Shown here piece by piece: positions 1 through 64,000 of a stretch of DNA of 64,000 bases. The stretch's first letter is position 1; each line of letters opens with the position of its first letter. The position numbers and the translations under genes are program-made. The notes beneath the pieces were generated by a model. The model was given only the letters and a program-made list of their open reading frames with translations, was not told where the DNA came from and ran no database searches. Source of the stretch: Isoetes taiwanensis (Eukaryota; Streptophyta; Lycopodiopsida; Isoetales; Isoetaceae); NCBI GenBank assembly GCA_021234155.1, contig JAJEKV010000005.1, positions 17,096,089 through 17,160,088 of the forward strand, read 5' to 3'.

Positions 1-585
1 GTGCAACACATTACACGGAGGATGTGCAAATTATCTTTTCTTGAAGTATTAAATGAAAAGTAAAATGATTAGAGTTTTGGTGATATGAGCATTAGTTATA
101 GATGTAGTTGTTGTTGCAGCTTATGTATATGTAGTTGGTATTGCAACAAATGTTGCAAGTATAGTTATTAATATCTAACTTAAACATTTCCAGCTGCAAT
201 TAGTGGTCATCTGAGATTCAACTTAGGTAGCGAGACTCGGTTGTTGTTGCAGCTAGTGTTCGAGCTATTTTTATCCATTAAATAGTTACAGTTGTAGTTT
301 GTATTGCAGATTCAAGTTACGTAGTTAGACTATAGTTGGTGTTGCAGCTAGTGTTTAAGTTATGTCAATGGTTGCGGATGCAAGTATTTTAATTCTGATT
401 TGTAGTTGGTGTTATTTGGTTTATGGCCATTAGTCACATAAGTTAGTTTGTAGTTTGTGTTGCTCTTGTCATAGTGAGTTATAGTAGCAGTTTAAAGTTG
501 CAGTTAGAGATGAGTTACATGTTCTTGTATAGTTATTATTTCATATGTTACTCACATATTTTATTATTATAATTTGCAACCATAG
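1..585. other. low-complexity GTTGCAG-rich DNA, probable intron or flank of a relic transposase
   Basis: No ORF of interest. The stretch is T/G-rich with many degenerate copies of GTTGCAG and TAGTTGGT; two of the clearer copies share GTTGCAGCTAGTGTT near 253 and 337. It ends in a splice-acceptor-like CATAG immediately before the conserved coding start at 586, so at least its right part may be an intron of the transposase relic. Confidence 0.4.
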
Positions 586-860
586 ATGTTCATTAAATTC
601 AAAAAGCAGTATCCACAAATTACAGTTGACCAAAGATCATTTGAGAAGCTAAAACCATGGTATGTAATGACATTTAAAACAATTCAATTCATGTTGTTCC
701 ATTCATCATGTGAAACTGCAAATGCTCTTCGATGGCTTAAATTCATTCTGGAACATGCACGCAGAACCTTGCAATTATGCATGTGAGCTATGCCGATCTA
801 CAAGCCAAATTTGTGCTGCCAAGACTATAAAGTATAAGTCGACCATTTAGCTCTGGCAAT
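586..860 (+). pseudogene. fragment of a DDE-type transposase (same family as the element at 33449-38944)
   Basis: The 66-residue reading frame contains FKKQYPQI and FEKLKPWYV. These match FKKEHPNI and FEKLKPSYV in the minus-strand transposase exon at 37435-37773. Past the stop, another frame keeps the cysteine-rich order C-x3-C-x2-C followed by C-AAK-TIK, like the CTCKCKVC...CMAKENTIK segment of the better copy. An AG acceptor precedes the conserved part in both copies, so the intron position is shared. Only this one exon is recognisable here, and a stop plus a frame break show it is dead. No terminal inverted repeat was found nearby. Confidence 0.6.
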
Positions 861-898
861 CCATACTTTGTCCTAAAGAATCTTCCAACACCTTCATC

Positions 899-1300
899 CT
901 ATTCTTCTTGCTCGTCTCCAACAGTTCCTCTTCCGTACCTACTTTGCACCCTTCTTGCATTTGTGTCCTTCTGTCGTCGAATGGCTTGAACTCGTCCTAG
1001 CCTTTTAAATGCATCCTTACGAAGTTCCTTTGGGGCCTGACATGGTGCTATGCCGTCAGTTTTGTCTCCTTTCTGTGCTCCTCCCATAGTGTGGGCGCGG
1101 ATTCGAGCAGCACTTCCATTCCTTGAGACATGTCCACAGAACTTACATGCCCATTGTCCATCATCCAACTTATCCATGTACTCCCACTCAATCCTTGGTT
1201 TTCTACCTCCTCCACGTGCCTCCTTGGCTTCGGCGAGCTTATTGCTAGCTCGAGTTACCCCTACTGCATGAGAAGTAGAGGCACCACCCGCATCTTCCAC
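899..1300 (-). pseudogene. BED-type zinc-finger N-terminus of an hAT transposase
   Basis: The 133-residue frame has a BED-finger layout: W50, C52 and C55 (WACKFC), then RIRAHT with H70, and a further Cys at 87 after a short Gly/Lys-rich stretch. This Trp-Cys-x2-Cys...Arg-x-Ala-His arrangement is typical of DNA-binding N-termini of plant hAT transposases. The C-terminal part is Arg/Lys-rich, and no catalytic or dimerisation region follows. It is therefore an orphan N-terminal fragment. It could instead be a small domesticated BED protein, but no promoter or second exon is evident. Confidence 0.6.
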
Positions 1301-1332
1301 GTCAGTACTTCTGTCCTGTCAACTAGGGGGTA

Positions 1333-1605
1333 GAGTGTATAAGCAAAGGAGCAGCTCATTCACATATGTCTTACTGCCCTCAATCGAAGTTACTGAAGAA
1401 TGAACTAGTGATATCCTTGGGCCACTACAACTAGCAAGGGAGAAACGTCACTTTGATAAGTATTGGCGTTAGTTCATACTCATAAGATGTAGTCAATCAA
1501 AGGCTAGCGTGCATAAGCAAAGGAGCAGCTCACTTGCATATGTCACACTACCCTCGATGGAAGCTACTAATTGAATGACTAGTGATCTAGAGCCACTACA
1601 ACTAG
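1333..1605. repeat. two direct copies of a ~110-bp sequence, ~167 bp apart
   Basis: Copies near 1333-1440 and 1500-1605 share ATAAGCAAAGGAGCAGCTCA, then CATATGTC, ACTGCCCTC/ACTACCCTC, ACTAGTGAT and GCCACTACAACTAGCA, with scattered differences. No coding sense was found. This is an old tandem duplication of noncoding DNA. Confidence 0.65.
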
Positions 1606-2580
1606 CAGAAGTACTGACATTAAGCTCACGTACTCAATGATGGCATCAAAGGAAGACCATTTCCACGAGTTGTTCAGTAGTCAATGCTTTGAGACAAGGA
1701 TATCAACCCGAATAAAATTATTATATAGTAAATTCCATAGTGCGACAGTGTACCTGAATGCTCACACATAGAATTTACATGCTGCCACATCCTGCTCATC
1801 TCACGTCCATAAAATGACTGAAAAACTAGAACGCATCCGCAAACACTCCATTGAGCATCCGGCTTGTAAAATTTGCATTCAACCGTGCGGCCGCACAATG
1901 CCAAAGTTCAAGGCTAGTTGTGCGGCCATGTTGTGATAAAACACGTCCGTAGTAGTTTCAACGCGGCCTTAAAAAGAAACATCGCAGCAAAGGTGATCTC
2001 ATGGCCACACTATGACGCATTTTGCATAAAGTGGCAGTATGTTGGCGTACAAGCCACCATAAAACTCTAATATTTGTGTTGAATCTTGGTAAAATCACGG
2101 ATGACATGATTATCCATCCAGAGCCATTGTTTATTTCGCGATTCGGCGTGATTTTTCGATGATTTCTACGGCCAAATTTTTTTGAGCGTAAAAATGTGTA
2201 TTTTTGTTTGGAAGGGGGAGGGGGAGGGAGAGTTCATATGTTTCATACTTTTTTCGTATTTTACTTATGCAACTTTGACCCTATCCTTGGGCAATCTTGT
2301 GTCTCTAATTGTGGCTAATATAAAACCTAGCCACACTCTTAAAAGTTTAAAATTATTGTATGTTCTAAATGGCCACCCCAACAAAGTGCATGTGATGTTT
2401 TGAAATGGCCACGTCCTATAGGTCTTAAGGTTTAGCAAATATCAAATTGACTACTTATGGAGTGAAACCAATAAGTTGATGTTTTGAATTGGCCACTACT
2501 CATTGGTTGTGGGAGAATGCAACCTACTCTGGTTTGGCCCACTATTTTTTGAAAAATATGTGTGGTGCCAACCGGGGGAA
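1606..2580. other. no gene seen
   Basis: Only short chance frames. A GGGGAGGGGGAGGG purine patch lies near 2214-2230. The phrase AATGGCCAC recurs several times between 2300 and 2510, but no clear repeat unit or TE end could be defined. Confidence 0.4.
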
Positions 2581-2584
2581 ACAC

Positions 2585-3354
2585 CATGATCACTGCACTG
2601 AACACATCGTCTAAGAGATAAATATCTGAACCTTGATAAACTGCCCTAGCTAATTGTATGCATTGCTTTTGGTCTCCACTAAGATTAATACCTCTTTCTC
2701 CAATTTCTCTTTGATCTCCATGTTCCATCAATGCTATGTCAGGTTCTAGAGCACAAGCTCTCAGAGCCCTATTGTACCTTTCTTTATCCAGTGGTAACCC
2801 AAACAGATATTTTGTTCAATTGTTGCAATCTGGATCCAGGTAGTTTGAGTCATAAATGTTGTTCTGCCACAAATTGCCCTCGAAACCCGTTGAGGCAGAG
2901 GTTCTTTAATCCTGACAATAATACACTTGCTGCTCTCTTTGCTTGGATCCCATAGACTAATTGGTTTTCGTGGACGATAAAAATACATTATATTTTTAAA
3001 CTTTATATTCTTTTCTTCTGAGAATAAGGAACCATTTTCAATCTCCACAGCATAGATTCTAGCATGTAACCGCCTGACAGCTGATCTATCTAACTCAGTG
3101 CACTGCATGTGCATGGCTAAACCTGCGAACATGGAAAGTCCAATGGTTTGATACAGTATGATTAATGCGAGCATGGAAAGTCCAATGGTTTGATACAGTA
3201 TGATTAATAGTACACAAACTTGGTCTGACAATAACCAGGGGTTGTCAATTTGTAGTATGACATGTGATAGTTGTTGACCATCTACTGACATATAATTTAC
3301 AATCTTCTCAACCCCATAAAATTGTCTAGAAGTGCTAGACAATCTAAGACCTTT
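2585..3354 (-). pseudogene. ABCC (MRP-type) ABC transporter, decayed internal fragment
   Basis: Read on the minus strand, the fragment starts in the end of TMD1 with VEKIVNYMSVDGQQL, then has a short linker, then parts of the first nucleotide-binding domain. The ABC signature region reads [19 protein letters not shown] (normally LSGGQKQR) followed by the Walker B-like [12 protein letters not shown]. The preceding segment [13 protein letters not shown] matches the Q-loop-side sequence. The Walker A region is unrecognisable, part of TMD1 is missing, and a frame change near 2755 separates the NBD halves. Intact ABCC proteins have about 1,500 residues and move glutathione conjugates or other anions across vacuolar or plasma membranes. 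This piece cannot do that. It is a gene relic; retention as a processed copy cannot be judged. Confidence 0.85.
3127..3208. repeat. 42-bp tandem duplication inside the ABCC relic
   Basis: Two consecutive copies beginning ATGGAAAGTCCAATGG at 3131 and 3173 are offset by 42 bp and almost identical. The offset is a multiple of three, so the minus-strand frame repeats LIILYQTIGLSM. The near identity means the duplication is younger than the decay around it. Confidence 0.9.
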
Positions 3355-3359
3355 GTGAT

Positions 3360-4025
3360 AGACTGTAGTAATATCTAACCAGCATACTGAGTTTTTGACT
3401 CATGAAATTGAATTGAATTTTAAATTGGAAAGAATTAATACAAGGTAATATCCCTTATAAATTGAACTCCTTTGCCCTGAAGTATAGTTCACAAATTTCT
3501 CTATAGATATTGGCTTTACAAACATTACACTCAGGTTAGTGAAAGCTAGAAAACCAGTAAATGCTAACTTATCTTAGAAACACCTCCACAAAGTTAATAG
3601 CATTGGATTACTGCATCTTGTTTTTGGCCAATTGGCTCTAAAAATAGGAAATGTTGCCTCGGCTCTATCATCCATAGATATAGGTCAACTGAAAAGTATT
3701 CTTGTAACCTTTCTTGAGCAGAGGCTTCATCCATAGATAAATTGCTCTACTTACAAATCCTGAACATTATTGATGTCAAGGAATTAGTCTTTGGAATACA
3801 GACCGAATATAAAAGAAGAAAGCGAAAAAACGAAAAGAAGGCTTTCTCGAGGAGAATGAATTAAATGTATATAGCTGAACAAAATCATGTAAAGTAAGCG
3901 AGGGCCCAATGCAAGAGAAGGTTATTTAAACCTCCTCCATCTCATTGGCTAGTCTTAGCCGACTTTCTATTTTTCTTGGCCCTAGATTGAATAATAAAAT
4001 AAAATCCAATGGTGAAAATTAAGGC
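3360..4025. other. no gene seen
   Basis: AT-rich DNA between the ABCC relic and the MITE. No sustained frame, TE end or RNA gene is recognisable. Confidence 0.4.
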
Positions 4026-4033
4026 CACATCAG

Positions 4034-4272
4034 CCCCGGGGATTCGCCTTTATCACATGCGCATATGCCACCTGCATGCTTAAGGTGAAAAGAAACACCC
4101 TTATATACGTACGCAAAAGTGTTGAAAAAACACCCCTTCTGTGGAGAAAATACACTAGAATGTCAGTAAGAGAGGGATTTAAACCCCTCGTATACGTACG
4201 AAAACATTGAGAAAAAACGTCCTTCCACACACTCACTAGGTTTATATGGGTCTTCTGTGTGAATCCCCCGGG
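4034..4272. mobile_element. 239-bp MITE with CCCGGGGGATTC-type ends and 8-bp target duplication
   Basis: The left end CCCCGGGGATTCGC is an imperfect inverted match to the right end, whose complement reads CCCGGGGGATTCACAC. The element is flanked by perfect direct repeats CACATCAG at 4026-4033 and 4273-4280. It encodes no protein. Inside are two related blocks carrying TACGTACG followed by an A-rich stretch with TTGAAAAAAC or TTGAGAAAAAAC. The 8-bp duplication suits a non-autonomous hAT-like element, although a second member in this window (60601-60845) leaves the duplication length open. Confidence 0.85.
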
Positions 4273-4701
4273 CACATCAGTTTTTGATGAGATGGATGTT
4301 ATATGTTCATAGGCTAACTAAAATTGCAAGAAAGATTGTAGGCCCAGTAAGGCTGGTGTGCTTAAAAAGAAGGAATGTATGTGGGTATTTTGGACAATTT
4401 AGGGTGCCCATTTTTAAAAGGGTAATTGAACTTAGCTTTCATAAAGAAATCTCCGATACCCTTTTCAGCTCCCTAGGTTGGTGTCGAAAAATAGTAAGAA
4501 TTTCAACGATGCATAAAAGCAGACATTGTAGAAAACAACTAGTCCACTGAAACTACAAAAAGATATTGCATTCAAAGTTTTTAAAAACATCAAAATTATG
4601 AACAAAATTGTGAGAAAATATAACACATTTTAACATTGTCTGTGCACTAAACATTTCCCCATTTACATATATACCTTATCTAACAAACTTACATTTTGCA
4701 G

Positions 4702-6959
4702 CTAAGTCGGATGCATCTCATCCTTTGACTTGCTTAGACTGGGATCATCAGAGGTGTTAGTGTCCTCAGCCTCACTCTCAAAACTGGATATACTTGAACG
4801 ATCTACTTCATCACTATCTACCCCAAAATCTTTGCCATTATCTCTGGCAGTTTTTTTGCGTGCTTTATCCAATCCACATGCTGACCTTAGTTGTGACGTT
4901 CCCCTAGAATATACAATATAAATACGTATATCCTAGGTCTACATCACTATACAAATCTACATTAGTAGACTTGTATGCACCAAGTGTGGGGGCATGGCCA
5001 AGTTATATACATAACGTAGCCAACCTTAGGAGGTGACCCATTTCCACATGGCTTCACTCTATACAGGTGACCCGCCACATGGGCTCGTCTTATTAGAGCT
5101 AAGTGGCCCTCATGTGAACCCTAACACATAAAAGGCCAAACCCTAAACCTAGACCACTTTGGCTCCACCAACTTCTGATCCACCAGCACGTGCCCACAAC
5201 TCCAGGTGAGGATGGGTCTTACGGTCGAGGTTGCGATGCTGGCGTCAGAAAGTGCAAGCGTGCGAGAGGAAGGTCATCTACTCGAACCACACTTAGAGAT
5301 GGAGAACGGGTCGAGGCGGCAGCTTTCGTCGGGGAGAAGGTGCCAGTAGACTCGATTGAGTTGCACATTATGACCTAGTAGAGCCATTCTAGAACCTATA
5401 GTTATGAGCATGAACCCTAATCAATGCCCTAACTATAAGTTAGATGTATGTGATTAGAATCAGTTGTTATTCTTGTTATTTATCTTGTTATGTTGTTATA
5501 TGATGATGGTTGATCTTATGTTTGCACCTCTTGTGTATTGGGAAGGGGGGTGAAGACCTAGTAGCCATTATTTAGATGATGCTCCTAGTTTAGACCCATT
5601 AGTTCCTATTATTATGCGGCCTGTGCATAGAGCCCACCTGGCTACGGAGGCTATGAAGTGGTAGGCACCACACAAGCGGGGTCAGTGGCAAAGTGGAGGA
5701 GGACCTGGCGGCTGGCCTTTGACTCTTTGGGGTCCCATAGCGGGCTAGGCTCATAGTCGGTCACTTCATGTGGGCCGGGTATGGGTTCGACATTTCCTGG
5801 GTCAATGGTGTCGCCCTGACTCTCAAGAATTACAAGTGTCGGCTTGGCTCTTGTTTTGGGGAGTTCAGTCAGGTACGAACGTGTGTCGCCATGATCCCCT
5901 AGCTGTCCATGGAGCCACTGCATTTCGGGAGGGGGAGATGCAACCCTTCCTACCTCATCGGACCGGGGAGATGCAACCCGGAGTAGTCTTATTGGGTGAT
6001 ACCATGGGATTGTTGCCAGATCCCAAGTCATTTAGCCATCTGCAAAGTCGATTCCGGATGGAGTGGTCAACCCTTTGTCTATTGCCAGAGTCATTGCCCC
6101 TGTTCTATCACGGACCCCCGATCGGTCGACTTCCCCTTGAGTCTGAGCTCTGGGTAGGAGCCTCTATTTGATGTATTTGATGCATTTGTTGTATTATTGT
6201 ATTTGATGACATGGATGGATGGATTATCACTACCCTTCGAGGTAGTTTGTTGTTATTATTGCTAGTGCTTATGTTGTATATTTTGCTTCCGCTGATATAG
6301 GGACCTCAAGAGGACGGGACGGAATGACACCTATGTGTCCTCTACTCGATAGTCTAGCCACCCTAGACCCGAGTTAGACAGAGGGCCCATACGACGGGTA
6401 GCCGTTGGATGTGGAAGGTCCTTCGATGTATACGGCGGGCTACCGTATATAGAGCAAGGAGCGTCACATTAGTAACTTTTGAGTCACAGCAAGCAACTTG
6501 TTAGCAGCGGTTAGAACGATGTCATATGCTAGCACCTTCACTTTAGCAAGGTCTATGGTACCAACATTTGCTTTAGTCTTCGCTCTCTTTCCCACTCATC
6601 TCGGGTTACGTCTAGTATTTTAGCCAACCAGAATAGTTTCCCTCTCATCATCATCATCATCATCAGCTGGGACAGCTAAAGCATTCCTTTCTGAATCTCA
6701 GAGACGGAACTAGAAACTCTAGCAACCAGTTGTGTCATGCATCTAGGGCCCTTGTAAATCACTCTATCATCTTCATCTGAGCTAGACACGAGTCGTTCAT
6801 GTTCCACCCGATATTCATCTTATGCCAGCGCTTGTTCCATTTGATTTCCAGTTGGCCAGTTGAAGACAATAGGTCTTCGACCTTGTGATATGGCTTGGAG
6901 CAGCTCACATTGTTGAGCAAAAAACTGAGGCCACCATAAAGTATCTGCTTCCTCGGCAA
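4702..6959 (-). pseudogene. unrecognised coding relic interrupted by a solo LTR
   Basis: Minus-strand coding sense lies on both sides of the solo LTR at 4892-6468 and becomes continuous across the TTAGT target site. The upstream part (6959 downwards) contains VEDLLSSTGQLEIKWNKRW and GWNMNDSCLAQMK. A later frame has an Asp run from a GAT microsatellite near 6655, then KVKVLAYDIVLTAANKLLAV, crossing the insertion site into LLRSACGLDKARKK and an acidic Ser/Glu tail ending at 4702. At least two in-frame stops and a frame change lie between 6500 and 6690. I do not recognise the family. The acidic Ser-rich C-terminus looks like a nuclear or regulatory protein, but that is only an impression. It could be a host gene fragment or an old TE ORF. 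Confidence 0.55.
4892..6468 (+). mobile_element. solo LTR A (1,577 bp) of a long-LTR retrotransposon family
   Basis: It begins TGTGACGTTCC and ends GGAGCGTCACA, giving TGTGACG/CGTCACA inverted termini. Perfect 5-bp direct repeats TTAGT flank it at 4887-4891 and 6469-6473. No primer site or internal region follows, so it is a recombination product (solo LTR). It is homologous in inverse orientation to 8324-9908, 10491-11985 and about 46900-48390: all share GGAAGGGGGG-like tracts, a CCTGTGCA-type block and the ATACGTATAT block near the 5' end. A TATA-like ACATAAAAGG at 5126 followed by AACCCTAAACC resembles the promoter zone of the other copies. Confidence 0.9.
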
Positions 6960-6987
6960 AGTGATCTGAAACTATTTCTTGAAGCCC

Positions 6988-7231
6988 AGGTTTTGACCTA
7001 AGTTCCCATCCATCGGCTCAGATTCTTATTGCTAGATTTTGCTTTCAAATCTATCGGCTTAGATTCGTGGTGCCAAATCTTGAGGTCTGCTATTCATGAG
7101 AACATAGAAATTATGAATCCAGGCATCGCATCCAAGTCTGTCTGTTCAGGCTGGTTCATGGAAAATCACCCTAACAAAACCTTGAGATTTTTCTTGGCTA
7201 GGCATACAAATGCCATGTTCCCATGAAGATC
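6988..7231 (+). repeat. inverted arm matching the leader downstream of LTR C
   Basis: The plus strand from CAGGTTTTGACC through TTTCAAATCTATCGGCTTAG and on to GCATCCAAGTC matches the complement of 10270-10400. Together they form an inverted repeat about 3 kb apart, interrupted by the L1 and solo LTR B. The right arm is attached to LTR C and its primer site, so this left arm is a displaced piece of that element's leader in the other orientation. Confidence 0.75.
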
Positions 7232-7236
7232 GCCTT

Positions 7237-7237
<1 letters not shown>

Positions 7238-7271
<34 letters not shown>

Positions 7272-10110
7272 AAGGACGAAAGCCAAAAAGTCTATTAATC
7301 AGATTAAAAGTACAAAATTTACATGCCTCTAACTGTATAAGCACAAAACGATTCCACAAGAGCACGAGCCCTGGAGCACAATGTACTTACTCCAGAATAT
7401 GAGACTAATAATAAGAATCAAATCGAAGATACTGAATCCAGATGCATTCGATTATTTCTGATTCAAGGGAGGAATACTCGTAGGCTGTCAATATCTTTTT
7501 TTGGGCCACCGTAATAACACTGCATGCAGATGAATTAATGCCCTAAAAGATGTGCTGTCTGCGGCGCTCCCATATTGACCATAGAAGCCAACTGGAACTA
7601 AGATAGAATGCCTTTTGTTTAGTTGGAGGCCATGCGTTGGTAGGACGCCAAGAGGATGCATCGGCAGTTCAGTGTACTGTTAAACAAACCTTGTAGCCAG
7701 GACCATGCTGGTTGAACCTCAGGATAATAAAATAGAATGCTCAACGGTCTCAACGTCTGAAAGACAGAGCAGCCATAGTGAGATATGTGAGGATCATAGC
7801 GATGTCAGAAGGCATTAACCTGCAAGCACCTGTGGATAACCTACCACCATAGTACAAAGACTTTAGATGGAGCAACCTATCCCAAAGCCATCGCCATGTA
7901 CGACACAAAGTGGGCTGTGGAACTTGTAGGTGCCACCCATCTGGTAATTGGAGGGGCTGTGGTACTAAAAAAAGGCAATATATTGATCTGACAAAGTGCT
8001 TGCCTTTGTGGATATTTTTATGACAGTCCCATGGCATCCTTCAGCAACACCAACTTGCACTATAAGAAGCGAATTTTCTGCGACCTTCTCCCATAGAGAT
8101 ACATCCCAACAAGAGCGCGGGAACTTTGCCTGAAATTCAGGGCAAGACAGTAGGCGACCCGCTTCATACCTGCAAAAACTCATCGTCTCTGTGTAAGGGG
8201 ATGAACTGACGCTGCCAATGGAGGTGCTGAGGGGTCTGGAGGCAGTGGTGCCCACCACCATGGAGTATCCAATACCGTGTGGATAGAGGGGCATGGCCAG
8301 AAAAGATGTTTGACCGCCTCCCACGTGACGCTCCCTACAAAATATACGGCACTCGGCCGTACACTCCGTAGGAAATCCCCCATCCGGTCCTTCGACCGCA
8401 CGGGCCCTCCATCTATCCCATACTCCAGGGAAGGGGACACGAAGGTGTCTTGCGTGCCCTTCTTCTATGGGCTCCTATAACAGCGGAAGCATAAACAACG
8501 TCAGAACTAGCAACAACAATACATTGAACTACTTCGAAAGGTAGCACATCCATCCATCCATAGATACAATAGAGATAAACATATGCCGTAAAATATGAGA
8601 GCTCCTACCCAAGGCTCAGACTCATGGGGAGCTAGGCTTCAAGATAGAGCAGACCGAGTCATAACAATGGCGGGGCTGGCTCGAGACAATGGCTAGGGTT
8701 GACCACTATATCCGCCCCTCCTGTGCATACTTTACAGATGTGCTAGTACGGCTCTAGCCTTCCAGATACGCAATCTCATGGCATCACCCATCGAGACTAC
8801 TCCGGGTTGCATCTCCCCGGTCCGTCGAGGCAGGAAGGGTTCCATCTCCCCTTCTCGGGGTCTAGAGGTTCCACGGGCAGCTAGAGAATCGTGGCGACAC
8901 ACAATTCTTCCCCGACTTAACCCCCCAAAACAAGAGCCAGGCTATCCCCTGCAGCTCTTGAGAGGCAGGGCGGCACCATTGCCCCAGGAGGTGTCGGACC
9001 CATGCCTGGCCCACTCGAAGTGACCAGCCATAAGCCTAGCCTGCTATGGGGTCCCCAGTAGCCACGCTCAGCAGGGACCCTCCCTCCGTCTCGCCGCTAG
9101 CCCCGTTATGTAGTGCTGAGTCATACCATAGCTCCCATAGTCCGGTGGGTTCCTATGCACAGGCCGCATAATAATAGGAACTAAAAGGTCTAAACTAGGA
9201 GCATCACTAAGTAATGGCTACTAGGTCTCTACCCCCCTTCCCAATGCAAGAGGAGCAAACATGATCAACCAACATCACATATAACGTAACATCATAATAA
9301 TGAGAATAATATTTAAAGCTAATCATATGTATCTAACTTATAGTTAGGGTTCATTGATTAGGGTTCAAGATCTAAACTGAGGGCTCTAGAATGGCTCTAC
9401 TAGAGACATGAGATGCTAACTCATCTGGAATCCTTACTTCTAGATGATCTACCAAGAACTCTATGCCAAAATACCTGCTCCCGAAGAACTCCCTCCTGCT
9501 CCCGGTGTCTCCATGGTCTTCGAGGTGTTCGAGGTAGCTCCCACTCCTACTGATGCGCTCACGCTCTCGGGGCTGCTATGCTATGTTGTGCCACAGCAGA
9601 CGGTTCTTGAAATGGAGTCGAGCGGAAGAAGGTTCCCAGACTGTTGGAGCCAGAAAAGAGGCCTAGGGTTAGGGTCTAGGCCTTTATAGGTTAGGGTTCA
9701 CATGTTATGCCACGTGGCTCCAATGGGGTAAGTCCATATGGCGGTTGCCCAATAGGCCTTACCCTAAGGGTGTCTAAGTTATATGAATAACTTAGACATG
9801 CACCCTATGCCACTAACCTATGGTATACAAGGCTATGGAGATAGACTTGTATACTGATGGACCTGGAAATATACGTATTTATGACGTATATTTCCCTGGA
9901 ACATCACATCCCATCTTTGTCAACAAGCCCGCATAAAAATAGAAAGCACTTGGAGAAGGTTTGCGAGTCGAAATAAAGCCCAAGGTAGCTTGGTTTGATA
10001 ACCTTCTTGCCTAGAGGTATACAGTGACCAAGGGCTTGTCTAAGAAGGTGTAAACCAGGAGAGTCATCCTCACCATTAAGGAGTCTCCAAATGAACTTTG
10101 AAATAAGATC
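7238..10110 (-). mobile_element. 5'-truncated L1-like LINE with poly(A) tail, split by solo LTR B
   Basis: A 33-T run at 7238-7270 is the poly(A) tail of a minus-strand element. Sequence GCCATGTTCCCATGAAGATC occurs at 7212 and again at 10111, giving a target duplication of about 21-25 bp with one indel. Minus-strand frames show the zf-RVT region found at the end of L1 ORF2: EAVKHLFWPCPSIHTV in one frame (8180-8318) and WRWLWDRLLHLKSLYYGG in another (7750-8037), followed by ETVEHSILLS past a frame break. Before the LTR insertion only about 1.3 kb of LINE was present. Stops and frameshifts show it is dead. Confidence 0.8.
8324..9908 (-). mobile_element. solo LTR B (1,585 bp), same family as LTR A, opposite strand
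   Basis: On the minus strand it begins TGTGATGTTCCAGGG (at 9908) and ends GGAGCGTCACG (8324, where the last base has changed from A). Perfect 5-bp direct repeats TCCCA lie at 8319-8323 and 9909-9913. It was inserted into the L1 relic. A TATA-like CCTATAAAGG (complement of 9681-9690) lies inside it. The solo state and intact duplication indicate insertion followed by LTR-LTR recombination. Confidence 0.9.
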
Positions 10111-10490
10111 GCCATGTTCCCATGAAGATCGACCTTAAATTTTTACGCGGGCATCCACCGCCATGATCCCATGAAGATCCGACCTTGCTTGGTTCGGGTT
10201 TTCGACCTTAATGAAAAGTAATCGGGGTGCTTTCCCATGAACCTTGATCTGAGCGGACCGGACTTGGATCGCGATAATGCGGATTCATAATTTCTATATT
10301 TCCATGAATAGCAGACCTCAAGATTTGGCACCACGAATCTAAACTGATAGATCTGAAAGCAAAATCTAGCAGCAAGAATCTGACAGGTCAAAACCTACAA
10401 CTAGCCAATCTAACGAGTTATAATATGGCTAGTGCAATTATCTGGTCAACCAAAATCATGCTCTAATACCACTGAGATGCTCCTCTAACA
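10111..10490 (-). other. primer-binding site and leader of the retroelement that owns LTR C
   Basis: On the minus strand, TGGTATTAGAGC (complement of 10460-10471) lies 19 bases downstream of LTR C. It differs by one base from TGGTATCAGAGC, the usual plant primer site complementary to the 3' end of initiator tRNA-Met. About 350 bp of noncoding leader follow before the L1 insertion, with repeated phrases like CATGGGAACATGG and GATCTTCATGGG. No gag ORF is recognisable. Confidence 0.7.
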
Positions 10491-11985
10491 TGTACGATGC
10501 TCCCATCGTATAAATACGAGAAATTCCCCTTTCGTGGCGACTCCATCGCCATGGAAAGACCCACCATCTGACTCGGACCACTTGTGATGGGCAAGTGTCC
10601 GGGTGGAGGACACGGAGGTGGCATTCGTCCCACACCTTCTATGGGAATCCCATACAGCGGAAGCATACATACATGTTAGCACCTAGCATATATACAAAAT
10701 AATATACCACAACGAAGACTAGTCCATCCATCTTCCATATAAGCAACAATACAATGTCAATATAACATAAGAAATGCACCATAAATAAGGGCTTTACCCC
10801 GGGCTCAGGCTCAAGGGGTCTACTGACGGTCAGGGTCCTCTGGATAACAACAGATAGAAGTATAACATGGCGTTGGCTGGTATAGAACAATGGCTAGGGT
10901 AGTCCACTATGCACACTTTGCAGATAGGCTAAAACATGCTATGACGTGATTGTAGCCTTCCGGAGACGTAATCTCATGGAGTCACCCTATGAGACTACTC
11001 CAGGTTACATCTCCCCGCGGTCCGTTGAGGCAGGAAAGGGATGAATCTCCTCTAGAGCATGATGGTTACATGGGCGTGCTAGAGGATCGTGGCACCACTA
11101 ACACACACGCATCCGTACCCGACTTACCCCCCTAAATCTAAAGGCTAGCTCACCGCGCCTGTTCGAGTTAAGGATGCTCCAATGGCCATATCCTGTAACC
11201 CAGGGGGGTGTCAGACCCATACCCGGCCCCTTCAGTGACTGACTGTAAGCCTAGCACACTATAGGAATCCCGTAGCCACGCTAGGCAAGATCCCACCTCC
11301 GTTTTACCATCATACCTGTTATCTGGTGCTGCATCACAACATAGCATCCACAGCCAGGTGGGCTCTTGTGCACAGGCCAGACTTACTCGGTCTTAAGGGT
11401 TCTAGCTAGAAACATATCTATTACTACTGAGCTTCACGAGTCTCTACCCCGTCCTTAATCCCAAACACCCAGGAGGAACAGAGAGAGAAGATAATTATAA
11501 ACAAAACATCCATCATCGTCTTAATAGCACATAAAATAGAATTTAACCATCCATCTAGTCATACAAGGGTTAGCTGAAACACAAACTATCTAAAGACTAA
11601 CCAGTCTCTTGGCTAGAGCCATTATCTCGAAAGGCTTTTATTCTTCAGGTCAGGGTACAGTGGCGAGTAGTTCCTCCCTTATCTAATCCTTTCCAAATCG
11701 ATTTTGGGGCAAAATTGGGGGTAGGGACCCGATTTGCCCCCTAATCTTAGTAAGTCTCCGCTGGCCAATTGAATTGGGCCAGGTGGCTCTCTCTAATTAG
11801 CTTACATTTATTAATTAATAACATTAACTAGTCTAATTAGCTTAGTTAAATTATTAACAATTTGGCATAGCTAACGAAAGCCCTTTTAGGTTAGCCCAAG
11901 TTATCCCCTAATGACCCATAAGGGTCTACTTATACTCTGGTGATAGTATTTATATGTATACCATATAATTACATAGAATGTCACA
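10491..11985 (-). mobile_element. LTR C, 5' LTR of a fragmentary element of the same family
   Basis: It runs on the minus strand from TGTGACATTC at 11985 to GAGCATCGTACA at 10491. It aligns block by block with LTR B: the CAGCGGAAGCAT block at 10654, ATCTCATGGAGTCACC at 10970, GAGGCAGGAAAGG at 11028 and CTCTTGTGCACAGGCC at 11366. Flanking pentamers differ (TAACA and CCCCT) and a primer site follows, so it is a 5' LTR and not a solo LTR. The downstream body of the element is missing or rearranged. Confidence 0.8.
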
Positions 11986-11989
11986 CCCC

Positions 11990-13950
11990 TCTCCCAAACC
12001 GTGTGCAGATATGATCCATCATGTCATAGGAGGCAAGTCCTTGAGCTAGGGGACCACAATGCTCTCGGCAAAGCCCATAGTGCTATCACAGTGAGTTTAG
12101 AATCAATAGCCATGAGTTCTGGGGTATGCCAGTCAGATGCATTTTCTAATCGTAGGTCAGGGATTTAACTAATCTAAAATAGCAATATTGCCATGTCTAC
12201 ATGATAAATATCACAACAACATTGCATAAATCAAATAACAAGAGGGAAAAACAAATCCATACAAAACAACGTTTAGAACTAAAACACGAACCATCTAACT
12301 TAAGATAAGAAATTCCACAATAGCCAAGGGAGGCACATACCTGGTCATTCTGCCAGAGCTCAAGGACATGCAATCAAGCTACTGCGAGGCTGCATTCTTA
12401 GGAGCTAGGGACACAGTAAACAAAACTTCTAAAAATGACTCTACTATTGACTTATATGATCTTATAAAAACATCCATATAAAGACACAGATGAATATAAA
12501 AATGGCTAGTGGCTATAACACGGTCTCATACCACCATTAAGGGTTGATATCAGGTCTTTGGTAATACGTGGAGTGTTAGACCTCCTATAGTGGACTTCAT
12601 TTCACAGTCACGTGAGAGTGCTAAGTATAAGTTCAACACCTCATTGAAAGATGCATCTACCCTCAATGACGTTAAGTCAAATATGGCTAGTATGCTTTCA
12701 CTGCCTCTAGTCTACATAGAGTGCCTTCATACTATCTGAATAGGGGAAACTATATATATACCTACATCAACAAACCTAGGGGAGTTATGGACCCATAGAA
12801 GTGGCCCTCTCATATGCCACATGTCTGGTAGGTTGCAATTGACATCTAGGGACAACAGTATACCTATTCAATGGATCTAAGGGAGTTATGAAACTCTAGG
12901 CATGGCCCTCTTATATGCCACGTATCCAGAAGGTTGCAGTTGATATCTAATGTGTCTAGCCTTTTTGCAAATTATGCATAGGTAGGGTGGATAGTGCAAG
13001 GAATATCCAATGCTATTGTCGATGCCAACCTGGGTCATGTTATAAACTCTGTATGTATATCTCTTGAGGCTCAAACCTAGTCAGTCAACCCCCAATAGAG
13101 CCTAAGCCTACGTTAGAACCTCTACATATATGTATGATGTGTATCGCAAAGTAATTGATCTTATGATGGGAGATCACATAGGTAGTCTTATTTATTGTTA
13201 GATGTTTGCATGTCAATAATTCTAACTATTAGAGTATGGTTCCACTATGTATAGACCGATCCAATGAGGGAGCGGGTGAATGAACACCATACATGAAGCA
13301 CAATATGCTATATTAAGGGTGGCTATAGGCATAGGAGGAAGGTATGCAATGAAAAAGAAGAAACAAAGTACAAAAGACAAGCGTTAAGGTGGATGATTGA
13401 CAGGTTATTTTGCCATGAACTACCAGGAAGTTAATACAAAAACGTTAAGTAAAGACTCTTAACTAGAATTTAATGAGGCCTTGATAAACACACGTGTTAG
13501 ATAGTAAAAGCATATGTGCATGATCCAGACATGGCCTTGATAAACATAAGTGTTAGCGAATCCAACTATACGTGCATGATCCAAACATGGTATTTTGCTA
13601 GTAGACTACTGTAGAAATGAAAACTACCATTTATGGCACATGGGTCTTAGTTTTCAAATAATATGGGAACAATGTGGGACACTGGGAATAAACCAAGAAT
13701 TTGACCTCTAACCACGAAAAGTCATGATGTAGTACTCTTTTCCAATTTGTTTTAAAAAAGTGAAATGGGTTGTTGATAAACTATTGATGATACTTTTTAG
13801 GAAGAAACTTCAGTTTACATGTTATTGTTGTATACAACAAGCTATTCATCATGCTAAGCCATGCTTCATCCACTTTATAGCAAAATGACATGTTAATGTA
13901 AGACTCGCCATTTTGCCATATAACACATCTTGTATTATGGAATACTACCC
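11990..13950. other. no gene; two local direct duplications
   Basis: Noncoding. Imperfect direct copies containing GGGAGTTATG and TGGCCCTCTCATATGCCAC, followed by GGTTGCAATTGACATCTA, occur at about 12780-12855 and 12887-12960. A second pair beginning GGCCTTGATAAACA and ending TGCATGATCCAGACATG lies at about 13472-13528 and 13529-13587 (57 bp each). Otherwise nothing is recognised. Confidence 0.5.
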
Positions 13951-15010
13951 ATGTTACGGGACTCGCCCCATGCCATGTGGGGCATTTCTCGAGGTATCAA
14001 GCCATAAAGGCGGATATTGAGCCCTTATTTTGCCCATTAAAGTCATTATATATATTTTTTATATATTTATATATGGCATTTTTATGCCTATATGCACCTT
14101 TATACACCAAATCTTATTTTTACCTATAAAAGCTCTATTTGGGATTTTGTCCATTTAGCTCCTCATCCACATTTGCTTCAGTGCCTTCGCCAACACACTT
14201 GCTTCTTGCCCATGATGACTTTAAGGTGTGATATATCATGGAAATGCTATATTTTGCCAATTTTATAAATCTAAATTTGATGGTTTAATAACATGTGTTA
14301 ACTCAAACGATTTATAAAATCGCCATATTGCATCCAAATCATAGTAAATTCGTTAAATTAATGGATATTCTATCGTAGGAGATCTTAATTTTTGGTAAGA
14401 CATCTTAATTCTACTAAAATTATCTTTATAAAAAACTTAGGAAAATAGAAAACAATTGAAACCATTTCTATGGTTTAGAAGTAGACAAAGGATGATAAAG
14501 TCATCACTGCTTCTTGCTCTTGCTCTGCTTCACCATATCCAGTAGCTATGGACAATACTAGGTATTCAGATCCTCCCCATTTAATGCTTTGCTAATTAGA
14601 GTTGTTGTGGGTATGATTGGACTGCTGTTATTTCAAGCTTTGGATGTATGCAACACTCGACAGAATTTAAATCCCTGACCTAAAGAGTATTGATGCATTT
14701 GTGTAGTATGCATACAGTTTAGCCATGGAACCTGTTTAACTCCCAAGTCAACCCCACTTGTGATCTTTATGGGCTAAGTGGCTGGTCTGCAATAGTCTAC
14801 GATCTGGGTTACCTTCGAGGTTCGGATCGTGGATTTTTAGTCTGATTACATGTAAAGGTTGAGTAAGCCCTAGCATAACTTTATGTTCTAATTAAGAGCT
14901 GCGTTCAAGTACACTTTAGCTGAATCCGACAACTATATTGAGGCTTGTGAAGCCCTAATGCGGCTCTGATTTACGTTCCATTGGCGAAGGGGATCCCCTA
15001 TGGGGAAGAA
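13951..15010. other. noncoding stretch, weak LTR-like candidate
   Basis: It contains a TATA-like CCTATAAAAGCTC near 14125. It could be bounded by TGTTACGGG (13952) and CGTTCCA (14980), followed by TGGCGAAGGGGATCC, which vaguely recalls a retroelement primer site. No matching second LTR or target duplication was seen, so the identity is left open. Confidence 0.2.
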
Positions 15011-15013
15011 AAA

Positions 15014-16400
15014 ATGGGATCACCAAGCAAATGTGAGGAATTCGATGGAGATTGACCTCCTTTGCGTCGTATGCAAGAAATTAGGGAGGCGAAGAAATTG
15101 GTAGAAGTTGTGATTGAACAAAATAAGGCCTTGAGTGAAGCAGAATTGACTTAGCGACCCAAAACTTGGAACTCCAAGCTCGATATCAAAGCCAATATTG
15201 CAAGATTCGACTCTAGAATAAAAATCCGATTACGATAGCGAAAACCATGACTAGTTTGGAATCAAGACTTCCAACTCGATGGCCGAACAATCAAGAGCGA
15301 ATTATGGCGAAAAAACCAGCGATTCGGGCAAGAGCAAGGAATCACGAAAATATCTGGAATGCTTGAACATGAAAGTGAAGATATCAACCAAATTGTGGAA
15401 GACTTTTCAAAGACACTATGAAGCGCATGAACCCCAAGTAGTTGAGGCGAGAGGCATTGAGTAAACCGGGGGGATCTGAGACCCATTTTGGTTACATTTG
15501 AAAAAAAGCTAGAGATCGAGTTATGCACAATAGAGGCTGCTCTAAAAGGGCATAAGATTTGGTTAGACGGGGATCTAACAGGCACAACTTGGGAGATTAG
15601 AAAGGTTGAATGGGCAAAGGTTAGAACTGCTAGAGATGAAGGTTTAATTGGCATTTCTAGATAGCGGGAAAAGGCGTAGTCACAAACAAGAGAAGGAAAT
15701 AGAATCACGGACCCTAAAGATCATGGCATGGAACATCCATGGTCTCAACAACAAAAAGTAGATGCCTTTGCGGGACACATGGAATAATGTTGATCTGCTG
15801 CTCCTCTCTGAAACTTGGGAACACCCGGAGTAAACATCTGCGAGAAATCCATGGATTTCAATTTGCTAGATTCTTCTTTGGAATTGGAAAAGCCGGGGGT
15901 AGGCGGGGGATTTGGAGGTCTAGCGGTTTATGTAAAGCACCATCTCTAGCCAGGACATATCGGTGAAAAGAAACATCTTGCCAACCAATACATGCGGCTC
16001 AGTTAAAGCGAAATCTGAATGTGGTACTTAGCATCATGCTATTTTGCTCAAAACTTTCTATGTCATTAATATCGGAATAGAGAGTTTGATTCGAAAAACC
16101 TCTACATGAGCTCACAAAGGATGTTCTACAATTTAAAGAACAAAGGCGATGTAACAGTGGTTGGGGATTTTAATGCTAGAACAAAAGGAAAACAAAGCAG
16201 TCTCATATGTGAGCGATGGAGATGTACTTTTAGAAGAGAGGAAATTACAGCGAATCTGAAAAGAGTCTAGCATTAAGAATGTCATGGGGACTATTTGAGT
16301 GGAATTTAGCGGCGGGGTTGTGGACTCAAAATTACGAATGGCATCAACAAGTTACGCAACACTAGCGGATCAACATGCTTAAACCATATGGGAGAAAGCA
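15014..16400 (+). pseudogene. LINE copy 1: ORF1-like region and endonuclease N-terminal part
   Basis: Discontinuous frames from 15014 include coiled-coil-like Glu/Lys/Arg segments, then VTFEKKLEIELCTIEAALKG and KIWLDGDLT (15500-15580), a pattern seen near the end of LINE ORF1 proteins. From 15720 the frame LKIMAWNIHGLN, then NVDLLLLSETWE, matches the start of an apurinic-type endonuclease (metal-binding Asn and Glu motifs). VVGDFNARTKG near 16162 is its GDFN motif. Many stops and frame changes interrupt it. It continues into the reverse-transcriptase part downstream. Confidence 0.7.
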
Positions 16401-16863
16401 CGGTTGATTACTTCTTGCGACATCGAGAGATAGATGGAGTACATAATTTCAAGCTTGGAAACAAAAGGTGAGAATCGAGATCCGTGTACTTGGTCTTTAA
16501 AATAGAAGGATATGTGCGGGAAGAGGTCTTGACAAAAACATGGTCACTAAAGCTTAAAGCGGATCATAAGAAAGGGACAATTACAAGGCAGCGTTGGAAA
16601 CAAGGATGCAACAAATGTCTTAGGCGGTGAGATACAACAGATATCAAGCAAACTAATTGAAATAATAAAAGATGCGGTTTATGGCGGTATTTAGAAAAAG
16701 GCATAAAAGGGCGCCCTTCAAATAGTTGGTGGGGCGAAGAGTGTCTTTGCGACACGCGCACATCTCCCTAAAGGATGTGTTACGAAGCCAAAATGGTATA
16801 AGAAGCTGGTCGAAAGCAAGAAAAGGCTCTACATGAGATCCAAGAATGAAATGTTAGAGACGG

Positions 16864-18790
16864 ATGTTCATAGAGAATCAGAGATCCTTCTATTCCATCA
16901 CGAAAAAGAAATCCTCTCGGCGGAACTCCAACTGGGTGTACAAAAGGGGGATGCCACCGGGGATAGTAACAGAAGCGGAAACTTTTAGAGATCTTGAGAA
17001 TGGCAAGGCAAGCCCGACCTATCTGGGAATCTCAAGCGAGCTATTAAAGTGGGGCGGAGATGAATTGTTAAGAAATGTAGCGATCTTATTAATAAGGCAA
17101 TATGTCATGGTCTACCAAGAGAATGGAAGGAAAACAAGGTTGTACCAGTTCATAAGTCTGGCAGCAAGAAGGTGAGCACTAATTACAGAACAATTATGGT
17201 AGGAAACACCTTTGCAAAGCTTAGGTGGACTGTTGGAACGAAAAATCAGCGTATGGGCAGATGAAAAAGGTGTAAAAGCAAAATGCCAAGCAGGATTTTG
17301 GAGAGGCCACTGCACCTTAGATCATGCTTTGGCTTTCTTGAAATTGATGTGAGAGAGCTAAAAGGTCAGAAAGGTGGTATGCTTGGCATTTGTAGATTTT
17401 TCTAAGGCTTTCGATACAATTCCCCGTGACAAATTAGGTACAAGGATGGAACAAATTGGGGTTCCTATCACGCTAAGAGGTGCGGTAGCAAGACTTAAGA
17501 TTTCAGTAGAGATGAAATCAGAGATCAGGAGCACCATAGGGGTCAGGCAAGGTTTCCCGCTTTTGCCTACATTATTTGGCCTCTACATAGATGAATTGGA
17601 GACATGGCTCCGAGTTAGAAGCACAGAAGGCACCAGGTTGGGAGAATTTGTGGTATAGCTGCTTCTTTATGCGGATGATGTTGTACTTATGTCAGATAAT
17701 CCGACTGGTCTACAATCTCACCTAGATGCATTAGCATCTTTCTGTGAAGAGAAACAAATGAAAGTCAACTTGGAGAAGACAAAAGTCATGATATTTGTAC
17801 GGTCAGCGTCAGTTCTGGTACAAAGGGGAGAAGGTGCAGGTTGTGGAAGTTTATAAATACTTGGGGCTGGAATTCAATTCAAATTACAGATGGGCGGAGT
17901 GCATTAAGAAGAGGATAGCAGGTGGAAAAGCAACGCTGTACGGAATGTTGAGAAGATGCCAAAAAGTCTCAACAATTGGGGACTGAGGAAGATGCTGTTT
18001 AAAATATTTGTTCAAACGGTTGTGTTATATGGTTCACCTATTTGGGGAGCTCTAATTTCTGAAAAACAATGGCAGCAAGTTGAGAGTATCTTAAAAACAT
18101 TCATACAAGAGGAACTTGGGATAAATAAACAAACCTCTTATGCGATCATGCTGGCTGAAGTGGGCTTCATCCCTCTTGAGGCAAAAGCTCTCTGTATGAC
18201 AATAAATTATGTAAATAGAGTGCAACAGATGGATGATAACAGATTACCAAAGATGGCTTTACTTCAATCCGCACAAAAAGGTTGGTACAAAGAGGTGAAA
18301 GATTGGGTCTCCAAATGGGGGATTGATGATCTTTGGCCCGGCCAACAACGAAGTGGAATTAGAGAACTTGTTCAAGAAAAAGTGCTAAACAAGATGTGGC
18401 ATAATCGGGGATCAAGGATGAAGATATCTGAGAGAAAGAAATAAATCCGATGGTGACATACATAAGCTTCGGAATACTTAAATGCACACATATCAAGATA
18501 TCTGACAAGCACGATAGCAAAAGTGCGGGGCGAGCTCTCACATCATCTAAGGGTAGAAAGCGAGGGAAGATGGGAAAAGCTCCTAGAAGGCCGAGTTTAC
18601 ACGTTTTGTATAGATAAGGTTGAAGGCGAGTCACATATTTTTTGCCTTTGCCCACTTTATTGAGACATAAGGAGGCGATTTGGCATTGATTATCAAACTT
18701 TTACACTCTACTCGGATAGAACCCTAACGAGACTAAATTTACATGCTTCTTTAGAAGTTGAAAACTTTAAACATTTACATGATTGATGTT
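16864..18790 (+). pseudogene. LINE copy 1: reverse transcriptase and C-terminal zinc finger
   Basis: RT motifs appear in order on the plus strand: FVDFSKAFDTIPRDKL (17390-17440), GVRQGFPLLPTLFGLYIDELE (17540), LLYADDVVLMSD (17660, the catalytic YADD), LEKTKVMIF (17773) and KYLGLEF (17855). A long frame 17956-18444 covers the thumb and connection, with VVLYGSPIWGAL. A Cys-rich HIFCLCPLY near 18640 is the C-terminal zinc-finger remnant. Breaks include a stop at 17656 just before YADD and a frame change near 17800. The catalytic aspartates remain in the DNA but no complete protein is possible. Confidence 0.85.
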
Positions 18791-19287
18791 GTAATGAGTA
18801 TCTAGACTATTTGGTGTAGCATTATGGGCTTTGCTATGGCGATGTATTCTCCAAGCCTAATGTCACACTGCTTGATCCCCTCGGCTTGGGAGAGGGTAGA
18901 TGAAAGTGGATGCTTAGCATATTGCGTAATTAACTTGCCAATCAGCGGTTCTCTTATTTTTTTAAAAAAAGCCCAAGACTTCGGCATCCAACTCCTTCTA
19001 AAAATAGAATCTAACTTATAAGCTCGACATATAGTCCAAGCCTTCAAAAGGAAAATGGCATTGCATATTAGGGAGGTACTAGATATGCGGGGCTCAATTG
19101 TGCTTCTAATCATTACATTGACATGTACAAATGTAGATTTCATCGGCAAGATTATTATTTCTAAGGTTTTCCCTCAAAAATCCTTTGGGGATGGTGTTCT
19201 TTAATCACGGATAGTAATAAGTTTGGATATTCTTGGTTTTTATTTGTCTTGGACTCCATAGGCCATCTAGTCTCCATGGACGATAAA
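18791..19287 (+). mobile_element. LINE copy 1: 3' UTR and conserved 3' end
   Basis: The family 3'-end signature is present: TTTTCCCTCAAAAATCCTTTGG at 19161, then CCATAGGCCATCTAGTCTCC and TGGACGATAAA ending at 19287. The same order ends the copies at 19886, 25490, 26365 (minus) and 43460 (minus). The terminal short-repeat tail seen in other copies is not clear here. Confidence 0.75.
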
Positions 19288-19299
19288 GGGACATTTCTA

Positions 19300-19900
19300 A
19301 TTTTTGATATTGCGGGGTTCGGCGGACATGCTCCCTTCCACGTGGGTCATTCCATGTGTAGGCTGGGATGTGTTTGAGTGAAGTCAATTTTATTTTGAAA
19401 ATGAAGTCCATAGCTTCATGGTACTTTAGCATATTTTACTTCCATTGCACCATCTTGGTTGAGGCGAGGCTGAGATGGATTGGTGGTGAGCCCGTGCCGG
19501 GGCCCAGACTCTGTCAATCTTCTTGCAAATGGGAGTCATTGAGGATGAATCTCATAAGTTGCCCAACGTATGATCAAATCACGGGCCAGCTATATTGAGT
19601 TGGTCGATTTTGGCGACCTCTATGTGACATTGAGCATGGCCGATGCAGTTGCTAGGATCATACCGAGGAGGAGGTTATGGACGAGATGGCTATGTCCTCG
19701 GGCTACACTTGACATGTATATATACATTTATTTCATGATGATGTATGCTTGTGCGGTTGTGGCATTCTTAATGCGCCGCAGTTTTCCCTCGAAAACCCTT
19801 GGTGGGGGTTTTTAACTTGGGGCCGGTAATAAGTTTGTTCGCGCTCATACGGGTCCCATAGGCGATTGGTCTCGATGGGCCGATAAATCATTCATTCTTT
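19300..19900 (+). mobile_element. 3' fragment of a second copy of the same LINE family
   Basis: Short broken frames lead into TTTTCCCTCGAAAACCCTTGG at 19782, GGGTCCCATAGGCGATTGGTC at 19850, and GATAAATCATTCATTC at 19882. The tail here is a short ATTC/TCAT repeat. Only the last 600 bp are present, as expected from 5'-truncated retrotransposition. Confidence 0.75.
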
Positions 19901-19904
19901 TCTT

Positions 19905-21934
19905 CTTTATAATGAGACAAGTTTTCAAGTTTATATTCTTTATTATTTTTCGTAATTTGTGCTCCCCTACAAAACAAAAACTTGAAGAGCTCTTCGGTCA
20001 TTTTGTTGTAGGAACAACGACTTCATTTAAGTGGGTAGAGTATTATTAAATGTGAACTTCGATTTTACATGGGGAGACTTAACTAATACATGGAAACATG
20101 TATTAAAAGTACTAGGAGACTAGCGACTTTTCAACGGGGGATAATGATTGCCCTTAAAGCCTTTATATGAGGCAAAAGGGCGGTGTTCCATGAGGGTGGA
20201 TGCGGCCCAAATATGTAGGGGGTCTGGTGAGTATTTTTTCATTGTAATTGTTAAGGGGAGGTAAAAATATCTCTAGAGGAAGGCTGGGCAATGGGGGACC
20301 TACATGGAAATTGAATAGAATAGAATAGATTACTAGATATAATATAGGTCATGGTAATCCTGTCCCCGAGGCACGAGAACATAGGTAAAGTGGGTGCGAT
20401 TTCTAAATGCCACACATGCTTGGGAACATGTATTGGAACAACGTTTCTAATAATTTCTAATACTTGATTGCATCATATGTAAAAACATGTTAAACAACAT
20501 TCTATTGGTTGCTCCAATTGCATGGCCCCACGTGGACCCATTTCTTTTAAAGATCCAGCAAAACTTTTTTCATCCGTGTGATGTTCATTTTGCAATGCAG
20601 CTTCTGGCATTTTCACTTACATCCTACCAATTTTTACTCTACATTCCTAAGATTTTACCATACATTCGGCAATCTAACCTCCATTCCCACGATTCTTATC
20701 TCCACAAGATATTGTTTAACCTGTTTTCACAATTCAACAGTGGCTTTTTAGGATGCACTTCCTGTATCTAAAAATGTCATTTCCTATATACAATATATCA
20801 CAATTGGCTCGACATTTTTTCTTTGGTGGTGTATTCCTATGATGCCACATGGCATCAACCAATATCATAGAATAACAATTGGATCCAAAATTCCTGTTAC
20901 TGGCTCAACCGGTGGAAACCATTAGAAATTGTATTTAAGGAACTGGTGGATGCGATCAAAGAAGCTGCATGAACTTAAACTTGAGGAAAAAAGCTATAAG
21001 ACAAGGATCCTAAAAAAGAGAAGCAGTTCCAACAGAGATTTCAAAGGGGAACAGCGGTGCTTGCTTCACATTTTTGAGAGATTTTTCCATCAATCTAACG
21101 AAAACTGAAGTTCTGAAATCTAGTTCTAGGCTCCCCCTAATTGAAGAAAACGTCTTCCCGACTATGATATTGTTAGGGTAACAATTTTTTATTTGTGATT
21201 TCCTATTTCTCTGGTGGGCTGCTCCAGACTGCCACGAGGTCGCAGCAGCCACCAGATAAAGAGAGAATATCCCAAAATGTTACCCCTAGTACAAGTTTGC
21301 TAAAGTGAAAGGACTTGAAGTTATACCTGGGATGAAAGTTACATGGAAAAAGCAACACAAACAGCAAAGGGACGTAAGGTGCAAAAAGAGAACATAAGGC
21401 GCATGAAGTTTGTGTTGAAGATAAAAACCATTTACCAAAACACCCAATCAATGCCAATCCACCCATTCCCTCATACATGGTGCCACCACACACACAATTC
21501 TAAAGGAGCGCTAAAACGTCATCCCACAACTCCATCCCAGATCTGTACATAGGGCCCTTGTCCCATGTTTTTAGCTACTGCCCACTTCATAACTCCTCAG
21601 CTCCGGCGCCTTCAGACCCAATTGCTCCGACCCACATTCCGGTACTTCTTGTTTGAATTTTTTTATTCCGTTTATTTTAGTCAGGGCAGTTTTTTTTTTA
21701 TAAGTTATGCTCTTGGTTGATCCTTCTGCATATAATATATATAGATGGCCTGAACCCAACTGACGGATCGCCTGCATTGCATAGGCACATTACCTTTCAA
21801 AGATCGAGCTCATTTTAGGCTAGAAGCGGATCTGCGAGATTTCATTTACAGATCAAGATCTTGATCTTCATTCCACGTGAGAAGAGCAGCCAAAGTTAGG
21901 AAGCAGTCTCAGGCGTTGTCTAAACAGAAAGATC
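19905..21934. other. no gene seen
   Basis: AT-rich DNA with a small AATAG tandem near 20313-20330, a G-box-like CCACGTGG at 20529 and CCACATGG at 20845. The last 370 bp before 21935 may be flanking or leader sequence of the T-protein fragment; ATATAATATATATAG near 21733 is TATA-like. No RNA gene was recognised. Confidence 0.4.
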
Positions 21935-22558
21935 ATGGCGCATTCTGGTCCCTTAGAAGAGGTTTTTGCAGCTGAAGCAGATCTAAAGACGCCGCTGTAT
22001 GATTTTCATCTGGAAAATGGGGCAAAAAGATGGTTCCATTTACGGGATGGAGCATGCCGCTTTTTATATAAGGATACAATAATCAACTCGACATTAAATT
22101 GTCGTCAGAATGCAACCCTGTTTGATGTTTCTCATATGTGTGGCCTCACTTTGAAAGGGCAGATGCAGTTCCGTTTTATTGAAACACTGGTGGTAGGGGA
22201 TATTCAAAGCCTGAAGGATGGAACTGGAACCCTTTCTGTCTTTACCAATGAAAAGGGTGGATCAATAGATGATTCTGTGATTACCAAAGTGAAAGCTGAT
22301 AATATATATCTTGTAGTCAATGCAGGCTGTAGGGATAAGGACCTGGCACATATTGGCAAACATCTTGAGTCCTTCAAGGCATCTGGCAAAGATGTTACAA
22401 TGCATGTCCATGATGAGAGGTCCTTGCTTGCTCTTCAAGGGCCGATTTCTCCCTCTGTATTGCAGAAGCTAACTGAAGAAGATTTAAGTGCACTGTATTT
22501 CAGTGAATTCAAGCAGTTTAAAATCAATGGTTTTGATTGCTTTGTTACCAGAACAGGG
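21935..22558 (+). pseudogene. glycine-cleavage T protein (aminomethyltransferase), 5' gene fragment
   Basis: The frame has [79 protein letters not shown] and CFVTRTG, all strong matches to plant T protein. T protein is the folate-binding aminomethyltransferase of the mitochondrial glycine decarboxylase complex. Between 22022 and 22070 the text reads [13 protein letters not shown] instead of the conserved KMVPF-GWSMP. The conserved peptide is present in another frame, so two compensating indels occurred. The frame ends at a canonical donor (AGG|GTATGT, 22559) where an intron is expected, but a LINE lies downstream and no later exon is seen. No clear transit peptide precedes it. It is an unprocessed, truncated duplicate and not a working gene. 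Confidence 0.88.
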
Positions 22559-22740
22559 TATGTTTTTCCTTTTTGCTGTTTTTTTTGAAAATATGTAGTA
22601 GATGCCAAGATACACTAGGCTGTTACAGTGATTCCCATAAGATACACTAGGTTGTTACAGTATGTTCCATATGTTGGTCCTTGATTTAACATACAAGTAC
22701 TTTGAAATATGGTATTTGTGAGGTATGAGTGCCTATTGAT
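22559..22740 (+). other. beginning of a retained intron of the T-protein fragment
   Basis: It begins GTATGTTTTTCC after the exon. It contains a local duplication of AAGATACACTAGG(C/T)TGTTACAG at about 22607-22630 and 22639-22661. It is overtaken by LINE sequence downstream. Confidence 0.5.
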
Positions 22741-25535
22741 ATTGAGGATAATTTCGAGGAGCATATTATTAGCTTACGTTGTGATTATGTCACCAAGCTC
22801 TTGTAGGCAGGAGAGCCAGGGGGCGGCTCTGAGTGAGGATTGTCTGCGCTTTGGTTGAGGCAGGATGCACAGGTTACTTATTTTTTCCATCGGGACTGAC
22901 AGGACTGAGGGAAGTAGACTGGACCACCGGCCCCATTCATGCATCTCATTTAGGCTCACGTGCACCCTTCAACACACAGATTGCCCATTTGCTGGACTGA
23001 CCGTCTGGGACCTATGCCCAGTGCTTGAGCATGATCGGGCTGCTTTGCAGCTCCCCACACTTCAAAGAGCAATGCTCAAATGGCTCCACCGCCCGGCAGG
23101 CTGAGATGCTTTGGGAGGGCACTCACAGCGAAACCTCGAGGCACTACCACCTTCCCCATAGCAGGATGGTTTGATGATGAGTGTAGGGGCTCAAGCACAC
23201 TCGGCAAGTCCAGGTCCCATCTCTCGCCCCCACAGGCCATCGGTCAATAAAACTCCTTTCTCCAAGAACAAGAAGGCGGATACCTTGCGAACATATGGTC
23301 TTTAGTCTCTGGACGGCACCGAGGGATGTGATGGAGAAGGGTCTTGAGGCAGGCCACACCATTACAGGGAACATCACCTCGGGCATGGAGTGCAGTGCAC
23401 ATTTATGCAATTTCGGGGCTAGGCACGGTCCTCCGCAGAGATAGGCATGGCTGCAGACATCACAGGAGGAGATGTGTCATAGACTCACAGTCTGCGCTAA
23501 TGGGAAAGCGTGATTTAAGATGATAAGAACTTAAAATGGGGGTGGGCCTCTTGGGTACTGTCCTCACGGCATTGTTCAATAAAGCATTCGCGAGGAATTA
23601 GCACCTTAATGGACCACTAGTAGGAAGTAGTGCCCATATACAAGCGAGGGGACCCTCAATGCCCGACCAACTCTGGGTACTATTATGAATTGGAAACTCT
23701 CTCATTGCAAAACTATTGGGCATCCTTGAGCGTGGCGGCAATATGGGCGAGGAAGCGGAGGTGTGAGGCTCTTACAGCGGGGTTTCCAGCCGGACATTTC
23801 CACCATTGATCCTTATCTTCCACTCTGCTACATTGATTGAGGATAGCGAGGAGTCGCCGGCCGAGAACACAACTTTGTTGTTTTCGTTAATTTTGCAGCG
23901 TTCGACGGTACCCGCAGCAAGCTATGGGGCGGTGCGGCGGTAGGGGACCCCGGACTTCTGCGAGAATGCGGTATATAGGCTTCTGAGGCATGCTTTCGGG
24001 CCATTATCATCGGTAGCACAGCCGGTAATCAGTAACATTGGAGTCTTTGTCGGGGTTGCCCCCACCTCCCCCCACACTCTGGCCTATACATTGTCCGGTT
24101 GGAAGATTGGCTCTCACCGAGCATGGAAGTGCGGTACACATCTCATGCATCACAATCGGCAACTCATATATGCGGCGATGTCAACCTCATGGCCCTATAC
24201 TCGGAGGGACATGCAGCGTCACCTAGATGCCCTTGACACTTTTGCCAACCAGCTGGCATCACGAAGTTAACTTGGCCAAAAACTAGGGGTCTTTGCCAGA
24301 TTTGCATCATCCCGTATTAAAGGGCTTCCCACATTCACTTACCGAGGGGCAAGAGGTAGAGTGGCTCCGACCTACAAGTACTTGGGATTGAGTTCCCAAC
24401 CACCACCCATTGGGATGTGGCTATCAGGGAAGGGTCACGGGTTAGAAAGCACTATATGCCATGCGGAACAACAGCCATAAAAGTTGTATGCACAGGGCCA
24501 CCAGTCACATTTGTTTGGGCCTTGGTTGAGCCGGTCCTTTTGTATGGGAGGCCGTATGTGGGGTCGGTGATATCCTTTTACACTGGAATGACCTCGAGCA
24601 GGTGCGAAGGCCTTTGGCACCGGGTCTTGGGGTAGAAGTCCACGGTTCCATACCGGATCCTACTCCGGAGGCAGGCTTTCCTACCCCTTCAGCGGTCGCA
24701 GCATTGGAATGCCATATCGTTTACTTCCAAAAAGTGGTCGCTATGGCTGATAGACGCTGCCTCACCTTGCTTTTAGCCGCGGCGATGGGTCCCCAAGCGC
24801 TGAAATCTTTGCTGGAAAGACAAAGCAAGTTTCAGTGGTTCTCATCGAAGTGCGGGAGACAAGCCGATGCGTCCGGTCGGGACAAAGAAAAGACTTAAGG
24901 CACTCCTAAACGTACCTAGATACTACTTTCCTTCTCGCGAAGCTGCGGGATGCCGAGGTTCGGCCGCCGTTCTGTCGGCACACTATCAGCTATAAGTCAA
25001 TCCCCTAGGCTCACAGAGGCCCACACCAAGATTGTACACCCACCGCCCATGAAGAAGCCGCAGACTTATCGCGCGGGTGCACATCGCCGTGATTGAAACA
25101 TGGCGTTGGGCCGGGGAAGCACAAGACAAAGGCTTTGCGGTGTTGCCACCACGGCCAGCTGATTGAGGATGAATGTCATGCCTCCAGATGCGCGAAGGCG
25201 ATATGTTCGACTACTAGTGCACTGGCGGCCGTTACATTAGTTATTGACTACGGCGTCCGTGGGGTTTGTTGGGGTCATACCTCCGGAGGTTATGGATGCA
25301 ATGACTCGTTTGTGTCCTACATGACGTTATTGAACTATCCTATGCAATTGTACAGTGTGCCAGCATGCTTATTACTGCTAAGATTTTTCCCTCGAAAACC
25401 CTTGGCGGGGTTTTTAATCTTGTCGATGTCGCTTTCTTGCTTCTCTCTTTGTTTGGGTCCCATAGGCCAATTGGTCTCAAGTGGACGCTAAAAAAACCTA
25501 TTCTATTCTATTCTATTCTATTCTATTCTATTCTC
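22740..25535 (+). mobile_element. LINE copy 2, GC-rich, with (TTCTA)n tail
   Basis: Plus-strand remains of the same LINE family. FVNFAAFDGTRSKLW near 23882 is the decayed RT VDF-AFD motif. RHLDALDTFANQL near 24215 and YKYLGLSSQ near 24375 are later RT motifs. The 3' signature CCCTCGAAAACCCTTGGCGGGG at 25388, GGGTCCCATAGGCCAATTGG at 25456 and TGGACGCTAAA is followed by about seven TTCTA units (25498-25533). The copy is much richer in G+C than its flanks. The catalytic YADD is not clearly preserved and no long frame survives. The left limit is approximate. Confidence 0.75.
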
Positions 25536-26330
25536 AATGTATTCAAAAGGAGTTGCAAATCTGGTTTATATGTTAGTTTATATAGGTTTATTCAAGACAA
25601 ATGACATGGGTTGGACTAGATTGTTTCATTGATAAACAATGAATCTGGTGATGGTATCCATTAAGTTTTGTAAGACATCATCTGCACCTTTCCTCAAATA
25701 TGTTACAAATTTGTCATGAATAATAAGTCATCAGTTTATATCAAATATATATAAAACTATTAGTTAAAATAATTAGTTATCTATTAATAATTATTGATTT
25801 TGAAGTGTTAAATTTTTGTCAAAGTTTTTTGAAATTACCTCCCATTTATTCACAATGTTGTGTTAGAATCTTTCTTTCATACATTGTAATTAGGTCAAAT
25901 ATTATTAAATTTTATCATGTAAAAATTTACATTTTAAACTTGCTATTATTTTTATATTGTTAACTTATCAAATTATAAAATTGTAAAAATAAATAAATAG
26001 TGTAATATTAAAACAATAAAAAGAAGAAAAGATAAAATAATAACATTATATTATACTAGAAAAGGTGCCGACATTCTTTGTCGGCTTTTCATCGGTATAA
26101 TTTAAAAACTAATAAAAATGGTGGATATATTTTACTTGAGAAGGCTTGCGTTGAATGGTGAGAAGGGTTGTGTTAAATGTGGAGCGAATATTAATGGTGA
26201 AATCTTGAGAAATTTTTGTTTGTGTTACTCTGTACTAAGACATGGAAAATATGGTGCAAGAAGACATGATAAGAAGAAAATATAGTGCACTCCCCATTGC
26301 AATATCATCTATCTAAATCAAATTTTCAAA
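25536..26330. other. AT-rich stretch, no gene seen
   Basis: Very AT-rich between about 25620 and 26060. A short inverted pair GCCGAC...GTCGGC (26067-26085) could fold as a hairpin. No coding or TE signature is recognised. Confidence 0.4.
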
Positions 26331-26560
26331 GATAAGATAAGATAAGATAAGATAAGATAAGAATTTTTTCGTCCACTGAAACCAGCAGGTTATGGGGCCT
26401 AAGCACATGCAAGGGCAATGACCCATCTAAAACCGGGGACTAGGCCCCATCACCAAATACAATAACTAAATATTAAAAGGCTACCAAGAATAAGAGAAGA
26501 TAATGCTAATGCTAGTGGTAAATTTATGCTTCTAAAATTATCTAGACATAGCCAGTCCAA
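26331..26560 (-). mobile_element. LINE 3'-end fragment with (TTATC)n tail
   Basis: On the plus strand six GATAA units (26331-26362) are followed by TTTTTTCGTCCACTGAAACC and GGGGCCTAAGCAC. The complement reads as the family end (…GGCCCCATAACC…TCAGTGGACGAAAAAA) with a TTATC tail. It is an inverted, heavily truncated member of the LINE family. Confidence 0.6.
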
Positions 26561-27059
26561 GGATTGGAAGGCCATTGATCTATGCAAGATGGAAGTTTAG
26601 TTTAGCCTTCTCTTCTTCTTTTTCCCTTTGTTTTTTCTCTTTTCACTCCTGAAAGTGCAAGGCATGAATTTGAATCCATGTTCTCGAATGATGCATGCCT
26701 CGGGACGAATCCAGTCATCCTTTCTTAGTAGAGAGGCCTTGACTATCTGGGTAATATTAGCGACCTATATGTCGAGAACAAAAAAAAAAAGGTTTGAAGG
26801 GAACAAAAAAGGTTTGAAGGAAGACAGACATTACCATACACTTGTAGGCATATTTATGACTAACATTAACCATTATATAGACTATGTATACCCATGCAAT
26901 TCGTTCTCACCTTGAAATAAATATAACTTTTTAGAATGTATATAGGGTGCTATTGAGAAAATATTTCCCCATTGTCTCCATATCAATATGGATGAGTTGT
27001 GACAAATTCAAGACAATTAAAAATCCATGAAAATTATAGAAAAACTCTGGTGCATATAA

Positions 27060-27136
27060 GGACATATATATGTATGGTTCGAGCCAAAAAAAATCCCCAC
27101 CATGTTATGCACCATGTTCGTATAGATAAACCTATG
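27060..27136 (+). mobile_element. possible right-end fragment of the CCCGGGGG MITE family
   Basis: It aligns with the right part of the MITE at 60601-60845: ATATGTATGGTTCGAG, then an A-rich tract, CACCATGTTCGTATAG and CTATGTAAACCCCCTTGG against ATATGTACGGTTTAAG, CACATGGTTTGTATGG and CTATGTGAACCCCCCTTGG. The left end was not found. Confidence 0.4.
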
Positions 27137-27285
27137 TAAACCCCCTTGGTCCGAAGATCACCGACAAATGCTTAGCTTTGAGTCTTCCCGTCCTTCAAAA
27201 TCTGAACAAGCTGCCCAGAAGCACAAATGCTCTTGCACAGGCAAATTACCTGCAAACATGTTTAGGCCAGTCACAAAGAATTTTT

Positions 27286-27349
27286 GGGTATATACTGGCA
27301 TATACCCAAAATATGTTTGGGTATATATTGGCATATACCCAAAATATGC
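27286..27349. repeat. 33-bp tandem pair, each unit self-complementary
   Basis: GGGTATATACTGGCATATACCC occurs at 27286, and the same with one base change at 27319, each followed by AAAATATG. Each unit is an almost perfect inverted repeat around TGG. No ORF of note depends on it. Confidence 0.85.
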
Positions 27350-28129
27350 CTATTACACACCGAGGGTTTGCACTTTAGGGGCACCTCGGCAACACAGAAT
27401 ATTGTCACATCAAATTTTCTCAATGCTATATCTTCCATATCTCCTTCGGCATGCAAAGGTCGAGATGATAGCCCAAAATGAAGGCTACATGATGACTATT
27501 GCAATGTGAACATGAGATAGGCCTCAAAACATATAAGTCGATCCAAATCCACAAATAAATGCAATGCCCCAAAAGAGCTCCTTGGAGCATTGCTCCTACA
27601 CAAAGGTATAGAATATCTAATGGATTTGCAATTAAAGGGCACAATGCCAACTGTGAATTAATGGTTTAAGGCTGAGGTAAAACAGATTCGACATCCAAGT
27701 TTAGTTGTGTAGTGGAACAAAGATAAATTTCTTTCTTGGCAATTAACTTTACACTAAAATCTAGATACACCACCATTGCACAACAAAACTATTAAGGAAA
27801 ACCAGCTCAAACAGTGTTGCTTGTTCACGATTACTCGAAATGTTCCATAGACAAGACCTCTTAGACCATCGCTATGGAAGATCCATCAAAACCTTGCCCC
27901 TTGTTGAACCCTCAAATTGCTACAATTGGATTTCACTAATTGATTTATATTTACTGTGAGTAAGTAGACACTCGGCGTGAACAATATAGCATTGCCTTCC
28001 CCCATTGAAAACGTTTTATAACCAGCTTCTTTTGTTCTTTAATGTCCACTTAGGAAGCATATCAATAGCGTTTACCTGTTCAAAGACTTAAATCATAATG
28101 TAAGGTGGAAGTATAGTTACCAAAGAACT

Positions 28130-28610
28130 ATTTTAATGATAATGTTGATGAAGCCAAAGACCCATTAGAGCTAAGGAAACTGGCACTCCTGTAGCTGAAT
28201 CTGTCTCAACAGCTTCATCATCTGTTTGGCTAAATGATAATCTACAGGCAGACCAAGCCCATGCTCATACATGTCCCAAGTTAAACAAGACCTATTCATT
28301 TTGTTGCAAAAGAGCATGAGCATAAGCTTCAGCATCTTGTTCCAAATCCTTCCCAATACCCTGCAAACATAAATAGAAAAATGGAAAGCCAATAGTTTGG
28401 AATATCAAATGATTAATTTGTTTCTTTACAATAAAAATAAACTCATGGTTTGTTTCGGAAGCATACGTGACCATAATAATAGTCATCTCCAATAAGGACT
28501 CATTATCACCGCCTCGATACATGCCACCAAAATTTGTGAGCACACTTCGATACCTCTCATTCTCAATTATTGCCGTGGTGCTCCAAGGAAAATGTTGCTA
28601 AGAAATTGCT
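28130..28610 (-). pseudogene. HRD3/SEL1L-like (ERAD Sel1-repeat protein) gene fragment
   Basis: Reading the minus strand with frame corrections gives KFWWHVSRRGDNESLLE, DDYYYGH, an intron with GT...AG borders (about 28466 down to 28362), GIGKDLEQDAEAYAHALLQQN, MYEHGLGLPVDYHLAKQ, and VPVSLALMGLWLHQHYH. This order matches the Sel1-like repeat region of plant HRD3, the ER-membrane partner of the HRD1 ubiquitin ligase that presents misfolded proteins for degradation. At least three frame changes destroy it. The intron shows it came from genomic DNA and not from a processed transcript. The rest of the gene (usually over 600 residues) is not visible. Confidence 0.75.
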
Positions 28611-28832
28611 AGAGCCCTTGCAATATGCTAGAGGAAACAAAAGTGATGGCTTGGAATATTGAGAGCCACCAATATGAGGGCATGAGTATCTGTCGTGGGG
28701 GCCTCTAATATCCAAAGGAGCAACTCTCGCAAGTCATGTCTTCTATATAGTCAAAGGTGTAGAACACAATTTTTTTTGTTTGAGAATCAATTCTTTGCCA
28801 TGGGCTCTAGCGCTTAAGAAATTTTCTTGCAA

Positions 28833-29461
28833 TCATATGTGTATGGCTATTTCAATGAACAATCTTCTCTTTAACGGGGAACTACTTGAGGTTACAAACA
28901 ACAAAATTTGTTGCGAGTGGACATATTGCATAAATTTTCTTTTTGAACTACAATAATTAGGGTTCTTGTACACATCAATCCCAACATCAAGGAGTTCTGT
29001 TGGGTTGATTGATGAACTCCCTTTGGGTGCGACAATTGGCGACTTTAAACAATTGAGATTTTGTCTTTGAAGAAATGACTCCAGCATGCATGCTCCTATT
29101 GCAGGATCAGTGATAACATAGGTAATTTGATGACCATGCGCCGAGTGTCCTCTTAAAATTAAAGATTGTGGTTCCATTGCATATGGAGGCGGTTCTATAT
29201 CCCTTTGTGCAAAGCCTTACCTTGTAGAACTTTCATCTCAGAAGCAAACACATCCTCAAACATCTAGTGCAAACATGACAGAAGACAATGAGAAAGGTGC
29301 CAATGTACCAATGTGTTCGAAGCGGTAGCAGTAGCTGTTGGACTTCTATCTCCCCATTTGATGCCCCTCAATAAGTATACTCTCCATTTTAGTTGCATGC
29401 AGGATCTTTGTCTGCTTGACTGGGAATTATGAGATACGTTCAGAGCAAGGAGGCATTGCAC
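28833..29461 (-). other. unrecognised coding-like stretch
   Basis: Two minus-strand frames (114 and 65 residues) are fairly free of stops compared with their surroundings. One contains ITYVITDPAIGACMLESFLQ and GIDVYKNPNYCSSKRKF. No family is recognised. It could be a relic of the same gene neighbourhood as the HRD3 fragment, or chance. Confidence 0.25.
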
Positions 29462-29511
29462 AATAGGATCACCAATATTCTATTTTTTAAGCTAGGCTTA
29501 CATTGTTGCTC

Positions 29512-29713
29512 AACTTCTTAACAACAGCAGCAATGTAGGACTTATACTTTGCAAAAACTGTTATTGTAACATCACTCAGCTGCTGTTTTGAATCCTCGGT
29601 CAGCAGCCGACTGTAAACCGTCAACAAAAAATAAGGTGGTAAAACTTGGGCAATAGAGCTTACAGGACCAAGGTAAGTAATCTGTTCCTTCTGATCTTGG
29701 ACATCCCTCTAGA
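29512..29713 (-). pseudogene. isolated exon-like ORF, family not recognised
   Basis: The minus-strand frame, bounded by an acceptor-like CTAG and a donor-like AAT|GTAAGC, reads EQITYLGPVSSIAQVLPPYF, LLTVYSRLLTEDSKQQLSDV and KYKSYIAAVVKKLSNN. The composition looks like real helical protein. No neighbouring exon is found and I cannot name the family. Confidence 0.35.
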
Positions 29714-31917
29714 TCAAGATCTCTACCTTTTCCTACTTATACATCAGTAAGTCAAGTCAGGATCTACCCTATTGTAATTATTTGCATTCTAGTATACAAT
29801 GTAAGAGGCGTAAATAATCACAGTTATAGAGCAAGTGCTCCAGAACTTTGAGAAGTCTTCTAATCTAAAAGCCTAAATTATGTTTACTGTACCTGACTGA
29901 CCGTTTATCTTGTGAATCTGCAGCACATTGACATTATCCGCTGATGCCTGCCGGACTAATTGACAGAACGGAGCAGAACAGAGAAAGAAAAGAAGAGCCA
30001 TTATTATTCAGGCAGGACTGTGTAACCTGTGCCTTGATCAGCAAGAAGGAGCCTGAAACGTTCGTAGTAGGTTGATTCTTGAGAAGTTTATACAGCACGA
30101 CGCTTGGTGTGAATATTTCGGATGTTATATCTTGCTCTCTGCATGCTATTTAGCAGGTCTGTTTGATATCAGACAATTGCTTGCATGCGACACGCCAGGG
30201 TAGAAACGGGCACACAGGCATCCAAATAATTTGTGGAGATCAACTGCATATCAAGGCCGATTACATGCCTTGCTTTGCTGCAGGTAATGTGATAATTGTT
30301 TATCTTGAATCTATGTTTTTTTTTTTATAACAACCCAATCAATTGTTTTAGGGATATGTGGTCTATGGTTTCAGGAATTCTTATTTTTTACATCCATATC
30401 AAGTCCCCCTGGAACCCCCTGTTATTTTGCTACATATTCTAAACGAGGTGCACTCTGGACTACCACAGTCGTCGGATTCTTTGATTCTATGACCCGCATT
30501 GTATGTTGGGACACATTAGCACCTTTTCGTTTCGCTTTTTATTATCATTTATGATTGGAGGCCCTATGATTTTTGAAATATGAAATCTGATTTCGCCTAA
30601 GGTTTTGAGGAATATCGAACCTCTATCTGACCCATATTGTTCCATATGATGCGTTCAACGATTTGAGAGAACTTCTTGAGAAAAAACGCAAGACATGATG
30701 AGTGATGAACAAGTAGTGTTGTCTCTAATTTTTCCTAGCCTTAGGATATGAATTTTCTTTGAATAATATTTATCAAATGAGAATAGCCAATTTGGCGAAA
30801 GTCCAAAAAAAATCTCAAGAAATTCTATAATCCATGAGGCAAATCTTCTAGCATTCAAACGGATGCTTGAAAGTTAGAGTCGATATGATGTATTTGCAAT
30901 GCTAGAATCTCTTTAACAAACTGTGCATGCATCTAGGTATCATGGACATGCCTAGAAGCTGGTAGGACGGGCACATGCATAGGCGTCACGAATTGGAACC
31001 TGAACTTCACTTTGCCTGTCCTGCAAACATGGGACAAGTATTCCCAAGGAATAAGACATGCTTGGAGAAAAAATAGCAAATGGGAAATTGTGTTAGCTAG
31101 AGGTTGTGACCAACAAGGAAAACGTGTAGAAGTATCTGTCAATAGGCCGAGAGGTTGCATGTTACTATTGTGAGATTTGCTACACTTCTTCACGATCAAA
31201 TTATGCTTTGCCGGACTTGGTTTGATAGCTACGCAGAATAAAAGGATTATAGAATATAACCAACTACACCACAACTCACAACCATTTAATCCTTGACCAA
31301 CAATAGCAATCCAAACAAATGCATTAAAAATGAGTCAAGTAATAGGGAAATTATATTTCAATGCAAAAGGCAAAGGCACATTGTATACTATAAGATAGTT
31401 TGTGAATGTTATGGCAAGACAATATTTCGGCATGGTATTTCATCGGTGATGTCTAGATGCATTACTTTTTTCTACAAACAAATTATGTCCAACATGCACC
31501 AATGCTAACAGTCTAGCTAGATTATATTATAAGTTAGTGAGGGGCGATGCTCACAACTTAACAAACATCTCGAGTCTAAATAAATTAATTGGTGTCTTTC
31601 ATAAAATATTAAGATGGGATGCCATTGTCAATAGAATGTATTCTAAGTTTTCAAGTTGAATACCTATAAATGCAAGCATACTTGCATAACAAATACATAA
31701 TGATCTAGCCTAGCTGAATAATTACCCAAATAATATGAAGGAACCACCTAAGGATAGTTTCCTCATGATTGAAGACAAAAAACATTTTAAGCTCATATAA
31801 TAATGGAGTAGTGATGCTCATGTATTTATTGCAATGGACCCTTTGTCTTATTGAATGTTATAGAACCAACTAAAATAGAAAATCAATACATGGGACCTCT
31901 TCCTTCTCTAATAAACG
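29714..31917. other. no gene seen
   Basis: Ordinary AT-rich noncoding DNA. A T-tract lies near 30315. No TE end, tandem repeat or RNA gene could be supported. Confidence 0.4.
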
Positions 31918-31918
31918 A

Positions 31919-32098
31919 CGGCAAGGTAAGGACTTTTTTTTAACTTTATTTGCATTGAGCATTCAAACTCCTTTTTAACTTTATTTGCATTGAGTTTGCA
32001 TCGATGGCAAGGTAAGGACTTTTTAACTTTATTTGCATTGAGCATTCGAACTCCTTTTTTAACTTTATTTGCATTGAGTTTGCATTCGAACTCTTCCT
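31919..32098. repeat. minisatellite of ~90-bp units with internal TTTAACTTTATTTGCATTGA copies
   Basis: CGGCAAGGTAAGGAC or ATGGCAAGGTAAGGAC followed by TTTAACTTTATTTGCATTGA occurs twice (near 31919 and 32008). Within each unit the TTTAACTTTATTTGCATTGA motif is present twice, giving four copies. It produces the repetitive NANSMQIKLK frame on the minus strand, which is not a gene. Confidence 0.85.
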
Positions 32099-32881
32099 TA
32101 AGTTAGAAATATAAGACAAATACCAATCTTTAACATGTGGGTCATGCAGGATGAATGCAACACATCCTTTCTCTCTAGCTATACGATCCGGCATGTGATA
32201 AATTCGTGGGACCTCATTCAAGATAGAAAATATTGTCTAAGGCACAATTTCTAATAGACAGGAATGACCAAAACTCTGTTTTCAACTTCGTTTTCAACCC
32301 AATGACATTTGAAATGGCTAAACTAATGTAGCATTGGCATTCTTTGAGAACACATCAGATATTCAACGTAGTTACGTGATGATAAGTTCGTATTCTGAGG
32401 ATTTCTAGTTAATTGTAGATGGTCCGGGTTGTATTTATAGGGATTTATTTCTTTGTAAACCACTGATTTACATCTGTTACCTTTTTGTAGATAGCACAGA
32501 GGTAAGACTCACGATCAAAATGGTATGACAAATACATATATCTTTAACAATTCAAAAATGTTTTCAACATGTTACCTTGTTTTAAATTGTGCCTCAAAAT
32601 ATATTTGCAAATACTAAAAAATGTATCCTTCAATCAATAGATCGAAAAGAGAAAAACCGTACTGCTAGTAACAACAGTCTTCTAGATTTGCAGCATTGAA
32701 TATATTGACTGAACTGGAAGAAAAAATAAAGCTTACTCTGCTGCTAGACCAAAATGCTTAATCTCAGGACCACCATGTCCACCATGCAAAAACATATTAT
32801 TTATGCCTGTTTTAGTGAATAGTCATAGCCGAAAAACTAAGTTACATGTACTAAGTCACTAAGAATGAGCAAATTAAGTAC

Positions 32882-33444
32882 CTAAACTTGCCAACCATTC
32901 AAGTCTTCTTCATGAGACATAACTATAGCAGCATGGAGGTCTTGTGAAGTCTTAGATTTGTTCCTCTCCTTGTAATTTCTTCTACTAAGAGACGAATTCC
33001 AAATGGCCAATGCGTTTTCATAAGGAAAATTTGTGTCATCATACTTACATGCATAGATACGAAGACTACTATCTAGATTCTCTGTCAACTTGTTCATTAC
33101 CTTATTCTTGTAATGCCTAACGACTAAATGTTCGTTCGTCTTCCAGGCCAGAAGAATCAATGCTTGACAAAAGATCACGCAAGCCTAAAATACTCTAACA
33201 TACGCTCACAAAGCACTTGACTATTGCCAAGTATTGTCCACAACTTTGTAATAATTGTTGGATCCTTCTTGAATTCGTCGTCAGAGAACTTCTCACATTG
33301 TGCCCACATAGTTGCACCAAAACAAATAGACTGTTCCTTCAATTTCTTTTCATCTAAAATGCCATTAATCTTTGCCATGCCATTTTGAGATGATGTTGTA
33401 CAAAAGTGAGAAGAAATAATCTTCAATCTTCCCTTAAAATCCTC
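32882..33444 (-). pseudogene. hAT transposase relic, C-terminal portion
   Basis: The minus-strand frames read IISSHFCTTSSQNGMAKING, ICFGATMWAQCEK and LWTILGNSQVLCERMLEYF (33175 upward), then past a stop KNKVMNKLTENLDSSLRIYA and NFPYENALAIWN. The last part matches the conserved C-terminus of plant BED-type hAT transposases (K-x-RNRL...HL..C...FPY...I..W). It is continued at 38949-39223 on the other side of the 5.5-kb transposon: the reading frame ...KRIQ|EDFKGRL is restored when the insertion and one CTGT copy are ignored. Confidence 0.7.
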
Positions 33445-33448
33445 CTGT

Positions 33449-33478
33449 GGGTGTAAATATGGTTCTGCTACCCAAAAA
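33449..33478 (+). repeat. left 30-bp terminal inverted repeat
   Basis: Identical to the complement of 38915-38944. It contains a short internal pair GGGT...ACCC that could pair with itself. After it the two ends diverge except for the AAGCAC motifs. Confidence 0.92.
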
Positions 33479-33671
33479 AACGCGAAAGCACTAAGCACTT
33501 AAAGCACTTAGAGGTCGACAAAAAACGTGACTTAGCTCGATCTCGGTTCCCGCGCGCCAATTTTCCTCCCCATTTCCTGTTTCATTCCCGATTACAACAG
33601 AGTTTCCCTAATCCCTTCCGGCACACAACAATTGATCGTTTCTCAGCAACTAATCTTCCTCAATCAAGCAA

Positions 33672-35438
33672 AATGGCCGGCGTAAAACGGTGAAGATTTT
33701 GGCCGAGATTTCTGACTTATCAAACGAGGGCTTGCAACCAAGTGCAAAATACAACTGGTTAGGAACAATGGGAATCTGTTTGGCAGGAACCTTTCCAATC
33801 TAAATCTGCAATCAAGGTTCAGTTTGTCAAACCACATTCGAGGGCCAAATTGGATAGGTTACTGAAAATTTTCTACCCAGACGCCCCTGTAACAATGAAG
33901 TAAGAAAACAGCTTGCTTATGCTTTTACATGGGAAAATTGCCCCCTGAAGGGTTGGATGATCCCGAAGGGCATAAGATCAATTGGGCTGCATATGGCTTA
34001 TCGTGTTGTAATTTATCGAAAATGCGGCCTAAAAAGAAGGTTGAAAAAGTAAAAGTTGAAGTGGATTTGAAGCCGATATTTACGCAAAAGAAATTAGTAA
34101 GTCTATCCTAGATCGAGAATGATTTGAAGCATAACCCGCAATTAGTGACGAAAAGAATTGGTATGCTTGAAAATAAAAGGGCAGAGATGGGAAAGGAAAT
34201 GCAAACTCTTGTTGTTAACTTGGCTCTTGATGAGAAGAGTAATGACAAGATCTATAAGACATTATCGATAAATGAATTGCTATTGAAGAGCTTAAGTCGG
34301 GGATTAGAGAGAAGAAGGCTTTGGTTAGCACAATGGAAATGGAGACGAAATAAGGGAGTTGGAAAGGAAGGCGATGTTTGAGGAGAATGCGATATGAGTC
34401 TTTGGAGTCTATTTGCAAACCCGGAAGATCGAGATCTTCTTGTGAAGAAAATTTCATTGGAGGCTAAATTGGTTGAAAAAGAGATCGAGATCACTACTGA
34501 CCAAAGAACATTTGAGCAACCTTGAAAGTTTGAGGCGGATAACCAACACTCCTTTACGCATCAACACTATTAAAAAGAACACTTCGTGTTTTTGCAAAGT
34601 TCTTTCTTTGCTTGTGGTTTAACATTTCATGATAAATACAAAATGTCATTAGTTTTGGAATGTCAACATAAGTACCATTTGATGTGTCTTTGCATTGTTA
34701 AGAGAAGGGAAATGTTTGAAATGTGAATCACATATTCACGAAGATCTTTATTTGAACTTGGGATGACTACTCCAACAGGAATAGAGCAGGTTGCTTCTTT
34801 TGATCCTATAAAAATTAACAAGAAAACTGATTTGGGGTCAAACACAGTTAGGGTTGATTTGGGATCTAATGTAGCTCGGGCAGATGAAGTTCATGATGAT
34901 GTTTACTTCAAATCCCCTTCTACTAGCTCAAAGAGGAAGAAAAAAGCAAGTTGTGATTCGATTACATTCGGATGAAGTGAATTTAGGATGTAAAGATGTG
35001 AGTCCAAGGCAGCTGAGAAGTGCCAGCAAAGTTCTAAATTCTGTATCAGAATTGGAGGCAGACATTGGGAATGATGACAATGAAGTTGACCATGTGTTAG
35101 ATACTTCAACAAGTAAGAAGAAACTGAAAGAGGTTAAGAAGAAAGGCACAGAAGGGACAAGTAAGAAGAATCTGAAAGAGGTTAACAAGAAAGTGGATCC
35201 AATCAGAAAGTATCCATTGAGGAAGAGAAAGAAATTTGAATCTGCAGAAGCAGGGGAGGACCAGGAGCTGCCAGGAAATAAGATTCCTCATGTTGATCTT
35301 ACTGTTGGTCAAGGCATTCAAGTGGAGAATCAAGATGCAGCACAATCTGAAGGTATAAACAGTAATCTTGAAAAAGTAATGGATGCTCTTATGGGAAAGT
35401 CAAACATCTCTTTGAGAACACTAATTCATAAGTTGTAA
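33672..35438 (+). CDS. second gene of the 5.5-kb transposon: basic, coiled-coil-like protein of unknown function
   Basis: Coding-like plus-strand segments lie between the left TIR and the convergent transposase. The first segments include KVQFVKPHSRAKLDRLLKIF and MRPKKKVEKVKVEVDLKP. A middle segment (34124-34381) is helical: LVTKRIGMLENKRAEMGKEM. The longest frame (34884-35438, 184 residues) has PRQLRSASKVLNSVSELEAD, a lysine-rich repeat in which KKKLKEVKKK and KKNLKEVNKK recur, KYPLRKRKK (a nuclear-localisation-like run) and an acidic end. No catalytic motif is recognised. It may be an accessory DNA-binding or assembly protein. Stops between the segments mean it is either spliced or broken; exon limits are not certain. 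Confidence 0.5.
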
Positions 35439-35580
35439 TGTTCAGGTATTCACAAATCTGTCCCAACTGAAGAGGACTTTTGTGTTTCCAATTTAACTTC
35501 CAGGTCTACATATGACTTTTTAATTTGAATTCATCCTTTCGTTATCATTCAAACTTGTATTCACTTAATTAATTGTCTAA

Positions 35581-38500
35581 CTAATAGGTCATCCGACTTG
35601 ATAAGCACAATTGTTGACAATTGTTGCATTTTAGTACATAGAAATCTACCCCTTCATCATTCCCTTCTTCAGCATTTACAGCAAAATTGTCACCAACTTC
35701 TATCATGGAACTCATTAGACCATCTTCATCCTCCTCTTCTTCTTCCTCACCATCATACTCGGCTTCATCTTGCAGATCAGTGCCATCACCTATACTCTTA
35801 GGCTCTTTCAACTTCAGCTCAATCTTTTCCCAATCACCTATTCGACTCATACTGATGCATTTATCCCACTTAAATTGAATGCAGTAGTTGCAAAAGCATG
35901 ACAAAGTTCTATGAGCTACCTTCAAAGAATTCTCCTTGTCACATGGTCTTATCCAATGTAGCTTTGTTGTTCCCTTTAAAGTATGGCATTCAAATGCAAA
36001 TCGATCTATCTGTCTTTGAAGACTCAATCTCCCAGAAATACCTGTAACAATATGAACTGTAAGTGTTTGAAGTGCTTGAAGTGCTTTACACCCAAATTTC
36101 ATGACAATCAAGAAACTTGCAAATACATTTCAAAGAATGATGAATTACAAAAAAGGCACAGTGGCAGTTCCTTTTAAAGTGAGGCATGAGAATATCTATG
36201 ATCTATCTATATTTGAAGACTCTACATCATAGAAATAATTGTAACAATAAGTCTTTGTAAGTGCTTAGGTGCGTCTGATGTTTGACAACCAGAATTCATA
36301 ACAGCAAGAAAGTTAGCAAGTTTCTAATAAAAGTAGAATTGCAAGTAAACATAGAATTTACCTTTTGATGTCGATGTCGGATGGATGATTTTTGAAAGTA
36401 CCATTGGAGAAATGCAACCACCTCCTTTGCACATTGCAATTTCCAGCCATTATACTTCATTTGCTCTTGAGTTAATATCCTTTTTATAATTTGCTCAGCA
36501 CCATCATGCTCACCTTTGCCATGTGAACTAGCAAAAAAATTCCATAGAAGCTCCTTTCCCATTCTCCCATAAAACCTACCAAGAAAGTGAAAAGGTCTCG
36601 AAGACTTGAACTGTGCAGAACATCCATCACTCCAAAACACATGTTTCTTATATTCAACTCCGATACTTGCCAGCCAATCAGCATGCATTTGTAGACAATG
36701 TTGGACATATTCTGTGTCATGTGTTTTGTCATCACTAATATAGAAATGAGTTTCCTTGACAATACCTTTGAGAGTTTGTTTCCTTCTCTGTTTGGTCTGA
36801 GTCCTTTTTCTTCTTGCATTTCTCTTCCTCTTTCTTTTTTCTTTCTTCTTCTTCTTCTTCTTCTTCTTCTTTCCTTATCCTTCTGTACTGACAAGATTGA
36901 GCTTCCTGTTGGATCTTAAATCCATAATTTTCAGCAAAATCTATAACAGAAACAATGGTATCATCTTGAAGTGTTTCCAAGCATTTCCTGAATTCCTTGG
37001 CTTGCCAATGAGCTCTATAATTATGTGGCACAAAAGATTTCATTGTCTTTGTTGCATGCTCATTAAATTCAAAAGGACTACCAGATTTGTAGGCTAATCT
37101 TGTAACCTTTGCAGGTTTCTTAGATGACTTCAAGGTATTCTTCCTTTGGACTTCTTGCTGCCATGTTAAAGTCAATTGATCAGCTCATAATATGGAAGTA
37201 TACTTGAATCATGCTTTCAGTAGTTACTAAATGCACTTTCCAATATAATTCAAAAGTCATTACCTTTTCAAATACTTTCCAATTCACAATAACAGTATTC
37301 TTCTTATTCCTCTCTTTAGGACATGTTGGTAACCTGCAATACATTATAGCAAACTATTCAAATACAAAATAACATTACAGGTTGAAACAAATGAAACCAT
37401 GTACTCACTTCTTTAAGCCACACTTTGTACAATTTCACATCAGACATGTATGTTTATGCCACTCATCACTCTCATCCTTTTGGCAGACCACCATTCTCCA
37501 ATAGTCACTACTTGATTTGATAGTGTTCTCCTTGGCCATGCAGATCCCACCTGGTCCACATACTTTGCACTTACAGGTACAATCCTTATGAACACCATGT
37601 GGATCTGTCCTCATATTGTTGATGGCCCGCCTTGCAAATTCAAGATGCAAATGGTATTGGCAACAACAAGTCTCCCTTTCTTGAAGTTTTCTTACATAGC
37701 TTGGCTTCAGTTTCTCAAAAGCCTGCTGGGACATCTTTATATTAGGATGTTCCTTCTTGAAAGCAAGGTACAATTGAACCTGAACACAATGGCAGTCATA
37801 AATTTAATTATTTAAACACATAGAGAATGAAAACATTAGTGCATAACATGGTAAATTTCTGGCTGAAACTAATTACCTGTGTCATTTCCAGCAAATGAAT
37901 AGGATGATCAATTTTCTCACCGTTTTCAGTCAAATGCTTCTTCACATGCTTCTTGTAAGGAGAAACTCTAGTATTCTCATCCCAGAACTTCCTCACAATG
38001 GCTATTTCTTCGGGTGAGAATGCATCCTTTCTTTTCTTTCTTTCAAACATTGACCAACGGCCAGCTTCAGACTCTGCAAGTACACGTCTTCTAAATGCCA
38101 TGGCAATACTTTTTCTTGGAACAGATAGAACCCTTGAAAGATGAGATTGATTAATCCCTCCTGTTGAAGATGCTGCCATTTGAAGGGTGCTTTTTCTTGC
38201 TTGCAGGACATCAGTTGTTCTTATCATTTTTTGTGATTGCATTGTGTCTCTAACATTCACAAACAGGCTTTTCATTACAGCCAAATCCCTGGGATCTGGT
38301 ACATCTGCTTGCATAGGCAAATGCTTGTTTCTTTTGAAAAGTCTTTGAAGAACTCTCCCTTTGTCCAAATCCTCAGAAACGTTCCTCACAATATGATTAA
38401 AAGAATCATCTAGCTCTTTTGAGAGTTCTTGCAATCTTCTTTGACTGAGCCATCCTCTTCTCTTCTTATCATTTGGTGGACTGTTTTCCTTTTCCCTTTC

Positions 38501-38694
38501 TTCATTCTCTTTCTCGATTCTCTTTTCCTTCTGGCTTCAAATTCCAGATAAATTTGTCTATTGTGATCATCGATGCTTTCGGAATTGGCAGTAACATGAT
38601 AGTTTAGAGAATTGGAATTGGAATTGGGATTGGGATTGGGATTTTGATTGGAATGGGAATTGGAATCGAGAATTGTCCGTGAGCTCTCAGCCAT
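35581..38694 (-). pseudogene. transposase of the 5.5-kb element, multi-exon, with D/D/E-like core
   Basis: It starts at 38694, 250 bp inside the right TIR. N-terminal parts: low-complexity Asn/Pro, a basic stretch, then LSRVLSVPRKSIAMAFRRR (helix-turn-helix-like). A GT-AG intron (about 37876 down to 37776) leads to LAFKKEHPNIKMSQQAFEKL and the Cys cluster CTCKCKVC. The core has VSVIDFAENYGFKI (candidate first Asp), HVFWSDGCSAQFKS (second Asp) and ASSHGKGEHDGAEQI (candidate Glu). A Glu/Lys-rich insert encoded by GAA repeats (36790-36870) separates the first two. The C-terminus has CFCNYC and a long acidic run. A TGA at 37435-37437 and a frame shift near 38430-38520 are defects unless spliced out. 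I cannot place it in a named superfamily. Confidence 0.7.
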
Positions 38695-38914
38695 GACAAC
38701 TTAGCTTGGGAAGAATGACAATCCAAGAAAGAAAACTTTCCTCCAGAGATCCCGCCATCCAAAGATCCCGTTCGCGAACACATCCATGTCATCGATCCCC
38801 CTCACTCCGGAACATGCATACTATTTCTGGAGTAACAACCCCCCGAGGTCGTTGAGAAAAAATTCATCGAGCATGCACCACCTAAAGCACCTAAAGCACT
38901 TGTCCGGAAGGTGC

Positions 38915-38944
38915 TTTTTGGGTAGCAGAACCATATTTACACCC
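38915..38944 (-). repeat. right 30-bp terminal inverted repeat
   Basis: Exact inverse of the left TIR. It is followed by CTGT, the right copy of the target duplication. AAAGCACCTAAAGCACTTG lies just inside. Confidence 0.92.
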
Positions 38945-38948
38945 CTGT

Positions 38949-39223
38949 ATTCTTTTTAGCTCTCTATCCTTCTCCTCTACTGTTTCTAGCTCTTTATTCC
39001 TTCGCCAGAATCGTGGATGAACTATGGCAGTAGCTTCCAAGAGCTCATCTCGTGGGAAGCGCTCTCTAATTTCATCTGAAACTGTTGCAGCTACCTCCTT
39101 AAGGTTTTCTCTCACCTTTGTAATAATGCTTTCTAGATCAGTTTTAGGAACAGGTGCTCTCCTTACAAGTTGTCCACGAATTCGATGTTTTGGAGAATAC
39201 ATCTGCATGTGGTGCATAATCAA
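38949..39223 (-). pseudogene. hAT transposase relic, part upstream of the transposon insertion
   Basis: The frame reads YSPKHRIRGQLVRRAPVP, VSDEIRERFPRDELLEATAI, VHPRFW and EEKDRELKRIQ up to the insertion site. VHPRFW-like and DELL-like motifs fit the middle of plant hAT transposases, where a conserved helix precedes the C-terminal domain. The sequence resumes at 33444 in the same frame. Confidence 0.55.
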
Positions 39224-39259
39224 GTAAGATAATATTGATATTTACTATTTAAAAACAGT

Positions 39260-39809
39260 CATTAGAGGTAATTTGAGATCTCCTTTTGTCCCCATAAGAA
39301 TCCTCCAATAGAATGAGTACTCTACATCAAACTGCAATTAATGCAGCATTAACAACTTCATTGCTGTCATTTTTTCCCTATAACTTTTGATCTACTCATG
39401 AAAATGCTGCGACGTTTGTTGCATTAGATGCAGAATGAAAAGATCTTTCAAGTGATATATGGTTATGATGTATTTCAATACAAGCCATATGTGTTAACCT
39501 TAAAAAATATGGTTTTTTGCTCTTTTCTTATATATTTACATCCCAAAAGATATAACAATGGTTGTCATTAGAAAGATCTTGAGGAGACGAATCCATTGCC
39601 ACAAATAGTGTTCGAATCGGAGTTTTTGATCAAAAGTTATAGTAGAAAAATGACACTGCAAAAGTTAGTTAGAACTGCATTAACATCATCGCTAATCTTT
39701 GGAATAAAATACTTTGGAACTCTTCTCTTATTGGACAGTTTAAAAAGCTGATGTGGCTTTTTAAGCATCCCTTAATGGGACAAAATGAGATCTCAAATTA
39801 CCTCTAATG
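39260..39809. repeat. ~550-bp foldback element (long inverted repeats)
   Basis: The left end ATTAGAGGTAATTTGAGATC (39261) is the inverse of the right end GATCTCAAATTACCTCTAAT (39789-39808). The arms continue inward with gaps: TTTTGTCCC, then TGTCATTTTT and CTATAACTTTTGATC on the left match GGGACAAAA, AAAATGACA and GATCAAAAGTTATAG on the right. It is noncoding. The target duplication is unclear. Confidence 0.8.
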
Positions 39810-40184
39810 GGGTTGTACCGATTGTTCGCTCTAGGTTCCTGAGGATATTTGTGGTCGTGCCTCCTTGAAGCGCGGTCACCAAGTCTTCGATCCTCCTTTC
39901 TGATGTATAGGCCGCACATCGCCAATTAATCGCCGCCTATAGGGGATCTTTTGAAGTCAAGATGCTCAATGCTATTGTTCTCTTGACGAGGATGACATGG
40001 TCGACGCGTTTGGGGCCATAATGAGCATGACTTAGAATCTCGAGAGAGCAATGAGCATGAAAACTCCTTCTTCACCCGTGGGCTGAATTGGATTGTATAA
40101 CCCGCTATTCTTCCATCTAGGAGCAAGGGAGGTAGAACCTAAGGGCTTTGTCATGCGCCTCTTCACCCGATATGAAGGCTGCTG

Positions 40185-41244
40185 CTATTTCTTCGGAGTA
40201 CTCATCAACGGTATTTCCACCATCTCTCTGTAGTCACGGTACATGGAATGTGTCAGGTTGATGCTTCTTTCAGCTAATGCTGGTGCCGATGCCGATGTGC
40301 TAGGTAGGAGTGCGGACGTTGATTTTCCCTTGATTCCCATGCGCTCCTGTATTGCCAAGAACTCCTCTTCCGATGGCAACTCTCGCTCAGCCATCATCTG
40401 TCTGATGCCGATGTAGGCTTCAATATGTGTCGATGTCTAGCCGGTGTATGTTCTGGCTTCCCTTATGCTGATGGGAAAGTTCTGAGTTTCTCTGTCGATG
40501 AAGTCGTCGAGATCAGGGTCTTGTCGTAGGAGATGCAGAAGTTCATCTACCCTGTAGCCCCTATCTTGGCACTCTGGGAGGTTCTTGATATCATGGAGGC
40601 TTAAGTATGCCTCTCCTTGTATAATCACTAGGGTCAAGCTTGTAATTCCTTGCCCAAGTGGTGGGGCTATTCTTGTGGCCCTGAGCCCTTCTTCAAAACT
40701 TTGGAGTTGCTGCTCTGCTTGTTGTCTTTCCTGCACTAAGTCGATATCTTCTGTATCCGACTCGCGTTCTTCTTCTTCTTCCTCTGCCTCCTCGCATGCA
40801 AGGCGCATTTGTTCTTCTTCAGCTGCTGCCATGGCCATTGGCTCTATGTCTAAGGGTTGCACAGATGGTTCTCCTATCTGGGTTTGGGCTCGAAGAGATA
40901 GGAAAATAGCTACGGCTGCATTGTAAGAAAAGTGTCTCCTCCTATTGGCAGATATGGACATGTAATTAGGTAAGCGACTAACCTTGTTTTCTAGGTACTT
41001 ATCTATGTTGGGTATGTCTTGCAGTGCTATCTTAAGGGCAATGCTTGGTGCAAAATATCCTATGCAAGGTGGGAGCTCTACTAAAGAAGGTCCTATCTTG
41101 GCATGGAACTCGAACATAATGTCTTGGTAGAAAGGGGTGGCATTGATGGTGGCCTCCACATCAACCTCCTTCCGGAAGATGGCTTAAGACAGAGTTGATG
41201 TCGGCCTCGGCCAAGATGAGCTGTGGCAATAACCTTTGTACCAT
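40185..41244 (-). pseudogene. Glu-rich ORF with one amber stop, unknown function
   Basis: From 41159 a 240-residue frame runs to a TAG, and the same frame then continues without another break to 40185 (ending EMVEIPLMSTPKK), so a single nonsense change splits a 325-codon ORF. A likely original start at 41244 (MVQRLLPQLILAEADINSVL) is separated by one frame shift. Parts seen: TPFYQDIMFEFHAKIGPSLV, RRRHFSYNAAVAIFLSLRAQ, a Glu/Ala-rich coiled-coil-like stretch, and RVDELLHLLRQDPDLDDF. No family is recognised and no histone similarity is seen, although it shares promoter style and spacer repeats with the H3-like gene next to it. It could be a TE-encoded protein. Confidence 0.5.
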
Positions 41245-41377
41245 TGCCTAAATGCAATTGGTTGCCATGGTCTATGAGCAGTTGCGGATATCAAACAGAT
41301 GGGAAAGCGCCTTAGGGGCCTGGAAAATCGGCTTGGAGTGAGGAGCAAAGGTGTAGGATGCAATTGAGGGTTGTGGT

Positions 41378-41388
41378 CTACTTATAGG
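41378..41388 (-). promoter_or_regulatory. TATA-like element upstream of the Glu-rich ORF
   Basis: The minus strand reads CCTATAAGTAG about 135-145 bp before the candidate start at 41244. It closely resembles CCTATAAATAG upstream of the H3-like gene, and AAACCCTAAAA lies just upstream of it. Confidence 0.5.
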
Positions 41389-41559
41389 CAAAACCGTAAT
41401 TTTAGGAAATTTTAGGGTTTGGGGAAAACCTATGATTCTAAGGTATTACTATACAAAAGACAAGTTAATCATGTAAGAAGTGCATCCTAAGAGTCCTATT
41501 GCAATAAATTCCATCTAATTTGGTGAAAGTTAGGCCAAGTTAGGACAATTTAAGTGTGA

Positions 41560-42060
41560 CCACTCACCAAAGTCTTGCCGAGGAGCACTTTTGAGCATGG
41601 GCAAAAATGGTCCAAAGCACTCTGTGAGAGTTTGGGTCAAAGATGATGCCAAACATGCAAACTAAGGATAGAATCCTGCATATCTTGTCGAGATAGGTGG
41701 GATTGTGTCCTTACTTGCTTCATTTGGACAAGTTTTGGCCTAGATCAGTGCTCGACCACTCACACAGTGTGTGGGGAGCACTTTTGAGCCTGGACAAAAT
41801 TGGTCTGGGCGCACTCTGTGAGGGGTGGGGCTCCGTTTGAGTTTGGGTTGGCCAATTTATACAATCTAAGGGTCAAATCCTACTAAACAAAGTGAGTTGA
41901 GTCGAATGGTGTCCTTATTTTCTGCATTTGGACAAGCTTTGGCATAGATCAGTGCTCGACCACTCACACAGTGCGCGGGGAGCACTTTTGAGCATGGTCA
42001 AAATTGGTCTGGGTGCACTTTGTGAGGGGTGGGGCCAAAAACACTGAGTTTTGCTCCAAA
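41560..42060. repeat. three ~200-bp spacer repeats between the two ORFs
   Basis: Copies start near 41562, 41757 and 41959. Each has GACCACTCAC, then GGAGCACTTTTGAGC, AAAATTGGTC or AAAATGGTCC, and a CACTCTGTGAG/CACTTTGTGAG block. Copies 1 and 2 also share a tail with GTGTCCTTA and GGACAAG(T/C)TTTGGC. Related copies occur upstream of the H3-like gene (46515-46830). Confidence 0.8.
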
Positions 42061-42171
42061 TTTGTTAATTTCAAATGCAGAACTTAGTAATACACCCTAC
42101 TTAAACATGATTTAACACATTACTTCAACAAAATCATAAATTTGTATTTAGAAAAATTATTTACAACAGAC

Positions 42172-43275
42172 TTAATAGTATTCCTTCTTTATGTATTTAG
42201 CTAGCTTCAAGTCCTTGGGCATGCATGTCGCCCTTTTGGCATGGATTGCACACGCTACCGAGTCTTCAAAACTTTGTACTACGTGCTGCTCGGCTGCCTT
42301 CTGGAGCGCTAGTAGCATGTCATCCATGATCCTCTTTGTGTTGTCGAATTCTTGTAATATTTCGCGAGTGAGTCTCGCGAAGGGGTTGATATCAAAAGTC
42401 CATAGCTCCTCTGGAAATGTCTGATCTCCCGAGCAGCTCTGGAAAAATGTGAGTCAGCCTTTCTTCTAATCGGCTTTCTCGGGGGTGCTGGTTTCTCTGG
42501 GGGCGGCTTTAAGGTGTCCTTCGTCGGCTGTCCTCCCTCCACATAGGCTACCCTGCTTGAGTACGTATGATTCCCGCTGCGGTCTCGACTTCTTCTTGTC
42601 TTGTGCCGGGTGCCTCTGCTACCTACTCCTCCTCTTCATTTGCTGGGTTCGAGGGTCTCGAGCCCTCCCCCGGGGCGGGAACCCCTATCTCCTCATTCGA
42701 CTCAGTGTCAGATCAGGATGGAGGCCTATCGGGCTGTTGCTCCCGAATGACGACTCCTTTGGCAGGAGTTGTCTTAAGCTTCCTCTTCGTATCCTTTGGC
42801 AGTATGGGGTCTTTCCCCTTGTCTGCCCTCAGCTTTGCCCGCTCCTCCCGTCGCTTTCTCTTCTCCTCCTTCTTCTGCTTCCTTTCCTCCCTCTTCTTGC
42901 GCCTCTCGTCCTTTTCCCTGCGGCGCTCCTCCTTTGACTTCTTCTCCTCTGCTTGCTCGCCATCCCTCTTCCTCTTCTTGGTCTTCTTGTCGAGCTTTGC
43001 AAACTCCCTCTCAAGCTCCCTCCTTAGCTCTCCTCTGCTGCTTCTTCATCTGCAATTTCCTCTGCTCTCTCTTCAAGGTCTTGGGGGCGCTCCTCCTCCT
43101 GGTGCTCTTGGGCCTCCTCCTCCTGACGCTCCTGGGCGTCTGTATTGGGTTGAGCCTCCTGCTCCCGCTCGGCTCGCTCCTGAGCCTGTCGGGCCTTCTG
43201 TTGAGCGGCTAGCTCCTGGGTGCTCACATAACCAAGGGGCATTACCTTGCAGGCGGTCTGTTTGGTGCGGGACAT
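42172..43275 (-). pseudogene. histone H3-like protein with a long charged linker between H3 tail and histone fold
   Basis: The start codon at 43275 opens MSRTKQTACK, which matches the H3 N-terminus (ARTKQTARKS after Met removal). A Gln/Glu/Arg-rich helical stretch follows. A frame change near 43030 leads to a Lys/Glu/Arg-rich stretch ending at a stop at 42713. After another change of frame comes PPRKPIRRK, then REIRHFQRSYGLLI. A one-base shift near 42385 restores INPFARLTREILQEF, DDMLLALQKAAEQHV, SFEDSVACAIHAKR and ATCMPKDLKLAKYI, ending at TAA (42172-42174). The second half matches H3 alpha-N through alpha-3 (REIRRYQ, PFxRLxREI, ALQEAAE, FEDTNLCAIHAKR, MPKDIQLAR). The total is about 367 codons, against 135 for canonical H3. 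Three frame breaks make this copy a pseudogene, unless small introns explain some of them. Reading it as one gene is inference from order, strand and spacing. Confidence 0.8.
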
Positions 43276-43376
43276 ATTTTGGTTTGAAGCAATCCGAGCT
43301 CCGGCGCCTAAAAATCGTCTTCTGAGACGAGCTCTTTGCTAGAGGCGCTGAGGACAAATGAGGAACCCTAATTTTC

Positions 43377-43384
43377 TATTTATA
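43377..43384 (-). promoter_or_regulatory. TATA box of the H3-like gene
   Basis: The minus strand reads CCTATAAATAGAAAA, with TATAAATA centred about 100 bp upstream of the ATG at 43275, preceded by AAACCCTAAACCCTACC. Spacing and sequence suit a plant RNA polymerase II core promoter. The LINE at 43432-46480 begins about 50 bp upstream and would separate it from distal elements. Confidence 0.65.
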
Positions 43385-43431
43385 GGTAGGGTTTAGGGTT
43401 TGGACTTGCATTTCCATATTAGGCCAATCTA

Positions 43432-46400
43432 GAAGGAAGGAAGGAAGGAAGGAAGTTACTTTTATCGTCCACGGAGACCAATCGGCCTATGGGACCTAAT
43501 ACAAAACGTTGAAGACAAAGGGATTTCGCCCGGATTAAAACCCCAGCCGCAAGGGTTTCGAGGGAAAACCGTGCGCAATCACTGTGACAAACCGTGGGCT
43601 AATCATATAAAATGCGTAAAACATCCCAATATATCTGATCATGCACCACCCCAGAGTGCCTAGTCACGGACTGACCCGAAGCGGGGGCAAAGGTGACTCG
43701 CAGTCAAAGCACCTCTGGATGTATGACCCTGTGGCACGCATCGACCGTGTTCATCAGCAAAATGCAAGGGCACGCCCAGTATTTACTAAAGGAGCCGTGA
43801 TCCGGCCCGTCGGTGAACAACCGGGCAACTCGAAAGTGTGAGACTCATCCTCAATCGGCACCCGCTTGACAAAGACCGACAGAGCCCGTCTCCGGCGGGC
43901 TCCCCAATCCACCGCCCGCCTCGGGATGCGAAGATGGTGGGCACTGCGGCGTAATGGAGGCAATGAGCCCGCAAGGCGGCAGGGCAGGGAACGCAGTAGA
44001 GTTTGGCCCCGCTAACACCGGGTTGATGTGCTCCTTGTAATGGGCCATTTTGACCTGCTCTAGAGCAATGGGGTCCCGTGAGCTTGCCAAGGAAACAAGC
44101 ATCTAGGTACTCCCGCTAGGCCGCCACGACGGGTCACGTGGCGGTATGCGACGATTCAGGTTCTCTCCTGACGCTCCATCCGGGCGAACCATCGATCTCT
44201 CTTACCCTCCAACAGCCCTAAGCGGCACGCGGACTCATGGCCACAAAGTAAGCCAAAAGGAGCCGAGCATCACCCATAGTAACCACTTTCTGAAAATAGA
44301 CGATGTGTCTATCAGGGCTGTCTACCGAAGCGCAAGAATCCAGCTTCCCCGCAGCAGACCGATAGGGGATCAAGGTTTCACCCTGCGCCCAGGCTAAAAA
44401 TGCCTTCTCGACCTGCTCCAAGTCATTCTGTGTCGCTGAAGAGACGCACCGCCCCAAACTCGACCCCGCATGTATGACAGGCTTCAATTTCGCCCGAATA
44501 GATGTGATCGATGGCCCCAATCATATAGCTCGCCTCGGGATCATGGTTCTGCATTGCATAAAGCGCTTTCATTGCCACCTGTAAGCTGATAGACGCCCCA
44601 GCCAGAGCAGGAGGGGAACTCCACCCCTAGGTATTTTGTAGGTGGGCGACGCCTACGTCCGCCCCCATATGTGAGTGCAGGAGGTATGGGGTGACGGAAG
44701 AGGATATGAGAACCACCCCGGTTGGGCATGATTGACGCTAAGCATGTCCAGAGTCTCGACAAAATGTGTCTAGGGCATCCGGTGAGAGGCGCATATCTTT
44801 TACGGGGTGTGGAATGGCCAACATCATCCCCGCATAGATGAGTGGCCCGGATGACACCGTGCAAAAGATGTATGCCATCCCCCATGCTCGATGAAAGCCG
44901 GGGCTCTAACCGATCAATGTAGAGGCCAAAAGTGTCCGCGAGAGGGGCACCCCCGTTCGGACCGACGTCCGGGTAAATGCTTGGCCCGTCGACTGCATCC
45001 CTGCCAAAACAACTCTCATACAACTCGTGATATGGCATTGCGCGGCGGGAATGGAGCCCCAGCTTGAGTCCCTAGCCTACAACTTTTCCCGGGATCAGAT
45101 CAAAAGCCTGCGAAGTCCACAAAGACATAAGTCCAAACGGTGATTCCGCTGTCTTCAATCAGTGCCCGCAGCCGTAAAGATATGGTCAATCGTTGAGTGG
45201 CGGGGTCGAAGCTTTCGCCGCGTGTGGAGACTCCGGCACATCCGTACCCTGCCGGGTCAAATGCCGCCGAGAATGCCACCAGCGCTTTGGCAAATACCGA
45301 ATCGACCATGATCGTCCGTGGTGAATTGGCGGACGGTGTGGGTCGCCTTGTGAATGGGAACAACCCCGCGTTGTGGTCCATTGTCGGGAACCCTCCCGCA
45401 ATGCTCGTTGAATGGTAGTGAGGACCGCACGACAAGCTGCCACGCCCACTTGAGTAACTTCGGCCGCGATACCATCAGGTCACTGCCTTCCATTAGCTAG
45501 CCGTTCTGGGCCCTCCTCAACATCCTCATCCACGAGAACCAATGGGGGCCATCCGCGGGGGTATGGGCGCACGCGTCCCCTGGCGCGGTCATAGAGCTGC
45601 AATCGCTCCCACGCCCGGTGTGATGTCCCCAGGTAGGGGCTGGCTGGCACACTTCCGCGCAAAAGGTTCGAGGATGAGTGTCCAGCAGTCAACATCTCCC
45701 CGATGCTTTAAAGGTACCGCCTTTTTGTGTCCTTCGGGATGGGCGATGCATCGTGGTGGCCTCGCAAGCGCACTGGATCCAGGATGTGACTCGAGCTGCC
45801 GCTATGCTTTACAACCGCGATCAAACCATCGGGTTACGCGGGAATGTTGTTTGACCCCGAGCGGCTTAATGGGGTCTGCTAAAGCACACCTCGGCCCCCG
45901 CGATCCCGGGTGAATAGCGGGTCACCGGTCTGGCTCACGCTTCTAGTGTGGAGGTCCGCAGAGACTACCGGGAGGGCGTTTCATGAGCATCTGGCCAGTA
46001 GTCCTCGCGCTCGCTCATAATCGAAGTCTCAAATCGAGGACGCGAGGGGCTGGTATAGTGGGGCTCCCTCCGCTGCTCGCCAAACCAGGTCCAAAAAAGT
46101 GGGAGGTGATCCGAGTCGACCTCCTCATCCCCATATCTGTGCCCCCGGAACGAATCGATGAGATGCATATCTTGGCAAGAACTACAAGCACATAGTCCAC
46201 CACACTAGGCCATCTCCCTCGATTGTCCTCGTCGCATGTGCACTTGGCGGTGAATCGGGCCTTGCGGAAAGGCCATTGCAAATTATCAAGTCAAAATGCC
46301 ACATAGCAGGAGCAACCGTCACAAAGCGAGTGGACGGCTGTCATCCGACTCCGCGGCGGGCTACTTATGGGGGCGTGAAGCCACGCAGGACATAAAACCC

Positions 46401-46480
46401 GAGGGGTCAAGTCGCATGGGCTGCTCTACCCTGTCCGAGGCATTGAAATCTCCAAGAAGGAGAAGGTATTAGTGTAGATA
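43432..46480 (-). mobile_element. LINE copy 3, GC-rich, 5'-truncated, with (GGAA/TTCC)n tail
   Basis: On the minus strand it starts inside the endonuclease with GDFNASDRVEQPM (about 46440), then VVDYVLV, IDSFRGHRYGDEEVDSDHLP (the SDH catalytic motif, near 46130), the RT entry region with PRTIMVDSVFAKALVAF (45310), LRALIEDSGITVWTYVFVDF (45130), LADTFGLYIDRLE (44920), HLCGDDV in place of YADD (44830) and KYLGVEF (44620). The 3' signature (TTTTCCCTCGAAACCCTTGCGG, CCCATAGGCCGATTGGTCTCC, TGGACGATAAA) is followed by TTCC units (43432-43455). Many frame breaks; HLCGDDV lacks the Tyr of YADD. It was inserted just upstream of the H3-like gene promoter. Confidence 0.85.
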
Positions 46481-46514
46481 TGAGGAGTACATTAGGGTTT
46501 ATTTAGCCAAAAGC

Positions 46515-46830
46515 ATCCACCACTCACACAAAGGCGCGAGGAGCAGTTCCGAGCATAGGCGCACTGGTCTGCAAGCACTCGTGAGGGGTCACCTCTTTTG
46601 GGTCTAATTTTCAATTTACAATGGGTTTCTTGGTGTTTTAACATGCAAAACTAGCTAGAACCTAAATAATAAGCTGAACTGCACTGTTAGATTAGCTAAA
46701 TTATGCATCTAACTAAGTCAACATGGGTCCACCACTCACACAATGGGGAGCAATTCCGAGCATGGGCAAAATTGGTGCATGCACTCGTGAGGGGTCACCT
46801 CTTTTTGGACAATTTTGGTTGGGTTTTCGC
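46515..46830. repeat. two more spacer repeats, upstream side of the H3-like gene
   Basis: Copies near 46517 and 46730 share CCACCACTCACACAA, GAGCA(G/A)TTCCGAGCATAGG or GGG, and GCACTCGTGAGGGGTCACCTC. They are related to the 41560-42060 copies. Without the LINE, the two groups would lie roughly 1.4 kb apart on either side of the H3-like gene. Confidence 0.75.
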
Positions 46831-46873
46831 TAAAACTTAATACTAACTTAGCATTAACCTATTTACTACACTA

Positions 46874-46899
46874 GAAATTGGAAAAAAATTTCCAATTTC
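46874..46899. repeat. perfect 11-bp palindrome with AAAA loop
   Basis: GAAATTGGAAA is followed by AAAA and TTTCCAATTTC. It lies at the edge where similarity to the long LTR family begins. Confidence 0.85.
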
Positions 46900-48390
46900 G
46901 AGGTTCCTGCTTGGGTGGCTATTTCCCAAGGCTTGAAGTCTACTGTTAGTCCTATGGGAAGCATGAACAAACATGAGCACATAACACAATATAACAATAC
47001 AATCACCTCGAAGGGTGAAACATCATATCCTCATCAATATAACAACATCAACATGAACAATAACAAACAGAGGAAATTCCTACCCGGTGGCTCGGACTCA
47101 AGGGTAGGATGGTGGCTTGGGCCTCGAAGTCATCGCAGGGCGGTAATTCATGGCACATGGATTTGGCTGGCATAAGAACATGGCTAAGGGTAGTCCACTC
47201 CATCCGCCCCTCCTGTGCACACTTTGCAGATTGGATTGAAAAGTGTTGGGACCGGACCGTAGCCTGCCAGGTGCATAGCCAAAAGGGCTACTACTGGGTT
47301 GCATCTCCCCAGCCCTGATGAGGCAGAAAGAGAGTCGCCTCTCCTCTAGGGGCTTCCATGCCCAACACAGGTGACTAGAGGGCCACTGCCCTTATTCGAC
47401 TTGAACCCAATGGAGAGTGACGCATCACTCCACGGGTGTCGAGCTCATGCCTTGCCCACACACAGTGGCAAGCCATTAAGCCTAGTCCACAGGGATCCCT
47501 GGTAGGCTTTACACACCAGAGGGATCGTTCTGTGTTGGGACAAGTACCCCATTGTTCTGCCGGTCTGGCCCCTCAACCCACAACCCAGTGGGCTCCTGTG
47601 CACAGGCCACAAGTAATTGGGAACTAGTAGGCTACCTAGAATCATCTGCTACACAGGCTTTAGGCCTCTACCCCCCTTCCCAATACATGGAGATCACAGA
47701 GTGAAATACCAACATCATCACAGAACTGAAATGAATAATATCATCTAAGCTACCTACCTAAACACCTAGAGTTAGGTTCATTCGTTAGGGCTTATGATCT
47801 TGGGATCTACAAGGTCTCTATGGCTGAATGAATATGCTAAACTACCTTATTGCCTAGCCCAAAGGCATGCTTTGCACAATAGAAAGACTCGATTACTGGT
47901 CCTTGACTGCGCCCCCGATCCTCTGAATGCATCCATGTCTCCGATCTTGTCGAAGATGGCTGCTACTCGACGATCTGTTGTGCAAAGCGGCTTTACAGAG
48001 CCTAGCAATGCGAATTTGGTTCCTAGCTTGGCCGGAATGGCTAAAGGGAACCCCAAATGCGAGATGGGGAAAGGAGCTCAAGGGAAACCCTAAATGCAAA
48101 GAGAAGAAAAGGTTTAGGGTTTAAAGGGAAGCCCTTATATAGAAACCTTTAGGGTTAGGTTAAACATTAGCAAATGGGGTTTAGCCATTTGGCAATGGGG
48201 TCCATGGGGTTTATAATTGTGTATGTTTATTTAACATGCACAATATTCGAAGTTGCCCCCCTTAGGTGCAACTCTTGCCCCCTAGGTGCAACCTATTACG
48301 GCCACCAAGTACATGTCATCTGTGACATGTAGGGGTGACGTGGCAGTATAATATACGTATTCGGGGCGTATATTATGCTGGAACGTCACA
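46900..48390 (-). mobile_element. LTR D, fourth copy of the long-LTR family
   Basis: On the minus strand it starts TGTGACGTTCCAGC at 48390 and contains ATACGTATATTATACTGCC. It aligns downstream with LTRs A-C (TGGGTTGCATCTCCCC near 47300, GGCTCCTGTGCACAGGCC near 47590, CTCTACCCCCCTTCCCAAT near 47670). Its far end is indistinct: no CGTCACA terminus, target duplication or primer site was found, so it is truncated or part of a rearranged element. It faces the H3-like unit. Confidence 0.75.
48134..48141 (-). promoter_or_regulatory. TATA-like element in LTR D
   Basis: The minus strand reads TTTCTATATAAGGG, followed by CCCTTTAAACCCTAAACC. This position in the LTR corresponds to the TATA-like sites of LTR A and LTR B, so it is the likely U3/R promoter of the family. 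Confidence 0.45.
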
Positions 48391-49475
48391 GATGACTTTG
48401 AATCATTTTACTCCTATAGAGACATAAGTTATCAGTCACTTGTAACTGAAAAAATAAAAGAAAATCAAAACTTCATCATTAAGGCTAATGGACATTTTTC
48501 TTAGATAAAGCAAGTTGTCTACTACTTATATTCAAAATTTTAGATCAAAATTCATTTCCGTACAAAAGTTAGAGATTTGATTTGGGAACAGCTTTCTGGA
48601 AACCAATATTGGTTCATAGAAGATAAACAACAGTTTTGACCCTATCATGTTCAAACAACCCTATCTCCCTTCTTAGACCTCGAATTGTGTCTTACTCTCT
48701 AACTCGTGAAGAAAAATACAAAAATAATGAAAATAATGATAAAAATCTTCTTACCGAGACAGTTTCACTCTATCTAACCATGAAGCAAAACATACTTGAC
48801 CCCCTTGCATTACCTAAGCATAACTCTCATAAACGAGAACCAATAGATTTTTAGGTATTTTTTCCATACAAAATGGCTATATATTAACATGTAAGAAGGG
48901 TTTGACTAAATATTGAATCTTTGATTTCATATGAATTTTAAAGCAAACAGTGCAAATGCACCTTTTCTGGTATATCATATGACGACTCTAGTGTTAAAGC
49001 CAAAATGAGAATCCCTTGACATGACAATACAATAAGAGTCTTACTGAGCGGAGGCCTAGAACAAAAAAGTGCTAATTCTTGTCTAAATTCTAAGTCTGAG
49101 CTTCTTATATATATAGAGTAAAAGGCCTTTCTCGGCTCGCTAGTGAAAAAGCAGGTATGTAGGCACCTCAGAGTGAAAAATGCAAGTCTGAAGCAGGGTG
49201 GATTCATGATATGGTGTCTCAATTCTGCTCATTTTTGCACCACAAAAATAGCCCAAAACATAGTTCAAGATTGTGGTTTGTACACACAAAAATTCAAATC
49301 ATTTAGCATTTATGATAGTGCGAAAATAAAATTCCCTCTCTTTGGTATGATATCTTTCTCGAGAATAGGAGCTTTTGAATTTGCCACACAAGCCAGATGC
49401 CATGGAGGCCAAAATAATGTGGACCATCAAAAAATAACCAAAAACATCAAAAAGACCTAAATAGAGATCAATGAG
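48391..49475. other. no gene seen
   Basis: AT-rich noncoding DNA with only chance frames. No TE ends could be matched. Confidence 0.4.
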
Positions 49476-49797
49476 AATAACAGCCAAATCTTGTGGATCG
49501 TAGCTTGTGGATCATAGCCAAAACAGATCTTGTGGATCATAGCCACAAAAAGCAGATTGGGATCATAGCTCTTAGAACCATGGGAAAAGCTTTTGCTATA
49601 TGCAGTGCCGATTTTGTTTCCATTGATTTTTGACCTTGTGAAAAGACCTAAACAGAGACTGCGGAAGCATAGCCAGATCTTGTGGATCAAAGCTGTGGAT
49701 CATAGCATAGAGATTGTCGGATCATAGCTAGAGCTTGCAGCAAAGCTTTTGCTGTATGTAGTGCCGATTTTGTTTTGATTGATTTTCGACCTTGTGG
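49476..49797. repeat. tandem-like array of GATCATAGC phrases with a 158-bp direct duplication
   Basis: TTGTGGATCATAGC and close variants recur at least six times. A longer block AAAGCTTTTGCTATATGCAG, GCCGATTTTGTTT and GACCTTGTG at 49586 is repeated at 49743 with few changes. It lies immediately upstream of the first coding segment of the next locus. Confidence 0.75.
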
Positions 49798-50130
49798 AGT
49801 TGGTTCAATCCTTGGTCTCTTAGATTATCATACAGGGATTTGTTAAAGCATGAGGAAAAGTTTGTGGATCCATTGGAGATGCACAAGTATTGGGGACCAA
49901 AGGTGGAGAATAAACAATCCTATAGACTGAGGGCTCTGAAAAAAGAAAAGAAAGAGGCTTTTCTGAGTATTTACAGGGCAATCCATGAGGAAAGGAATCA
50001 TGTTCAAAATGGGCAGGTTAGTCAAGTTATGGTTGTAGCATGGTTTTTGCATGATGTTAAAGGTAAGGATATAGATTGGTTGAGTTTTTATAAGCATGCT
50101 TCAAAAAAGAGGTCTTCAATGCTAAGGTAA
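49792..50130 (+). pseudogene. first coding segment of a multi-exon locus, function unknown
   Basis: The 112-residue frame contains SYRDLLKHEEKFVDPLEMHK, a helical RALKKEKKEAFLSIYRAI and VMVVAWFLHDVKGKDIDWLS. The last part has the look of a folded domain. Downstream, an exon-like block at 50336-50391 is bounded by TTTCAG and GTAAGT, suggesting a spliced gene running to 54.5 kb. The family is not recognised. The start is unclear because open sequence extends upstream of the first ATG. Confidence 0.4.
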
Positions 50131-50519
50131 TCTCCTCATCGAGGAAGATAGTGGGACTAACAAAACACTAAAACCTATACAAGATTCAGGCATCATTGAA
50201 CCACAATTGGCTTCATCATATTCTAAAACCGTGGCGTCCAAGAGACAGAAATATGGTAATACAAATTGTAGTTTTTATTTTGTTTAATTTGCATTTTGTC
50301 TGTAAATGAGCTTACGCAACACAATGTGGTTTCAGCAAAGTTGGAAATGCAAAAAGGAGATTTTACCTTTGGACATTCTGATAGTAAGTACTTTTGATAA
50401 ATATTGTTCTCTTTTAATTTCTGGACTAGAATGTGGATTATATGATTTCTTAATTATAGAGCCTCATGTAGTGATTACTAGAAATGATGTAAATTCTCTT
50501 ATAATCATTGGATAGTTCA

Positions 50520-51040
50520 TAGCCTAACCTTTGTGGTTATTGTGGTCATAGTTTTTGTGGTTTTAGGTAGATCTTAAATTGTAGTTCTTTAGTAGAATTG
50601 TGGTTTGGAGTTGTGAATTTATATTGTAGATTTGAAATTGTGGTATAGAATTGTGATTTAGAGTTTATGAATTTAGGTTGCAGTTTATATATTTGGGTTT
50701 GTTGTTGGATTTGGTTTATGAGTTGGGTATCTTGGTTTTGTGGATTGAGTGAATTTTATATTGTGTTTCATGTTCTGTAGTTTGTGGTTTGTGGTTGCAT
50801 GTTTTGGTTTGTGGATTGAGGGGGAATTTTATATTGTGCTCTGTAGTTTGTGGTTTTGCATTTGTGCGGGTTTGTGGTTTTGTGTTTATGAAGGTTAAAT
50901 TGTGGTTAAGGATTTATACTTTGTGCTTTGTGGATTATATTTTATAGATTGGACCTGAATTATAGTGGGTGGAATATAGATTGTGGATTGAGCCTTTAAT
51001 AAAGTTTCTTTAGATTGTGGAATATACTTTGTATGCCTGT
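50520..51040. repeat. GT-rich low-complexity tract
   Basis: Degenerate TTTGTGGTTT / TTGTGGATTG / TTTATGAATTT repeats throughout, with no coding sense. It lies between coding segments and is probably intronic. Confidence 0.7.
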
Positions 51041-51059
51041 AACTAATTTACTAACAAAA

Positions 51060-51775
51060 TGGAAGGAGTCCACTGAATTGAAGGTGAAAGAGGTTGATTG
51101 CAGGCTACAACAATAATATAACAAATGGAAAGAGTTGAAGAAAATCTTTAAATCATTGAGGGAGAAGAAGGAGCATTATATGCAAGAAATTGTAGACATC
51201 AAATGCTTGATGCAAGGAATGACAAAGCAAGCAGCTGTAGGTGTGCAACAGGTGGTAGATATGAAGGAAGCCGAGGTAGTTAAAGTTATGGCATCATTGG
51301 TTGTTGTAGAGGAAGATCTTGATGCTATTGAGAAGAGGGACAATGATGAAATTGCAAAACTCAGACCACGTCTTGAAAGGCTTATTGAAGGCTGCAATGT
51401 CCTTGAGAATGGGATTAAACTAGATCCTTATCTACCCGAGTCTATAGAAGCAAATTTCCTATTAGACTCACATGAACGTGTATGTCCTTATTGTAGAAGA
51501 TTCTTGGAATATGATGGGAAGCCACTGCCCTTTGTCACTACAGAGTGTAACCATCTTTACCATATTCTATGTTTGGCCTCATTATTAAAGTATGAGCAAT
51601 AGTAAATTTTGATCTTAACAATAGTTATATTTTGATCATTACGCTCTTTAAATTGATTTGTATAATTTCTTGTTTTCAGTTATAGGGATAAGTGTTGTAG
51701 CCCAGATTGTGACCAGATCATATCTGCCACTTGGATTGCTGCATTTGGCGTGAAGAAAGTTGTACACTCATATGG
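51060..51775 (+). pseudogene. coiled-coil plus RING-like zinc finger exons
   Basis: A helical stretch (KWKESTELKVKEVDCRLQQ, an in-frame TAA near 51116, then KKIFKSLREKKEHYMQEIVD) leads to MKEAEVVKVMASLVVVEEDL and LRPRLERLIEGCNVLENGI. Then come CPYCRRF and ECNHLYHILC. A GT-AG intron (51590-51679) joins in frame to RDKCCSPDCDQIISATW. The order C-x2-C...C-x-H-x2-H-x2-C...C-x3-C fits a RING-type zinc finger, which in plants usually serves ubiquitin or SUMO ligases. Coiled coil followed by RING is a common ligase layout. Ligase activity is inference; the finger could be structural. The stop near 51116 suggests decay. Confidence 0.6.
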
Positions 51776-51817
51776 TATGTATAAGTGGTTAAGCAATCAA
51801 CTTCTTAACATCATTTA

Positions 51818-52440
51818 ATGTTGATGGTTTTGTTGGTTGTCATTTTAGATGTCCAGTTGAATCCCACATATGCAAGCACAAGTAGAGATAAGGGATATAT
51901 GTTCTCACATATAGAAGAGAAAAAGATCCAGGTGGAGAATGCAGTGCAACCTGAAATTGAGAAAGAAGAGCACACTGGACAATCAGAAAGTGAGAGACAA
52001 GGTAATATAAAATTTAATAGTTTGTATTAGAATAACTTATGTTATTTTTCATTCTTCTTGTATCTTGCTATATGCAGGCTTCAAATTGCAGTCAAATCTA
52101 AATGAAGAGTCAAGTGCAGTATATGGTGATGCCTCCAAATTTACGTCAAGTGCAGTGATGCCAAAAGCTACAATGGACCTTTTCTATTTGGAGCTCCTAG
52201 CCCTTCTAGCTTTACCAAGCAGGAACTTTCCACCGCATCCCACCGCATCTGAAAACCCACTTTCTACCTTCAACAAGGAGGATAAGCTCAATAAACCCTC
52301 TAGCTCTACCAAGCAAACGGAGTCCACCGCGTCTGAAAAACCGTTTTCTAGCTTCAACAATAAGGAGAAGTTCGTTGCATTCAAAAAAATACTTTTTGTA
52401 GTAGAAGTCAAAGATTTCATATCTGGTTGGTTTAAGATAC
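51818..52440 (+). pseudogene. Ser/Thr-rich linker exons with an internal ~27-residue repeat
   Basis: The frames contain YASTSRDKGYMFSHIEEKK and EIEKEEHTGQSESERQ, then from 52065 PHPTASENPLSTFNKEDKLN and QTESTASEKPFSSFNNKEKF. The TASE-x-P-x-S-x-FN phrase is repeated once. AG acceptors and GTAATA/GTTGGT donors lie around the segments. It looks like a disordered linker between the RING-like part and the HAD-like part. Confidence 0.4.
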
Positions 52441-52626
52441 TAATTTTATTATTCTTTTGATAGTTCTACTATTATTCATACTGAAGCTATAGTTTTTATA
52501 GCAAATTGGAAACCGAAAATGTCGAAGAGATATCTACTAGAAAACCCAAAGGTATTTTTTCTTCACTTTTGTTCCATTACAGTTAGTAAATTAGTGTACT
52601 AATTCTCTAAATAAGTAGCAACTCTC

Positions 52627-53502
52627 TTGGCTCAAGAAATACAATTTGATGATGACAATGTAATGTCAAATAGCATTTTACCTCAATCACCATCCACAAA
52701 ACAACCAAGTAAGATACCTGCATTGATTGAGTTAAAAGGTTTCATTTTTTTCCTAGCTTCTTTTTTGTCTCGTTGTTCCTCAATATTTGACCGTTGTTTC
52801 TTGTTGTTTTTACTAGTACCTGACAATTCTGGTGGAGATATGCTGTTCAAAGTGAAGAAAACGGATCTTATTATACCTGGAAGTGATTGTGCATCATCTT
52901 CAACCATCAAGAGAATCAGGTTGTCTAAAATACTATTGATCTTTGATTTTAATGGTGTGCTTGGAAATTTTTACGACCAAACTAGTAGGAATGTCATACC
53001 AAGGGTGGATCCACCACTGGAACTTTTGATGCTTTCCAAAACAAAGATGGTGGTATTCAGGAAAGGTTTATTCGAGTTTCTTGGCTGGTGTATAAACTAG
53101 TTTAACATTGCAATATGGGCTGATTTCGATGGTACCATCTTGAACCTGATAACTAAAAAGTTCTTTCCAGAAGATATAAGGAGTGCATTAATATTCCAGT
53201 GGGGTCTAAAGGAACTCACTAGAGCATGCACTAAAGTTAATAAAATCAATATTGACTTCAAGATTCTGGAGAAAGTGTACAACCACAAACCTCATGCAGG
53301 ATCATATAAAGTGGTCAATACACTCTTGGTTGATGACCATCTGTACAAAGCTTACAAAAATGCCCGACCCACTATAGTCACTCCTATCACCTTCAATCCT
53401 GAGCGAGGTGATCGAGATTATTGTACCAAAGTTTTGAAGCCATGGTTGTTGGGCCTTTCTTCTGCTGATAGTGTTGCTATATATGACAACATCATCCAAT
53501 AG
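52627..53502 (+). pseudogene. HAD/FCP1-like (NIF-type) phosphatase domain
   Basis: After an Asp-rich exon and a likely intron (about 52737-52816) the frame reads KVKKTDLIIPGSD, LSKILLIFDFNGVLGNF, MVVFRKGLFEFLGWCIN (stop) then FNIAIWADFDGTILNLITKK, and KVYNHKPHAGSYKVVNTLLV followed by DDHLYKA and KPWLLGLSSADSVAIYDNI. The order catalytic loop, ...F-EFL-WC, IW, ...LLVDDH resembles FCP1-homology/NIF phosphatases that act on phosphoserine, for example in the RNA polymerase II tail. The nucleophile motif is D-F-N instead of D-x-D, so the second Asp is missing. A TAG after CIN (53098-53100) splits the domain. It may be a non-catalytic pseudophosphatase that later decayed. Confidence 0.6.
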
Positions 53503-53641
53503 AAAATTGGTTGGATGATATCTCTGAAAATTTTATTGTGGCTATGAAGAAGAAGAACAAGATCTGATTATTACTAGAATCTATAAACTATTTTAGATCT
53601 AATTTGTTACAAAACATTGTGTAAGATATCTAAAATCTACT

Positions 53642-54485
53642 TTGAAATCTAAATGTGTTAAAACTACATTTCCCTTTGTGAATTTTGCATTTGTTTCCTT
53701 GGATTGTATTATGTACCTTAATAACAGATTGAGAAAGAGGAGCAGATCCCTAGTAGAATTGCTCGACAACTTTCTACCCATGGTGTATTGCGCCGAGTCC
53801 AACCCAATCACTATAACGAGGACAGAACTAGACATTTTGGACAATGAGACACGATGGCTTAATAATACGATCATCGATCTGTTCATGAGGTAAATTGTTG
53901 CATACCCATGGATTGTACTTTCTATTGTGACTTTTTTAAAGCATGAGTGTTTTGCTTAGAAATGTCTGGCTACATTTGGATAGGAAACGAAGAAAACAAG
54001 TATACATATGTCATGCACTAACATATGGATATATAAAAATGAAAAAGAAACTTGTTATATCCAAATTGTTGCTGGGATTGGATATGGACCATTGTGCATG
54101 TCTGATTATTCCTATGTGCCATACGAACCATTGAACTACAGCTGTGATATAGGGTCTTTTAGCCCCTAACAATTACACTTATCCAGTTATATTGCACTTT
54201 GATAGCCTTGGTTGTCAAAGGTATGATTGGACACCATCAGCAGGTAAGTGGTCAATTTGTAAATTCAAATGTAAACTTATTTTGATCATGTAGGAATTGA
54301 CTTTCCTCTCTTATAACAGGCTAATAGAAGCTTTGGCCAAGCTTTCCCCACGAGCAGCCCAATTCAAAGAGAATTTGCGGTGGTGCCATCTTAGCCCTCA
54401 TCCTCTCCAATCAGATGGTTATTCATGTGGATTGTATATTTGTATATTTGCTAAAATCATCATGGAGGAAGATGCTGCCATATAG
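53642..54485 (+). pseudogene. Ulp1-like cysteine protease (C48) domain
   Basis: Order on the plus strand: ITITRTELDILDNETRWLNN and TIIDLFMR (entry region of Ulp1 domains), LIIPMCHTNH followed by TGA where Trp is expected (catalytic His codon 54129-54131), ILHFDSLG (Asp codon 54201-54203), an intron ending near 54320, then HPLQSDGYSCGLYICIFAKI with Gln (54408) and Cys (54426-54428). Spacing and motifs match SUMO/NEDD8-type Ulp1 proteases; the His-Asp-Cys triad and oxyanion Gln are all encoded. The stop at 54132-54134 and at least one frame change abolish a full protein. Plants often carry Ulp1 domains in DNA transposons, so a TE origin is possible, but no TIR was found around this locus. Confidence 0.75.
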
Positions 54486-54616
54486 AATTGGTTACAGTAT
54501 TCAAACCGATGTTTTACACCAGAGGTTGTATCTAGTATAAGGGATTATTTGATTATTTGTATATGTAATCAAGTTTTTAGAGATTATGGATATAACTTCT
54601 AATAGACATAAGATTA

Positions 54617-55110
54617 CTTGCTTATTTAGATTTTGAATACATTGTAAACACAAAGTTGGAGTTGAATTGGCAGTTTGCGTTTATGTAGTAACAAGCCACA
54701 AAGAGAATTGGAGTTTGAGTTTGTGTATTGTAATACATATGAGATTACTTGCTTATTCAGATTTGAATATATTGTAAACACAAAATTAGAGTTGAATTGG
54801 AAGTTTGAGTTTATGTAGTAGCAAGCCACAAAGAGAATTGGAGTTTTAGTTTGTGGAGTTTGTGTTTGTGTAGTAATAAGCCACAAAAGAATTGGAGTTT
54901 GAGTTTGTGGAGTTTGAGTTTGTGTAGTAACAAACCACAAAGGGAAATGGAGTTGAGTTTGTGGTTTGAGTTTGTGTCGTTTGTTTGTTTGTGGAGTTTG
55001 AGTTTATAAAGAGAATTGGAGTTTGAGTTTGTGGTGAGAATTAGAGTTTGAGTTTGCGGAGTTTTGTTTTTCTAATTGGAGTTTGAGTTTGTGGTTTGAG
55101 TTTGTGTAGT
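54617..55110. repeat. GAGTTTGTG-rich minisatellite with a ~135-bp duplication
   Basis: Two copies near 54617 and 54752 share GCTTATTTAGATTT / TTGTAAACACAAA, GAGTTGAATTGG, TAGTAACAAGCCACAAAGAG and GAATTGGAGTTTGAGTTTG. They are followed by shorter copies of AGCCACAAAGAGAATTGGAG and GAGTTTGTG down to 55110. Noncoding. Confidence 0.8.
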
Positions 55111-55195
55111 TAGTTTATTTTTCCTTTTGGAGTTTTAGAGTTCGTTTTCTTAAGGACACTTTTTTAAGGACCTCTCTAAGGACTTAGTCTAAATG

Positions 55196-55222
55196 CAAAG
55201 TCCCTCAACGATGATGGGGAAG
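55196..55222. repeat. left stub of the minisatellite interrupted by the copia element
   Basis: GCAAAGTCCCTCAACGATGA followed by TGGGGAAG is repeated after the element at 61455-61482 (GCAAAGTCCCTCAACGACGA, TGGGGAAG), so the copia element landed inside a tandem repeat. Confidence 0.8.
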
Positions 55223-56048
55223 TGTTAGAACTTCATGTTCATATCATAATCTTAAATATGAATAGTCACTGAAGGTTATACAGTTGTCATGATTATTTGT
55301 TCAGGGACATGTTGTAGCACAGAAAAGGTCAGAGTTAACATGGTAAAAGGGAAAATCCATTATTCACAGGTGCAACCAGAGATTGATTGATCCTGTGTGA
55401 GAATGTATAAAAGACAATTAGAAGACAATGGGACATGTAAATAATGTAAATAGACGATTATGATATTACAAAGAGACAATGGTCTAATGGTTAAATATTG
55501 AACCATTGACTTATTGTTATTTTACAGTTTGAAATCTCGGTCCAATAGGAAATGACCGAGATGCTTATATATCGGTTCCAATGGATCACAGACAAAGGAA
55601 CACTAGAGCAGATCGGTCAGGCTTAACCGCCGGAATCCAATCTGTTAAATAAAACAAAGATGTATAGAATCGAAGACAGTGAATCATATAGGGTTTCGGA
55701 GCAATTGAACTAAGGTTTGTGGTGTTAAAGGTAGATTGGAGATTGATTCATTCTTATTGCTACAGTAGCCCGTTGAAGTGAAATTATATTACTATTGTAT
55801 AAGGGTTCGATAATGGTTTCATATTCATAGTTAAATATAAAGCTTAACCATAGTGATCTAATGTTGTTAAGGAAATTAATGAGATATGAGGTTGTGATGA
55901 TCTCATGATTTGTAGGATTTGTATTGTTGTATTGCTGAAGATACTATGATTGAAGTGATTATTAAACATATTGCTTAAAGCATAACAAAGTGTCAAGGCA
56001 AATTGTTCATGAAAATAACAGTGATTCTAACAGACTAATTTTCTTACA
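55223..56048 (+). repeat. 5' LTR of the copia element (826 bp)
   Basis: TG...CA ends, matched throughout by the 3' LTR. An ATTTATTAAATA-type AT-rich block and GCTTATATATCGG (TATA-like, near 55563) are candidate U3 promoter features. Confidence 0.95.
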
Positions 56049-56049
56049 T

Positions 56050-56061
56050 TGGTATCAGAGC
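56050..56061 (+). promoter_or_regulatory. primer-binding site for initiator tRNA-Met
   Basis: TGGTATCAGAGC, one base after the 5' LTR, is complementary to the 3' end of plant initiator tRNA-Met. This is the usual primer of plant copia elements. Confidence 0.95.
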
Positions 56062-56065
56062 AAGG

Positions 56066-57065
56066 ATGTCTAGCAGGTTTGGTGCTGGCTTACTGAATGC
56101 CATTGAGGTGTTTAAAGGTGACTCTGGATTCCAAGTTTGGAAGGAGAAAATAAAGCAAGTTTTACAAGTTGAAGATTTGTGGGAGCTGATTGAAGGGGAT
56201 GATCCTGAAACAAGCTCCAGAGGCAGAGTTCATGATGTAATTGAACAAGGAAGCTCCTCAACTAATGGGGAGCAATCTGAAGAAACTTAGACCAGAGAAG
56301 TTGTTACAAGTTCTAAAGGAGGCTCAGGTGAAGTTACTGCAAAACTAAGGGAGGCTCAAGGTATAATTATGAGCAAAGTAGGGTCAAAGAGGTATGAGTC
56401 CTAAACAAATGTGGAAGTATTTGATGATGACTTATGAAGAGAAAACATCTTCTCAAATAGATGTGTTGGAAAATGAACTTAGAAGACTGAAGTTTCGAGA
56501 AAAGGATGATGTTAATGAATTTTTCCAAACCTTTGATAACATCATTGCTGATTTGGAAGGTGCAGGGGTGTTTTACACTCAACAACAGCAGGTTTTGGCA
56601 ATCTCAAGATCAGTAGCAAGTCTTGGAAATGTTTCTATTTTCATTAGAACAATAGCAAAGACTAGGTCTGATGCAGAAAAAGGATGCTGAAAACAGAGAT
56701 AGAACAAACAAAGGTCATGGAAGAAGAAGATACTGCTCAGATCTTATTTACAAAAGGAAAGGGGAAATCTGAAAATCGATCTAAAGGTAAAATTGGTCCA
56801 TGCTTTAATTGTAATCAGCTAGGGCACATTTAAGATAAACTGTCCTAACTTGAACAAAGAGATATATTGCTATAACTGTGGGGAAGAGGGCATTTTGCCT
56901 CAACTTGTTCTACACCTAAGGATGCAAGCAAGGGCAGGGGAAGAGGAGGAAGGTCTGGTTTCAACTTCAGAGGAAGAGGGAGAGGCAGGGGCAGAAATGC
57001 AGAAGCAAATGTTGCAGAAGAAGTTTTTCTGGAAGAGGAGGAAGCTGAAGAAAACGATGAGGTAA
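56066..57065 (+). pseudogene. copia gag region with two zinc knuckles
   Basis: Starts with MSSRFGAGLLNAIEVFKGDS five bases after the primer site; AIEVFKGDSGFQVWKEKIKQ is the usual copia gag beginning. A stop at 56288 and frame changes follow. 56394-56690 gives the UBN2-like helical part (NELRRLKFREKDDVNEFF and IIADLEGAGV). Two CCHC knuckles are seen: CFNCNQLGHI...C near 56790-56840, and CYNCGEEGHFASTC near 56870 when one frame shift is allowed. An Arg/Gly-rich segment follows. Confidence 0.85.
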
Positions 57066-58387
57066 GAAATTGCAAATTGTTTGCAACTTGTGAAAAACAT
57101 ATTGATAAGAATGATGATCTTTTGATTTTAGATAGTGGAGCAGAAAAGTCAATTGCATGCGCGAGAAAAATCTTGAAAGAATGCAAGGGAACAAATGGAG
57201 GCCATATGCAAGTTGGGAATGGGGATTTGCAAAAAAATAAAAGATGTTGGAGTGTTGGGACTTTTTGATTTGAATGGAAGAAGTGTGAATTTGCAAAATG
57301 TTCTATGTGTGCCAAGCCTTGTTATTCTATTTCCCAACTTGTAGACATGGGATTTAAAGTTGTCTTTGAACAAATGGATTGCAAAATCTATGAAGGGAAT
57401 GAACTCAAATTTTTGGGAAGAAGAGTTGAAAACTTGTTTGGCATAAATGCTAGAAACTTTGAATAATCCATAAATCTCATAACAAAACCTGATATTGAAA
57501 CTTGGCATGAAAGATTGGGATATTCAAATTTCAAAAACATTGAATTCATGATCAAACAGGGATGGATCAAATCAGATATATTGAAGGAGAATCATGTTTG
57601 CAAAGGTTGTTAGTTAGGCAAACATTCAAGATTGCCTTTCACAAAAGGATAAAGGAAAGCTAAAGATGTTCTTGAGTTGATTCATACTGACTTATGTGGG
57701 CCTTTGAATGTGAAAGGAATTACTGGGAAACGATATTTCATAACATTTGTGGATGATTTTAGCAGGAGAACCAAAGTATACTGCTTGAGAACAAAAGATC
57801 TGGCTTATGAAGCCTTCAAAACATTTGCTGCTGAAGCTGAATGTCAAACAGGAAAAATGATCAAGTGTGTACGTTCAGATAGAGGTGGTGAGTATCTCTC
57901 TTACAAATTTAGGAAATATTGCATAAGTAGGGGAATAAAAAGACAGTTCACATGCAGTTATACACCCCAACAGAATGGGGTTGCAGAAAGGAAAAATAAA
58001 TCCATTTTAAATGCTGTGAGATCCATGCTTAAGCATGCAGGTCTATCAAACTTCCTTTGGGAAGAAGCAGTTAAGACTGCTGTGCTAGTGCAAAATGTTC
58101 TACCTACCAAAAGCTTACAAGGTATGTGTCCAGAATATTTGTGGTCAGGAAACATGCCTAACTTTGAAAAATACAGGGTATATGGTTGCTTGGGAAATAC
58201 ACATATTCCAAAGGAAAACAAGCTCAAACTAGATGATAGATCCCTGATTACATATTTGGTAGGGTATGATGAGCATTCAAAAGGTTATAGAATGTATAAC
58301 CTAGAGAAAAGAAATGTTATAGTTAGTAGAGATGTGGTTTTTGTGGAAGGAGAGTTGTACAGACCAAAGACTATGGAAAAGATCTAG
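57066..58387 (+). pseudogene. copia protease and integrase
   Basis: LLILDSGAEKSIAC (near 57120) is the aspartic protease site. WHERLGYSNFKNIEFMIKQG (near 57500) is the pre-integrase region, with a Cys-rich HVCKGC interrupted by a TAG at 57610. The integrase core frame starts at 57677 with HTDLCGP (Asp5), RSDRGGEY (Asp68) and GVAERKNKS (Glu104). The last pair is separated by 35 residues, the DD35E rule. VYGCLGNTHIPKE and GYDEHSKGYRMYN follow. Ends at a stop at 58385. Protease and integrase are in different frames. Confidence 0.92.
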
Positions 58388-58441
58388 AATAATGCCAAAT
58401 CATTAGAGGACAGCAATGCAAATCTGAAAGATACAGCAGAC

Positions 58442-59345
58442 TTGGTTGACAAAGATGATGATGTTATGCAAAATCTGGATACAAATCCCAAGAATGATAA
58501 TGTTAATGAGGGAGAAAACATAGAAGACAATGCAAACAATGAGGAAGACCATGAAAATGAAGAAGATGTAAGGGAAAAACCCAAGAGAAGATCAGAAGCT
58601 GAAAGACTAATGAAGAAGGCTGATTTTGATACTAAGCTTTATGGCAGAAAAGAGGATGGCAGAAGTTCCAGGTTGCAGCTACATGAAAAGGACCCTGAGG
58701 CACTTATAATAATGCAAACAGGAGTACCTGAGACCTTTGATGAAGCAATGAATAGTGTGGATGCAAATAAATTGAAAGAGGCCATGAATGACGAAATAAA
58801 CTCCTTTGATAGGACGTCTACACATATGAATTGGTTGATCTGCCAAAAGGAAAGCAAACAGTAGGAAATAAATGGATATATAAACTGAAAAGAAATGCAG
58901 ATGGAAGTCCTAAATTTAAGGCAAGGCTGGTTGCACAGGGATATACACAAAAGAAAGGCATAGACTTTGAGGAAACGTACTCACCTGTGGTTAAACTAAC
59001 TAGTATCAGGATGGTTATCTCAGTTGCAAATGCATTAAATTTAGATTTGCATCATATGGACGTTTGTACTGCTTTTCTTAATGCTGAATTAGAAGAAGAA
59101 GTCTACATGAGGCAAGCTCAGGGCTATGAAAAGGGCAAAGACAAAGTTTGGAAACTAAACTGAGCTGCTTATGGTTTAAAACATGCCCTAAGACAATGGT
59201 ACATGTGTATCAATCAATATTTGAAAGAGCAGGGTTTTGAAAAATTGAAATGTGTATATTTTAAGAAAAGAAGACAAATTTTGTATAATGGCCATATATG
59301 TGGATGATTGCATCCTAGCTGCTAATTAAACCAATGCAAAGAGAT
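58442..59345 (+). pseudogene. copia reverse transcriptase
   Basis: An acidic linker precedes PETFDEAMNSVDANKLKEAM. A frame shift near 58830 leads to GNKWIYKLKRNADGSPKFKA, RLVAQGYTQKKGIDFEETY and SPVVKLTSIRM, then DLHHMDVCTAFLNAELEEEV and QGYEKGKDKVWKLN with a stop (TGA) where copia normally has K-LYGLKQ. The catalytic AIYVDDCILAA is encoded in another frame near 59293. All copia RT blocks are present; three breaks prevent translation. Confidence 0.9.
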
Positions 59346-59364
59346 TCTCAAAAGGAGATACAAA

Positions 59365-60186
59365 ATGACAGACTTGGGAGAACTGTCTAAATTCTTGGGC
59401 ATACAGGTGAAAAGATGTAGGGAGAAAGGATTGATTTCTCTCTGTCAAAATGATTATATTGATACAGTGCTGGAAAAGTTTAACATGGAGAATTGCAATC
59501 CAGTAAAAGTGCCCATTCTACCTGGAACAAAATTGTCAAAGGACATGAGTCCAAAAACAGATAAGGAAAGAATAAGAATGTCAAAGATACCTTATAGACA
59601 ACTTGTAGGATGCTTGCTCTTTGTTGCAAATAATACTAGGACAGACATAGCCTTTGTGGTGAATAATTTGAGCAGATTTAATAGTGATCCAGGTTATGGT
59701 CATTGGCAGGTTGCAAAGAAAGTGCTGAGATATCTAAAGGGATCAAAATATAAAGGAGTAATGTACAGTACTAAAGATCTGAAAATGAAGGCATATAGTG
59801 ATGCAGAATGGTGTGGAGATGTTGATGAAAGAAAATCAACTTTGGGTTATGTTCTGTTTTTAGGTGGTGGACCTATAAGTTGGAGGAGTAAAAAGAAAAC
59901 TTCTATTGCACTCTCAACTGCTGAATCTGAATATGCATCCACAACTTTGGCAGCAAAAGAAATTGTATGGGCAAGGAGATTTTTAGAAGAACTTGGTATT
60001 AAGCAAGAAGGGAGTACAGTTCTATTCTGTGATAATCAAAGTTGTATTGCAATGACTAAAAATCCAGTTTTGCATGAGAGGACTAAGCATATAGAAATGG
60101 AAATGCACTTCATCAGGGATATGGTGAGCAAGGAAGAAATAAGCTTAAAATACATTTGCTTTAAGAAACAGATAGCGAGGATATAA
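59365..60186 (+). pseudogene. copia RT thumb and RNase H
   Basis: The longest clean frame of the element (273 residues): MTDLGELSKFLGIQVKR, PYRQLVGCLLFVANNTRTDI, HWQVAKKVLRYLKG, AYSDAEWCGDVDERKSTLGY, ISWRSKKKTSIALSTAESEY and LFCDNQSCIAMTKNPVLHER. RNase H catalytic Asp (YSDAEW), Glu (AESEY) and Asp (FCDNQS) are preserved. The ATG shown is internal to Pol. The C-terminus ends slightly early. Confidence 0.93.
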
Positions 60187-60322
60187 TGACTAAAGTCTTA
60201 GGAGGAAAAAGGTTTGAAATTAACATACTTGTTGAATTGCAAAGAGACTGAAAGATTGTGATCAGAAACAGGAAATATTGAGATTAACATGCTGATTGAA
60301 CTGCAATGCAAGATTATGATCT

Positions 60323-60333
60323 GAAGGGGAAAA
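60323..60333 (+). promoter_or_regulatory. polypurine tract
   Basis: GAAGGGGAAAA lies directly before the TG of the 3' LTR and serves as plus-strand primer site in retroelements. Confidence 0.9.
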
Positions 60334-61425
60334 TGTTAGAACTTCATGTTCATATCATAATCTTAAATATGAATAGTCACTGAAGGTTATACAGTTGTCA
60401 TGATTATTTGTTCAGGGACATGTTGTAGCACTGAGAAAAGGTCGAGTTAACATGGTAAAAGGAAAAAATCCATTATTCACAGTGCACCCGAGATTGATTG
60501 ATCCTGTGTGAGAATGTATAAAAGACAATTAGAAGACAATGGGACATGTAAATAATGTAAATAGACGATTATGATATTACAAAGAGACAATGGTCTAATG
60601 CCCGGGGGATGCACCTATTGTATAGGGGGTATACCACCTGCGTGCAAGGGGTCGGCAAAAACCCCCTTGTATACGTGTTTGAATTTTTTCAAAAACCCCC
60701 TTTCCAGCCATATACAGTGCCAAAAGCGCCCTTAAAACCTCAAAAAGCTACCCCTACGTACGAGTATATGTACGGTTTAAGGGAAAAACAAACCCTTTCG
60801 GGTCACTCACATGGTTTGTATGGCCAAAACTATGTGAACCCCCCTTGGTCTAATGGTTAAATATTGAACCATTGACTTATTGTTATTTTACAGTTTAAAA
60901 TCTAGGTCCAATAGGAAATGACCGGGATGCTTATATATCGGTTCCAATGGATCACAGACAAAGGAACACTAGATCGGTCAGGCTTAACCAGGAATCCAAT
61001 CTGTTAAATAAAACAAAGATGTATAGAATCGAAGACAGTGAATCATATAGCGTTCTGGAGCAATTGAACTAAGGTTTGTGGTGTTAAAGGTAGATTGGAG
61101 ATTGATTCATTCTTATTGCTACAGTAGCCCGTTGAAGTGAAATTATATTACTATGGTATAAGGGTTCGATAATGGTTTCATATTCATAGTTAAATGTAAA
61201 GCTTAACCATAGTGATCTAATGTTGTTAAGGAAATTAATGAGATATGAGGTTGTGATGATCTCATGATTTGTAGGATTTGTATTGTTGTATTGCTGAAGA
61301 TACTATATGATTGAAGTGATTATTAAACATATTGCTTAAAGCATAACAAAGTGTCAAGGCAAATTATTCATGAAAATAGTCTGATAACATTGTGACAGTG
61401 ATTCTAACAGACTAATTTTCTTACA
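60334..61425 (+). repeat. 3' LTR of the copia element, carrying a MITE insertion
   Basis: Matches the 5' LTR on both sides of the MITE. Without the MITE and one duplication copy it is 837 bp, against 826 bp for the 5' LTR. Confidence 0.95.
60601..60845. mobile_element. ~245-bp MITE in the copia 3' LTR, same family as 4034-4272
   Basis: Absent from the 5' LTR, so the insertion is directly shown. The LTR phrase TGGTCTAATG is duplicated at 60591-60600 and 60846-60855 (maximum 10 bp; the true duplication may be 8 or 9). The left end CCCGGGGGATGCAC is inversely related to the right end GTGAACCCCCC. It shares GTATACGT-type cores and A-rich runs with the other copy. Noncoding. It is younger than the copia element. 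Confidence 0.9.
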
Positions 61426-61655
61426 GGAAGCGCCCCCACCTCACTCATCCTTTGCAAAGTCCCTCAACGACGATGGGGAAGCGCCCCCACCTCACTCATC
61501 CTTACTGTTCGAGGGGATGCGCCCCCATCTCACCCATCCTATTCGAGGAGAAGCACCCCCATCTCACTCATCCTGCTCGAGGGGAAACGGCCCACCTCAC
61601 TCATCGACCTCACTCTCGAGAAGGAAGCTCGAGGAGGAAGTGCCCCCATCTCACT
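61426..61655. repeat. GCGCCCCCACCTCACTCATCC minisatellite
   Basis: At least six degenerate units contain CCCCCA(C/T)CTCACTCATCC, separated by TTCGAGG(G)GA- or CAACGACGATGGGGAA-type pieces of variable length. The array spans the copia insertion site, with a stub on the left of the element. Confidence 0.85.
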
Positions 61656-62610
61656 AGCTCACTCACTCACTTTCTTTTTTCTTTTTAGTTGTTGTTGTTT
61701 GGGGTTTTATGCATGGTACCATTTTGTATACTTTTCAGCAGATTATATATACCTGTAAGCACCTCCATGTCTCCATGTCTCGGATGTATTCATGCATGGT
61801 ACCATTTTGTATACAATTATCAACACATACCCACAAGCATATCATTCACAACCACCCTCTAAGACCTTTAAGAGACACTATACTACACCCTTTAGATGGC
61901 TACTCCAAAGGTGCCCCTCGAGGTTATACACCCCCTCTAGGTAGCCACCCTAGAGGTTAGATCATGTCAGCCATCATAGTGGGATATCCACTCCGACTTT
62001 ATTGGAACCTATCTCGGCCACCCTTCTGCCTTTTGTAAATCTCCGTTTAAAAATCTTCGTTCGAGGTCGTTAGAACTCGGGCCAATGTAATTGTAGGGTA
62101 TCCCCTACGCACACCATAGGTCCATCCCCCTTGGATGTCTCCAAAGGTTTGTCAACAAGGGCCAATCACATGATACTTAATCACTTCTAGGTGCATCTTA
62201 TATACACATGCTACTTTTGTTCTTTGGCATGTGGGATATTGATAGGTTTAGGGTTTTTGTGCTATTGGACTACTCTACCACGTAAGACATAGATCCAAAA
62301 TTACTTTAACATTCATGAATACAAAATTCAAACTTAACATCCTTGGATTTGAACCTAACACCTATTCAATATCTATCAAATGAACAAACCAACACACCTT
62401 TTGAATGTATATTACTTATTAAGGAAACATTAATAACATAGTCTAAACAATAACATTATCGTACAAGCACAGAAAACACAAGTAGAAGAATACAAGATGT
62501 ATCAACTCATCATCATCATCATTATTTATTAAAACATCAATACATCAAAGTCATCATCATGACAATCCAGATGGTAAGTGGCTTTGATCACGTTTATCAT
62601 CATCATCATT
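61656..62610. other. no gene; small repeats
   Basis: The phrase CATGGTACCATTTTGTATAC occurs at 61711 and 61795. CAT/ATC triplet runs occur from 62505 to 62665, extending into the end of the transposase ORF. Nothing else is recognised. Confidence 0.45.
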
Positions 62611-62613
62611 TGC

Positions 62614-63547
62614 TCACAACAATGTGTGTTCACTCATCATCACCATCATCATCATCATTATCGACAACATAGGTGGTAAGTTGGCTCGATCCGTTTCTTC
62701 ATCCTTAGGATCTAGAAGGTGAAATAAAGGATGTCCTTTGATAGCATAATTTCCTTTCATTAGTGGGATTCTAACACCACATACTTGTATAGAGTAAACC
62801 TTTGCAGCTCCTTCTTGAGAACATAATTTATAACCTCTCTTTGAACTTGGAATTTTTTTTAAGTAAGTTCCTTCTAATATACTTTCACCTTTTAAGAACC
62901 ATGTTCCATTATCTTTGAAGTCTTTTTCCACTACATACTTCTCTCGTGTACATGCAAGCAACCAAAAGTCATCCCCAGGGGGTTTTTTGTGCGCCCAACG
63001 CAAAGTAATCTCCACATTTGACCCGGTCAGCAATATTAACACCTGAATATAAGGGCCTTTGTAACTTCCTAACCTCAACTGCATCACAAGTAGATGAAGA
63101 AGCAGGTTCAATTTCCACCGGTTCCCAATTATTCCCATATGTTGTATTCTCGCATCCATCCCAATGTTCATCTAAACAAAAACTACAAAAGCATGAGAAT
63201 CTTCGAACCTGTAATTGAGTTGTTGATCCCAAGCTGAATGCATGTACACTATGAATTTTTTGAGTATCCTTCACCATATGTGCTCCCCATTCCTTACGCC
63301 TATCGACTTCTCCTGCTTTAGCTTCCCAAAAAAATCTTTTAATATCTTTCATTTTTGTTTTCGGTTCCTCTTTAGAAGAAACTGTACCAGAAAATAACTC
63401 CTTGGCAGCCTCCACAATATCATGTGCATTCTCTATCTTAGTATCAGGATATAGGAGTTGGATCATTCTGATCCACCTCTTTAATTCAGCAGCCTTGCCA
63501 TCATGTTCTCCCTTTTCGTGATTTGAACCAAAGTAATTCCACATCAT
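62614..63547 (-). pseudogene. second large copy of the 33.4-kb element's transposase, C-terminal half
   Basis: Begins after an AG acceptor with MMWNYFGSNHEKGEHDGKAA, matching LLWNFFASSHGKGEHDGAEQ of the other copy (the candidate catalytic Glu region). AKELFSGTVSSKEEPKTKM and VRRFSCFCSFC (the CFCxxC pair) follow. A frame shift near 63000 joins it to GDDFWLLACTREKYVVEKDF, LEGTYLKK and HPLFHLLDPKDEETDRANLP. This copy preserves a longer C-terminal domain than the 35581 copy. The part with the two Asp motifs should lie upstream beyond 63547 but is not seen. Ends in a CAT-repeat-encoded Met run. Confidence 0.65.
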
Positions 63548-64000
63548 CTATTGTTTAAATTTGGTTTTCCTGACTATCCAAAAACTTTTTGGATTTTCTT
63601 TTAAGAATAATTTCCTAAGGTTTTAAAGTTTTAACTGCCTGAAAAAATTTCCAGTATTCCAAAAATCGAGTTTGCGCCTTTTTCCTATGATTTAGAAATT
63701 AATTTTTCTAAGCTTCAGCTATAAGCTCTATTACGATTTTCCTTTTCGATAGGTCGAAAGGGGTTCCGTTGTTGGCTTTGTGGAAGTTCTTCGACATGAT
63801 TTGCGCTATTGTTTGCATCGAATCCGCCAAGGAGGGGTTTGGCTTTGAAGATTGTTTTTAGGGCGCCCCATCTTCAGATTTCTTGCCCAACGATTGGGCC
63901 TCAGGTGCCATGCCATCGTTGATGTAAAATTTGTATTTTCGTTCTTCAAAATGCAAGCATTACCATGAAAAATCATTCGACAAAGCTTGACAATAAATTT
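63548..64000. other. no gene seen
   Basis: AT-rich DNA without recognised coding sense. The part near 63548 may be an intron of the transposase copy. Confidence 0.35.

Follow-up and report, generated by a model that had tools for sequence, protein, structure and literature searches.

A predicted histone H3 fusion protein as the first open reading frame of chromodomain Ty3/gypsy retrotransposons in Isoetes taiwanensis

Introduction

Retrotransposon silencing runs through modifications of histone H3. In canonical H3 and H3.3 (~136 aa) the tail is joined directly to the fold; the elements described here have the fold in common with them, but separate the tail from it or replace the tail. A plant LTR element can carry a host gene, as in Bs1-type transduction, whereas the H3 of these elements is a separate first open reading frame (ORF), is conserved across subfamilies and has a host chromatin role. 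Some chromoviruses read H3 marks via their chromodomain, and chromodomain elements of lycophytes have been described in Selaginella (PMC3350952). The plant and fungal chromoviruses of that paper resemble the Isoetes elements in their LTRs, initiator tRNA-Met-type primer-binding site (PBS), gag, protease, reverse transcriptase (RT), RNase H and integrase, and C-terminal chromodomain; unlike in the Isoetes elements, an H3 ORF is not mentioned in the part of the paper available to us.

The closest parallel that we found comes from fungi, where hAT transposons have captured H3. Those of Pseudocercospora fijiensis and other Dothideomycetes have taken up and amplified host H3 (PMC6710886); they are DNA transposons, their copies are RIP-inactivated, and the available part of the account reports neither a domain fusion nor selection that serves the element. 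The hAT H3L of Pyrenophora tritici-repentis is a full-length H3-like ORF in a likely autonomous element (PMC3538342), again a DNA transposon, whose copies number from about ten to tens, and no tail–linker–fold or domain fusion is described in the available text. The H3 described here sits among LTRs, gag and pol, not with a hAT transposase and terminal inverted repeats. We found no histone encoded by an LTR retrotransposon in the titles and abstract openings among the matches listed by our literature search, whose coverage lay mostly outside the subscription literature. The word 'histone' occurs neither in the main text of a 2026 review on gene capture by transposable elements (PMC13317346) nor in those of the two Isoetes genome papers (PMC8566536, PMC10541799). 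We class the element among the chromoviruses, with the histone ORF as a new module, and found no retroelement precedent for an accessory H3 gene.

A decayed H3 locus in a truncated element

The window is a 64,000-nucleotide stretch of the I. taiwanensis genome. An earlier note, made from its letters alone, had pointed to an H3 tail and an H3 fold joined by a charged linker, and all the motifs it quoted are present on the minus strand between 43275 and 42172. The locus belongs to the subfamily that we call A and consists of the following features.

43387..43401, minus strand: telobox-like motif AAACCCTAAACCCTA 5′ of the H3 ORF, read from the sequence
43376..43384, minus strand: TATA-box-like TATAAATAG, ~100 bp 5′ of the ATG, read from the sequence
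43024..43275, minus strand: H3 tail and start of the linker, MSRTKQTACK, 83 codons and then TAA
42569..43018, minus strand: charged linker in another frame, 67% identity to residues 90–225 of the A copy L029
42172..42490 (start of interval approximate), minus strand: H3 fold in two frames, from PF00125, the frames and tblastn with the A copy L029

The tail, MSRTKQTACK, starts at 43275 and its 83-codon frame ends with the TAA at 43024. The Glu/Lys/Arg-rich stretch (~43018–42569) lies in a second frame, different from that of the tail, and the start of the fold, YVEGG..REIRHFQRSYGLLIS, in a third, with REIRHFQ at 42428–42411. The remainder of the fold, FARLTREI..LQKAAE..FEDSVACAIHAKR..MPKDLKLA..KEYY, continues to 42172 in the same frame as the tail. 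Window positions 42172–42381 match the core histone family PF00125 above the Pfam cut-off (7.5e-15). With its frame changes, in-frame stops and ~83 bp missing relative to other copies, the window locus (43275–42172, minus strand) is a pseudogene, a dead copy. An intron at the ~83-bp gap between many copies and the window copy was rejected, as long-frame copies code through the gap; the window copy has lost this stretch, and so, judging from alignment coordinates, has L021.

The DNA around the locus is a truncated Ty3/gypsy LTR retrotransposon, with the following parts as seen from comparison with the relatives L016 and L017.

46963..48390, minus strand: 5′ LTR, starting with TGTGACGTTCC at 48390; 85% identical across 1449 columns to the L016 LTR, which is A-type, with a boundary common to L016 and L017
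46461..46960, minus strand: leader between the LTR and the H3 ORF, 88–91% identity to L016/L017
43437..46460, no strand: later 3-kb insertion foreign to the element, absent in L016, L017 and L021, which are uninterrupted across the site
39802..41255, minus strand: second ORF (ORF-X), fragmentary, 80% identity over 153 residues to the first part of the L016 ORF-X

The 5′ LTR is without its 3′ end and PBS, and ~226 bp of L017 are absent, as inferred from alignment coordinates. The second part of the L016 ORF-X is represented by three short pieces with 58–62% identity. The left end of the element is truncated at 39802–39810, with homology to L016/L017 stopping at 39810, and gag and pol queries gave no match in the window at E 1e-5.

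Several other observations concern the neighbourhood. The insertion at 43437–46460 contains an open frame (44544–45071, minus strand), and part of it is 74% similar to DNA beside the L017 element (1–1623). The broken element and its flanks (window 37625–50000) are duplicated ~77 kb away with 93–95% identity (L021, G000:C1056:17057001-17066388); the duplicate is without the 3-kb insertion, and as the comparison covered 10 kb the duplication may extend beyond it. Two minus-strand frames at 36299–37184 and 62972–63547 share a similar motif (SHGKGEHDGA and NHEKGEHDGK) without a Pfam match above the cut-off, and perhaps represent an undescribed transposase family. Copia-type remains (integrase core, SH3_retrovirus and RVT_2) lie at 57653–60183 on the plus strand, and an aminomethyltransferase (glycine cleavage T protein) exon at 21881–22585, also on the plus strand (PF01571, 8e-43).

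Copies and subfamilies

We searched the I. taiwanensis genome (1,658,258,908 bases in 1110 contigs). Using the DNA of the window locus, at least 88 pieces were recovered from the best 40 of 948 candidates. A protein search with the A-type fold gave a match at all 150 places scored, out of ~10254 candidates, with 74–100% identity, and 16 of those places have open frames of 438–489 residues without an internal stop. The Pfam histone model likewise scored above the cut-off at 150/150 places (of ~8704 candidates), at least 28 of which have an open frame of 440 or more and ~15 of which score like canonical H3; both candidate totals are rough, unscored figures.

These copies fall into three subfamilies: A, that of the window, with H3 tail, linker and fold; C, with the same plan; and B, with a novel domain in place of the tail. 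Among 18 A copies fetched for their long frames, 16 (L027–L041 and L043) are open from MARTKQT (MACTKQT in one) to the stop, supplying the intact single-frame copies that the earlier note had sought, while the tail is out of frame in L026 and L042. A charged stretch does join tail and fold as claimed there, but in intact L033 the distance from residue 20 to the fold is ~290 residues and not ~200. The 25 long-frame copies from the histone-model list are type B, with the tail replaced by a globular domain. The C copies L063, L064 and L065 start with MARTKQTARK (MARTKQTYRK in L064), followed by a charged linker and the fold, which in L064 and L065 is 62–65% identical to host H3 over 88–91 residues; the match of L063 is longer, extends into the linker and has 45% identity. 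None of these three C copies has tail and fold in one open frame. L066 is an A copy that has lost part of the linker, and many H3-fusion copies in the genome are broken. The element H3-fusion ORFs used here have 388–459 codons, compared to 136 in the host H3 copy L014.

Architecture of complete elements

Complete relatives show the order LTR, primer site, H3-fusion ORF, ORF-X, gag/protease, pol with chromodomain, and LTR; type B has an extra frame between ORF-X and gag. When 10-kb loci were compared, the LTR started with TGTGACGTTC in all six copies read. It ends ~1.6 kb further on with GCGTCACA or ACGTCACA (L019, L017), and in both of these copies the end is followed by GTGGTATCAGAGC or a one-base variant of it, GTGGTATCAGAGC being the usual initiator tRNA-Met primer-binding site. 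Paired LTRs with TG..CA ends were present in 4/4 elements examined, with pair identities of 91.7% (L018/L022), 93.7% (L019/L023), 95.3% (L020/L024) and 96.0% (L016/L025). Three of the four have exact 5-bp target site duplications (TSDs), CTTGC, AAAGT and GTGAC(C), the last one maybe of 6 bp, and the fourth agrees at 4/5 bases (ACTGC versus ACCGC).

Pfam domains above the cut-off comprise Ty3_capsid, Retrotrans_gag and RVP_2 in L020 (8128–9999), and RVT_1, RNase H, H2C2, SH3_Tf2-1 and Chromo (3.3e-9) in the 948-codon frame of L022 (330–3173), where rve is just under the cut-off (30.6 of 32.6 bits). In type A, gag was also found in L016, whose zinc knuckle (PF13696) scored under the cut-off, and Chromo in L025. 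The LTRs and TSDs, the gag/protease, and the order of pol with its C-terminal chromodomain identify the complete relatives as Ty3/gypsy chromoviruses. The earlier note had suggested either a genuine but divergent H3 variant or a histone borne by a mobile element. The relatives support the second, as their H3 fusions sit between the PBS and gag of LTR elements; the copy in the window is itself a pseudogene. Given the LTRs, PBS, TSDs and gag-pol, we rejected a DNA transposon, a Helitron and a giant-virus insertion.

ORF-X (~500 aa) follows the H3 ORF in all three subfamilies, for example at L064 4447–6000 and L066 2–1459 (minus strand). Two ORF-X proteins gave no Pfam match at E 0.5. It is possible that ORF-X is a partner of the histone.

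An A-type integrase query, with 107 of 33586 candidates scored, linked pol to the H3 ORF. Among the 150 A-type H3 matches listed, which alone were used here, one lies 6.1–17.1 kb upstream on the same strand at 10 or more of the 107 integrase places, and none stands in the reverse order. Of the remaining 97 places, we read the upstream DNA of four that were chosen for their long open pol frames, and all four have an H3 ORF, of type A in L066 and of type C in L063, L064 and L065.

Selection and conserved residues

To measure constraint on the H3 fusion, dN/dS was determined by Nei–Gojobori counts among intact copies chosen for long frames, with the A tail taken as 20 codons. Fifteen of the 18 fetched A copies were used, leaving aside L026 and L042, without an in-frame tail, and L043, open from MARTKQT to the stop; of the 25 B copies, 24 were used, L012 being close to L011. 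Pairs with saturated synonymous sites were excluded from the medians, which left 77/105 pairs for the A tail, 60/105 for the A fold, 105/105 for the B1 H3 part and 21/21 for B2. The medians were as follows.

A (15 copies): tail (first 20 residues) 0.050, linker 0.172, pre-fold stretch 0.086, fold 0.054
B1 (15 copies): N-terminal domain 0.107, linker 0.181, H3 part 0.036
B2 (7 copies): N-terminal domain 0.121, linker 0.119, H3 part 0.018

Nucleotide differences in the B1 fold fall at third codon positions in 79% of cases and at second positions in 2%. Pooled pN/pS was 0.25 in the true frame of A compared to 1.32 and 1.35 in the shifted frames, and 0.22 compared to 1.46 and 1.60 in B1. In all 39 copies compared, synonymous sites have reached saturation relative to host H3. 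Choosing copies by open frame removes stops, but should not alone yield such ratios. These data show that the H3-fusion ORF is under strong purifying selection in A and B.

The folds differ in their distance from host H3 L014, with 82–87% identity for B and 48–52% for A. Matches to PF00125 had E-values of 8e-23 (A), 2.5e-29 (C) and 3.2e-42 (B), and those to PDB H3.3 of 8.1e-24 (A) and 6.8e-52 (B). Across 42 aligned rows (15 A, 24 B and 3 C), R69, C110, H113, K115, R116, T118, M120, L126 and I130 are invariant and R83 is kept in 41; we take the kept positions to be DNA and H3–H3 contact sites. The A fold is without R63, K79 and R129, and often without R49, because of which it may not build ordinary nucleosomes.

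A and C keep the tail but have a long linker before the fold, and the N-terminal tail is absent in B. The tail reads ARTKQTARK in most A copies and in two of the three C copies read. In A it has the form M-A-R-T-K-Q-T-x-R and is near-invariant through R8 except A7; K4 is invariant in the 15 aligned copies, and R2 is replaced by C in L028. At the K9 position the 16 in-frame A tails have K (11), I (3), M (1) or V (1), and S10 is replaced. To judge from these residues, the K9I and K9M tails would be natural counterparts of K9M/K9I mutants.

AlphaFold models were poor and give no independent support, with mean pLDDT of 59 for B and 54.5 for the A fold, the latter too poor for a structure search. 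At E 0.001 or better, the PDB matches of the B model were all to nucleosome H3 (four chains, best E 1.1e-5, low TM), and the viral library gave no match. The N-terminal ~190 residues of B (e.g. L018 4494–5057) are conserved, with block-mean pLDDT mostly of 58–87, and the moderate-confidence model of this domain had no fold match in the PDB or the viral library at E 0.001.

Origin of the histone module

To place the H3 elements among chromoviruses, we compared them with more distant relatives. Two more distant chromoviruses of this genome have 48–49% identity to the H3-element pol over RNase H and integrase (pieces L071 and L068), and 54–67% across most of RT. In these two outgroups, read as pieces L072 and L073, the gag frames open 55 and 130 bp past the PBS with no H3 in between, and no H3 match was found in 8.4 kb. 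A third fetched outgroup, L074, gave no H3 match and had no recognised gag frame or primer site on the expected strand, and was left out of the counts. As these outgroup chromoviruses are without H3, the histone module looks derived within one chromovirus clade.

A and B are 78–80% identical in pol and 44% in gag, with one LTR patch in common. For ORF-X, A compared with B alone gave a weak match (hhalign 12%, E 0.0024), which rose to 97% (E 1.1e-10) for A/C against B; C and A are 34–35% identical (E ~1e-28). In an unrooted tree of the fold, support was 100/99 for A, 98/95 for C and a moderate 88/78 for B, and host H3 and PDB H3.3 fall between B and A+C. A single capture fits these comparisons if host H3 is the root, and we infer that the ancestor of A, B and C took its H3 module from a host H3 gene. 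Since the host H3 branch lies between B and A+C, two separate captures are also compatible with the tree.

Discussion

Our data show an LTR retrotransposon lineage whose first ORF is a predicted H3 fusion under selection. The locus in the window is a decayed copy of the first ORF of a chromodomain Ty3/gypsy element. Taken as a whole, the likely reading is that this ORF is of host origin and that its selected H3 fusion acts in chromatin for the element. The fold and the extreme end of the tail are under constraint, and DNA and H3–H3 contact positions are kept, all of which points to real contacts with histone partners; it is very likely that the fusion works through chromatin or histone-binding partners. 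How it would do so is a more tentative matter. The fusion may pair with host H4 or host H3 chaperones and enter host chromatin, where it would mark or tether sites for the element's own chromodomain integrase. The presence of that chromodomain suggests targeting, and we put forward this targeting or tethering form as a plausible, though less than even, proposal. The K9 variants and the missing tail of B suggest interference with silencing. A combined form, with the fusion in host nucleosomes and the H3 tail (A, C) or the added domain (B) either recruiting the chromodomain integrase or preventing H3K9 silencing, appears to us about equally tentative.

The main alternative to targeting is that the protein is directed against silencing, the H3 tail of A and C or the tail-less H3 of B blocking H3K9-based silencing by occupying methyltransferases and readers, or by taking the place of methylatable H3 along the element. 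Tails of the K9M/K9I type inhibit methyltransferases, and the A tail is near-invariant up to R8 except A7 and yet varies at K9; the absence of an N-terminal tail in B is also in line with this. However, K9 is kept in most A and in all three C copies read, so inhibition by K9M or K9I is not a general function, and B and A/C would require separate versions of the mechanism; we rate it somewhat less probable than targeting. Viral histones condense DNA, and the Lys/Arg-rich linker, the kept DNA-contact residues and the position of the ORF 5′ of gag would suit a histone that condenses the element's RNA or cDNA inside the virus-like particle. The conservation of the A tail (dN/dS 0.05) nevertheless exceeds what charge needs, and in reading the elements we did not come across an H4-like ORF; we regard such packaging as improbable.

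The telobox- and TATA-like motifs 5′ of the ATG would suit a host family of H3 or CENH3 genes, divergent but otherwise ordinary and with no tie to transposons, a reading contradicted by complete copies inside LTR pairs with TSDs. The CENH3 fold usually has a longer loop 1, whereas alignment of the A and B folds to host H3 shows no insertion in loop 1, and little credence is left for a host gene family of either kind. Least credible of all is that an H3-tail ORF and a fold fragment lie side by side by accident, which the earlier note had named as what would overturn its claim: the broken frames of the window copy, and nothing else, speak for it, and it is contradicted by the single frame shared by tail, linker and fold in 16/18 long-frame A copies. 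The order of upstream box, tail, linker and fold also repeats elsewhere in the genome, so that the order in the window is not due to chance. Transposons are known to capture H3 (PMC6710886, PMC3538342), and many genomic copies are broken, as would be the case if a host H3 had been captured by chance and amplified as a neutral passenger. Against this, dN/dS is 0.02–0.05 in the histone parts while synonymous sites are saturated against host H3, the ORF is kept across A and B despite 44% identity in gag, and the selection signal depends on the frame, which contradicts neutrality and makes a functionless passenger very improbable.

A chromovirus lineage has here taken over H3, fused it to new sequence and kept it at dN/dS 0.02–0.05. 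H3-like sequences may number thousands in this genome, enough that they could mislead gene annotation and counts of H3. The natural tail variants K9K, K9I, K9M and K9V make manipulation of chromatin testable. If the protein enters chromatin, a mobile element would manipulate the very substrate on which its silencing and its targeting operate, and if the protein is incorporated into nucleosomes, the parasite would write part of the chromatin that it reads.
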